Of a stretch of 64,000 nt of DNA, positions 1 to 64,000 are shown one piece after another (position 1 is the first letter of the stretch; each line of letters starts with the position of its first letter). Origin of the DNA: Ophiura sarsii (taxonomy: Eukaryota; Echinodermata; Ophiuroidea; Amphilepidida; Ophiuridae); the NCBI GenBank assembly GCA_035610835.1, contig CM069441.1:158068996-158132995 (forward strand), in the 5' to 3' direction. The position numbers and the translations under genes were made by a program. The notes beneath the pieces were generated by a model. The model was not told the origin of the DNA, ran no database searches, and saw nothing but the letters and a program-made list of their open reading frames with translations.

Positions 1-70
1 TGTCTGACAATCAGGTTCTATCCAGTTGACAAGACATCCACCATCACATTCCTACCTATCTAATACTTAC
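1..70 (-). repeat. Right end of a 71-bp array in the left gene
   Basis: One unit plus a partial unit of the 71-bp repeat (3' half of EGF exon 4, donor, about 24 bases of intron) precedes the exon 4 copy at 71-199. The array continues off the left edge. Confidence 0.9.
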
Positions 71-199
71 CTGTCTGACAATCAGGTTCTATCCAGTTGA
101 CAAGACATCCATCGCATGCCCCTGTCACTTGGTTACAAGAATCTGCATAACAGTGACACACTCCACTGCACTCGTGGCCAAAGGTAGAACCCATACAAT
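71..199 (-). CDS. EGF-like exon 4, left Tie-like gene
   Basis: Phase 1-1 EGF exon of 129 bp, bounded by an acceptor ending CTTTATAG and the donor CAGACAG|GTAAGTATT. It encodes eight cysteines in the pattern [10 protein letters not shown]...CHC...C...CDGC...C. It is one codon shorter than its paralog at 51,495-51,626. Its 3' half is the source of the 71-bp repeat that starts directly downstream (1-70). Confidence 0.85.
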
Positions 200-273
200 C
201 TATAAAGTAAAATTCGAACATGTGTCCGTGTCATTCATTTGGCCATACACTCCGCATTGAGTCTGGGATGCGG

Positions 274-326
<53 letters not shown>

Positions 327-3300
327 CGCAGGATAGCATTTCGCTAGGACACTGTCTAGGAGGAGTGCTGTCAGTTGACCCCTCGGGGCTCCCTTGCCTC
401 CCCGGCTCGATGCTGTATGTCCTTTTGTATAGGAGTTGTCAAATTGGTCCAATACCAGCTAGATTCTTGTCAGGTGTTGTCCAATAGCAGGTTCCGGAAC
501 AATAGCTCACTAACTCATTGCTTTTTAAAATTGCTCAATATCTCTATATGAATTGATCCATAGCAGATTGTTCCGGTTCACAAGCTCATTGCTTAAAATC
601 TAAATATCAATTGTATATTGTTGTGGATGGCAGCATGGGAAATCCCGACATTGTTTTAGAATCTTGTAACAATGTATTACTGCTTGTTTATTATTGTAGT
701 TAGGCAATGGCCTCCGTTCTCATGAATAAAAAGCTGTGACTGTGAGATTCAAAGATTCAAACCTGCTATGTGTCATGTGATTCTATACACAATTTAATGC
801 AGAAAGTGGAAGTATCCAATTAATTATTATGTGCCAACAAAGTGTGCATCTCAGAGTGTTGATATGTGCTATGAATATGGCATAAAATGCTGCAGTAGTA
901 CCTGGTCAGGAAAATGTGGGGTTTAATAAGAGAACATTGATGTCGATTACTTACATTTCTAAATTTAATTACATACCTTGACAATACACAAAGTTATCAC
1001 TATCATAGACAGTATACCCTGGTGCACATTGTAGATTAGGACATCCTCCCTTGTCACATGGTGCATCATTAAGACAATGACATTTACCAGTACATTGTGT
1101 GCCATAGTAGTCATTGGGACATACTGATGGAACTGTAACACAAAATGAGAAATAATTTACTTTTGTTATGGTAACAATCATCCAGATCTTGGACATTAAG
1201 TTGTAACAAGACTATGGAACCTTATGAGTTATTTGTAATAAACCGTTTTCCTATTGAAAATTAAATTAAAACAGTTTTTCTAAGGCGTTTACCGAAATGT
1301 ACGAGAGTTCACCGAAATAATGTGCGACATACTAGTAATTGATATTGTTATAATAGAAGACTCGACTATAATCCGCTGTTGGTAACAAGGTTACATATTA
1401 TATGATTACTTCGAAGGGGCCAGCTAATTGTATGCCCAAACCAACATCTGGTACGTGTTAATGGATTTAAATGGAAATTGAACTCTATCTTATATGAAAT
1501 CAAATTTGCTCAGGGACCAGAAACATTGTATTTTTATGATAATAGTTTGATGCAGCTGACGGTGTTGTTCTAGATAGACTACCCCAGTCCTGTGTCCACC
1601 GAGGGCTTCTTATAGCGGACTTTGCTAAGCAAAGTATCAATTGTTCACTGTAGACATAATCATACACAGTCATCAAAACAAGTAAACTGACCAGGTAATT
1701 AATGTGCAGATAACTCAAAGTTTAGCTCCTGCATACGCATATTAAATTATAAAGTTGTTGAGCAATTCCTCCTCTTTAATTTGTTCCGGTGGATCAATAC
1801 GGCACACACTTTACCTGTCCTATGCTCCCCGCGAAAAGAAAAATGTGAAAATGAAAATCGTACTTGTCCTTTCATTTTGGGATTGTAACTTCCTTAATAA
1901 TCAACCATTCTTAGCGCGCAACATGTTTATGTGGGAGTTCTACCTTTTATATATAGACATCAGCACATTTATAACCTGTCCAGTTATACTTGTTTGGTGA
2001 CTGTATTACTATTTTGAACCATAGAGAGACGGCTTAATCAGAGCTACTGATGTTCATGACAATTATTTTAATGTTGGTAAAATTTGTAAGATACACTGAA
2101 GTAATACAGATGATGTTATAACCCTTACTTTGGCACGATGTTCCAGACCATCCTGTTTCACACACAGAACCACCTTCACATAATCCTGTGTATGCATTAC
2201 ATGTCCCAGATGTACAGTGACATTGTTGGGTACAACTAGCTCCAAATGTTCCTGAAGGACAAACTAAATAAGAATAAAACATTTAAAATTCCGTCCCGAA
2301 TTACGAATTGTATGATTTGAAACATTAGTGGATCAAATGCAAAAGACATACTTTCTTTTAGTTCTTAAAAGTCAAGAGGCTTCTGTATTGCCGGTGTGGT
2401 TATTACTACTGATCAAATAGTTCCCTGTACATTATACATAATATTTGATTTGAAACGCAACATGTCATGTCCAGGCGTGACGGGAAGAAGAAAGGGAAGA
2501 GAAAAAGAAGGGGAAGTAAAGGGAAAAGGGGAAGGAAAGGGAAAAAAGGGACGAAAAAAGGAAAGAAAAGGAAAAGAATGGGAGAAGAGGAAGATAAAAG
2601 GGAATGAAAGGGAAAGGGAAAGACAAACGCAGGGTAATAAGGAAAGAGTGTAAGGAAAACAATAGTAGTGTTGATAGATGTTGATAAGGAAGGCAAAATA
2701 AGAAGTGAAAATTGAAAATAATCTTGGAGAAGGGTAGAAATTCAACTATCCAAACACTTAATAATTTAATGTGTAAGCGCGCATTACGTAACTTCGGTGA
2801 CTTTCATCAAGGTTATCATAGGACCGGAAACATGGGAAAGGGTAACCTTTATCGGATTCGGATTCTTGTAGGCATTTCCACAGTCCAGAGTATGATGTCC
2901 AGTATTACATGTACATCCATAGGGATCAGGAAGACAGAATATCGGAGTATTGTAGGTATTTTTATACTTACGATCCCCACAGTCACTTACACTTACACTT
3001 AAGGTTTGATGGAATATTTAGATTAGGCTGTTAGCCTTTTTGATTCCATATCATACTTTGTTCCAATGTTTGTCAAGTCGATTTTTGAAAGAGTTAACAG
3101 TAACCGCATTGACCACCTCTCTTGGTAGCTCGTTCCATTGATTGATGACTCTCATTGTGAAGAAGTTTTTCTTGCAGTTGAGGTTCTTATGTAGTCATGG
3201 TAGTGCCGGCTTGTAAACTTTCAATTGATGTCCTCTTGTTGTGTGTTGCTTGGGCCGGAGTGAAGAAGTCTGATGGGTCGACTTTCTCAAGCTGCTTCAA

Positions 3301-6300
3301 AATCTTGAATGTCTCGATGAGATCTCCTCTAGTTCTTCGCTTCTCCAATGATATGATGCCTAAGCTTGTCATTCTGTCTTCATCAGTAATGTGTCTTAGT
3401 TGGGGTACCATCTTGGTTGCTCTCCTTTGAATCCTTTCCAAGGCGATGATGTCTTTTTAAGGTATGGGCACCAAGCCTGGACACAATATTCTAGATGAGG
3501 TCGGACGTACGATTTGTATAGCACTTTGAAGCTATTGTTGTCAAAGTATCTGAATGTTCTCTTTACTACTCGTAGACAGTTCATGGCTCGAACCGCTGCT
3601 TTGGCGCACTGCTTACTGGGTTTGCAGTCCTGGGTGAACACCACTCCTAAATCCTTTTCTTCCTTAGTTTCTTCTAGTGGTATGTTGTTCAGGTGGTAGC
3701 TTGCTCCGGTGTTATCATAACCTAGGTGCATTTTCTTGCATTTCTTGGCGTTGAATCTAAGCAGCCATGTGTCTGACCAGGTGTGGAGTAGATCTAGATC
3801 TTTTTGTAGATTGAGTCTGTCGTCGTCGTTGTTGATCGTGTGGTATATCTTAGTATCATCTGCGAACATTGATATTTCAGAGCTTATGTTGTCTGGTAGG
3901 TCGTTTATGAATAAAACAAATAATAGTGGTCCCAGAACAGATCCTTGAGGAACGCCGCTGAGTACGTCTGCCCATTCTGAGTCCATTCCCTGGACACTCA
4001 TCTTTTGTTTCCTGTTGGTGAGGAACTCTTCTATCCAGTGTAATATATTACCTCCTATGCCATACGCCTGTAACTTGTTGATTAGTCTTCTGTGTGGTAC
4101 TGTATCAAATGCTTTAGCATAGTCCAAGTAGATGACGTCGATCCCGCTTCCTTCGTCTAGTCCGGCTGTTATTGTGTCTAGCCTGGTAAGAAGATTTGTG
4201 AGGGAAGACCGACCTTTCATGAATCCATGCTGCCTAGTCGTCAGTACGTCACATTTCTCTAGATAGTTGATCATGTCATCTTTTATGATTGACTCTAGTA
4301 CTTTACACGGTACCGATGTTAGACTGACTGGTCTATAATTTTCCGCCTTCGTTCTTGCTCCTTTCTTAAAGATGGGTGTCACTCTGGATTTCTTCCAGTC
4401 TTCGGGTAGTCTTCCCACTTTCAGTGATTTCTGGAAGATGAGGTGAAGTGGAACTGAAAGCTCATCGGCGCATTCTCGAAGTACATTTGGATGCACTCCA
4501 TCCATGCCTGGTTTCAGATCACGTAGTTTCTTGGCCACATCTTCTTGTGTGAAGTTGGTTTCTTCAATGCGATGGTCTCCATTAATTTTAGTGTTAAGTG
4601 TGGGCGTTTCACCGACTTCTTCCTTTGTGAAAACCGACTTGAAGAAATTGCTAAGGATATCTGCGGCTTCTTTATCCGTGTCTGTCAGGTTTCCATCCTC
4701 GTTTTCAAGCTGCGAGATTCCTGATTTCACCTTTTATTTGTCTCTCATGTATTTGTACAGTGGTTTAGGGTTGGTATTGAAGTCCTTCATAAGCTTCTTC
4801 TCAAATCTCTGATTGTGCTTCCCTCACTGTTTGAATGGTTTTGTTTATTTGTTCTTTGTAGTCAATGTAGTCTTTGTATCGGTTGGTGTTTCTGTATTTC
4901 ATATACAGGTACTTGCTCTGATTTGGTCATATATTTTGTGATTATTTGTTGAACTGCTGCTGGTGCTTCGGTAACAGAGTCCAATTAAGAGTTGGTCTTT
5001 GTTGCTAAGTTTTACCATGCACCACATGGTGTCTGCAGCCTCGATGCAGTTAACTTTATTACATTGGACAGCGCTGAGGGATTTGTGATATATAGCAGCA
5101 CTCCACCTCCTTGAACATCATTTTCTCTACTCTGAATAGCTCGTAGTTGTTGAGTGCAATTCCAATACACTGCTGTTTATCCATGATTCAGTTATTCCTA
5201 TAACTTGCGGATCGATGAGCTCAATGTTTAATATAAATTCATGCCTTTTATTCATGATACTTTGAGCATTTGTGTACATACAATTTATACCATTTATACT
5301 GGTACTAGCGTTTGTTGGTGATTGGTGAGATTGATGGTTCCGACTAGACTCTTCTTGCGTAGTGGACTTTCCATCAGTAGTGGTGTACCCTTTTTGCTCT
5401 CTTTGCATTGGGGTTGGTGCATTGGTGGACGTGTGTGCAGGAACTCTAGGCTCATCTTGCGTAGAGATAGTGTGTGTTGATTGACGGTTCCTACTAGACG
5501 CTTCTTAGCAGCTGCCCCGTCAATGGGTGTGCGGTCTCTAGGCGTGGCTTGCGTTGAGTTTACAGGTGTGTTGTGCTTTAGGTCTCTAGGCTTTTCTTGC
5601 ATAGATAATGGTGCGAGGGTGCTGGGTGCAGTTTTGTGCACAATGTTCTTGGACTGATCAGGCTTAATCGTCTGCAGAATTGCGTTGCCTCCGAAAAGAT
5701 CATTATATTTTCTTCTCCATTTTCTCGTCTTTCTTTGAGTTCTGTTCTCAGTTTTCTGTTCTCCTCGCGCTCTTGGAAGGTCAGGTCTGGTGAGATGAAT
5801 ACTTTCCTGAATTTGTCATTTGTACTTTCTTTCAGCTTCTTTGCTCTGATAAGGGCCTATTTCTTGGTATCCACTCTGCTAATCTTTAAAAGCCTCGGCC
5901 TTTTTCTGCCTTCCGTTTTTTCCCTAGTCTGAAGGCTTGCTCAACATCAGTGTTGCCAATGTGAACGTCTAAGTGCTGAAGGATTTTGAAGGATTTTCTT
6001 CACTTGATTATGGTGTTCCTCTTTCCTAATATCCAGAGTCCAGAGTATGATATCCAGTATTACATGTACATCCATGTGGATCAGGAAGACTGGATCCCCA
6101 CAGTCCAGAGTATGATATCCAGTATTACATGTACATCCATAGGGATCAAGAAGACAGAATATCGGATTCTTGTAGGCATTTAATACCTACGATCCCCACA
6201 GTCCAGAGTATGATATCCAGTATTACATGTACATCCATAGGGATCAGGAAGACAGAATATCGGATTCTTGTAGGTATTTGATATATACGATCCCCACAGT

Positions 6301-9300
6301 CCAGAGTATTATATCCAGTATTACAAGTACATCCATAGGGATCAAGAAGACAGAATATCGGATTCTTGTAGGTATTTGATACTTACGATCCCCACAGTCC
6401 AGAGTATGATATCCAGTATTACATGTACATCCATAGGGATCAGAAAGACAGAATATCGGATTCTTGTAGGCATTTAATACCTACGATCCCCACAGTCCAG
6501 AATATGATATCCAGTATTACATGTACATCCATAGGGATCAGAAAGACAGAATATCGGATTCTTGTAGGTATTTAATACTTACGATCCCCACAGTCCAGAG
6601 TATGATATCCAGTATTACAAGTACATCCATAGGGATCAGGAAGACAGAATATCGGATTCTTGTAGGTATTTGATACTTACGATCCACACAGACCAGAGTA
6701 TGATATCCAGTATAACAAGTACATCCATAGGGATCAGGAAGACAGAATATCGGATTCTTGTAGGCATTTAATACTTACGATCCCCACAGTCCAGAGTATG
6801 ATATCCAGTATTACAAGTACATCCATAGGGATCAGGAAGACAGAATATCGGATTCTTGTAGGCATTTAATACTTACAATCCCCACAGTCCAGAGTATGAT
6901 ATCCAGTATTACATGTACATCCATGTGGATCAGGAAGACAGAATATCGGATTCTTGTAGGTATTTGATACTTACGATCCCCACAGTCCAGAGTATGATAT
7001 CCAGTATTACATGTATATCCATATGGATCAGGAAGACAGAATATCGGATTCTTGAAGGCATTTAATACTTACGATCCCCACAGTCCAGAGTATGATATCC
7101 AGTATTACAAGTACATCCATAGGGATCAGGAAGACAGAATATCGGATTCTTGTAGGTATTTGATATATACGATCCCCACAGTCCAGCGTATGATATCCAG
7201 TATTACAAGTACATCCATAGGGATCAGGAAGACAGAATATCGGATTCTTGTAGGCATTTGATACTTACGATCCCCACAGTCCAGAGTATGATATCCAGTA
7301 CTACATGTAAGTCCATAGGGATCAGGAAGACAGAATATCGGATTCTTGTAGGCATTTAATACTTACGATCCCCACAGTCCAGAGTATGATATCCAGTATT
7401 ACATGTACATTCATAGGGATCAGGAAGACAGAATATCGGATTCTTGTAGGCATTTAATACTTACGATCCCCACAGTCCACGAGCATGATATCCAGTATTA
7501 TATGTACATCCATAGGGATCAGGAAGACAGAATATCGGATTCTTGTAGGTATTTGATACTTACGATCCCCACAGTCCAGAGTATGATATCCAGTATTACA
7601 TGTACATTCATAGGGATCAGGAAGACAGAATATCGGATTCTTGTAGGCATTTAATACTTACGATCCCCACAGTCCAGAGTATGATATCCAGTATTACATG
7701 TACATCCATAGGGATCAGGAAGACAGAATATCGGATTCTTGTAGGTATTTGATACTTACGATCCCCACAGTAAAGACTATGATATCCAGCATTACATGTA
7801 CATCCATAGGGATCAGGAAGAGAGAATATCGGATTCTTGTAGGCATTTAATACTTACGATCCCCACAGTCCAGAGTATGATATCCAGTATTACATGTACA
7901 TCCATAGGGATCAAGAAGACAGAATATCGGATTCTTGTAGGCATTTAATACCTACGATCCCCACAGTCCAGAGTATGATATCCAGTATTACATGTACATC
8001 CATAGGGATCAGGAAGACAGAATATCGGATTCTTGTAGGTATTTGATATATACGATCCCCACAGTCCAGAGTATTATATCCAGTATTACAAGTACATCCA
8101 TAGGGATCAAGACGACAGAATATCGGATTCTTGTAGGTATTTGATACTTACGATCCCCACAGTCCAGAGTATGATATCCAGTATTACATGTACATCCATA
8201 GGGATCAGAAAGACAGAATATCGGATTCTTGTAGGCATTTAATACCTACGATCCCCACAGTCCAGAATATGATATCCAGTATTACATGTACATCCATAGG
8301 GATCAGAAAGACAGAATATCGGATTCTTGTAGGTATTTAATACTTACGATCCCCACAGTCCAGAGTATGATATCCAGTATTACAAGTACATCCATAGGGA
8401 TCAGGAAGACAGAATATCGGATTCTTGTAGGTATTTGATACTTACGATCCACACAGACCAGAGTATGATATCCAGTATAACAAGTACATCCATAGGGATC
8501 AGGAAGACAGAATATCGGATTCTTGTAGGCATTTAATACTTACGATCCCCACAGTCCAGAGTATGATATCCAGTATTACAAGTACATCCATAGGGATCAG
8601 GAAGACAGAATATCGGATTCTTGTAGGCATTTAATACTTACAATCCCCACAGTCCAGAGTATGATATCCAGTATTACATGTACATCCATGTGGATCAGGA
8701 AGACAGAATATCGGATTCTTGTAGGTATTTGATACTTACGATCCCCACAGTCCAGAGTATGATATCCAGTATTACATGTATATCCATATGGATCAGGAAG
8801 ACAGAATATCGGATTCTTGTAGGCATTTAATACTTACGATCCCCACAGTCCAGAGTATGATATCCAGTATTACAAGTACATCCATAGGGATCAGGAAGAC
8901 AGAATATCGGATTCTTGTAGGTATTTGATATATACGATCCCCACAGTCCAGCGTATGATATCCAGTATTACAAGTACATCCATAGGGATCAGGAAGACAG
9001 AATATCGGATTCTTGTAGGCATTTGATACTTACGATCCCCACAGTCCAGAGTATGATATCCAGTACTACATGTAAGTCCATAGGGATCAGGAAGACAGAA
9101 TATCGGATTCTTGTAGGCATTTAATACTTACGATCCCCACAGTCCAGAGTATGATATCCAGTATTACATGTACATTCATAGGGATCAGGAAGACAGAATA
9201 TCGGATTCTTGTAGGCATTTAATACTTACGATCCCCACAGTCCAGGAGCATGATATCCAGTATTATATGTACATCCATAGGGATCAGGAAGACAGAATAT

Positions 9301-12300
9301 CGGATTCTTGTAGGTATTTGATACTTACGATCCCCACAGTCCAGAGTATGATATCCAGTATTACATGTACATTCATAGGGATCAGGAAGACAGAATATCG
9401 GATTCTTGTAGGCATTTAATACTTACGATCCCCACAGTCCAGAGTATGATATCCAGTATTACATGTACATCCATAGGGATCAGGAAGACAGAATATCGGA
9501 TTCTTGTAGGTATTTGATACTTACGATCCCCACAGTAAAGACTATGATATCCAGCATTACATGTACATCCATAGGGATCAGGAAGAGAGAATATCGGATT
9601 CTTGTAGGCATTTAATACTTACGATCCCCACAGTCCAGAGTATGATATCCAGTATTACATGTACATCCATGTGGATCAGGAAGACAGAATATCGGATTCT
9701 TGTAGGTATTTGATACTTACAATCCCCACAGTCCAGAGTATGATATCCAGTATTACATGTACATCCATAGGGATCAGGAAGACAGAATATCGGATTCTTG
9801 TAGGTATTTAATACTTACGATCCACACAGACCAGAGTATGATATATATTATTACATGTACATACATATGGATCAGGAATACAGAATATCGGATTCTTGTA
9901 GGCATTTAATACTTACGATCCCCACAGTCCAGAGTATGATATCCAGTATTACATGTACATCCATAGGGATCAGGAAGACAGAATATCGGATTCTTGTAGG
10001 CATTTAATACTTACGATCACCACAGTCCAGAGTATGATATCCAGTATTACATGTACATCCATAGGGATCAGGAAGACAGAATATCGGATTCTTGTAGGCA
10101 TTTAATACTTACGATCCCCACAGTCCAGAGTATGATATCCAGTATTACATGTACATCCATAGGGATCAGGAAGACAGAATATCGGATTCTTGTAGGCATT
10201 TAATACTTACGATCCCCACAGTCCAGAGTATGATATCCAGTAAGTATTACATGTACATCCATAGGGATCAGGAAGACAGAATATCGGATTCTTGTAGGTA
10301 TTTAATACTTAAGATCCCCACAGTCCAGAGTATGATATCCAGTATTACATGTACATCCATAGGGATCAGGAAGACAGAATATCGGATTCTTGTAGGCATT
10401 TAATACTTACGATCCCCACAGTCCAGAGTATGATATCCAGTATTACATGTACATCCATAGGGATCAGGAAGACAGAATATCGGATTCTTGTAGGCATTTA
10501 ATACTTACGATCCCCACAGTCCAGAGTATGATATCCAGTATTACATGTACATCCATAGGGATCAGGAAGACAGAATATCGGATTATTGTAGGCATTTAAT
10601 ACTTACGATCACCACAGTCCAGAGTATGATATCCAGTATTACATGTACATCCATAGGGATCAGGAAGACAGAATATCGGATTATTGTAGGCATTTAATAC
10701 TTACGATCACCACAGTCCAGAGTATGATATCCAGTATTACATGTACATCCATAGGGATCTGGAAGACAGAATATCGGATTCTTGTAGGTAGGCCTATTTA
10801 ATACTTACGATCCCCACAGTCCAGAGTATGATATCCAGTATTACATGTACATCCATAGGGATCTGGAAGACAGAATATCGGATTCTTGTAGGTAGGCCTA
10901 TTTAATACTTACGATCCCCACAGTCCAGAGCATGATATCCAGTATTACATGTACATTCATAGGGATCAGGAAGACAGAATATCGGATTCTTGTAGGCATT
11001 TAATACTTACGATCCCCACAGTACAGAGTATGATATCTATTATTACATGTACATACATATGGATCAGGAATACAGAATATCGGATTCTTGTAGGCATTTA
11101 ATACTTACAATCCCCACAGTCCAGAGTATGATATCCAGTATTACATGTACATCCATAGGAATCAGGAAAACAGAATATCGGATTCTTGTAGGTATTTGAT
11201 ACTTACGATCCCCACAGTCCAGAGTATGATATCCAGTATTATATGTACATCCATAGGGATCAGGAAGACAGAATATCGGATTCTTGTAGGTATTTAATAC
11301 TTACGATCCACACAGACCAGAGTATGATATCTATTATAACATGTACATACATATGGATCAGGAATACAGAATATCGGATTCTTGTAGGCATTTAATACTT
11401 ACGATCCCCACAGTCCAGAGTATGATATCCAGTATTACATGTACATCCATAGGGATCAGGAAGACAGAATATCGGATTCTTGTAGGCATTTAATACTTAC
11501 GATCACCACAGTCCAGAGTATGATATCCAGTATTACATGTACATCCATAGGGATCAGGAAGACAGAATATCGGATTCTTGTAGGCATTTAATACTTACGA
11601 TCCCCACAGTCCATAGTATGATATCCAGTATTACATGTACATCCATAGGGATCAGGAAGACAGAATATCGGATTCTTGTAGGCATTTAATACTTACGATC
11701 CCCACAGTCCAGAGTATGATATCCAGTAAGTATTACATGTACATCCATAGGGATCAGGAAGACAGAATATCGGATTCTTGTAGGTATTTAATACTTAAGA
11801 TCCCCACAGTCCAGAGTATGATATCCAGTATTACATGTACATCCATAGGGATCAGGAAGACAGAATATCGGATTCTTGTAGGCATTTAATACTTACGATC
11901 CCCACAGTCCAGAGTATGATATCCAGTATTACATGTACATCCATAGGGATCAGGAAGACAGAATATCGGATTCTTGTAGGCATTTAATACTTACGATCCC
12001 CACAGTCCAGAGTATGATATCCAGTATTACATGTACATCCATAGGGATCAGGAAGACAGAATATCGGATTATTGTAGGCATTTAATACTTACGATCACCA
12101 CAGTCCAGAGTATGATATCCAGTATTACATGTACATCCATAGGGATCAGGAAGACAGAATATCGGATTATTGTAGGCATTTAATACTTACGATCCCCACA
12201 GACCAGAGTATGATATCCAGTATTATATGTACATCCATAGGGATCTGGAAGACAGAATATCGGATTCTTGTAGGCATTTAATACTTACGATCCCCACAGT

Positions 12301-15300
12301 CCAGAGTATGATATCCAGTATTACATGTACATCCATGTGGATCAGGAAGACAGAATATCGGATTCTTGTAGGTATTTGATACTTACAATCCCCACAGTCC
12401 AGAGTATGATATCCAGTATTACATGTACATCCATAGGGATCAGGAAGACAGAATATCGGATTCTTGTAGGTATTTAATACTTACGATCCACACAGACCAG
12501 AGTATGATATATATTATTACATGTACATACATATGGATCAGGAATACAGAATATCGGATTCTTGTAGGCATTTAATACTTACGATCCCCACAGTCCAGAG
12601 TATGATATCCAGTATTACATGTACATCCATAGGGATCAGGAAGACAGAATATCGGATTCTTGTAGGTATTTAATACTTACGATCCACACAGACCAGAGTA
12701 TGATATATATTATTACATGTACATACATATGGATCAGGAATACAGAATATCGGATTCTTGTAGGCATTTAATACTTACGATCACCACAGTCCAGAGTATG
12801 ATATCCAGTATTACATGTACATCCATAGGGATCAGGAAGACAGAATATCGGATTCTTGTAGGTAGGCCTATTTAATACTTACGATCCCCACAGTCCAGAG
12901 CATGATATCCAGTATTACATGTACATTCATAGGGATCAGGAAGACAGAATATCGGATTCTTGTAGGCATTTAATACTTACGATCCCCACAGTACAGAGTA
13001 TGATATCTATTATTACATGTACATACATATGGATCAGGAATACAGAATATCGGATTCTTGTAGGCATTTAATACTTACAATCCCCACAGTCCAGAGTATG
13101 ATATCCAGTATTACATGTACATCCATAGGAATCAGGAAAACAGAATATCGGATTCTTGTAGGTATTTGATACTTACGATCCCCACAGTCCAGAGTATGAT
13201 ATCCAGTATTATATGTACATCCATAGGGATCAGGAAGACAGAATATCGGATTCTTGTAGGTATTTAATACTTACGATCCACACAGACCAGAGTATGATAT
13301 CTATTATAACATGTACATACATATGGATCAGGAATACAGAATATCGGATTCTTGTAGGCATTTAATACTTACGATCCCCACAGTCCAGAGTATGATATCC
13401 AGTATTACATGTACATCCATAGGGATCAGGAAGACAGAATATCGGATTCTTGTAGGCATTTAATACTTACGATCACCACAGTCCAGAGTATGATATCCAG
13501 TATTACATGTACATCCATAGGGATCAGGAAGACAGAATATCGGATTCTTGTAGGCATTTAATACTTACGATCCCCACAGTCCATAGTATGATATCCAGTA
13601 TTACATGTACATCCATAGGGATCAGGAAGACAGAATATCGGATTCTTGTAGGCATTTAATACTTACGATCCCCACAGTCCAGAGTATGATATCCAGTAAG
13701 TATTACATGTACATCCATAGGGATCAGGAAGACAGAATATCGGATTCTTGTAGGTATTTAATACTTAAGATCCCCACAGTCCAGAGTATGATATCCAGTA
13801 TTACATGTACATCCATAGGGATCAGGAAGACAGAATATCGGATTCTTGTAGGCATTTAATACTTACGATCCCCACAGTCCAGAGTATGATATCCAGTATT
13901 ACATGTACATCCATAGGGATCAGGAAGACAGAATATCGGATTATTGTAGGCATTTAATACTTACGATCACCACAGTCCAGAGTATGATATCCAGTATTAC
14001 ATGTACATCCATAGGGATCAGGAAGACAGAATATCGGATTATTGTAGGCATTTAATACTTACGATCCCCACAGACCAGAGTATGATATCCAGTATTATAT
14101 GTACATCCATAGGGATCTGGAAGACAGAATATCGGATTCTTGTAGGCATTTAATACTTACGATCCCCACAGTCCAGAGTATGATATCCAGTATTACATGT
14201 ACATCCATGTGGATCAGGAAGACAGAATATCGGATTCTTGTAGGTATTTGATACTTACAATCCCCACAGTCCAGAGTATGATATCCAGTATTACATGTAC
14301 ATCCATAGGGATCAGGAAGACAGAATATCGGATTCTTGTAGGTATTTAATACTTACGATCCACACAGACCAGAGTATGATATATATTATTACATGTACAT
14401 ACATATGGATCAGGAATACAGAATATCGGATTCTTGTAGGCATTTAATACTTACGATCACCACAGTCCAGAGTATGATATCCAGTATTACATGTACATCC
14501 ATAGGGATCAGGAAGACAGAATATCGGATTCTTGTAGGTAGGCCTATTTAATACTTACGATCCCCACAGTCCAGAGCATGATATCCAGTATTACATGTAC
14601 ATTCATAGGGATCAGGAAGACAGAATATCGGATTCTTGTAGGCATTTAATACTTACGATCCCCACAGTACAGAGTATGATATCTATTATTACATGTACAT
14701 ACATATGGATCAGGAATACAGAATATCGGATTCTTGTAGGCATTTAATACTTACAATCCCCACAGTCCAGAGTATGATATCCAGTATTACATGTACATCC
14801 ATAGGAATCAGGAAAACAGAATATCGGATTCTTGTAGGTATTTGATACTTACGATCCCCACAGTCCAGAGTATGATATCCAGTATTATATGTACATCCAT
14901 AGGGATCAGGAAGACAGAATATCGGATTCTTGTAGGTATTTAATACTTACGATCCACACAGACCAGAGTATGATATCTATTATAACATGTACATACATAT
15001 GGATCAGGAATACAGAATATCGGATTCTTGTAGGCATTTAATACTTACGATCCCCACAGTCCAGAGTATGATATCCAGTATTACATGTACATCCATAGGG
15101 ATCAGGAAGACAGAATATCGGATTCTTGTAGGCATTTAATACTTACGATCACCACAGTCCAGAGTATGATATCCAGTATTACATGTACATCCATAGGGAT
15201 CAGGAAGACAGAATATCGGATTATTGTAGGCATTTAATACTTACGATCACCACAGTCCAGAGTATGATATCCAGTATTACATGTACATCCATAGGGATCA

Positions 15301-18300
15301 GGAAGACAGAATATCGGATTATTGTAGGCATTTAATACTTACGATCCCCACAGACCAGAGTATGATATCCAGTATTATATGTACATCCATAGGGATCTGG
15401 AAGACAGAATATCGGATTCTTGTAGGCATTTAATACTTACGATCCCCACAGTCCAGAGTATGATATCCAGTATTACATGTACATCCATGTGGATCAGGAA
15501 GACAGAATATCGGATTCTTGTAGGTATTTGATACTTACAATCCCCACAGTCCAGAGTATGATATCCAGTATTACATGTACATCCATAGGGATCAGGAAGA
15601 CAGAATATCGGATTCTTGTAGGTATTTAATACTTACGATCCACACAGACCAGAGTATGATATATATTATTACATGTACATACATATGGATCAGGAATACA
15701 GAATATCGGATTCTTGTAGGCATTTAATACTTACGATCCCCACAGTCCAGAGTATGATATCCAGTATTACATGTACATCCATAGGGATCAGGAAGACAGA
15801 ATATCGGATTCTTGTAGGTATTTAATACTTACGATCCACACAGACCAGAGTATGATATATATTATTACATGTACATACATATGGATCAGGAATACAGAAT
15901 ATCGGATTCTTGTAGGCATTTAATACTTACGATCACCACAGTCCAGAGTATGATATCCAGTATTACATGTACATCCATAGGGATCAGGAAGACAGAATAT
16001 CGGATTCTTGTAGGTAGGCCTATTTAATACTTACGATCCCCACAGTCCAGAGCATGATATCCAGTATTACATGTACATTCATAGGGATCAGGAAGACAGA
16101 ATATCGGATTCTTGTAGGCATTTAATACTTACGATCCCCACAGTACAGAGTATGATATCTATTATTACATGTACATACATATGGATCAGGAATACAGAAT
16201 ATCGGATTCTTGTAGGCATTTAATACTTACAATCCCCACAGTCCAGAGTATGATATCCAGTATTACATGTACATCCATAGGAATCAGGAAAACAGAATAT
16301 CGGATTCTTGTAGGTATTTGATACTTACGATCCCCACAGTCCAGAGTATGATATCCAGTATTATATGTACATCCATAGGGATCAGGAAGACAGAATATCG
16401 GATTCTTGTAGGTATTTAATACTTACGATCCACACAGACCAGAGTATGATATCTATTATAACATGTACATACATATGGATCAGGAATACAGAATATCGGA
16501 TTCTTGTAGGCATTTAATACTTACGATCCCCACAGTCCAGAGTATGATATCCAGTATTACATGTACATCCATAGGGATCAGGAAGACAGAATATCGGATT
16601 CTTGTAGGCATTTAATACTTACGATCACCACAGTCCAGAGTATGATATCCAGTATTACATGTACATCCATAGGGATCAGGAAGACAGAATATCGGATTCT
16701 TGTAGGCATTTAATACTTACGATCCCCACAGTCCATAGTATGATATCCAGTATTACATGTACATCCATAGGGATCAGGAAGACAGAATATCGGATTCTTG
16801 TAGGCATTTAATACTTACGATCCCCACAGTCCAGAGTATGATATCCAGTAAGTATTACATGTACATCCATAGGGATCAGGAAGACAGAATATCGGATTCT
16901 TGTAGGTATTTAATACTTAAGATCCCCACAGTCCAGAGTATGATATCCAGTATTACATGTACATCCATAGGGATCAGGAAGACAGAATATCGGATTCTTG
17001 TAGGCATTTAATACTTACGATCCCCACAGTCCAGAGTATGATATCCAGTATTACATGTACATCCATAGGGATCAGGAAGACAGAATATCGGATTCTTGTA
17101 GGCATTTAATACTTACGATCCCCACAGTCCAGAGTATGATATCCAGTATTACATGTACATCCATAGGGATCAGGAAGACAGAATATCGGATTATTGTAGG
17201 CATTTAATACTTACGATCACCACAGTCCAGAGTATGATATCCAGTATTACATGTACATCCATAGGGATCAGGAAGACAGAATATCGGATTCTTGTAGGCA
17301 TTTAATACTTACGATCCCCACAGACCAGAGTATGATATCCAGTATTATATGTACATCCATAGGAATCAGGAAGACAGAATATCGGATTCTTGTAGGTATT
17401 TAATACTTACGATCCCCACAGTCCAGAGTATGATATCCAGTATTACATGTACATCCATGTGGATCAGGAAGACAGAATATCGGATTCTTGTAGGTATTTG
17501 ATACTTACAATCCTCACAGTCCAGAGTATGATATCCAGTATTACATGTACATCCATAGGGATCAGGAAGACAGAATATCGGATTCTTGTAGGTATTTAAT
17601 ACTTACGATCCACACAGACCAGAGTATGATATATATTATTACATGTACATACATATGGATCAGGAATACAGAATATCGGATTCTTGTAGGCATTTAATAC
17701 TTACGATCCCCACAGTCCAGAGTATGATATCCAGTATTACATGTACATCCATAGGGATCAGGAAGACAGAATATCGGATTCTTGTAGGCATTTAATACTT
17801 ACGATCACCACAGTCCAGAGTATGATATCCAGTATTACATGTACATCCATAGGGATCAGGAAGACAGAATATCGGATTCTTGTAGGCATTTAATACTTAC
17901 GATCCCCACAGTCCATAGTATGATATCCAGTATTACATGTACATCCATAGGGATCAGGAAGACAGAATATCGGATTCTTGTAGGCATTTAATACTTACGA
18001 TCCCCACAGTCCAGAGTATGATATCCAGTAAGTATTACATGTACATCCATAGGGATCAGGAAGACAGAATATCGGATTCTTGTAGGTATTTAATACTTAA
18101 GATCCCCACAGTCCAGAGTATGATATCCAGTATTACATGTACATCCATAGGGATCAGGAAGACAGAATATCGGATTCTTGTAGGCATTTAATACTTACGA
18201 TCCCCACAGTCCAGAGTATGATATCCAGTATTACATGTACATCCATAGGGATCAGGAAGACAGAATATCGGATTCTTGTAGGCATTTAATACTTACGATC

Positions 18301-21300
18301 CCCACAGTCCAGAGTATGATATCCAGTATTACATGTACATCCATAGGGATCAGGAAGACAGAATATCGGATTATTGTAGGCATTTAATACTTACGATCAC
18401 CACAGTCCAGAGTATGATATCCAGTATTACATGTACATCCATAGGGATCAGGAAGACAGAATATCGGATTATTGTAGGCATTTAATACTTACGATCACCA
18501 CAGTCCAGAGTATGATATCCAGTATTACATGTACATCCATAGGGATCTGGAAGACAGAATATCGGATTCTTGTAGGTAGGCCTATTTAATACTTACGATC
18601 CCCACAGTCCAGAGTATGATATCCAGTATTACATGTACATCCATAGGGATCTGGAAGACAGAATATCGGATTCTTGTAGGTAGGCCTATTTAATACTTAC
18701 GATCCCCACAGTCCAGAGCATGATATCCAGTATTACATGTACATTCATAGGGATCAGGAAGACAGAATATCGGATTCTTGTAGGCATTTTATACTTACGA
18801 TCCCCACAGTACAGAGTATGATATCTATTATTACATGTACATACATATGGATCAGGAATACAGAATATCGGATTCTTGTAGGCATTTAATACTTACAATC
18901 CCCACAGTCCAGAGTATGATATCCAGTATTACATGTACATCCATAGGAATCAGGAAAACAGAATATCGGATTCTTGTAGGTATTTGATACTTACGATCCC
19001 CACAGTCCAGAGTATGATATCCAGTATTACATGTACATCCATAGGGATCAGGAAGACAGAATATCGGATTCTTGTAGGCATTTAATACTTACGATCCCCA
19101 CAGTCCAGAGTATGATATCCAGTATTACATGTACATCCATAGGGATCAGGAAGACAGAATATCGGATTCTTGTAGGCATTTAATACTTACGATCACCACA
19201 GTCCAGAGTATGATATCCAGTATTACATGTACATCCATAGGGATCAGGAAGACAGAATATCGGATTCTTGTAGGTATTTAATACTTAAGATCCCCACAGT
19301 CCAGAGTATGATATCCAGTATTACATGTACATCCATAGGGATCAGGAAGACAGAATATCGGATTCTTGTAGGCATTTAATACTTACGATCCCCACAGTCC
19401 AGAGTATGATATCCAGTATTACATGTACATCCATAGGGATCAGGAAGACAGAATATCGGATTCTTGTAGGCATTTAATACTTACGATCCCCACAGTCCAG
19501 AGTATGATATCCAGTATTACATGTACATCCATAGGGATCAGGAAGACAGAATATCGGATTATTGTAGGCATTTAATACTTACGATCACCACAGTCCAGAG
19601 TATGATATCCAGTATTACATGTACATCCATAGGGATCAGGAAGACAGAATATCGGATTATTGTAGGCATTTAATACTTACGATCACCACAGTCCAGAGTA
19701 TGATATCCAGTATTACATGTACATCCATAGGGATCTGGAAGACAGAATATCGGATTCTTGTAGGTAGGCCTATTTAATACTTACGATCCCCACAGTCCAG
19801 AGTATGATATCCAGTATTACATGTACATCCATAGGGATCTGGAAGACAGAATATCGGATTCTTGTAGGTAGGCCTATTTAATACTTACGATCCCCACAGT
19901 CCAGAGCATGATATCCAGTATTACATGTACATTCATAGGGATCAGGAAGACAGAATATCGGATTCTTGTAGGCATTTAATACTTACAATCCCCACAGTCC
20001 AGAGTATGATATCTATTATCTATTAGTATGATATCCAGTATTACATGTACATCCATAGGGATCAGGAAGACAGAATATCGGATTCTTGTAGGCATTTAAT
20101 ACTTACGATCCCCACAGTCCAGAGTATGATATCCAGTAAGTATTACATGTACATCCATAGGGATCAGGAAGACAGAATATCGGATTCTTGTAGGTATTTA
20201 ATACTTAAGATCCCCACAGTCCAGAGTATGATATCCAGTATTACATGTACATCCATAGGGATCAGGAAGACAGAATATCGGATTCTTGTAGGCATTTAAT
20301 ACTTACGATCCCCACAGTCCAGAGTATGATATCCAGTATTACATGTACATCCATAGGGATCAGGAAGACAGAATATCGGATTCTTGTAGGCATTTAATAC
20401 TTACGATCCCCACAGTCCAGAGTATGATATCCAGTATTACATGTACATCCATAGGGATCAGGAAGACAGAATATCGGATTATTGTAGGCATTTAATACTT
20501 ACGATCACCACAGTCCAGAGTATGATATCCAGTATTACATGTACATCCATAGGGATCAGGAAGACAGAATATCGGATTATTGTAGGCATTTAATACTTAC
20601 GATCACCACAGTCCAGAGTATGATATCCAGTATTACATGTACATCCATAGGGATCTGGAAGACAGAATATCGGATTCTTGTAGGTAGGCCTATTTAATAC
20701 TTACGATCCCCACAGTCCAGAGTATGATATCCAGTATTACATGTACATCCATAGGGATCTGGAAGACAGAATATCGGATTCTTGTAGGTAGGCCTATTTA
20801 ATACTTACGATCCCCACAGTCCAGAGCATGATATCCAGTATTACATGTACATCCATAGGGATCAGGAAGACAGAATATCGGATTCTTGTAGGCATTTTAT
20901 ACTTACGATCACCACAGTCCAGAGTATGATATCCAGTATTACATGTACATCCATAGGGATCAGGAAGACAGAATATCGGATTATTGTAGGCATTTAATAC
21001 TTACGATCACCACAGTCCAGAGTATGATATCCAGTATTACATGTACATCCATAGGGATCTGGAAGACAGAATATCGGATTCTTGTAGGTAGGCCTATTTA
21101 ATACTTACGATCCCCACAGTCCAGAGTATGATATCCAGTATTACATGTACATCCATAGGGATCTGGAAGACAGAATATCGGATTCTTGTAGGTAGGCCTA
21201 TTTAATACTTACGATCCCCACAGTCCAGAGCATGATATCCAGTATTACATGTACATTCATAAGGATCAGGAAGACAGAATATCGGATTCTTGTAGGCATT

Positions 21301-23929
21301 TAATACTTACGATCCCCACAGTACAGAGTATGATATCTATTATTACATGTACATACATATGGATCAGGAATACAGAATATCGGATTCTTGTAGGCATTTA
21401 ATACTTACAATCCCCACAGTCCAGAGTATGATATCCAGTATTACATGTACATCCATAGGAATCAGGAAAACAGAATATCGGATTCTTGTAGGTATTTGAT
21501 ACTTACGATCCCCACAGTCCAGAGTATGATATCCAGTATTACATGTACATCCATAGGGATCAGGAAGACAGAATATCGGATTCTTGTAGGTATTTAATAC
21601 TTACGATCCACACAGACCAGAGTATGATATCTATTATTACATGTACATACATATGGATCAGGAATACAGAATATCGGATTCTTGTAGGCATTTAATACTT
21701 ACGATCCCCACAGTCCAGAGTATGATATCCAGTATTACATGTACATCCATAGGGATCAGGAAGACAGAATATCGGATTCTTGTAGGCATTTAATACTTAC
21801 GATCACCACAGTCCAGAGTATGATATCCAGTATTACATGTACATCCATAGGGATCAGGAAGACAGAATATCGGATTCTTGTAGGCATTTAATACTTACGA
21901 TCCCCACAGTCCATAGTATGATATCCAGTATTACATGTACATCCATAGGGATCAGGAAGACAGAATATCGGATTCTTGTAGGCATTTAATACTTACGATC
22001 CCCACAGTCCAGAGTATGATATCCAGTAAGTATTACATGTACATCCATAGGGATCAGGAAGACAGAATATCGGATTCTTGTAGGTATTTAATACTTAAGA
22101 TCCCCACAGTCCAGAGTATGATATCCAGTATTACATGTACATCCATAGGGATCAGGAAGACAGAATATCGGATTCTTGTAGGCATTTAATACTTACGATC
22201 CCCACAGTCCAGAGTATGATATCCAGTATTACATGTACATCCATAGGGATCAGGAAGACAGAATATCGGATTCTTGTAGGCATTTAATACTTACGATCCC
22301 CACAGTCCAGAGTATGATATCCAGTATTACATGTACATCCATAGGGATCAGGAAGACAGAATATCGGATTATTGTAGGCATTTAATACTTACGATCACCA
22401 CAGTCCAGAGTATGATATCCAGTATTACATGTACATCCATAGGGATCAGGAAGACAGAATATCGGATTATTGTAGGCATTTAATACTTACGATCACCACA
22501 GTCCAGAGTATGATATCCAGTATTACATGTACATCCATAGGGATCTGGAAGACAGAATATCGGATTCTTGTAGGTAGGCCTATTTAATACTTACGATCCC
22601 CACAGTCCAGAGTATGATATCCAGTATTACATGTACATCCATAGGGATCTGGAAGACAGAATATCGGATTCTTGTAGGTAGGCCTATTTAATACTTACGA
22701 TCCCCACAGTCCAGAGCATGATATCCAGTATTACATGTACATTCATAGGGATCAGGAAGACAGAATATCGGATTCTTGTAGGCATTTTATACTTACGATC
22801 CCCACAGTACAGAGTATGATATCTATTATTACATGTACATACATATGGATCAGGAATACAGAATATCGGATTCTTGTAGGCATTTAATACTTACAATCCC
22901 CACAGTCCAGAGTATGATATCCAGTATTACATGTACATCCATAGGAATCAGGAAAACAGAATATCGGATTCTTGTAGGTATTTGATACTTACGATCCCCA
23001 CAGTCCAGAGTATGATATCCAGTATTACATGTACATCCATAGGGATCAGGAAGACAGAATATCGGATTCTTGTAGGCATTTAATACTTACGATCCCCACA
23101 GTCCAGAGTATGATATCCAGTATTACATGTACATCCATAGGGATCAGGAAGACAGAATATCGCGGATTCTTGTAGGTATTTGATACTTACGATCCCCACA
23201 GTAAAGACTATGATATCCAGCATCCTTATAGGGATCAGGAAGACAGAATATCGGATTCTTGTAGGCATTTAATACTTACGATCCCCACAGTCCAGAGTAT
23301 GATATCCAGTATTACATGTACATCCTTAGGGATCAGGAAGACAGAATATCGGATTCTTGTAGGCATTTAATACTTACGATCCCCACAGTACAGAGTATGA
23401 TATCTATTATTACATGTACATACATACATATGGATCAGGAATACAGAATATCGGATTCTTGTAGGCATTTAATACTCACGATCCCCACAGTCCAGAGTAT
23501 GATATCCAGTATTACATGTACATCCATAGGGATCAGGAAGACAGAATATCGGATTCTTGTAGGCATTTAATACTTACGATCCCCACAGTCCAGAGTATGA
23601 TATTCAGTATTACATGTACATCCATAGGGATCAGGAAGACAGAATATCGGATTATTGTAGGCATTTAATACTTACGATCCACACAGACCAGAGTATGATA
23701 TCCAGTATTACAAGTACATCCATAGGGATCAGGAAGACAGAATATCGGATTCTTGTTGGCATTTAATACTTACGATCCCCACAGTCCAGAGTATGATATC
23801 CAGTATTACATGTACATCCATAGGGATCAGGAAGACAGAATATCGGATTGCTACAGGCATCTTCTGGATCTGTGTATCTCTGTGTACATCTAAACTCACA
23901 GTTTATACCAAATCTGTTTCCACCACAAC
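71..23929 (-). CDS. Tie-like: Tie-like receptor gene, left-hand tandem paralog (EGF exons only in window)
   Basis: Four EGF exons at 23,774-23,929, 2,129-2,263, 977-1,132 and 71-199 match the four EGF exons of the right-hand gene in order, phase and flanking intron sequence. Bases 1-2,890 align with about 51,400-54,180, including a poly-G run and a purine-rich tract, so this is a tandem segmental duplication with an offset near 51.43 kb. All four exons are open. The Ig, FN3 and kinase exons would lie left of position 1. The intron between the first and second EGF exons is about 21.5 kb because the 98-bp array has grown there and a LINE has inserted. I found no N-terminal exons between 23,930 and 31,700. 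Whether this copy is functional cannot be judged here. Confidence 0.8.
275..326 (+). repeat. Poly-G run of 52 bases
   Basis: Homopolymer in the intron upstream of left EGF exon 4. The paralogous intron has a 35-base poly-G at 51,721-51,755. True length is uncertain because such runs are hard to sequence. Confidence 0.95.
977..1132 (-). CDS. EGF-like exon 3, left Tie-like gene
   Basis: Phase 1-1 exon of 156 bp encoding VCPNDYYGTQC, then [17 protein letters not shown] and a C-terminal APGYTVYDSDN segment. The donor is CAAG|GTATGTAATT and the acceptor is ...GTTACAG. The paralog at 52,396-52,557 is two codons longer. Confidence 0.85.
2129..2263 (-). CDS. EGF-like exon 2, left Tie-like gene
   Basis: Phase 1-1 exon of 135 bp encoding [23 protein letters not shown] and [11 protein letters not shown], a classic eight-cysteine EGF/laminin-like spacing. 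The donor is CAAA|GTAAGGG. The matching exon at 53,545-53,679 has a few substitutions (for example QQCHC versus QECNC). Confidence 0.88.
2479..2660 (+). repeat. Purine-rich GGGAAA tract, left intron
   Basis: About 180 bases that are almost pure A/G on the plus strand, with irregular GGGAAAAGG words. The paralog is at 53,897-54,030. Long open frames on both strands here are composition artefacts. Confidence 0.9.
2870..2985 (-). repeat. Left remnant of the 98-bp array
   Basis: About one unit of the 98-bp EGF-derived repeat lies left of the LINE insertion. The array resumes at about 6,020, so the LINE has split it. Confidence 0.85.
3003..4730 (-). pseudogene. Reverse transcriptase of the CR1-like LINE (frameshifted)
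   Basis: A 444-residue open stretch (3,396-4,730) carries the RT signatures VTPIFKKG, RPVSLTS, YAKAFDTVPH, GVPQGSVLGPLLF and FADDTKIY. Frame breaks near 3,440 and 3,187 shift the C-terminal part, which continues as IQRRATKMV and then INQWNELPREVVNA up to a stop near 3,050. The FADD-type catalytic box and the C-terminal IQRRATK region fit CR1/Jockey-group LINEs. The element is dead as it stands. Confidence 0.85.
5127..5408 (-). pseudogene. Endonuclease N-terminus of the CR1-like LINE
   Basis: Encodes YTNAQSIMNKRHEF and PQVIGITESWIN, the start of an AP-type LINE endonuclease (the N of TNAQS and the E of TESW are catalytic in the family). The coding breaks off after about 35 residues of the domain and the rest is deleted. 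Confidence 0.75.
5590..5940 (-). pseudogene. LINE ORF1-like remnant
   Basis: The minus strand encodes KFRKVFISPDLTFQERE followed by charged KLRTELKERRE. This is the ISPDLTxxER plus basic helix commonly seen in the first ORF of CR1-like LINEs. Stops and frame changes interrupt it on both sides. Confidence 0.6.
6140..9665 (-). repeat. Duplicated 18-unit block inside the 98-bp array
   Basis: Bases 6,140-7,900 recur at about 7,905-9,665 with an offset of 1,765 bp (18 units plus 1). The order of variant units is the same (CCTACG, ATATACG, ACACAGACC, CCAGCG, AGTAAAGAC), with a very few differences. This shows recent block duplication. Confidence 0.88.
10149..22189 (-). repeat. Higher-order blocks in the right part of the 98-bp array
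   Basis: The same variant string (a unit with the 4-base TAAG insertion followed by a unit with CTTAAG) recurs starting near 10,149, 11,635, 13,605, 16,757, 17,937, 20,045 and 21,935. Spacings are 1.18 to 3.15 kb and sequence is almost identical between blocks. This indicates repeated unequal exchange or conversion of multi-unit blocks. Confidence 0.85.
23774..23929 (-). CDS. EGF-like exon 1 (Tie signature), left gene; parent of the 98-bp array
   Basis: Phase 1-1 exon of 156 bp. The acceptor is TTATTTGTAAG|GTTGTGG. It encodes [14 protein letters not shown] and then [22 protein letters not shown], closely resembling the Tie-family EGF signature [11 protein letters not shown]. The donor is GGATC|GTAAGTATT. 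Only this copy has the 5' half of the exon and a usable acceptor. The 98-bp array begins at its donor and repeats only its 3' half. Confidence 0.88.
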
Positions 23930-24860
23930 CTTACAAATAAGCAAAGATATTTGTTTGTTTGTTTTATTATCAAATGAGATATAGTCATAGAAATTATACT
24001 AAGAAGCTAACTGTCATTGCTATATCGACGGTAATGTACCCACAGCTTATTTAAGAAACTGTTTACCATCTAATTTACACAAAATAATAAGGATAGCATT
24101 ATGGATTGGTATTGTATTGTTGTAGTATTGTAGCTCAAAATGTCTTGATAGCGATGCAGACCACCTCAAATGTTGTACACAAAAAAACCAGAAAACTCGT
24201 GTTTTTGTTTGATTTTTGATTTTCTAACGCCCCCCCCCCCCCTCATAAACAAATTTATTCCCAATATCCCAACTGATCTGATTACAATATTCATAAAATG
24301 CAAATGACGCCACGCCCCTACTGTGTCACTGTCAGACGAAGCCATCCACAATTTAAAATTCGTATTTTGTTCTACGTAAATTAATTTCAAATAACCAATT
24401 CTGAATGTTTCGTGTCATATAAAAACTAAATTCTGCCATCATTAAAGCAAATCAGTTCTACTCTAAATCACAATCAGCTTTTTTTTACCATTGGTGTACT
24501 ATTATTGTGCCACAAATCATGTTTTCAGCCGATGAAATCAACCACGTCTTAGGTCGTCTGGTTAGCTACGACAATGATAGTGCGCCTCCTACAAAAGCTT
24601 CACCCGTTAATTTGGTTTTAGTAGGCGAAATTTTGTATGAGGAGTGACCTCTCCCATAATTATAGACTCCCTGATGGCATCAGAAAATAGGACAAAAGAC
24701 CAGGCCGAAATTTATAATTATAGCAGGTTTGCAATCCTTCAATTGCTTTGTCCAACTCTCATGACAGTTGAAGGGGAGACAGGTTTTTGTAGTAGTACTT
24801 CCCAAAAGTAAGTTTCAGCATTTGTCTTGATTTACTCCTTTTATGACTATGCAAGATATA
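23930..24860. other. Intergenic or 5' intron sequence, nothing recognised
   Basis: AT-rich sequence upstream of left EGF exon 1. The first 120 bases are paralogous to 61,023-61,140. There is a short poly-C run at 24,231-24,242. I see no exon with Ig coding. Confidence 0.6.
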
Positions 24861-25294
24861 CAGGGTGAGTCAAAGTATTCAGGTCCCGTTTTCAACAAAT
24901 CAGGAAAGATACTTCCTGTCAGAAGTTAACCAATTTCTTTATTGATTATAAGAGCAGACACACTTCTTCATATTTAGTGAAGTTTTCGAGACAATACCTA
25001 ATTGCGCGCCATAATTACAACATATTTACGAGAAAAAAACCCCACGATATCCAAAGTGTTCCAAGTATACAGGAATGAAGCCAAGTTGGTGGATGTTACC
25101 ACTCTGCAGAATTAGTTATTCACCCTATACAACACAACAACACACTTTTTACCTGTTTACATTTTATAAATAAACCAGCATTTGATATATAAACCTAATT
25201 TAAACATTTTTCTTGAATCCCTGATAATTAAAACGACATCGCATGAAAAATATTGACATGTTATGACATAACAGTATTGCACACACATATTCAT

Positions 25295-25794
25295 TAATCA
25301 AATCAAATCAAATCAAAATTTATTTCCATAAAAACAACATTACATCAAAAATGTAAAACTTAAAAACAACAAAAGCGTATGGAGGAGTAGGCTGAAAAGC
25401 CAATAAGGCCTATAAATAGCCTACCCCTTTAATACAATACAATACAGTACATATGTTACATATTTAATACATATCATATTGTAAGGGGCCTGAGCTTTCG
25501 ATCCTAGCAGAATCTTTATCAAAGGCAGAATGAGACAAGATACACACACTTATATATAAACATAGGTACCAACGAGAAGGACAAAGAAAACAAAGGACAG
25601 GAAGCAAAACAATAGAGAAACAATAGAGGGGTTTAAAATCAACAACAAAAGGGATGTCAGGAGTGGGTAAATTAAGTGGATTAGTGTAACACAAGTAAAA
25701 ATTAGAATAAAGGTTATAAAGATGATAAGAGAGTATTATTGATTGACTAAAAAACAAGACATAAATGGAAGGAGGAAGAGTCATAACAGGATTA
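25295..25794 (-). mobile_element. LINE or SINE 3' fragment with AATCA-type tail
   Basis: Starts with repeated AATCAAATCAAATCAAA, then TTTATTTCC on the plus strand. This is the usual tail of a minus-oriented non-LTR element. No coding recognised; the fragment runs into the gap. Confidence 0.5.
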
Positions 25795-25894
25795 NNNNNN
25801 NNNNNNNNNNNNNNNNNNNNNNNNNNNNNNNNNNNNNNNNNNNNNNNNNNNNNNNNNNNNNNNNNNNNNNNNNNNNNNNNNNNNNNNNNNNNNN
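25795..25894. other. Assembly gap of exactly 100 N
   Basis: A run of 100 N, the conventional length for a gap of unknown size. It lies between the two Tie-like genes, so order and distance across it depend on scaffolding. Confidence 0.99.
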
Positions 25895-26689
25895 GTAGAT
25901 TATCATTGATGCTATTTATCATGCTTAATTACACACTGAATGATGATTGTAATTTAAAAGAGTTTTCTGCACATGAAAAGTGGCCAAAGCTGAATAGGAC
26001 ACACCTGAGAAGATTTGCCATCATTTGATAACGAAAGCTCCCAAATGGACAGAAGAAAATTCTTATGACACATGACAGATCGTTGAACATGATTAATTAG
26101 TACTTGACGGCCAATTTTATTATTTTTCATTGCTAAAAACTTTTTTGACATTCCCTGTATTCGGAACTACTGCAACATTGCAATACATACAGGCATCTTA
26201 ATACATTACGATTATATAAATTGCGTGTCCAAAAAACTGGGTCCAAAACCTGCAGAGCTTATAACTGCACACGTAGGACACGTAGCTGCTTAAATATACC
26301 TGACCTTTATTGGTGAAATTCTAGACCAATCAGATGTCGACTTTCTGAAATACAAAGTTTTCAATTGACCGTGGTCAGATTTCTTTTTTAAATTTAACAA
26401 TAAACCAAACATGCGTTGCATCTGTGCGCAAGTTTTCCATGCACGACGTTTATTCTCCAAAATAACTAATGTTTGGTAAAATAGGGTTAAATTACAGATA
26501 TTAGATCAATATTCAGCATTAGAAGTACCCATTGTAGTATACCTTATTATTGAACTTTGAGTCAGTAGGATGCGCAAATACAACGCATGGACGGATTATG
26601 GGTAAAATAGGAAGAACAACTCACATCCGATTAGTCTCATAATTTCACCAATTAATGTCAGATATATTGACTTGTGTATTATTATTATT

Positions 26690-27770
26690 ATTATAATAGG
26701 TACTTATAAAGCGCTCTTAAAAAGCACAGCGCTTAAACAACGCCCCCGAAAACAATATACAGCAGACATAATACACAAAACATAATACAATATTACAAAG
26801 TTACACATTTGGAAAAAAATAGGTCTTTAAAAGACTCTTAAAAGCAGGCACAGTCCTAGCCTCTCTGACATAAACAGGAAGCTTATTCCAGAGCTGAGGT
26901 CCGAAAACAGTGAGACAACAATCACCAGCTCTTTTGTGGGAACGAACGGGATTGAGCTTTGTTATGTCAGATGAAGAACGAAGTCTGTGCCTGCTTCTAG
27001 TAGTATCAGGATGATTGTACAACGTGACTAGATTCTGTAGATAAGCTGGAGCACGATACCCGATATGCACTTATATACCGGCAACATGATTTTGAAATGT
27101 ATTCTTTCTTTGAATGGAGCCAGTGTAAGGAACGCAACTGTTTGACAGAGCACCTGTCTCGTCCACATGCAAAGACTAGTCTGGTAGCTTCAGGGGCGTT
27201 ACAGAGGTTGGTTGTCAGGGGGGGGGGGGGGCACAGCCAAAAAAAATCCTGGTTAGAATAATTCCGTCCCGGAATTTTTCGTAAAAGTCAGTCACCTCGT
27301 GAATTTCACGTAAGTGTGGGGGGGGGGGGGGGAGGTAGGGTCAAAACATTTCGCACGGTCACAAAAAACACAACAGTCAACAATTTGTTGACTGTTGTGC
27401 TTTTTGTACTGCGAAAATGTCTTTCTTTCTTTCTTTCCCTTTCTTCTTTTCTTTCTTTCACTTTTTTTTCTCCTTTTCCTTTTTCTTTTCCCTCCCTTTT
27501 TCCTTTCTCTCTCTCTTTTCTTTACCTTTCCCCCTTCTTTTCCTCTTTTCCATTCCCCCCATTTTTCCTGGTGGGTAGGTTTGAATTTCCTGCTGAGCAC
27601 CTTTTTAGATCAGCTTCACGAGCTCCGTACAAGAGGGAATTGGCATAATCAATGCGAGACAAGACAAGTGCTCTGACGGCATGATGGCACGCTTCCTGGC
27701 TAAGGAAGCGACGAATCCGCCATAAGTTACGAATGTGGAAGTTCAAAGTATTACGTATAAAATATGAAGT
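26690..27770 (-). mobile_element. L2/CR1-like LINE 3' fragment, interrupted
   Basis: Minus-strand remnants of the RT C-terminus: CHHAVRALVLSRIDYANSLL (27,600-27,700) and then FGPQLWNKLPVYVREA (26,800-27,060). The 3' end carries an ATT-type tail at about 26,680. A block of about 380 bases at 27,205-27,590, with G runs and a CT-rich stretch, splits it. Confidence 0.75.
27417..27575 (+). repeat. Pyrimidine-rich tract
   Basis: About 160 bases of nearly pure C/T on the plus strand, next to a poly-G run at 27,318-27,331. Open frames here are composition artefacts. Confidence 0.9.
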
Positions 27771-28299
27771 AGCCATGTGTCCTACATTTTTAGTTATAAT
27801 CTCTAAGATGTTTAGACCAATTTTTGTGGGATACGCTGTATTCGGGATTATCCAAGACATCATCATTGCATGTGGCATGTTCACAACTATGAAAATGTGC
27901 CCACTATAGTTTTAATGGAAGTATAATTTCAAATCCTTTATATTTACAATATCTTATTATTCAGAACGGTCATTATAAAATATAAAAAATCCTTTTCTTG
28001 TTCTTAATACTGTCTTAACTATTCGTAAGAGGCAATATAAAAATATAAAATTCCTTTTCATGTTTTTAATATTTACAATGTTTTATGATCTATTTGGGTG
28101 CAGGCATTATCAAAAAAATAACATTCCTTTTTCATGTTCTTTAGCAATGTTTCATCATTCGGAACAGGCATCAAACATTATATAAAATTCCTGTTCATGT
28201 TTCTAATATTTACAGTGACTTTACTATTTGAAACATGTATTATCAAAAATAAAATCCCTTTTCAATTTCTTATTTACTCAGATCAGACATTATCAAAAG

Positions 28300-28950
28300 T
28301 ATAACATTATTATTATTATTATTAATCTGTACTTATATGGCGCTCTACAAAGAACACAGCGCCTTACAACAGGCAAAAATGATGCAAACACACAAACACA
28401 AACCCCTAACAATTATACAAATGGGTTTTCAACAAACGTTTGAAAACAGGCACAGACACTGCCTCCCTCAACTGAATTGGCAACTCATTCCAGAGCCGTG
28501 GAGCGGCAACAACAAACGAATGATCACCAGCTCTCTTTCTTGAGCGCGGAACCGAGAGCCCTGTGGTATCAGACAAGGAGCGAAGTCTGGGCCCATTCTC
28601 AACCATTAATGTGTCGCTAAACAAGGTAATAAGATCACACAGATAAGGTGGAGCGACATTCATCATACATTTGTACACATACAACATTATTTTGAAACAT
28701 ATACGGTCCTTGATTTGGAGCCAATGTAAGGAATGCAAGAGATCAGCAGAACACCTGTTCCGTCCACACGCAAAAACCAGCCGGGCTGCCTTATTCTGGA
28801 GACGTTGCAGCCGTTTGTGGTCAGCTTCGCGAGCGCCAAACAAAAGCGAATTGGCATAGTCTAAGCGGGACAGGACAAGTGCTCTAACGGCATGATGACA
28901 AGCTTCTTGGGTGATGAAACGGCGTATCCGCCACAAAATTACGAATATGA
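28300..28950 (-). mobile_element. L2/CR1-like LINE 3' fragment
   Basis: The minus strand encodes about 175 residues of the RT C-terminal region without a stop: CHHAVRALVLSRLDYANSLL, QNKAARLVF and APRLWNELPIQLREA. A 3' tail follows with GGCGCC...TATATAAG-like sequence and an ATT microsatellite at 28,304-28,325. It is 5'-truncated and closely related to the fragment at 26,690-27,770. Confidence 0.82.
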
Positions 28951-30006
28951 AAATTAACAGTACTTTTTTCATGTTCCTTAGCAATGTTTCATCTATTCAG
29001 AACACGCATCAAACATATATACAATTCCTGTTCATGTTTCTAATATTTACAGTGACTTTACTATTTGAAACATGTATTATCAAAAATAAAATCCCTTTTC
29101 AATTTAGTATCTACTTGGCGCGGAACAGGTATTATCAAAAGTATAACATGCTCTTTTTATGTTCTTAGCAATGTTTTATTTATTCGGAACAGGCATCAAA
29201 CTTATATAACATTCCTTTTTTCATGTTCTTAGCAATGTTTTATCTATTCGGAACAGGCATCAAACATATATAAAATTCCTTTTAATGTTTTTAATATTAT
29301 CGATGTCTCATATTCGGAACAGGCATTATCAAATGTATAACATGCTCTTTTTATGTTCTTAGCAATGTTTTATTTATTCGGAACAGGCATCAAACATATA
29401 TTAAATTCCTGTTCATGTTTCTAATATTTACAGTGACTTTACTATTTGAAACATGTATTATCAAAAATAAAATCCCTTTTCAATTTCTTATCTACTCTGA
29501 ACAGGCATAAAAAATATATAATTACATGAAATATAAAATATTATCAAGGTCTCATCCATTCGGAACAGGTATTATCAAAAATATAAAATTCCATTTTCTT
29601 AATATCTGCGGTATCTTATCTACTCGGGACAGCCATTATCAAAAGTATAACATTTTCTTTTTCATGCTCTTAACAATGTTTTGTCTATTCTGAAAATGGA
29701 ACCCAAAATATGTTAATGTTCTTAATATTTACAATGTGTATCTATTCGGCACCGGCGTTATCAAAATATAAAATTCCTTTGAATTTCATTCATCTACCGT
29801 GTGTCATTGCTATATACATAATTTGGAACAGGTATTAACAAAAATGTAAACAATTCCTTTTTCATATTTTTAATATTAGTTTACAATGTATTCCTTTGAA
29901 TTTTATTTGCTTAATAGTTGCTATTAGTGTCTTATCTAATTGAAAATGTAAACAATTCCTGTACATGTTTTTTGATATAATATATGTTCGGAACAGGCGT
30001 TATTAA

Positions 30007-30662
30007 GGGGGCTGTCAACCCTAAAACATGAAATTAATCAAGCGCTGCAACTTTTCAACCATTAATGTGATGTATATAAAAGTATACATTTTGGGAAAGG
30101 AAATGAGTCGGAGAATCCATTTCTGCTATTTAATTTCACTAAATATTCTGATTTTTGTAATTGTTGACAAAAAAATCACCTTTTTTGGCTCACAATTTGC
30201 TGCAAACGTAGCAAATTCAGTTTTTGCAGCACCAAAATCATCCAAAAACACTTCCTTATGAAGTACTTTTTTGTTTTGACATAAAAGTTTGACAAAAAGG
30301 GCAAAAAATATCATTTTTACGTTTTAGGAATTTAAAAGTTTGTTTTGCCTCTTTTGGTCAATAATTCAAAAGGTAAAAAATCCTTCCTATGTACGTAATT
30401 TTATTAAGATTACAATACACTTTAGAATGTCATATTTTGATAAACATATATTGTTTGTCATCTTTACAAAAACCTTAATTAGGTTAAGAGGAGGTTTTTT
30501 ATGATTGCCACAATGAGGTCACTTTTATAGCAATTTCAGGTTTATGGTCAGATTTATCGGAGCCTTCCCTTTAAGAAAATGTATACTTTTATATGGATTA
30601 TATGAATAATAACGAAGTAACGGCAGTTTTATCGAGGCTATTCCTGACACTTGACAGCCCCT
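30007..30662. mobile_element. TTAA-flanked short DNA transposon (656 bp)
   Basis: TTAA on both sides. The left end is GGGGGCTGTCAAC; the right end, reverse-complemented, is AGGGGCTGTCAAG. There is no long coding frame. TTAA target sites are typical of piggyBac and Kolobok families. It is inserted in the 65-bp satellite. Confidence 0.65.
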
Positions 30663-31360
30663 TTAAAAATATGGAAACCCATTCATGATCTTCAAACAGG
30701 CATTATTGGAAATATAAAGTTTCTTTAAATTTCATTTCTTAATATTTACGGTGTCTTATCCATTTGTAACACGCATTATCAAAATATACCATTCCTTTCA
30801 TGTTTATCTATTCGGAACAGGCGTTATCAAATATTCGAAACAGGCATTATCAAAAATTCCTTTGAATTTCATTTGCTTAATATCTATATTTGGAACTGGG
30901 ATTATCAAAAATGTAAACAAATCCTGATCATGTTTTTGATATGGTGGTATCATATTTTTTCCGGACAGGTGTTATTAAAAATTTAGAATCTAGTCATGAT
31001 CTTTATAATTAGTTCACAGTATTATCTATTTGGAACAGACATTATTGAAAATTGAAAATATAAAATTCTTTTCATTCATAATATCTACAGTCTTATGGAA
31101 CAGGAAAATCGAAATATAACTTTCCTTTTCATGGTTTTAATATTTATGTCTTATATATTCGGAACAGGCGTTATAAAGTTACCGATTATAATTCCTATTT
31201 ATGGTCTCTATATTTTGAAAAATAGTATCTATATAAAGATAAGAAAAGAGTATCTATACAAAGATAGAATTTCAACAAGAATGACCTTTTAAAAAATTCA
31301 TCCAGACCAAATAGTAGCATTCCATTAGGGTCGTGAGAGTTTTACTTTTACCACAATCAG

Positions 31361-31380
31361 ACCTGAGACTTGTCTCAGGT
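31361..31380. repeat. Perfect 9-bp-stem palindrome
   Basis: ACCTGAGAC, two bases, GTCTCAGGT, in the 3' flank of the right-hand gene. Probably incidental. Confidence 0.5.
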
Positions 31381-31632
31381 TCAGACGAAGGTTTAGATGT
31401 CATGCATGGGCGTTTCAATTACCATCATTTTCAACGTGTATCGGTGAGAACTTGAAGTTCTGATATCCATTTGTTGACATATAGATCTGAAAATAGAAGA
31501 TAATTGAGAATAATTGTTCAAGGTCAGCAACTGAGAGAATTTAACGAGTACGTTGAAAAGCAAATAAAATAGGTAAAAAAGGAAAACCGTCTCTTAATGG
31601 ATTTTTTTATAAATAAAATGATATGCATACCT

Positions 31633-31638
31633 TTTATT
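31633..31638 (-). promoter_or_regulatory. Candidate polyadenylation signal AATAAA
   Basis: AATAAA on the minus strand about 75 bases after the stop codon of the right-hand Tie-like gene. Position and orientation fit a short 3' UTR; no transcript evidence. Confidence 0.45.
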
Positions 31639-31711
31639 ACAATAGAATACATTAATTGAGAATTTGTATGTTTTATACATTGACATGTTGTATTCTTATG
31701 GGATAAACTTT

Positions 31712-31859
31712 TTAACTATCGAAATCAATTTGTCTCTTCAACCAGTCGTTTCCTACCGTGTCAGATTCTGCTGACATATTTGTCAGCAAATTGGCAACCT
31801 CGCTGAAAGACGGCCTGTCCAATGCCTTTTCCTGCCAGCATTTTAGCATCATCTCATAA
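31712..31859 (-). CDS. Kinase exon 8: C-lobe end, short tail and stop
   Basis: Terminal exon of 148 bp encoding [18 protein letters not shown] and a short tail ending in [11 protein letters not shown] before a TAG stop. The acceptor is TTTCTTACAG. The open frame extends further 5', but phase-matching to exon 7 (DDI|YEMM) shows that the upstream part is intron. Confidence 0.93.
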
Positions 31860-34800
31860 CTGTAAGAAATATATTCACAACTGTTATCATCCATGGATAT
31901 TATTGTAGATAATTGATTATACACGGGCATAACAACCATCCCGTCATATACACCTGGCACATAAAGTCCCTGACCAGGTGCTTTGAGGTTCGCTAATTCA
32001 AAATATATAATCGGTACAAAAAATCTGAGATAAACATTAAATGAGCAAATTTCTTTTCCGCAGTTTGATACCTCATTCAACACAATCGAATGGATACTTC
32101 TAAAGTTATGGCGATTTCAATGACCGCGCATGCAACAGAAAAGTTGCACTAGGTATAGGAATCATTGATTTGTGTGTGATTACTGTCATAACTGTGTGCT
32201 ATCTGAACGAGACAGATGAATGGGTGTGGAGTGATAACCGCAATGTGCGGGACAAAGGGTGTATCTGGCTGTGAAGAATACAAGTCTTAGCTGATTAGCT
32301 GTGAGTTTTTTCAGTGCGTAATCACACACAAATCAATGATTTCCTATACCTAGTGCAACTTTTCTGTTGCATGCGCGGTCATTGAAATCGCCATAACTTT
32401 AAAAGTATCCATTCGATTTTGTTGAATGAGGTATCAAACTGCGGAGAAGAAATTTGCTCATTCAATGTATATCTCATATTTTTGGTACCGATTATCTATT
32501 TTGAATTAGCTAACCTCAAAGCACCTGATCAGGGACTTTATGTGCTAGGTGTACATGAAGTGAACCATTTGATCGCATAGCTACGAAAAATACACGGGTA
32601 TCAACAATAGTAGCATCCGCAGTATACGGTATAATACGTAATAGTTGTGAGATAGGCTTTTACGACGGGTATTCATAATATAAGTTAAAAGTTTAACGGG
32701 TTCGCCGTCGGACAAGTTTTAATCTGTCAAGCTTTCGTCAGGATTAGCTCTGACTTCTTCAGGACCAAATTATTATAATATTAAACAAAACATAGAGATT
32801 GCCACTTCTCTTGTTATCATCATTTGGACTGCCCCTTGCCCGATGAGATGATTTGAGAGTAGGTGCCCTTTCCTACTTGTGAAAGAATTGGTGGCTCTGA
32901 AAAGAGCCGTTCAGATGGATTGCCGCTTCCACTGAACACGTAGGTTGCCACTGACCTACTATATATAAATTTGGTTCTAATAGAACCTACAAAGGACTGC
33001 CCCTTGACCAATGGAAATAACGTAGAGACTGCCCCTTGTCTACTACAGACTACAAAAGTCTAATGCACAGTAGTGCGGTCACTGATCTGTAAAGATCGTT
33101 TGACGCTGTTACGAACGTGAGCAGGGTATATAATGGTTCATTGCGGACCTGGCTGAAAAAATGTATGCTCCTCAACAAGTGCGAAATCTAGTCTGAATTG
33201 ACGTTTTGTTGTACAAAGAGGGCTGTTTTTTTCTGAATCCTTACAAGTATAATTCATACATGTAATACAATTGTAAACATGTACAAATCACAGCATTAAC
33301 GGGCCAACAGATGCATTTACATGAGTACGAGTGCACTAAATGACAAGACGTTTAATAGCTGATGGCAATTAGCACTTACATATCATCCTGGCAGTTTTCG
33401 GGTTTTGACATCCGGTATCCTTCCGCCAATTTATACGATAATTGTCTTGTTTCAACTTCTGGATATGGTGTGCCACCTGTTGAACATGTTATGATTTATT
33501 CTTAGTAATGAATCTTACACAATTATAGACAATTTGTTATCATTGGCAACCCATTAGTCATGCTGCACGTCCTATGTCAATACAGGGCCGGATTTACCTT
33601 TTTGGAGGCCCCCAACTCCCTGTGAAGAACCATGTTCCCTCAAGTTGTTAGAGAGCGAGAATAATAGGAGATACCAGTGGTGTATCCAGAATGTGGAAGT
33701 AGGGTTCCCCGAAAATTGCTCATTTGATGACAAAAACACGGCAACTAAACTGATCAAATGCAAATATGCTATACACCAATTTGGCCATATTGAGGTACAA
33801 GCTTTAACAATTTTACTGCGCTTTCCTACATTTGACCAGTGTTAAGTGTTGATATCTTATTTTGTTCTGAATTTGGGCCCAAAAAAAAACTGGGGCCCTT
33901 GGCCCGGGCCCATCTGGACCAATGGTAAGTCCGGCTCTGCCTAAAGTATATGCCTTGGTCCATGATGTCCATGGTATATCCATGCCCATCTCAACGACAT
34001 CCTCATTAGACGGACGCTCTCGCCAGCGCCTGGTTGTAATTATAGTATCAACCGACCTGATCATCTAATAATAGGCCCATCCAAGCTGTTCTAATCAGCA
34101 GCCCATAATCCCCGAAATTATGTTACCAAGCTGTTTCCAGAGGTTACCCCGCCATCTCTGACTCTATGAAGTGTGTCGATAATAACGCGAACACACGAAA
34201 CTGTCAATCGTGAGTAAAATGTTATTGGTTTTGAAAAATGATATTCTTAATAATAGTTTACATGTTATTATTTATAATTTACCGAAAGTGGCAATCTCCC
34301 AGAGCACAATTCCGAAAGACCACCTGTAGAAAAACAATACAAACCACAGCAAACTGTTATGGTATGAGATTCAAGTTGGAAAGAATTTCGGGAACAATTT
34401 CTTCTAGAGTGCGAAAGCGTTGAGGACTAATTTATTTAGTGTTTCCAATGGGGAATAGAGTGGTCAGTTAATATGATGACTTGCCCATAGTTGGGGTGGG
34501 TACTTAACAGTGTTAACAGAAAATGAATAGTTGACCAAATAACAGAGCTTTAAAACGACTTTATCCAGTAAACGTTACACAGTACGTGCATTATTATTAA
34601 AACTCTTAATGGGGTGGGTTTTTTAGTTGGTATATCAGAGTAGGCCAAAAACATGTATATGGTATCAATCAAGTATTATTGAAATTATTATTATTGAAAG
34701 TACGTTCGGCTTGAGGGCGTGCTATTTAGTGACGCACTGCCGTCAATTTTTACATGATATTTCAATAGTGGGCGGTCTGTGGAATGGGGACTTTCAATAG

Positions 34801-37800
34801 AGGGCGGGCTTGGGAACGGGACTACGTTTCCAACGGAACGGCCTCCCGTCAAAATAATGTTCAAGATTGTGAAAAATCCTATTTTGCAGATTTTCAACCA
34901 TAAGATAAGTCTCTTATCTCTGAGATAATCAGTGTTAAAGAAACCATCACTATATAATACTACAATGCTTATTTTTATTGTAAAAATTACCACACTTGCC
35001 CTAAAATATCATTGAAATGATGTAACTCGCCTAGAAAATGGTAGTCTCATCGCAGTATATAGACTCAAAAAGGTGTAATGTTGACGTGTATTGCGAGATA
35101 TTGGGCTCAAATGTTCAAGGAGGAGATAAACCATCGGAATAACTTCAGCGAGGAATTCTAGGCTGCCCTCACTTTGGTAAGATGTTAATTTGTATGCAAA
35201 TATTTAAGGTTGAAAAGCAAAAATGCAATGATTGCACAACTTGACGGGTACACGTTACCACGGTGACGCACACCCGTCTTATTCTAGCGCCCTCAAGAGA
35301 AACGGGCTCCCGTTCCGGAGCTGACTGCTAGTACCAATTAATGTTTTAACTGACTATATCAAATTAAAAAATATATAATGAGTAGGTCTATAACCAAACC
35401 AAGAGTAGTATAGTTTGGTATGTAGGACTACCCGAGCGGTAGGTTTCAGGAGCAGAGGCTAGTTAGTACCAATGAATATATTATCACTTTCCATATTAGA
35501 TTTACAAAGATCTGATGAGTATAACCTAACCAAGTCCAAGTATATTTGTGTTCAAAGGTGTTCATGGAATATAAGTTATGACAAGCACTTACACATCACT
35601 TTTAGTAGTATAAACCTTGCTGTCAAGGGATTCCGGAGACAGCCATCTTGTTGGAACACGTTGCTAAAATTTAAAAAACAAAAACATGTTCAACATAAGT
35701 TACACAAAATAAAATACACACGTATATTACATTATGTTAATCTGGGTTCGGTTAAATAATGTCTCGCACGGTACAGGATGTCCCAGTAGAGTTCTCGTGG
35801 CTTATACATTAAAAGAGGACAAGTTTGAATTCAAAATAATTCAATAATTCAATTATAAGTGTCTATCAAAATGGTTTTAGTTTGTTATGCGAATTGTTTA
35901 AACAGAGACATAAATGGTATCAAAACTTCTTGTACACCCTGTATCTCTTGTAATGAATTTTAACGATTACGATTAACACTGTTTACAGGCGGCCCGACCG
36001 ACAGGGTCTTATTTGTTTTGTTGAAATTAAATATATGCAGTAGTGGCTGTCAACCCGGGTTGACGATCGTGTGTCGCAGCTCTGTTAATAATATTATGTG
36101 CACAGATCATAGTAGTATTGCTTTATTTCGTAATAATAATAAGCATTAAAATCATGTCCTGTCCAATTCAATTCTAGTGGTTGAGCTACATGCCTTGCAA
36201 TGCAAAAATCCATGGTTCGATTCCCACTAGGACCACTTTCTCAACTGATTTTATCCTTTTGTAAAAGTTGGGGTAAGGAAAGTGTGTAGTTCCTACCTAG
36301 TCAACCAAGGGTTGACAGTCATGTCCACTACTGCGCATATAAATTTGAAATGGTTTTTTTCCTCCAAAAATCATTGAAATTCACCTAAACTTTAACCTAG
36401 TGACATTCTAATACCTCACCCCTCTGACCCCCTCCTCCGAGGGCTGTGCATAGATATGAAAACACAATGAACATATCAAGAAATGTACAATAGGCGATTT
36501 GTAAAGCTTACGAGACTTTATTGATGGGCTTATTTTATAAAATGAATCCGGATGATATACATACCGACGACGTCTGGACATAAATATCTTCACTACGAGA
36601 CATGCCAAAGTCTGCTACCTTTGCTGTCAGACCGTTTCCGACTAGTACATTCCTTGCGGCCAAATCACGATGAATGATCTATTCAGTAAAAAACCAATTA
36701 TGAAATACTGAATTATTGTGCAGGCATTTGTATTTAAAAAGGCACACCCATAACCATGTATATCATACGCAGGATTCTTAATACAATGGTTGTGAGTTCT
36801 ATCCCGCCTCCGGGTCCCGCCTACGGCCAGTATGTCTGTATTCTTGGGCAAGGTACTTAGTCTCAATTGCCTCGTCGAACCAAGCGAGATTGGGAAGCTG
36901 TTAGGGGTTATTACAAATTGTACGTGCTGATACGTGCGCCGTATCGGCTGCCAGGTGGAGGTAAATGAAGCGAAGTGATTGTGACGATTTCCTAATGGCA
37001 GCAAAAAAACCCGTGGTTCGGAAGTCCCGTCCGTATAGTCCCGTGCATCGGAAGAGCAATACCCGAAAACGTTAAAAAAAAGTTACAGACTCGTTCGTAA
37101 AGAGTAGGGATAATCCCGGTCTGTATCTGTTCACACATCTAACGAACACCAATGGAAATCTAATACGAGGCTTATTGGGTTATCCAGGGTCGTTAGACCC
37201 AAATAAATAATAAATTAATAAATCATTTTGTCTCTTCTAACTATCTTTTCAAAAGTTTTAAAGCAGGTTCCTCTTCGAATACGAGCGAAAAAATATAAGA
37301 GAGCATATCGTATATTTACTCTTCAATTGAAGGGTAGTAGACAAACATGTCGCTCCTTAGCATGCTGCCACACTAAAGCTTAATCTCACTTATCATATCT
37401 TAACCCACAGCTCGACAAACGAGACAATCCCTCCGCTATATCTATGGCAAACTTACACCACAGCTCGACAAATGAGACATTGCCTCCGCTATTACATATG
37501 GCAAACTTACACCACAGCTCTACAAATGAGACATTCCCTCCGCTATATATATGGCAAACTTACCCCAGGGCTCGACAAATGAGACATTCCCTCCGCTGTA
37601 TCTATGGCAAACTTACCCCAGGGCTCGACAAGCGAGACATTCCCTCCGCTATCTATGGCAACGTGACAGCACAGCTCTACAAATGAGACATTCCCTCCGC
37701 TATCTATATATGGCAAACTTACCCCAGGGCTCGACAAGCGAGACATTCCCTCCGCTATATATATGGCAAACTGACACCACAGCTCGACAAATGAGACATT

Positions 37801-40800
37801 CCCTCCGCTATTATCTATGTTAATGAACCCCACAGCACCCTCCGCTATATTTATGCAAACCAACCCCACAGTTCAACAATTGAGACATTCCCTCTGCTAT
37901 ATATTGTATATGGCAAACTTTAACATGCTTAACCCGCAGCTCGCTAAGTGAGCCATTCCCTCCGTTATATCTATCGCAACCTTACCCACAGCTTGACAAA
38001 TGAGACATTACCTCCGCTATATCTTTTGCAAACTTACCCCGCAGCTTGCTAAGTGAGCCATTCCCTGAGATATATCGATGGCAAACTTAAGAAGCTGATC
38101 TGGGCTCAACTCTGAAACGGGATTCCCTGCAATCTTCAGCTGTTGGGCATTCTTTCTACTCTTTCGCAAGAATTTGCGAAGATCTCCGAACGGCACGAAC
38201 TCAATTATTACATAAAATGTGTCTGAAATGAGCATTTTGATGAAATATAATTACACATTGGTTTGTGCAAAACTATCAGAAGTGCACAATGCGTAATTTG
38301 GCTTTATTTTGCGTCAGTTTCCCCAATTCAGCCATGTAAACAAGAAATATTTATTTTTCCTTATACATTTGTTAGTTACATTATCATGAATGTGGATAAT
38401 GTGCTATTTCATAATCCTCGGAAAAAGACATTTACACCTGTCATGCCTGTCTAACAACTCTGTTGTTGACATTTTAAAGAAAGTTTCATATTATTATAGC
38501 ATGTGGATTTATTTAGGATATTATTTTATTATATTGTATGTGACTTCAAAACCAATATAAGATGATATTGAAACATTCACAGTGCTGTATATTACAGATT
38601 ACCTTCATGGTCACAAGATCCTAAGATGTTGACAACGTTTCGATGATAGCCGACGTTCACCATGATATCAAACTCTTTCTTGAATAGAATTCCTTCTGAT
38701 TCAGGTGCACCATCTGTAATAAATATTAGTTCAAAATGTCTCTTAGTTTTCCCTTAATTTTTATATCATATACACACATTGAAATATAATTCCTGTCCAT
38801 ATTCAGGCATGGTAATAGCAATACAAACAACAACAACTATTCACAGTTTCTATACAAATGTAAAAATTAGGTAAAACGTTTGAAGCGGAATTTGTACAAT
38901 TTCGATGGGTTCTTGATCTGATGTCTTCCGCGGGTATTCTATAATATAAGGCCTTCTTAACTAACGTGTCGCATGATTAGAAACAAAAACTCTTTGAAGA
39001 TCTGATTCCACGATATTATAGTGCTAATCAAATTGTCATATTCTTTACAGCTATATAACATGTATAAACTTACACAAATAGGAACCATTTACCATAGGGT
39101 CATAAATCCGGTTGTTTGTACATTTTGCAGTTTCTGTACACTTTTTAAGGATTTCATTAGCTACATGTTGATACCCGTGTCCAAACCAGATATCGGACTA
39201 CACGATCAATCAACGATTTACACACACAAAAACTGGACGTCTTCTTTTCAAGCTGAGTTGATTTACTTTATTGCTATAATAATATGTAGGCCTAACTAGG
39301 AAAAATGTAACTGTATTCACTCACCTTTGAGGGTCTTTATAGCTGCTTTCACCCATTTCTCTTTGATCAAAACCCGTCCCAACTGAACTGTACCAAAGTT
39401 TCCTTTTCCAAGTATCTTTCCCGCGAGATCCAAGTCTTCCCAGGCTACTTCATATTTTGATGACGTCACATCTTCATACTCCATGTCATCGAGTTCAATG
39501 TCTTCATATTCCTCGTTGTCATGATGATAGGGGTTTGTCTGGAATATGCAATACAGGTCATTTAGAGAATAAATTATAGTTTGAAGCTGTTTTACTATTG
39601 ATCTCATAATGTATAGGCTGCACACAGATACGATACAGCCTAAACATTATGAGACCAACTACATGTATATCGTTTAACCAACATACGGTATAGGATCACA
39701 CAGATATTACCGTTGCATATTTAATTTTCATGATTATGGAGGACGGAAAATATTCAGTAAACTAGTGCAGGTTACAAACGATTCGAGGCTCATTCCCAGG
39801 GGCTCAATAGTGTACGAAAATATCGGTACTTCCCAAAACCAACTTGAATACCTCTTTCATGTCTTTGCCTGTAGTAGTTTCCAATGCTCCATCTTCTGTC
39901 AAGGACGGTTGGCGCCCTCTTCTTTTAAGATAGACAATCATAAGCAGACCAATGATAATGAATATGATGGCGATGGTGATACCAACAGATATGCCAATAG
40001 TTGCGCCAGTGCTGAATGTCGCTGAAGGTTCTGTGATTAATGAAATGATATTATTATAGGGGTCAAATTTGGCTAGTCATAAGGTTCGCTAGTCATAAGG
40101 GTCAGTGGTCATAAGGTTCGCTAGTCATAAGAGTCGCTAGTCATGAGTCGTTAATTTAAAAAAAGTTCGTTATTCATTATGAAAATTAATGTTCGCTAGC
40201 CATAATGTGAAATTTGGTCCGCACGTCAAACCATAACACTAATCGTAAAAGCGTAGCCGTAATCTAACCCTAACCCTGTCCCCCTAACCGTAGCCTAGTT
40301 ATGACTAGCGTTTTAAAATTACGACTAGCGACCCCTTTTTAATTATTATGACTAACCACCCTTTGTGTGTATTATGTTTAGCGAACCTTTTCCGGGACAT
40401 TTTTATATATTTATGACTGGCGGACGTTTACTTTAGTAATTATGCCCGATGACCCTATTTATTTGACTAGCGAGCCCTCTGATACGTTTATGACTGGCGC
40501 GCTGGTGGCACAGGAAAATACACATATTGACTAGCACGCCCTTATGACTTATGAACCTTATGACTAGCGATCCTAATGACTAGCGGGTGCACCTATTTGG
40601 GGCTTGATATATATACAAATTACATACACATCCTTGATCATGTTGATCAGGCCTTGGTATAAAATATGAAGTCAAGCTAGCTTCGAGCTTTGAAAAGCTC
40701 ACTTAGTTTATCCAAAGTAGCATTATAAGCAATTTTAAATGACGATCAGTTAGAACTTGCAATCCAGGTTAAAACGCCCATAAACAACAGTGATTCCAAA

Positions 40801-43800
40801 TTATCTTACGTGTGGCAGACGCAGTGGCTGGTTTTTTCTTCATTAGATGGTTATGATATCAAGCAAAAATCGTTAGTTTCACAAATTGGGAACTCATCAG
40901 TATGAAATGAAATCGTTTAACATTTTGCCGATCAAATGTTCATTTCTTACTAACCAGAATTAATCGACGTCGCCAACACATTATCGCTCCAAGGGCTAAC
41001 ACTGGCTCCGTTGTGTATTCGGATCTATCAAAATGAAAGAAAGAAAAAATCCAAATCGACAGGATATTGTAGTACACGATACGCAAAAAAAAGGTCATCT
41101 CTAGAAACGCACACTGCTATCATTGTTACGTTACGACAACGGTGTGGACCTCAATGCGCCAGATTAAATGTAAACAGTTTGTGTTCGTTTAATATTATTT
41201 CGAGACATAAATCACTTGGGGCCCATTAAAAATGGTAAACATTTTGCAACTTATATCCCGAATGGTGAAACTTTCATGAGGTGCAGTTCCCCCGGCAGTT
41301 CCCTATTAGGGATTCGGCCTATGATTTCCTTCATGTTAAATCGGAGCCAAACCAGCTTTGTATTTTGAATAACGTACGTACCCTAATAAGATAGTTGCTG
41401 TTTCCTTTGAGATCATTGATGTTTACCACTACAGAGAACTCATCATTAACGACCGTCATATACTGCTTGTCTTCAATTGTAGGAGAGACCATCTGGTATT
41501 CTATTTCGTAAGATTTGATGATACCATTGAGATTATATGGCTTAACTGCTTCCAATAATAAGGTGATAGAAGTAAGTGTGGTGCTAATTATCGTTGGTGC
41601 GATGGGTGCAGGTGGCTCTATGATAGAAGCATTGAACAATATAGTATAATGTAAAATATTGATATGTTTATGTTTATGTATAAACTGTACGAGTATAAAA
41701 ATGAAACGAAATACTGTGCCATAGTTTTTAAATGCCTAGATTTGCAACCTGCAAGACTGCAAATACAACCAAACACTCTGGTACTTGCCTTCTTCAACAG
41801 TGAAGAAGTTCAAAGACTCACTGTATGCACTCATACCAATTTCATTCCTCACAGTTACACGGATGTTGTATTCACTATATGTTTCTAAACCTCGTATGGT
41901 CGTCTCAGTTGAAGTTGTATTGATGCTTTGCTCCTGGTGGGTGTCATCTTCTGTAAGTCTATAAAACACTGTGTAGTGCAAGACTCCGGTACTGCAACGT
42001 ATTCTGTCTTCGCTAGGTGCCTGAAACACGTGGCAAAAATAAACTTGTGATCACCGGGAACGTAAGAACAAATTTAATTATATTTATTATTTAAACAACT
42101 CCAAGTTAAAAACAAAAGACAACTTATTAACAACAATATATTTGTGTTTTTTACAATTCTTTGTATCATGTTTTTCATATAAAAGCAATGAAGATTAGGC
42201 CTACCTCCAATAATGCCTATATTGGGAAATTTATGTAACATGTAACAATTTTAGTGTACATTCAAATGGAGACGACCATACTATAATATAATCAAACTTG
42301 ACATAGCATGTAAATTTAGAAAAAAAATTTAACGATAGCCTACATATAATTATTTCTTACCTCCCATCGCACCACAATTTGCTTAGGTTGATTATGCATT
42401 GCCACTAGACCCTGAGGTGGCAGAGGTTCTGCAAGGTAATACAAATTAAACAGTCATTGCATGACCATCTTTAAGAGGTCACAAAGATAGTATCAAGTTA
42501 AGGGATGCCATGTTATGAAAGTCATTTGCATAACAACTTGTTTTGAGTCATTGCTGTTTTGGCCTGATCATAACACACAACAACGAAGTGTAATTTGCGA
42601 AACGTCAACTAAACATCCCTGTGCATTATAAACGCATTGTTAGAGATTAAAGGGGCACTAAGAGATGTGTTGGAGGCTGCGCCCTCAATTATGATAAAAA
42701 CTGGGATTAGTATATGTTTATAATTGTATTACATGTATGAACTTACACCTATAAGGATTAAGAAAAATCAGCCCTCCTTGTACAAGAAAACGTCGATTCA
42801 AAAATGCTCGTAGAGCCGCAATGAGCATTTTACGTCCGACAGTATCCCCCTGCAGTACGCGTGATACATAACGCGAACCATATTTGCATAGAGGGCGTTT
42901 TTCAATAAATAGCGATGATATTGTTTTGATCAAGTTTTGCTGTGTTTTTGTTAGAAGAAACAACAATAATGGCAATTTTTAATGTTCATCTTGAATTCTG
43001 AAGTAAGTTTTTTAAACATTTAAAATTTTCAACACCACTAAATGTCCCTTTAACGTCTGATTGTTTGTTGTTGAAAAAATGCGCACATTCGGGCTAAAAA
43101 GAGATTGGGGAAATTGAACAACAAATGTTATCATCCCTGTGTTTAATATTCTTTAGATGTGTGATGTTTCGAAACGTCAACTAAACATGCCTAACGTGTT
43201 ATCAATTATAGATCATCTGAATTGTTTTTAAACATTGAAATAAAATATGCAAAATCAGGATATAAAAAGAGAGTTGGGAAATTGAAGAACAAAAAACACA
43301 TATTATCATTCATTAGATGTGTGGATTTTTAAGGATATTTTATTTACCAGCACATAACATAGTGACTATGTTTGAGTAAGATCCTCTTGGTCCTTGGCCT
43401 CCCTCATCTCCCTTAGTAGCTGCTACACTAAACACATAGTCGGACTCCAATCGTATACCTTCTATGGTTGACATCAGTACTTACCAGCACATATGGTAGT
43501 GACTGTGGCTGAGTTGGGTCCTCTTGGTCCTTGGCCTCCCTCACCTTCCCTTATAGCTGCTACACTAAACACATATTCAGTCTCCCATATTAGACCCTCT
43601 ATGGTTGACATCAAACCATTGCTTATTATATCACCATCTAACCAGGAACTACCTGATGCAAGCTTGTAATGAACTCTGGATAGAACAATAAGGAAAAAGT
43701 ACATTTCTTTTATATCAACAAAACAAACTTAGTATCTCACGTATACAAAGTGTCGTTATGTACCTTGACTTAACAAACGTCTACTAAAACATGTATACGG

Positions 43801-46800
43801 CCACAGCAACCCCCGTCAGCAACCATCTGCCATCAAGACAAAATATACCTGACCACCCTGGGCTTCTGTATGTCTTAGTGATAGACCAGTGGCGGATACT
43901 GGGGGGGAGGCGAAAAAGGTGTTCGAGCACTGACCCTAATAGCCATGTTTATTGGACCATAACAGGCACGCTATTTGAGTCACGTGAAAATCGAAACTTT
44001 TTTCTGGTAGCCTAAAGTATCCCCTTACTCATATCCCTCCCCCTTCCACACCGATCAATGTTGGGAGGCCCTGTGCTGATGGTGGGCAAATTGTGGGATT
44101 CAACATTAATCAGGGGGGGGAGGGGGATCACTTTACATTACACCTACAAAGTGTTCGAACACTTTTTTCTAACATTGTAGGTGCTGGTAGCGCGGGGAAA
44201 GGAAGACGGGTATAGTACGAAGATTCTATAGTACGACGCGTGTAAGTCCACAGTCGCTAGTCCGAATCAGATAAAAGATTATTTAGTCCGAAAAAGGGCT
44301 CCTTATTTCGAAGGTTCTCTATTCCGAAAAGAAAGAAGGAGCTAAAGTCCGACGTTTCATGAGTCCGAAAATGAAATGGGTTCTATAATTCTATTTTTTT
44401 TAAAGCGTAAAAAAAGGTCCGACAATAGAAAAGGTTCTTTAGTACGAATATTAAAAAGGTTCTTTAATCCGAATAATTTGAAGGTCTCTATAGTCCGAAA
44501 ACTGGCAAACGTTTTCCTAAACGAATGAAAAAATGATCGTTTCTCGGAAATGATTGAATCCTTTCAAGGAAAATTTAGGAAGGTCTTTGATCATTGATAT
44601 CAACTCACCTGTATGATACAACGGGTCCATCACCAATCACTCCATCCCATTCATCCCATTCAATACTGACAAATAAACCACCGATGTCTGTGACTCTAGG
44701 AGCTGTAGTAAACTCAGGCAAATCTGGAATAGAGGCAACTCTGATTGTGTTATTATTGATTAAACTTGATAGGCCTACTTTGTTCTCTGTCGTACGTTAT
44801 TTCATACATAACCTATGAGAACATTTACAGTTTGTTGGTAATTTTCCCCATCGTTTTTTGGGGTATAGTGGTAAAAGAACCGAAATCCTATTGGAAATCT
44901 TTAAGAATGGCGATTTTGATCATGCGATCCTTGCCCTTACCCCGTACACCAATAATACAACACACGACGGGAATTGAAGGTCAAATAAAGGGTTAATTTA
45001 AATTGGACAGCTAACAAAACTTGACAGTTTACTTATTTTTCAGTCGTTTATTTTCATTTTTAGGAAGATAAAATAGATTACCTATACGCTTTATACAAGC
45101 AACAATAATTTCATTGGTCAATGCACACATCACGCTCAAATAGCCGTTTCAATTCAAATCTTTGTTTTATTTACCTTGTATATTGACATACACATTGTTT
45201 TCATCAGTAAATATCTTTGCATTACAAAGAGAGACGCAGACAAGCAAATACTTATTTGGTCCGTTAATCAACTTATTCAAGAACCACTAACCAAATGATT
45301 TGGATGACTCGGTGAGAGATGCTCCTGGTGGGGTTGTTATTCTACATCCAATTGGTTCATTAGCATCTACCTGATTAACGTCAAACAACACATATCTGCT
45401 GGTATCATTGGAGGATTCAGACCGGAATGTGATGCCAGTTGTGTCTCCTCCAGATCTTTCTAGAATCACAGACTGTCTGGTGGGTGGTGGGTTGCCAGTT
45501 ACCACACAGGTAAAAACTGTTGTCTGTCCAGGGTTCACTTTAGTATTGGTTAAACTCTGCACACCTGTTATTACACATAGTTATAGAACACTTAACATAA
45601 ACACTGCACAAAAAGAAATTATCTATTTCCTCCCGCGCATTTTGACACCGCATCTGTTACAATAGCACCAATATTGATGAAGCCGTGTAGAGTTGAATAA
45701 CATATGATGAAAAGAGCGTTAACAAAACAGTAAATCTATAAAGTGTACCTGGACAATCATATTTACAATGACCAATATCATTCATGATTTTGTAAGCCAA
45801 CGCACCTGTCTCTACATTTCCGTGCCACCTTCCTTCTAACTCCAAATCGAAGAGCAACTTCAGTTACAGAAACTCCAGAAACCTTTCATGGAGAGAAAGA
45901 AGGTTGCAAGGAAATGGAGAGACGGGTGTTGGCTTACAAACGTGAATGATCCTGGTCATAGTATTAAAGGATGAGTCTCACACCAGTAGATACAGTGAGG
46001 TGTTGGAAACAATTGACGATATGAGATGTTCGGATGATGATTGTCTTTTCACGGAGAGAGAGAGAGAGAAAGAAGAGGTACACTTTATATTTGCTGTTTT
46101 GTTTACGCTCTTTTCATGGGTATAGGGTTAAGTGCAACAATAGAATCAGCATCATTTTTTATTCAAATGTCCACTGCTTCAGCAAGTTTGGTGCTATTGT
46201 ACAAATTAATTTATTTATGGTCCTAAGAATTAAACACAGGGCGCCTCTAAAAAATTGGATACTTTCTTTTTGTGCAGTGTTTATAATAATGATGATATAT
46301 AAACACTTTATATTACATTATGGCTCATAGTAACTTATCTGTCTTCAATATCGATATTTGTGGGGTTTAAAAAGGAAATTGTTGACAAGACATCCCCCAT
46401 CACATTCCTACCTATACAATACTTACCTGTCTGACAATCAGGTTCTATCCAGTTAACAAGACATCCCCCATCACATTCCTACCTATACAATACTTACCTG
46501 TCTGACAATCAGGTTCTATCCAGTTGACAAGACATCCCCCATCACATTCCTACCTATACAATACTAACCTGTTTGACAATCAGGTTCTATCCAGTTGACA
46601 AGACATCCCCCACCACATTCCTACCTATACACTACTTACCTATTTTTGAGATTATCGTTTCTCACAACAGTAAATAAGCTTACCTCTGGGATAGCTTTCT
46701 GGCAGCAATTCGCTTGCCTTTCGTCAGCCCCAATAACACGTGGGGGCGCTGTTGGCGGTTAGGCTACTTACCTGTTTGACAATCAGGTTCTATCCAGTTG

Positions 46801-49800
46801 ACAAGACATCCCCCATCACATTCCTACCTATGCAATACTTACCTGTCTGAAAATCAGGTTCTATCCAGTTGACAAGACATCCCCCATCACATTCCTACCT
46901 ATGCAATACTTACCTGTCTGAAAATCAGGTTCTATCCAGTTGACAAGACATCCCCCATCACATTCCTACCTATACAATACTTGCCTGTCTGACAATCAGG
47001 TTCTATCCAGTTGACAAGACATCCCCCATCACATTCCTACCTATACAATACTTACCTGTCTGACAATCAGGTTCTATCCAGTTGACAAGACATCCCCCAT
47101 CACATTCCTACCTATGCAATACTTACCTGTCTGAAAATCAGGTTCTATCCAGTTGACAAGACATCCCCCACCACATTCCTACCTATACACTACTTACCTG
47201 TCTGAAAATCAGGTTCTATCCAGTTGACAAGACATCCCCCATCACATTCCTACCTATACAATACTTACCTGTCTGACAATCAAGTTCTATCCAGTTGACA
47301 AGACACCCCCATCACATTCCTACCTATACACTATTGTTTTTATATTTTAACTGTTTGTTTTCATTTGTTTTAATGTTTGCGCCTCGGAATAGGTTGTCTA
47401 GATAGATGGCGCATTATAAATGCATTATTATTATTATTATTATTATTACTACTTACCTGTCTGACAAGCAGGTTCTATCTAGTTGACAAGACATCCCCCA
47501 TCACATTCCTACCTATACAATACTTACCTGTCTGAAAATCAGGTTCTATCCAGTTGACAAGACACCCCCATCACATTCCTACCTATACAATATTTGCCTG
47601 TCTGACAATCAGGTTCTATCCAGTTGACAATACATCCCCCATCACATTCCTACCTATACAATACTTACCTGTCTGAAAATCAGGTTCTATCCAGTTGACA
47701 AGACACCCCCATCACATTCCTACCTATACACAACTTACCTGTCTGACAAGCAGGTTCTATCCAGTTGGCAAGACACCCCCCATCAAATTCCTACCTATAC
47801 AATACTTACCTGTCTGACAATCAGGTTCTATCCAGTTGACAAGACATCCCCCATCACATTCCTACCTATACAATACTTGCCTGTCTGACAATCAGGTTCT
47901 ATCCAGTTGACAAGATATCCCCCATCACATTCCTACCTATGCAATACTTACCTGTCTGAAAATCAGGTTCTATCCAGTTGACAAGATATCCCCCATCACA
48001 TTCCTACCTATACAATACTTGCCTGTCTGACAATCAGGTTCTATCCAGTTGATAAGACATCCCCCATCACATTCCTACCTATCTAATACTTACCTGTCTG
48101 ACAATCAGGTTCTATCCAGTTGACAAGACATCCCCCATCACATTCCTACCTATACAATACTTACCTGTCTGACAATCAGGTTCTATCCAGTTGACAAGAC
48201 ATCCCCCATCACATTCCTACCTATACAATACTTACCTGTCTGACAATCAGGTTCTATTCAGTTGACAAGACATCCCCCATCACATTCCTACATATACAAT
48301 AATTGCCTGTCTGACAATCAGGTTCTATCCAGTTGACAAGATATCCCCCATCACATTCCTACCTATACAATACTTGCCTGTCTGACAATCAGGTTCTATC
48401 CAGTTGACAAGACATCCCCCATCACATTCCTACCTATACAATACTTACCTGTCTGACAATCAGGTTCTATCCAGTTGACAAGACATCCCCCATCACATTC
48501 CTACCTATACAATACTTACCTGTCTGAAAATCAGGTTCTATCCAGTTGACAAGACATCCCCCATCACATTCTTACCTATACACTACTTACCTGTCTGACA
48601 ATCAGGTTCTATCCAGTTGACAAGACATCCCCCATCACATTCCTACCTATGCAATACTTACCTGTCTGAAAATCAGGTTCTATCCAGTTGACAAGACATC
48701 CCCCATCACATTCCTACCTATACACTACTTACCTGTCTGACAAGTAGGTTCTCTAGTTGACAAGACATCCCCCATCAAATTCCTACCTATACAATACTTG
48801 CCTGTCTGACAATCAGGTTCTATCCAGTTGACAAGACATCCCCCATCAAATTCCTACCTATGCAATACTTACCTGTCTGACAATTAGGTTCTATCCAGTT
48901 GACAAGACATCCCCCATCAAATTCCTACCTATGCAATACTTACCTGTCTGACAATCAGGTTCTATCCAGTTGACAAGACATCCCCCATCAAATTCCTACC
49001 TATGCAATACTTACCTGTCTGACAATCAGGTTCTATCCAGTTGACAAGACATCCCCCATCACATTCCTACCTATACAATACTTGCCTGTCTGACAATCAG
49101 GTTCTATCCAGTTGACAAGACATCCCCCATCACATTCCTACCTATACAATACTTGCCTGTCTGACAATCAGGTTCTATCCAGTTGACAAGTCGTCAACTG
49201 GATGTCGTCATGTCGGGACAAGCATCCAACACTGCACCCATAAATGCTTCTGTTCCACAAGGATCTATCCTTGGTCCACTACTGTTTTCTGTCTTCATTG
49301 ATGAACTTGTGGATGTCTGTGACAACGAGCTCTACCTGTACGCTGACGATTCAACACTTTTCGCACCCATTAAGTCTTCAACCAGCTCCAACGCAGTAGC
49401 TGCTAGCCTTAACAGTGATCTAAGCAATACGAAAGCGTGGGCTGATAAATGGAAAGTGACCTTTGAGCCTACCAAGTGCAAGACCATGGTAATCTCTAGG
49501 AAGAGAACCCCATCCCAACTTGAACTCTACTTTGGTGACTGCAAGCTACCATCTGCAGACAAACTGGAAATCCTGGGTGTTACCATTAATAGCAAGCTGA
49601 CTTGGTCCAAACACATTTCGGCTGTCTCAACCAGGGCTGGCCAGAAGCTCGGCGCTCTTCGCAAGGTTGCAAATAAATTGACGGCATTCTGGTTCTGGTT
49701 CTGGTTCTGGTAGATTACTGTCCAACGCTCCTGATGGAGCCAAACGGACAGGGTGTGTGCGCATGTAATGATGTGTTTTGCTTAGTCTTGCTTGTTGCTT

Positions 49801-51719
49801 AACTCTTGCAGATGGTTTGCAAGGGTGGTCTTGAATTTCGGTAGGGAATCAATGTTTGTGATGTGTTCCGGGAGTGAGTTCCAGTCACGTATTGTGCGGG
49901 GGAAGTATGCGTGTTTGAGGCAGTCTTTGTTGGTTGCGATTTGATTGTATGCGTTACAATGGAGCTGCCGTGTACGACGCTGGGCGGGCTGTAGCTGTGA
50001 GTCAAGGGGCAAGGATAGAAGTCCAAGTCTGGCTTGTTGAAGGACTGTTAGCCTGCGAGCCAGTCTCCTGTTGGTGAGTGAGTCCCATCCGAGATCTTGT
50101 ATCATTTTAGATACACTGCCCTTGGATCTGGTTTTGAAATCTCCACACACAAATCTGGCTGATCTCCTTTGTATCATTTCCACTTTATTTTGTAAGTCCT
50201 TTGTGTGTGGGTCCCAGACCGCGGAGGAGTACTCCACTAGAGGCCGGACTAGGGTGTTGTAGGCCGCCTCTTTGGTCTTAGTTGGGCAAGAGTAAAGGTT
50301 TCTACGGATGAAACCTAGGGACCGGTTTGCCTTGGCCGTTATTTGATGGATGTGTGTGTTCCATTGGAGCTTATTTGTGATAAAGACTCCAAGGTAAGGG
50401 TGTCCATTGGTTTCACTCAGTATGTTTTCACCCAGTTTGTACTCAAAGCGCTTTGTGGAACGTGCATGTGTGAGTCTCATTACAAAGCACTTTGAGGGGT
50501 TAAACGACAATTGCCAATCCTTCTCCCATTTCACCAGTGTGTTTAGGTCGGACTGTAGCTCCTCAGAATCAAATGAATAAACATTGGGCAGATCTACTGT
50601 GTACAAATCACAAGTCCGTAGTGTAATGGAGTATGCTTCACTAGGCTGGTCTAGCGCTTCACCTACTATCCTAAGCCATCTTGACAACATCCAAAGGAAG
50701 GCACTCAAGATCATTGGAGCTCATGATGCTACTGGTCTATCGCATCTCAGCATCACAAGCCTAGTTCACCGGCGACAGGTAGCAGCAACCACGGTCTTGT
50801 ACAAAATGCATACCAACCACTGCCCACAAGATTTAGCAGCACTGCTCCCCACACCATATGTTCATCGTCGTGCTACACGTGCAAGTGTTGCAATGCCAGA
50901 TCATGCCCTTTCACTGCCACCTGCCAGAACTTGCTGCTTAGACAGAAGTTTCATCCATGCAGCTGTTCCACTGTGGAACAGTCTTCCAGTCAATGTTGTT
51001 GGCAACATCCAAGAGGAAGGACTACAATCGTTCAAATGTCGTGTTAACAGACACTTTCTCTACAACTCTTCAGAGTATGTTGGCTAAGCTCTCCCGATGT
51101 ATCAATGACCTCCAGATATTATTTTCGTCTATTTTTTTGATGTTACTCTCTATGTTTGGGTGTTTATCCTATTCCTGTCCCACGCCACTTTCATTGGCTT
51201 TTTTACTCGCCCAATTGTGTTTACTTGTATTTTTGATTATTTTCTGAGTTGCAGTGAACCAATTGATTGGCCCATCAGAGCTCTCTGTTGAGAGTTACCC
51301 GTTTGATTTGTAATCACTCAGTTCATTAACGTTGTTAATGTCTGTTGGGCTATTGTTCACATTTGCTCTTTATATACAAAAAAAAAGACATCCCCATCAC
51401 ATTCCTACCTATACAATACTTACCTGTCTGACAATCAGGTTCGATCCAGTTGACAAGACATCCTCCATCACATTCCTACCTATACAATACTTGCCTGTCT
51501 GACAATCAGGTTCTATCCAGTTGATAAGACATCCCCCATCGCATGTCCCTGTCACTTGGTTACAAGAATCTGCATAACAGTGACACACTCCACTGCACTC
51601 GTGGCCAAAGGTAGAACCCATACAATCTATAAAGTATAATTCGAACATGTGTCCGTGTCATTCATTTGGCCATACACTCCGCATTCTCCATACACTCCGC
51701 ACTCGAGTCTGGGATGCGG

Positions 51720-51756
<37 letters not shown>

Positions 51757-54700
51757 GTCGCAGGATAGCATTTCGCTAGGACACTGTCTAGGAGGTCGGG
51801 GCTCCTTTGCATGCCTTGCCTCCCCGGCTCGATGCTGTATGTCCTTTTGTATAGGAGTTGTCAAATTGGTCCAATACCAGCTAGATTCTTGTCAGGTTTT
51901 GTCCAAAAGCAGGTTCCGGCACAATAGCTCACTAACTCATTGCTTTTTAAAATGGCTCAATATCTCTATATGAATTGATCCATAGCAGATTGTTCCGGTT
52001 CACAAGCTCATTGCTTAAAATCTAAATATCAATTGTATATTGTTGTGGATGGGAGCATGGGAAATCCCGACATTGTTTTAGAATCTTGTAACAATGTATT
52101 ACTGATTGTTAAAAACACATTGTTTGTTATTGTAGTTAGGCAATGGCCTCCGTTCTCATGAATAAAAAGCTGTGAGATTCATGTGATTCTCTACACAATT
52201 TAATGCACTACATGAACAGAAAGTGGAAGTATCCAATTAATTATTATGTGCCAACAAAGTGTGCATCTCAGAGTTTTGATATGTGCTATGAATATGGCAT
52301 AAAATGCTGCAGTAGTACCTGGTCAGGAAAATGTGGGGTTTAATAAGAGAACGTTGATGTCGATTATACTTACATTTCTAAATTTAATTACATACCTTGA
52401 CAATTCACAAAGACTTCACTATCATAGATATTATACCCTGGTGCACATAGTAGATTAGGACATCCTCCAGTATTCTTGTTACATGGTGCATCATTAAGAC
52501 AATGACATTTAAGAATACATTGTGAGCCAAAGTAGTCATTGGGACATACTGATGGAACTGTATCACAAAATTAAAAATAATTTACGTTTGTTATGGTAAC
52601 AATCATCCAGATCTTGGATATTAAGTTGTAACAAGACTATGGAACCTTATGAGTTATTTGTAATAGACCGTTTTCCTATTGAAAATCTAAGGCGTTTACC
52701 GAAATGTACGAAAGTTCAACGAAATAATGTGCGACATACTAGTAATTGATATTGTTATAATAGAAGACTCGACTATAATCCGCTGTTGGTAACAAGGTTA
52801 CATATTATATGATTACTTCGAAGGGGCCAGCTAATTGTATGCCCAAACCAACATCTGGTACGTGTTAATGGATTTAAATGGAAATTGAACTCTATCTAAT
52901 ATGAAATCAAATTTGCTCAAGGACCAGAAACATTGTATTTCTATGATAATAGTTTGATGCAGCTGATGGTGTTGTTCTAGATAGACTACCCCAGTCCTGT
53001 GTCCACCGAGGGCTTCTTGTAGCGGACTTTGCTAAGCAAAGTATCAATTGTTCACTGTAGACATAATCATACACAGTCATCAAAACAAGTAACTGACCAG
53101 GTAAATAATGTGCAGAAAACTCAAAGTTTAGCTCCTGCATATACGCATATTAAATTATAAAGTTGTTCAGCAATTCCTCCTCTTTAATTTGTTCCGGTGG
53201 ATCAATACGGCACACACACTTTACCTGCCCTATGCTCCCCGTGTTGAAAAGAAAAATGTGAAAATGAAAATCGTACTTGTCCTTTCATTTTGGGATTGTA
53301 ACTTCCTCATAAATAATCAACCATTCTTAGCGCGCAACATGTTTATGTGGGAGTTCTACCTTTTATATATAGACATCAGCACATTTATAACCTGTCCAGT
53401 TATACTTGTTTGATGACTGTATTACTATTTTGAACCATAGAGAGACGGCTTAATCAGAGCTAGTGATGTTCATGACAATTATTTTAATGTTGGTAACATT
53501 TGTAAGATACACTGAAGCAATAAAGATGATGTTATAACCCTTACTTTGGCACGATGTTCCAGACCATCCTGTTTCACACACATTACCATCTTCACATGCT
53601 CCTGTGTATGCATTACATGTCCCAGATGTACAATTACATTCTTGAGTACAGCTAGCTCCAAATGTTCCTGAAGGACAAACTAAAATTGAATAAAACATTT
53701 AAAATTCCGTCCCGGCGAATTACGAATTGTATGATTTGAAACTTTAGTGAATCAAGTGCAAAAGACATCTTAAAAGTCAATAGGCTTCTGTATTGCCGGT
53801 GTGGCTATAACTACTGATCAAATAGTTCCCTGTTCATTATACATAACACCGTATTTGATTTGAAACGCAACATGTCATGTCCAGGCGTGACGGGAAGAAG
53901 AAAGGGAAGAGAAAAAGGGGAAGTAAAGGGAACAGGGGAAGGAAAGGGAAAAGAGGGACGAAAAAAGGAAAGAAAAGGAAAAGAATGGGAAGAGGAAAGA
54001 AAAACAAAGGGTATGAAGGAAAGAGTGTAAGAAAAACAATAGTTGATAGTTGATAACGAAGGCAAAATAAGAAGTGAAGAAATTCAACTATCCAAACACT
54101 TGATAATTTAATGTATAAGCGCGCATTACGTAACTTCGGTGAATTTCATCAAGGTTATCATAGGACCGGAAAGGGTAACCTTTTGTAACCTTAGGGTCGA
54201 ACTAGTGTTCACCGGGAAAAAATAATATCGAATTTTTGTAGGTATTTAATACTTACGATCCCTACAGTCCAGAGAATGATATCCAGTATTACATGTACAT
54301 CCATAGGGATCAGGAAGACAGAATATCGGGTTCTTGTAGGCATTTAATACTTACGACACCCACAGTTCAGAGTATGATATCCAGTATACATGTACATCAA
54401 CATGGACCAGGAAGACAGAATATCGGATTCTTGTAGGCATTTAATACTTACGATCCCCACAGTCCAGAGTATGATATCCAGTATTACATGTACATCAACA
54501 TGGATCAGGAAGACAGAATATCGGATTTTTGTAGGCATTTAATACTTACGATCCCCACAGTCCAGAGTATGATATCCAGTATTACATGTACATCCATAGG
54601 GATCAGGAACACTGAATATCGAATTCTTGTAGGCATTTAATACTTACGATCCACACAGTCCAGAGTATGATATCCAGTATTACATGTACATCCATAGGGA

Positions 54701-57700
54701 TCAGGAAGACAGAATATTGGATTCTTGTAGGCATTTAATAGTTACGATCCCCACAGTCCAGAGTATGATATCCAGTAATACACGTCTAGCCACCTTTCCT
54801 TTCATTATTATCTATTGTCTTTCTATTGTTGCATCAGCCCTTTATTTTGTAGGAAGAGGTCACCATTCTGGTTACGGTGTATGAACAGCCCGTTATCAAG
54901 CCAAGAGCCCATTATTAGACAAAGGATTTTGATAACGTCCTCTAGCTCACATAACGTCTTCTGCCCTGTAGTGACCTCTTCCAAAAATATTGAGCAGATG
55001 ATCAACAAGAAGACAATAGTAACAAAGAAAAGATAAGTGGATTACCTACGAAGAAGGTTTTTTAAACTATCACCTATTGGATAAGATTAACACTTTTGAG
55101 TAAACATCTCATAAAAGATTTTAAGTAGGCCTAGCAACAGTGAACATGATCAATAGATTTTTAAACTATCACCTATCGGATAAGATTAACACTTCTGAGT
55201 AAACATCTCATAACATTATTTTAAGTAGGCCTAGCAACAGTGAACATGATCAATAGTTTTTCAATAGTTTTAAATCCTGATCCTGATCAAGTATGCATCA
55301 ATGATTGAAATATAGAGACAATTATGAGTTTAAAACGGATAAATATCACACATAGTTGGCAATGGTATTTTATTGAATTTATATCGACATGCTTGCAATG
55401 AAATTTATTTATTTTAATGATAAGGTAGGCCTTATAATAATGCAATTATTACAATTTAGATCGGGATATACAATCAAGCCTTATTATTAATAGGATGTGC
55501 ATAAATAGCACCAGAAACAAACTTTATAGTAGTGGATTTTTCATTACCAATTCTTCAATTTAGGGGGAAAATTGAAAATGGTGTATCCAAGGAGGACACA
55601 CATTCGGGGACATTAAATGGGGACTCAAGGAAGGGTTTTTTATTTGATTTTTGGAATTTTTTTAGTGTGCTTTGAAAATGTCCAAATTTGAAAAAATCAC
55701 ACAAAAAAAAAACTTTTTGCAAATGTTTAAACTTTACATCATAAATCAAGCGATTTGGGCATTTTTGGAAAGGAAATGGATAAGAGAATCCAAATTTGGC
55801 ATCATTTTTAACCAAAAATTACAACAACAAAACCTTTTTGACCCAACATTTTTTAACAAAGCTAACAAAAAAAAATTGTTGTAGAAAATGTGTGTGATTT
55901 TCTCAAAAAATCAAAATGTTTGGTTAAAATTGATGCCAAATTTGGATTTTCTTATCCATTTCCTTTCCAAAAATGCCCAAATCGCTTGATTATGATGTAA
56001 AGTTTAAAACATTTGGAAAAATCACTTTTGTGGCAATTTTTGGTCAAAATTTCAAAAAAATATTGGATTAGGTTAAAAAATGAGAACATTTTGGATTCTC
56101 TGATTCATTCCTTTCCAAAACTACTTTTATATACATTTGAGTCAGCATTCACAAAATTCAAAAAAGTGACTTTCTTGAGTCACCCACCCTTTAAATGGGG
56201 TGTGGACCCTCAGCATAGCCTCCGTAATACTGCTGTAACTCCTCCATTATTCATTTAAAAAGGGTCCATTATGAACATGAAATTCACAATTTTGAAAAAA
56301 ATAAATAAAAACACGGGTTTTTGACCCATTTTAGGTTTTGTCAAGATAAGTGCCAACAATTTTATTTTCATGATTTTGGAGGTAAACAAATCACATTTTC
56401 AAGACGTCAATTGGGGAACCGAACAGCAAATTAGTATATATAGGCCTAATATAAAATATATAAAAACACGGTTTTGACCCATTTTAGGTTTTGTCAAGAT
56501 AAGTGCCAACAATTTGATTTTCATGATTTTGGAGGTAAACAAATCACATTTTCAAGACGTCAATTGGGGAACCGAACAGCAAATTAGTATAAAAACAGTG
56601 GCGGCGCCAGTAACACTGTTGGTGTTGTTGGGGGAGGGTCAATCAGGGGTGGGGGTCAAACTGAAACGGGGGGCGAGAGGTTGGGCAAGAAAAAATGTTG
56701 GGGCAAAATACATTTTTGAGTTCGCGCCCGTGAAATATCATTCATTAATGCAACAAGGCCTAAATTAACTGAATTTAAACTATTTCAAATAAATGTATGT
56801 AATTTTAATATAAAAAGTAAACATTTTCGATTGGTTGGGATCCAAATGCGTAGGGCTTGTTGGTGAGCTGACTGGGAGGGCAAAGAGGTCATGATATTAT
56901 TATTTTGTTTTCCGTATAAATCTATACGCAACTAAGAAGACGCTGAAATCTAAAATATGTGTAATATAATAATGTAGTAGAATACGATACAAAATCATAG
57001 ATAACTCACATTCTCTTATAGTTTTCTTGTCAAGTCCCATGAACATGTACTGTAAAAATAGGTATTTTCCAAGTATATCCAAACATTCAAATGCGTAGTC
57101 CTTATTATCGGCGATAGTTTACAAGACTTCATTTGATCTTGGTAATGAAGACACTCTCGGTTGCATGGATTTCGAAGATGGTATAACATTAGGATCATCA
57201 GACGAAGAACCAATGTGATGTTATCCTGATGAAAGTTGATGGCCTACTGATACACCTGACCGATCAGTTAAAAGAACTGCAGATTATGCTAATTCCTTTA
57301 TATCGACTATTAAGTTTGTGTTGTACCACATTATATAACTAAAGTAGCTCATGGGTCAAATAATCTACTTGCTTAAGCCAGAGGACAAATCGTTTTATTG
57401 AACCAATTCTAATGTTTATATAATAGTCCGTTGGCAGAGCCATTTGACCTCAAAATGAAGTATGCGGGAAGTTTTATGACTATTTCTGGGTGACTTTGAC
57501 GTGCTGATTTCAAATCTGGATGATGCCAACTCGTAGATGTTGAGCGTTTTGAGAAATAAGGGGGTAAAGTTCTGTGAGGGGGAAATTTTCAAAATTACTC
57601 TACAGACACAACTAATATATCACATTATAGGTCTATGTTTACTGATCACAAAAATATATAGTTTGACATGGTTATGACTTATATTATTGAAGTTATAAGG

Positions 57701-60700
57701 CAAAGGTCAAGTTGGGGTCAAATATAAATACTGTCCAAATCACATAAATAAGGTGTCAAATTGTTTGTCTCGCTTCATAGATTATATATATTTGTAAATG
57801 GATACTGCAATTCCTCATTTCCATATTATAACATGGCCGCCATTGTCAATCAACGGGTAACTTAAATACACATATCAAACATGCCATACAAAGATATTTT
57901 ACTGATAACAAATTGAAAGTGAAATTGTATTTAACGTATCGATATCATATCAACCCTTTCAATTTTCAATCAAAATAGTTTACCTTTAACACCAAAAATC
58001 TCCCGAAACATGGTACATTGATAAACCAATGCATACAATAGCATATTTCAAACAATTCTCATAATATTCAAATGGGAATCAAAATTCATTTTCGAAATCA
58101 TACGCATAGTTATCATGTTATCGGAATCAAAGAGTACCTCTATTTCTCGTTCCCGCACTCACTTGAACAAATACATATCCACGTGATGCAAAGATAAGCT
58201 AAAATTGTTAATGTTAAATTTTCAATTAATTGCTATAGGCCTAATAATATTCAATTTCAATTCAAAAAATGGCATATTCCAACAATTTCGATGATCAAAT
58301 TCGGATGTGAATGCTGAAACCTATTGAATTGCGAGCCTATTCATCATGTTCATTGGAATCAACCGGTACCTCCTATCTCATCCTCGGTGTTCACTTTTGA
58401 CAACTGACTTTGACAATTATTATATCACCTTACATGCACAAAATATTGTGCATACATTGTGCACGTACACAACCGCATCTTGATGTTGCCCAGGGTTGAG
58501 CTGAAGCACATCCACAACATACCATCTTCAGAATTTCATCTGGTGCTGCTGGTTTGTCTGGTGGTAATTGTACTGGGATGAGAGTCTTTGTTGGTTCATC
58601 ACGGTTCCAGCCATACCTAATTGGACCGAGTGCTGAGGTTCTGATGAATCTGCAGATAACCATATTGAAGTTTGTAGATATGCCAGTTTGACATTTTCGG
58701 TAAATGACTCCGTAGTTGGTGGAATTGATTGTAGTTTGGGTGCACTTGTGGCGTTATCCCATCTTTGATGTCCATACCAGGAAATGGAGCTCTGACATAT
58801 TACTTGCGGCTTGGCTTCTTTTGTGTTGTGACAACTAGCATAGAAGAAGGTAGCCTGTTGAACCAGTTCATGGGTAGAAGAGTTATTGTTGGTCTGATGT
58901 ACAAGGACATGAACATCTGCTTCTTTATGGGTATTTCGCAGAACATCCCTTGGAAAACGAATTCTTATATATATACAATCTCAACCGGTACTGGAGCATC
59001 ATCTTGCAGAGTTATGCAAGATCAATCTTGGATGCACTATATAAATCCAGATTATTATTTAATATTTTATTAATTATAAAATCAATCACTTGTATTTGTT
59101 CTCAGTGACGTTAAAGATTAAACCGAGTAACTAGAATGTGTACAAGGAGGGAGGGGGTTGGGGGAGGGGGGGGGGGGGGTGATTCCAACCCAATTTTAGA
59201 ACTCATCATCCACATGAGCATATCACTAAGGATCGTCAAACATTCCATCTGCTATATAAAACGACCATGAGTGACCTTTACGTTGTAAAACGGGTTGTGT
59301 TTTAATGGGTCTGTTTTATTTATTCAGGTCCAAATATCTAGAAACGCTCAAGGATGAAAAGTTGGCATCATCCGGATTTGGAATCAGCACATTTTTTCAG
59401 TATACAAATTGTCAAAACAATTGTTAAAAGAAACCCGACCATGATTGACCTTTATATTGTATATTGGCAAACGGGCTGTATTTGATGTTTTTTGTATAAA
59501 AGATAATGTTATTCCGGTCCAAATATCTAGAAACGCTTAAGGATGACAATTTAGCATCATCTGGATTTGGAATCAGCACATTTTTGCAGTCAAAAATAGT
59601 CAAAAGAATTGTAAAAAAAAACCACATCACGACCATGAGTGACCTTTATATTGTAAAACGGACTATATATATATATTTTTTTGTATTTAAAAGATAATGC
59701 TATGCAGGTCCAAATATTATCTAGAAACGCTAAAGGATGACAATTTGGCATCATCCGGATTTGGAATCAGCACATTTTTGCAGTCTAGAATTGTCAAAAA
59801 AAATGTCAAAAAAAACCCGACCATGAGTGACCTTTATATTATTGGCAAACGGGCTGTATTTTGTGTTTTTTGTATTTAAAAGATAATGCGATTCAGGTCC
59901 AAATATCTAGAAACGCTTAAGAATGACAATTTGGCATCATCCGGATTTGGAATCAGCATTTTGTTGCAGTCTAGAATTGTTAAAAACAATTGTCAAAAAA
60001 ACCAACCATGAGTGACCTTTATATTGTAAAACGGGCTGTATTTTAAGTTTTTTTGTATTTAAAAGATAATGTTATTCAGGTCCAAATATCTAGAAACGCT
60101 CAAGGGTGACAATTTGGCATCATCCGGATTTGGAATCAGCACATTTTTGCAACCTAAAATTGTCAACAAAATGTCCCGCATACCCGATTTTGAGGTTAGG
60201 GTCAAAATCGTCTCTGTGCCAAGGGACTATAATACCTTCTGCTGATAGTTTGTGTTCATCCTTGGAAGGTTCATCAGATATAGTCAACCATTGTAGATAT
60301 TTAAAACGCTCACTCGTGCATTCAAGTATAACTCTTGATCAGACAAGCTTTTTTATTCCTCAACACGCTCCCTTGCACTCAGTAATATTGAATTAGTTAT
60401 TGCAGTGTTTGTAACTAGTTCATGGATAGTTAACTTTAAGCTGGCTCTGAAGGTGATTGTATTATGTATAGTGCGTCATGGGGGCCTAAGCACCAGGCCA
60501 ACTTTATTTGATAGCCTCTTGCAAAATTTAGCGATGTCAACATTATAACAAACGATTCCAAGATCCATTGCCCAATTTGTATTAGGTAAATTACGAATTA
60601 TGATTTATCATCTTTATTTGTACAGATACGGTGTTTCGCCGTGTATGAAAGATAAACCCCTCATAGCAGACCATCAGCAATAATAATGGTCGCCGGCGCG

Positions 60701-61022
60701 CCCCTTTTGCAGTCTCGGCCTGCGGCCTCGCCTGCAAAAGAGGCTAGCCGGGCGCCCATTATTATTGCTGATGGTCTGCTATTCGTCCTTTATCTAATAC
60801 TTACATGTACATCCATAGGGATCAGGAACACTGAATATCGAATTCTTGTAGGCATTTAATACTTACGATCCACACAGTCCAGAGTATGATGTCCAGTATT
60901 ACATGTACATCCATAGGGATCAGGAAGACAGAATATCGGTCTCCTACAGGCATCAAGTGGATCCCTGCTATTCTGTGTACATCTAAACTCACAGTTGATA
61001 CCAAATCTGTTTCCACCACAAC
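31712..61022 (-). CDS. Tie-like: Tie-like receptor tyrosine kinase gene, right-hand copy (multi-exon, 5' end not found)
   Basis: Spliced minus-strand gene. Domain order is EGF x4, Ig, FN3 x3, one transmembrane helix, acidic juxtamembrane segment and tyrosine kinase. This is the vertebrate Tie1/Tie2 layout without the N-terminal Ig domains. EGF exon 1 has the Tie-family signature FCLPDPYGC. The kinase keeps [26 protein letters not shown] and WSFG. Phases agree across every junction checked from FN3-1 to the stop, and the EGF exons are all phase 1-1. Known role of the family: a cell-surface receptor that autophosphorylates on ligand binding (angiopoietins in vertebrates); the ligand here is unknown. 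No signal-peptide exon is visible; it may lie right of 64,000 or beyond the LTR element at 61,142. Four of its exons have seeded tandem arrays. Orthology to Tie rather than another EGF/FN3 kinase rests on the domain order and EGF motif. Confidence 0.88.
31940..32562. repeat. Intronic foldback with arms of about 245 bp
   Basis: Bases about 31,940-32,184 recur inverted at about 32,321-32,562 with roughly 90 percent identity. Shared words include GACCGCGCATGCAACAG and CACTAGGTATAGGAA. A spacer of about 137 bases separates the arms. It lies in the last kinase intron and no transposase is present. Confidence 0.85.
32711..32764 (-). ncRNA. Candidate hammerhead ribozyme core
   Basis: The minus strand reads CTGAAGA, then a GTCAG/CTGAC hairpin with an 8-base loop, then GAAA. 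This is the CUGANGA - stem II - GAAA order of the hammerhead core. A GACAG...CTTGTC pair follows that could form stem III. Stem I pairing is not convincing by eye. Similar motifs are known in Penelope-like retroelements. Confidence 0.4.
32780..33050 (+). repeat. Array of small hairpins with a shared TGCC-CTT loop
   Basis: At least six short inverted repeats follow each other. Their stems differ (AGAG/CTCT, GTAGG/CCTAC, GTTCAG/CTGAAC, GTAGGT/ACCTAC, GTAGAGAC/GTCTAC), but most loops are TGCCACTT, TGCCCTTT, TGCCGCTT or TGCCCCTT. Confidence 0.6.
33380..33476 (-). CDS. Kinase exon 7: GGTPYPE
   Basis: Exon of 97 bp encoding [15 protein letters not shown] and [18 protein letters not shown], the helix F-G region of receptor tyrosine kinases. 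The acceptor is GTTCAACAG and the donor is GATAT|GTAAGTGC. Confidence 0.93.
33583..33939. mobile_element. hAT-like non-autonomous element
   Basis: The termini CAGGGCCGGATTTACC and, inverted, CAGAGCCGGACTTACC match in 14 of 16 bases. CAGGG termini are typical of hAT elements. No target duplication of 8 bp is clear. Sits between kinase exons 6 and 7. Confidence 0.5.
34283..34323 (-). CDS. Kinase exon 6: helix F micro-exon
   Basis: Small exon of 41 bp encoding (V)[13 protein letters not shown], the invariant helix-F segment of tyrosine kinases. The acceptor is TTTTTCTACAG and the donor is CTTTCG|GTAAATTA. It joins in phase to exon 5 (DV|W) and exon 7 (FG|GTPYPE). Confidence 0.93.
34330..35590. 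other. Kinase intron, no gene recognised
   Basis: Intron between kinase exons 5 and 6. AT-rich with no coding pattern, array or clear transposon ends that I could identify. Confidence 0.6.
35593..35663 (-). CDS. Kinase exon 5: activation segment end, SPE motif
   Basis: Exon of 71 bp encoding [16 protein letters not shown] and VYTTKSDV. It has the tyrosine-kinase RW and an SPE in place of APE. The acceptor is AAATTTTAG and the donor is GTGATGT|GTAAGTG. It was located because the flanking exons need a 71-bp connector; phases fit both sides. Confidence 0.92.
36165..36265 (+). mobile_element. tRNA-derived SINE head
   Basis: The plus strand carries TAGTGGTTGAGC (A box) and GGTTCGATTCCC (B box) about 35 bases apart, followed by ACTAGGACC. 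Acceptor-stem pairing is poor, so this is a SINE head rather than a tRNA gene. Confidence 0.6.
36565..36678 (-). CDS. Kinase exon 4: catalytic loop and DFG
   Basis: Exon of 114 bp encoding [28 protein letters not shown] and IYVQTSS. It holds the catalytic Asp of HRD, the RTK-type AARN and the Mg-binding DFG. The activation-loop tyrosine is in DIYVQ. The acceptor is CTGAATAG and the donor is TCGTCG|GTATGTAT, phase 0. Confidence 0.95.
36780..36995 (+). mobile_element. tRNA-derived SINE, second type
   Basis: A B-box-like GTGAGTTCTATCCC is followed by TTCTTGGGCAAGGTACTTAG, a module common in marine-animal tRNA SINEs, and then a GAAGCGAAGTGATTGTGACG tail. It lies in the intron between kinase exons 3 and 4. 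Confidence 0.65.
37402..38037 (-). repeat. 53-bp kinase-exon-derived tandem array, about 12 units
   Basis: Units start at 37,411, 37,464, 37,518, 37,571, 37,624, 37,675, 37,730 and 37,783, with more divergent ones up to 38,037. On the minus strand each is GTAAGTTTGCC plus about 40 bases encoding [20 protein letters not shown] helix E. Each unit ends in its own donor. The array starts at the donor of kinase exon 3. The units match each other ([13 protein letters not shown]) better than they match the exon ([13 protein letters not shown]). Confidence 0.92.
38038..38222 (-). CDS. Kinase exon 3: hinge to helix E; parent of the 53-bp array
   Basis: Exon of 185 bp encoding [18 protein letters not shown] (hinge), a charged kinase insert and then [16 protein letters not shown] (helix E). 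The donor is GCGGG|GTAAGTTTG. The exon itself contains TTAAGTTTGCCATCGAT, which resembles its own donor plus following intron. This is a plausible microhomology for the 53-bp tandem repeat that begins at this donor. Confidence 0.92.
38603..38713 (-). CDS. Kinase exon 2: alpha-C helix and beta-4
   Basis: Exon of 111 bp encoding [18 protein letters not shown] and ILGSCDHE. The glutamate in KKEF is the likely alpha-C partner of the beta-3 lysine. The acceptor is AATATTTATTACAG-type and the donor is CATGAAG|GTAATC. Confidence 0.9.
38720..39320. other. Kinase intron, no gene recognised
   Basis: Intron between kinase exons 1 and 2. No clear repeats, elements or coding seen. Confidence 0.6.
39325..39538 (-). 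CDS. Kinase exon 1: acidic juxtamembrane segment and glycine loop
   Basis: Exon of 214 bp. The N-terminal part is very acidic with tyrosines ([15 protein letters not shown]), possible phosphotyrosine sites. It then encodes the ATP-binding glycine loop GKGNFGTV and the beta-3 AAIK lysine. The acceptor is GCATATTCCAG and the donor is CTCAAAG|GTGAGTG. Confidence 0.92.
39603..39653. repeat. 18-bp-stem hairpin in juxtamembrane intron
   Basis: CTCATAATGTATAGGCTG and its near-perfect inverted copy CAGCCTAAACATTATGAG are separated by 15 bases. It may be a tiny foldback element; function unknown. Confidence 0.6.
39852..40030 (-). CDS. Transmembrane exon
   Basis: Exon of 179 bp. After a short EPSATFSTG stalk comes a hydrophobic helix of about 25 residues ([17 protein letters not shown], then LLMIVYL). 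The basic stop-transfer KRRGR follows, then a cytosolic linker with TTTGKDMKE. The acceptor is TAATCACAG and the donor is AAAGAG|GTATTC. This fixes a type I topology: EGF/Ig/FN3 outside, kinase inside. Confidence 0.92.
40064..40590. repeat. 16-bp GGTTCGCTAGTCATAA repeats forming a large foldback
   Basis: Plus-strand copies of GCTAGTCATAAG with 4-base fillers (GTTC, GGTC, AGTC) occupy about 40,069-40,150. Inverted copies (TTATGACTAGCG) occupy about 40,300-40,590. The middle holds a CCTAACCCTAACCC-like stretch. Lies in the intron before the TM exon. Confidence 0.75.
40955..41024 (-). CDS. FN3 domain 3, last strands
   Basis: Exon of 70 bp encoding [16 protein letters not shown] and ATSINS, the F-G strands of FN3 (NGxSxxS pattern). 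The acceptor is TTTTGATAG and the donor is TTCTG|GTTAGTAAG. It was found by phase-matching the previous exon to the transmembrane exon. Confidence 0.8.
41382..41617 (-). CDS. FN3 domain 3, first exon
   Basis: Exon of 236 bp encoding [28 protein letters not shown] and [13 protein letters not shown], the A-F strands of FN3. The acceptor is CTATCATAG and the donor is TTAGG|GTACGTACG (exact base ambiguous by one). Confidence 0.85.
41789..42020 (-). CDS. FN3 domain 2, second half exon
   Basis: Exon of 232 bp encoding [42 protein letters not shown] and [10 protein letters not shown], the C-G strands of FN3. The acceptor is GTTTCAG. The donor appears to be a GC site, GAAG|GCAAGTACC. Confidence 0.87.
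42361..42428 (-). CDS. FN3 domain 2, first half exon
   Basis: Exon of 68 bp encoding [17 protein letters not shown] and VVRWE, the opening strands of FN3 with the conserved proline and tryptophan. The acceptor is CCTTGCAG and the donor is GGGAG|GTAAGAAAT. It joins in phase to FN3-1 (G|AA). Confidence 0.85.
42590..43320. repeat. Degenerate direct repeats in FN3 intron
   Basis: GAAACGTCAACTAAACAT occurs near 42,598 and 43,171. A AAAAAGAGA-TTGGG-AAATTGAA block occurs near 43,098 and 43,266. A TTAA-flanked element has inserted inside (42,651-43,049). Confidence 0.6.
42651..43049. mobile_element. TTAA-flanked short DNA transposon (399 bp)
   Basis: TTAA on both sides. The left end is AGGGGCACTAAG and the right end, inverted, is AGGGACATTTAG. 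No coding recognised. Same target-site class as 30,007-30,662 but a different sequence. Confidence 0.6.
43348..43484 (-). repeat. 137-bp tandem copy of FN3 exon 3' end plus splice donor
   Basis: Directly downstream of the FN3 exon donor, the minus strand repeats the exon from TTGATGTCAACC to GTGCTG followed by a second donor (GTAAATAA). The copy stays open for about 42 codons ([10 protein letters not shown] to VTMLCAG) but has diverged by roughly 20 percent. It has no spliceable acceptor of its own: only about 23 bases lie between the first donor and the copied exon sequence. Use of the second donor would pass an in-frame TGA just after the first donor. Confidence 0.85.
43485..43675 (-). CDS. 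FN3 domain 1, second half exon; parent of the 137-bp duplication
   Basis: Exon of 191 bp encoding [34 protein letters not shown] and [12 protein letters not shown], the C'-G strands of FN3 with the conserved ExxYxFxV pattern. The acceptor is TTCTATCCAG and the donor is GTGCTG|GTAAGTACTG. Its 3' two thirds plus this donor are duplicated immediately downstream. Confidence 0.9.
44215..44510 (+). repeat. Degenerate 16-bp GGTTCTTTAGTCCGAA repeats
   Basis: About twelve irregular copies of TAGTCCGAA or TAGTACGAA with intervening GGTTCT words, in the intron between the two FN3-1 exons. Confidence 0.7.
44609..44723 (-). CDS. FN3 domain 1, first half exon
   Basis: Exon of 115 bp encoding [30 protein letters not shown] and VVSYR, the A-C strands of a fibronectin type III fold with the conserved tryptophan. 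The acceptor is CTATTCCAG and the donor is ATACAG|GTGAGTTG. Confidence 0.88.
45292..45564 (-). CDS. Ig-like domain exon, right gene
   Basis: Exon of 273 bp encoding one Ig-like domain. It has [19 protein letters not shown] (first cysteine, B strand) and later [12 protein letters not shown] (second cysteine, F strand), but no canonical tryptophan after the first cysteine. The acceptor is GTAATAACAG and the donor is ATTTG|GTTAGTGG. It sits between the EGF and FN3 blocks, matching the membrane-proximal Ig of Tie receptors. Confidence 0.85.
45595..46290. repeat. Inverted duplication of a decayed exon and flanks
   Basis: The left arm, about 45,595-45,845, reappears inverted at about 45,889-46,290. 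Shared words are CTTTTTGTGCAGTGTTTAT, GCTCTTTTCAT, GTACACTTTATA and GAAATG-AGAGAC-GGTG. The right arm carries an extra insert of about 110 bases with a GA run at 46,059-46,072. Confidence 0.75.
45749..45862 (-). pseudogene. Decayed cysteine-containing (probably EGF) exon, left arm of an inverted duplication
   Basis: The minus strand has an acceptor-like ...AACTGAAG and a donor-like GATTGTCCAG|GTACAC. In the phase expected for this gene the reading carries a KCRDRC motif but hits a stop near the 3' end; shifting by one base reads on through [13 protein letters not shown] second copy lies in inverted orientation at about 45,885-45,965 with different lesions. I read this as a decayed EGF exon between EGF exon 4 and the Ig exon; skipping it preserves frame. 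Confidence 0.4.
46641..46766. mobile_element. Unclassified insert of about 125 bp in the 71-bp array
   Basis: Non-repeat sequence (with GGGATAGCTTTCTGGCAGC and CACGTGGGGGCGCTG) sits inside one unit. I cannot assign a family. Confidence 0.5.
47333..47450 (+). mobile_element. LINE 3' tail inserted in the 71-bp array
   Basis: About 118 bases ending in GATGGCGCATTATAAATGC and an ATT microsatellite, the typical 3' terminus of a 5'-truncated L2/CR1-type element. Confidence 0.75.
49190..49690 (+). pseudogene. LINE A reverse transcriptase, N-side fragment
   Basis: Encodes [24 protein letters not shown] and [13 protein letters not shown], with the YADD catalytic box of RT. Then come [11 protein letters not shown] and [14 protein letters not shown]. 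Open to the LINE B junction. A CR1/Jockey-group assignment is likely. Confidence 0.85.
49690..50580 (-). mobile_element. LINE B (minus strand), nested inside LINE A
   Basis: 5'-truncated element open for about 270 residues: [48 protein letters not shown] and [15 protein letters not shown], ending in a stop at 49,782. Its 3' end is a short AACCAG hexamer tail at about 49,688-49,711. CR1/L2-like. Insertion direction is opposite to LINE A. Confidence 0.88.
50590..51087 (+). pseudogene. LINE A reverse transcriptase, C-terminal fragment
   Basis: Encodes [33 protein letters not shown] and [16 protein letters not shown] up to a TAA stop at about 51,087. It continues the 49,190-49,690 fragment across the LINE B insertion. 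Confidence 0.85.
51389..51494 (-). repeat. 71-bp array continued right of LINE A
   Basis: About 1.5 units between the LINE A tail and the donor of EGF exon 4. One has GTAAGT; the one touching the exon has GCAAGT. Confidence 0.9.
51495..51626 (-). CDS. EGF-like exon 4, right gene; parent of the 71-bp array
   Basis: Exon of 132 bp, phase 1-1, encoding [30 protein letters not shown] and NWIEPDC. The acceptor is ACTTTATAG. The donor directly after this copy reads CAGACAG|GCAAGTATT, a GC donor, while most repeat copies downstream have GTAAGTATT. A GC donor beside a ladder of perfect GT donors is odd. Confidence 0.85.
51721..51755 (+). repeat. Poly-G run of 35 bases
   Basis: Paralogous to the 52-base run at 275-326. 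Confidence 0.95.
52396..52557 (-). CDS. EGF-like exon 3, right gene
   Basis: Exon of 162 bp, phase 1-1, encoding [28 protein letters not shown] and [12 protein letters not shown]. The acceptor is GTGATACAG and the donor is CAAG|GTATGTAATT. Confidence 0.9.
53545..53679 (-). CDS. EGF-like exon 2, right gene
   Basis: Exon of 135 bp, phase 1-1, encoding [26 protein letters not shown] and [10 protein letters not shown]. The acceptor is CAATTTTAG and the donor is CAAA|GTAAGGG. The exon 1 splice gives ...GAT C|TT TGT, in frame. Confidence 0.9.
53897..54030 (+). repeat. Purine-rich tract, right intron
   Basis: Almost pure A/G on the plus strand. Shorter paralog of 2,479-2,660. Confidence 0.9.
54225..54785 (-). 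repeat. 98-bp array in the right gene, about 6 units
   Basis: Same unit as 6,020-23,773 but short and more diverged (for example ATGTACATCAACATGGA variants). One unit is cut at CCAGTAAT, where a 6-kb block begins. The array resumes at about 60,800. Confidence 0.92.
55057..55256 (+). repeat. Direct tandem duplication, 99 bp x 2
   Basis: TTTAAACTATCACCTAT...GTGAACATGATCAATAG is repeated with few differences. Confidence 0.9.
55715..56024. repeat. AT-rich foldback
   Basis: Arms about 55,715-55,813 and 55,922-56,024 are inverted copies (ATCAAGCGATTTGGGCATTT and GGAAAGGAAATGGATAAGA). The spacer is about 108 bases. No coding recognised. Confidence 0.8.
56304..56592 (+). repeat. Direct tandem duplication, about 155-bp period x 2
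   Basis: TTTTGACCCATTTTAGGTTT through GAACCGAACAGCAAATTAG occurs twice with almost no change. Confidence 0.9.
57000..58420. other. AT-rich sequence, no gene recognised
   Basis: Part of the 6-kb block. There is a weak direct similarity between about 58,020-58,180 and 58,270-58,400 (AATCATGTT-GGAATCAA-GGTACCTC words). Nothing else is recognisable. Confidence 0.5.
58430..58760 (-). pseudogene. Fragment of a CXC-type cysteine-rich, transposon-associated protein
   Basis: The minus strand encodes [26 protein letters not shown] and [18 protein letters not shown]. Upstream, in another frame, is [17 protein letters not shown]. The order (helix, GW.RDE, P.P.EIL, CxC) resembles a multi-copy protein family seen in many invertebrate genomes and probably carried by mobile DNA. 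At least one frameshift. I cannot name the family with certainty. Confidence 0.5.
59250..60170 (+). repeat. 188-bp satellite, about 5 units
   Basis: Marker TCTAGAAACGCT at about 59,338, 59,526, 59,720, 59,906 and 60,089. The unit also contains GACCATGAGTGACCTTTATA and CATCATCCGGATTTGGAATC. Small open frames here are repeat artefacts. Confidence 0.9.
60170..60660. other. No gene recognised
   Basis: Right part of the 6-kb block. No coding pattern, array or element ends seen. Confidence 0.5.
60665..60781. repeat. GC-rich foldback at the right end of the 6-kb block
   Basis: AGCAGACCATCAGCAATAAT and its inverted copy flank a GC-rich centre (GGCGCGCC...GGGCGCCC). The arms are about 38 bp and near-perfect. 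Confidence 0.88.
60795..60866 (-). repeat. 98-bp array, last partial unit in the right gene
   Basis: The array resumes at ACATGTACATCC after the 6-kb block and leads into EGF exon 1. Confidence 0.85.
60867..61022 (-). CDS. EGF-like exon 1 (Tie signature), right gene
   Basis: Phase 1-1 exon of 156 bp, paralogous to 23,774-23,929. It encodes [29 protein letters not shown] and TGHHTLDC. The acceptor is TTTGTAAG and the donor is GGATC|GTAAGTATT. Paralogy with the left gene continues about 110 bp upstream and then breaks at about 61,140, where an LTR element begins. Confidence 0.88.
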
Positions 61023-61141
61023 CTTACAAATAAGCAAAGATATTTGTTTGTTTGTTTTATTATTAAATGAGATATAGTCATAAAAATTATATCAAGAAGC
61101 TAACTGTCATTGCTATCTACGATAATGCACCCACCGCCAGT

Positions 61142-61300
61142 ATGTGTTATATTAACCACCTTTGGGTGACAGGCTTTGTTTAGCGTTTGTTGTTCATTCT
61201 CAACCTCCTCGCTCTTGGTGTTACAAGCCTGATGTTTCTCTCGTAAAGTAGTTTAATGTTTAGTCGTTATTCATTGATTAGAGCCTTGTATAACTCCTTC
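61142..61300 (+). repeat. Candidate 5' LTR (about 159 bp)
   Basis: Begins TGTGTTATATTAACC exactly where paralogy with the left gene stops and ends ...TCCTTCA, giving TG...CA ends. It is followed by TTGGCGTGGTGACAGCG, a possible primer-binding region. The 3' LTR is outside the window, so the call is unproven. Confidence 0.5.
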
Positions 61301-61511
61301 ATTGGCGTGGTGACAGCGTCGGATTACTTTTCCACGCATCGCAGCTTTCTCAAGGCGGAAATCTACAGGAATACTGAAGATTTTGAATGTCAAATTCGGA
61401 CTCTGATATTTTTGAATTTCACAAGAAGGTGAGCGGCTGACCAGCTTCTACAGTAGCTGTGTGTATACATTAGACTGCCAGTGTATTTTACGAGATATTA
61501 TATTCATCATA

Positions 61512-62539
61512 CAGGGTGTCTCAAAAAAAACCGTGCACGTGTTTACCCAGCTTATTGACCGTGAACTTATAGAATTTGGTGTAACAAATGTATACATATT
61601 GATAGCCATAACGGTTAGTTTTCATATTCCGTTTATTTCATCTGATTTGGTTTTGTCAATCTTGAGATATGACCAATTAACTAAAGCTTCCTAAAGTTGA
61701 AGTTGTGCCACTTTACAGTTTGCAATTACTATAAAGGGTTATTTCGGAGAGGGGGATTGTTACCACTGGGGTTACCACCCTCTAAAAATCCAATCCGAAA
61801 TGCAAAGTATGCTTATTTGGGTACCATGTTATAGCTAGAGGTTCCCTCTATCCATACATACTAAAACAAGTACAAACATCCCACGCATGACGTCACAATG
61901 ACGTCACCAAACATGGCCGACTTCAAAATCCCGCCGTATTCGCTGGACAGTGAAATATCATAGAAATCTTCGCCAAAAAAGTTCTAAATATCGGAATTTC
62001 ACCCGGTTTTTTGCTTATAAATGATGGAAATGGTGTTTCTAACATAGGCCCATGCTAAAATATTTCAGGAACATACAATAAAAATATTTTTCAAAATGGC
62101 GATTTAAAAAAAATTGTAAGGTGGCAACCACCCCCCTACTATCGGACTTTGACGGTTTACCCTACCCCCGGGTAAGGTGGCAGCCTCAATTTGTTTTCGT
62201 CAAAATGAGCGCAGGGAATGTAAAAGCGATCACCTAGACGCCCTAGGTCACTGTTTTTTGCGTTCTAGCGCAATCGGCGATCACCCTCCCTATGAGGACG
62301 AGGGTTTTAATGCTTATATTAAGCATTATTTCCGTAAAAGTGGCACAACTTCGATTTTAGGTAGCTTTAGTTAATTGATCATATTTCAGGATTGACAAAA
62401 CCAAATTAGATGAAATAAACGGCATATGAAAGCTAAGTGTTTGGTCTATCAATATGTATACAATTATTACACCAAATTCTAGAAGTTCATGGTCAATAAG
62501 TTGGGTAAACACGTGCACGGGTTTTTTTGAGACACCCTG
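61512..62539. mobile_element. TA-flanked mariner-like element with 210-bp inverted ends, inside the LTR element leader
   Basis: TA duplications flank CAGGGTGTCTCAAAAAAA and its inverted partner. Inverted similarity continues for about 210 bp (GTGCACGTGTTTACCCA, TTGTCAATCTTGA). No transposase; length 1,028 bp. It sits between the candidate LTR and the gag start. Confidence 0.82.
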
Positions 62540-62696
62540 TATGAGCACCGGGCTTGTAAAATCATTGAACATTGGTTGCTCAAAGACTCTTTATCCAAGT
62601 AAGCTTACCAATCAACATCCTTGCCAAAAGCCTAGGCTCAGCAACATTTTCGTCATAAAAGCTTAAAAGCTTAAGGCTTACTGATATGTGTGCACC

Positions 62697-64000
62697 ATGG
62701 CTGCTACACATCGGGCCCCCAAGCAGTGGTCCCTTAGTAAGACTGAATCAGTTAGCTCCTTCGAAAACTGGAAGCATAATTTGCAGTACTGCTTGTCACT
62801 TGATCCCGGCTTTGCAACCTTTCTGGTTGATGATTTCAAATGGGGTAAAAAGACAAAGGCAACTCCGCTACGTGGTTTTACAGATGATGGTGAACAAATC
62901 CCTGAGGCTAAAAGACTAACTGCCCAACAGAAGACCACCATGCTAGAACTCATGCTCGGCCAGATCGCCAATTATTGTCCAATCATATCCCGCAACACGA
63001 TCGTTAGAAATTCAACCTGTATGAGTGATATTTGGCAAGGTATTCGCCTCCACTACGGATTCCAAACCACGGGAGGGCATTTCCTGGACTTTTCATCTCT
63101 ACGTCTAGAACTCAATGAACGTCCTGAGGATTTATTTCAACGCATCATGGCGTTCGTTGAGGACAGCCTCCTCTTGCAGGGTGGGGGTATTACCCATCAT
63201 GGTGAAGAGGTCACAGAGGACGAAGAACTCTCCCCAACCCTGGAGAATCTAGTTGTCTTGACCTGGCTTCGTCTGATCCATGTAGACCTACCACGTCTTG
63301 TTAAACAGCGATATGGTACCGAGCTACGATCTAGGACATTGGCTTCCATCAAACCTGAAGTTTCACAGGCCCTTGATTCACTGTTGGATGAGATAAATTC
63401 CTCCTCGGACACCCGTGCTATGCGAACCTTCACACCGCGTTCACAATTTCCACGAAAAATGGTAGGAAAAGGTCCATCTGCAAGACCCCGGCCGAACAAG
63501 TCATGCCCGCTATGCAAACAGGTAGGACGTACCGACATCCAACATTTTCTCAGCGAATGCCCTCACCTGCCAGAGCAAGACCGCAAATACATTGCACGTG
63601 CACGCCAGGTATCCAACATCTTTGATGAACCCGATACGGATGATGATTCTCCAAATCTTGCCTGTGCCCTTGTTGAGGAACACACAAATGACGTTCAGGT
63701 TTCACATGCTCCTACTGCCCTACGTGTACAGACTCGTCAGTCCCCATACCTGGACACATTTATGGACCATCATACAGTCCGTGTTACCATTGATTGCGGC
63801 GCAACAGGTAACCTTATGCGTGAAACAACAGCCCAGACCCTTGGTGTAAAGATCCGTAAGAGTTCGCAATCTGCTCACCAAGCGTATGGTCATTCCCCTC
63901 TTGATGTGGTTGGAGAAACCTCCTTTATTCTTACACGCGATGGCTTCAATTTCCCGTTTGAAGGACTTGTTGTGAAAAGCCTAGACGTGGACATTCTCGG
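62697..64000 (+). CDS. LTR retrotransposon gag-protease polyprotein (runs off the right edge)
   Basis: One uninterrupted frame of 434 codons from CACCATGG, a strong start context, to the window end. Order: an N-terminal gag-like region ([50 protein letters not shown]); a basic proline-rich linker; a zinc-binding [19 protein letters not shown] (CxxC-H-C); and an aspartic-protease start [14 protein letters not shown] followed by LDVVGET. The protease box has Cys in place of the usual Ser/Thr (DCGA rather than DSGA/DTGA). Most likely Gypsy-type; RT and integrase would lie to the right. No stop or frameshift, so a young copy is plausible. Confidence 0.85.

Follow-up and report, generated by a model that had tools for sequence, protein, structure and literature searches.

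The window analysed here, a 64,000-nucleotide stretch of the Ophiura sarsii assembly (C1:158068996-158132995), carries on its minus strand a gene that, judging from its sequence, we call a Tie-like receptor kinase. Its layout runs from EGF-like exons and an Ig-like exon through three FN3 domains and a transmembrane segment to a tyrosine kinase; Pfam matched the kinase and three fn3 stretches, and EGF, Ig and transmembrane parts were putatively assigned by reading. Top-scoring among 28 homologues were echinoderm sequences, for example Lytechinus pictus 'angiopoietin-1 receptor-like' and Patiria miniata 'Tie-1-like'. All 16 minus-strand exon models of the copy that we call G2 have an AG acceptor, with GT donors in 13 and GC donors in 2, the end of the K4 model being placed 3 bases short. 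Including fetched neighbouring sequence, we found five copies of the gene: G2, G1, P, C4 and a partial fifth (Table 1). EGF1 and EGF2 of copy P were not found in sequence up to 158,008,996. A 100-N gap lies between G1 and G2 at 25795-25894, and window positions 126-2830 match 51553-54172 at 88.6%.

Table 1. Gene copies, array-bearing exons and their arrays (window positions unless a contig is named).
Feature	Position	Strand	Evidence or remark
Gene copy G2	in window	-	exon models
Gene copy G1	downstream of G2, partly left of window	-	
Gene copy P	C1:157.94-157.98 Mb		
Gene copy C4	C4:35.82-35.84 Mb		
Fifth gene copy, partial	C1:149.88 Mb		
EGF1 exon, G2	60867..61022	-	exon model, AG acceptor, GTAAGT donor
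First EGF1-derived copy, partial, adjoining G2 exon	60801..60866	-	sequence reading, self-match
Rest of EGF1-derived 98-bp array, G2	54224..54782	-	TRF, reading
EGF1 exon, G1	23774..23929	-	
EGF1-derived 98-bp array, G1, ~180 copies	6033..23773	-	TRF, unit alignment
Tail of G1 EGF1 array, past reverse-transcriptase-like insertion	2870..2986 (ends approximate)	-	
EGF4 exon, G2, own donor GCAAGT	51495..51626	-	exon model
EGF4-derived 71-bp array, G2, first part	51385..51494	-	TRF
EGF4-derived 71-bp array, G2, main part	46381..49191	-	TRF, unit table
EGF4 exon, G1	72..200 (boundaries approximate)	-	
Start of EGF4 array, G1	1..71, runs on ~4.8 kb left of window	-	
FN3-1b, second exon of first FN3 domain	43485..43675	-	exon model
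Single FN3-1b tandem copy, 137-bp unit	43348..43484	-	TRF, reading, probe
Kinase exon 3	38038..38222	-	exon model
Kinase-exon-3-derived 53-bp array, diverged	37402..38037	-	TRF, unit alignment, end reading

An earlier note on this DNA had claimed that four exons of the gene bear tandem arrays, and TRF together with the exon models confirmed this: the arrays are real, with units of 98 bp at EGF1, 71 bp at EGF4, 137 bp at FN3-1b and 53 bp at kinase exon 3. TRF placed the 98-bp repeat at 6093-23849 (two rows) and 54224-54782, the 71-bp repeat at 46381-47330, 47450-49190 and 51385-51544, the 137-bp repeat at 43344-43613 and the 53-bp repeat at 37399-37819 and 37928-38089. TRF, exon models and probes agree that the unit of every one of the four spans the boundary between coding exon and intron, and reading of the sequence bore out the proposed design, in which each unit starts mid-exon, takes in the donor and a little of the intron (about 5-12 bases as read here), and the array grows into the intron only. 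In all four, the unit contains neither the acceptor nor the exon's 5' portion, which sets them apart from tandem whole-exon duplication, of which the transmembrane exon of G1 offers a degenerate example.

Other particulars of the earlier note had to be revised. It placed all four arrays within 37402..51626, whereas the EGF1 array lies outside that interval in both G2 and G1 (Table 1), and the 10-25 intron bases that it gave per unit were measured as ~11 for EGF1, 8-12 for EGF4, ~7 for FN3-1b and 5-6 for kinase exon 3. FN3-1b is indeed copied in tandem, its unit comprising the last ~130 bp of the exon and ~7 intron bases, but as a single extra copy in G2 and not as a multi-copy array; likewise the GTAAGT said to end every exon is present at EGF1 but is replaced by GCAAGT at the authentic EGF4 donor of G2. 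That all four unit lengths leave a remainder of 2 on division by 3 we regard as chance.

About 6 kb of other sequence separates the G2 EGF1 exon from the 54224..54782 block, and the G2 EGF4 array is broken, chiefly at about 49200-51380, by a putatively reverse-transcriptase-like insert, so labelled from a motif. Our unit alignments comprised 179 units for EGF1 in G1 and 12 for the kinase array in G2, each with the exon end counted in, and the unit table of the G2 EGF4 array has 38 rows, covering main part, first part and exon end. Two further candidates were rejected: 53-bp arrays in G1 (158049741-158052163), which have inverted blocks and in which no exon similarity was seen, and a 128-bp array in the K5 intron of G1, which is intronic, though its unit contains GTAAGTGAG.

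At the kinase array, the 3' boundary GTTAAGATA is common to four copies and is directly followed in P and G1 by small indels; on the exon side the break falls at CTTAAG, giving a 5-bp microhomology, TTAAG. No clear microhomology was seen at the FN3-1b breakpoints. The last donor of the G1 EGF4 array leads into the ancestral intron, as in the array-less copies C4 and P. EGF1 is without an empty site for comparison.

The arrays were inherited through gene duplication. Those of kinase exon 3 and FN3-1b are found in all four longer copies (G1, G2, P and C4), that of EGF1 in G1, G2 and C4, and that of EGF4 in G1, G2 and the 149.88-Mb copy, where it has three units including the exon's own, and not in C4 or P; their copy number varies widely between gene copies. 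The earlier note's view that duplication acted repeatedly in one gene is supported, the EGF4 array being present in some copies only. Since its carriers are mostly closer to each other in EGF3+EGF4 (G2-G1 0.947, G2-149 0.925, G1-149 0.919) than to array-less copies (G2-C4 0.908, G2-P 0.875, G1-C4 0.919, equal to G1-149), the EGF4 array is probably younger than those of kinase exon 3 and FN3-1b; for the fifth copy the comparison covered EGF3 and EGF4 alone, and the long gene-copy comparison left out FN2a, FN2b and FN3b. The alternative to late gain is that C4 and P lost the array.

Exon and array may also have exchanged sequence. In G2, 71 bp from 51541 down, covering the EGF4 exon end and the intron start, are identical to an internal unit at 48069, and the match carries a codon change from V to I along with the GC donor; both variants are found in the EGF4 array of G1 and neither in its EGF4 exon. 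Transfer would most likely have gone from the array into the exon, through conversion or an unequal exchange. Copy numbers that are unequal between gene copies and an exon end that equals an internal unit are signs of copy-number instability and concerted evolution.

The earlier note had suggested a genome-wide comparison of 5' and 3' splice sites, and, by word pairs counted over 1,573,662,873 bases in 748 contigs, the outcome was divided. Pairs of CAGGTAAGT 40-70 bases apart numbered 662 against 195 for the reversed word, while AAGGTAAGT showed no excess (283 vs 343) and neither did the acceptor word TTTTGCAGG (58 vs 128), a word that is uncalibrated for frequency at real acceptors. Many of the 100 reversed-word matches listed, out of 195, fall in two dispersed repeat families. 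Among the 100 CAGGTAAGT matches listed of the 662 (C1, and C2 to 91.9 Mb), we found eight donor families outside the Tie-like gene.

We read four of these eight, chosen by eye as exon-like, and in all four an AG-preceded open frame runs into the array, whose units again go from mid-exon through the donor to ~5-13 intron bases. In PDB sequence searches, the first matched EF-Tu, best of all mitochondrial EF-Tu (TUFM, E 2.5e-9); the second is a WD40 exon with TAF5 as its best single-stretch match, over all 60 residues (1.9e-32), and is outscored by other WD40 chains that match in several stretches each; the third matched CHTF18 (1.2e-4), and the fourth is tentatively mitochondrial ClpP (0.21). 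The remaining four families lie at C1:97060005, C1:101523231, C1:7719379 and C2:60403871, the C1:7719379 family consisting of one pair and perhaps not being an array at all. Of the 150 matches listed for PF07714, most are kinase domains that lie in one open frame and are uninformative on exon boundaries. Donor-bearing arrays are present in several genes, but the counts do not establish an excess at donors across the genome.

We interpret the arrays as donor-type exon/intron-boundary minisatellites, or 'mirages', and put the probability of this reading at about 0.82; such minisatellites are a known class, of which the arrays in the Tie-like gene are further members. The minisatellite of human IFI6 (6-16) reportedly has multiple splice donor sites, a likeness suggested by a title. 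The earlier note knew of no named class of this kind, but the mirages reported from amphioxus (PMC3087553, PMC3902484) and a human CBS VNTR (PMC2630376) have the same design. Amphioxus mirages are described as tandem duplications across the exon-intron boundary that hit both boundaries, in Adh3, the globins BflGb6 and BflGb9, troponin C and PGBD5, with units of 10-160 bp, splice signals in many units and concerted evolution (PMC3087553, PMC3902484). Our arrays resemble them in their minisatellite-like units over the boundary, many with splice signals, in their concerted evolution and, as in PGBD5, in the presence of more than one array per gene. Unlike the amphioxus examples as reported, which also occupy 3' boundaries, the present arrays are donor-type, belong to an echinoderm, reach ~180 copies and have intron parts of 5-13 bases; for the amphioxus globin mirages regular splicing is described as checked by RT-PCR.

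The human CBS repeat, a 31-bp VNTR named c.1444_1467+7(16_21) at exon 13/intron 13 (PMC2630376), likewise stands in tandem at a donor, with 24 exon and 7 intron bases according to the variant name, and differs in its shorter unit, its 16-21 copies and its reported polymorphism in people. Internal tandem repeats at exon-intron boundaries of recently duplicated genes have also been described from human segmental duplications (PMC2812944), where they are reported to create new introns, whereas the present arrays have no demonstrated new intron. In a literature search for echinoderm boundary minisatellites, none of the 8 titles listed of 48 describes one, which is no proof of absence.

Under the mirage reading, a short tandem duplication would first run from the exon interior to a few bases past the 5' splice site; the exon-proximal donor would go on making the normal exon, with the extra copies landing in the intron and nearly neutral; and slippage or unequal exchange would then expand and homogenise the copies, in EGF1 to ~180. 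The arrays would be tolerated because the first donor, if it is the one used, still yields a normal exon. Past the authentic donor, read-through meets a stop by intron position +21 in 11 of 13 exon copies, the late exceptions being EGF4 in G2 (+84) and FN3-1b in G1 (+153). Boundary arrays need not be neutral, however, since a review reports lower enzyme activity for those human CBS alleles that have more repeats (PMC5188458), and neutral tolerance does not account for the break at +5 to +13 in all eight arrays, the four of the Tie-like gene and the four read elsewhere.

That placement could reflect survivor bias alone, to which we give an even chance: duplications would fall everywhere, and those overlapping exons would last if the exon stays intact and the intron part reaches at least 5-6 bases, enough for a complete donor. 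The genome is minisatellite-rich, with 10 arrays of period at least 40 in six arbitrary 10-kb stretches and 44 arrays in 234 kb of gene-copy sequence, a background that favours this explanation. Within G2, taken as 25.1 kb without arrays and 20 exons (the ends of four being approximate), a random unit of 53-137 bp would be donor-type with a probability of 0.019-0.071; the probability of at least four donor-type arrays is 1e-4 among 7 arrays and rises to 0.012 among 21 and 0.039 among 30, and the last two values are compatible with survival of chance duplications. The shortest intron parts seen, 5-6 bases, also match the required GTAAG(T). The survivor effect covers this lower edge only; the upper bound of 13 bases is not accounted for, and the narrowness of the range is unexplained.

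A mutational process tied to 5' splice sites, as the earlier note proposed, would address that range, with junctions lying just past the sequence that U1 or the donor occupies (such as the edge of an R-loop or of polymerase stalling) and the nascent strand slipping back into the exon. The eight arrays, from five genes and with units of 53-137 bp, all comprise the exon end and a short intron part with a complete donor, breaking within +5 to +13, and their intron parts depart from a uniform expectation (one-sided KS p 5.8e-6, Fisher p 9.6e-4), values that take the larger compatible intron part from junctions read by eye and include four arrays hand-picked from the eight families among the matches listed. 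That four unrelated genes of the same genome share the design, that the human CBS unit likewise has 7 intron bases (PMC2630376) and that CAGGTAAGT pairs are in excess all speak for such a process. The absence of an excess for AAGGTAAGT speaks against it, and since families on C1 among the matches listed, grouped by hand, number just 6 for CAGGTAAGT and 3 for the reversed word, the raw CAGGTAAGT excess largely follows array length.

Asymmetry between splice sites is also less than complete. Probing 61 exon copies (16 from G2, 15 from G1, 14 from P and 16 from C4, copies starting <95 bases from the boundary included) recovered same-strand donor-spanning copies of EGF1, EGF4, FN3-1b, kinase exon 3 and the G1 transmembrane exon, and no acceptor-spanning copies by the probe criterion; the 4:0 split of donor to acceptor arrays has p 0.06. 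The transmembrane duplicate of G1, situated upstream of its exon, is a degenerate whole-exon copy in which, by eye, an acceptor-like CTCAG and a short insert are followed by a donor; because it carries sequence like both splice sites, boundary duplication is not strictly donor-only, and the published mirages at 3' boundaries point the same way. Support for donor-anchoring is thus mixed, and we consider such a process rather unlikely. Slightly less likely again is its fullest form, in which recurrent duplications would be pinned 5-13 bases into the intron, at the donor/U1 edge, and slip back into the exon, building minisatellites in many genes whose copies would be fed to the coding exon by gene conversion.

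Functional array donors, serving as decoys, U1 platforms or regulated alternative donors, we regard as improbable. GT is kept in most copies (171 of 179 units of EGF1 in G1, 26 of 36 of EGF4 in G2 and 42 of 50 of EGF4 in G1), and the reported effect of CBS repeat length on activity (PMC5188458) would be in keeping with a role. However, GC donors are common in the EGF4 arrays (10/36 in G2, 8/50 in G1), copy number is widely unequal between gene copies, and in the larger arrays the donor hexamer is no more conserved than other 6-mers of the unit: ranked by variability (1 being least variable), GTAAGT stands 36th of 93 for EGF1 in G1, 59th and 52nd of 66 for EGF4 in G2 and G1, and 33rd and 40th of 48 for the kinase arrays of G2 and G1, its best rank, 18 of 93 for EGF1 in G2, coming from 7 units only. 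Not being conserved beyond the rest of the unit, the array donors look like passengers, without sign of selection.

An assembly artefact or misplaced haplotypes, which the gap between gene copies and the high heterozygosity reported for the brittle star Amphiura filiformis (PMC11310086) might suggest, is very improbable, as kinase and FN3 arrays recur on C1 and C4 and the kinase arrays share their 3' boundary.

With these arrays, boundary minisatellites, reported from lancelets and humans, are seen in an echinoderm as well: one gene family has four, mostly common to several copies, and conserved housekeeping genes have more. The identity of one exon end with an array unit suggests that coding sequence, even an authentic donor, can be overwritten from an array, and the tight break just past the donor hints at an influence of splicing, or of its DNA context, on where duplications start. 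If true, a donor-anchored process would build minisatellites in many genes of this genome.

The end of exon EGF4 in G2, the copy of the Tie-like receptor kinase gene in the window, is identical to an internal unit of its own array by sequence comparison; the two share a changed amino acid as well as the donor GC. A conversion in the direction from array to exon is likely. The unit lengths of the four donor-type arrays (98, 71, 137 and 53 bp) each equal 2 modulo 3.

Exon FN2b of G2 likewise ends in a GC donor, GCAAGT, which is also present in P and C4, further copies on contigs C1 and C4; the intron that follows is thus of the GC-AG type and common to all three. In G1, the downstream copy, the diverged FN2b has the donor GTAAGT. 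The spacing of G2 and G1 is not certain, since an assembly gap of 100 N separates them.

Both the EGF1 and EGF4 arrays are interrupted by open frames that, by their motifs, are putatively reverse-transcriptase-like, and long runs of G lie close to EGF4 at equivalent positions in both G1 and G2.

The degenerate duplicate of the G1 transmembrane exon bears acceptor-like and donor sequences. In a TAF5-like exon array, the 61-bp units contain both TTTCTGTAG and a donor, and a single one might therefore be readable as a mini-exon.

Coordinates of the features (window positions unless a contig is named)
Feature	Position	Remark
G2 EGF4 exon end	51541-51471	
Identical internal array unit	48069-47999	
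G2 FN2b exon end	41789	
Assembly gap	25795-25894	
Open frame in EGF1 array	3399-4733	
Open frame in EGF4 array	~49200-51380	
Runs of G	275-326; 51721-51755	
Tandem repeat	59321-60175	189-bp unit; G2 intron following EGF1; no likeness to exons noticed
Transmembrane-exon duplicate	C1:158042073-158042310	upstream
TAF5-like exon array	C2:91903200-91903800
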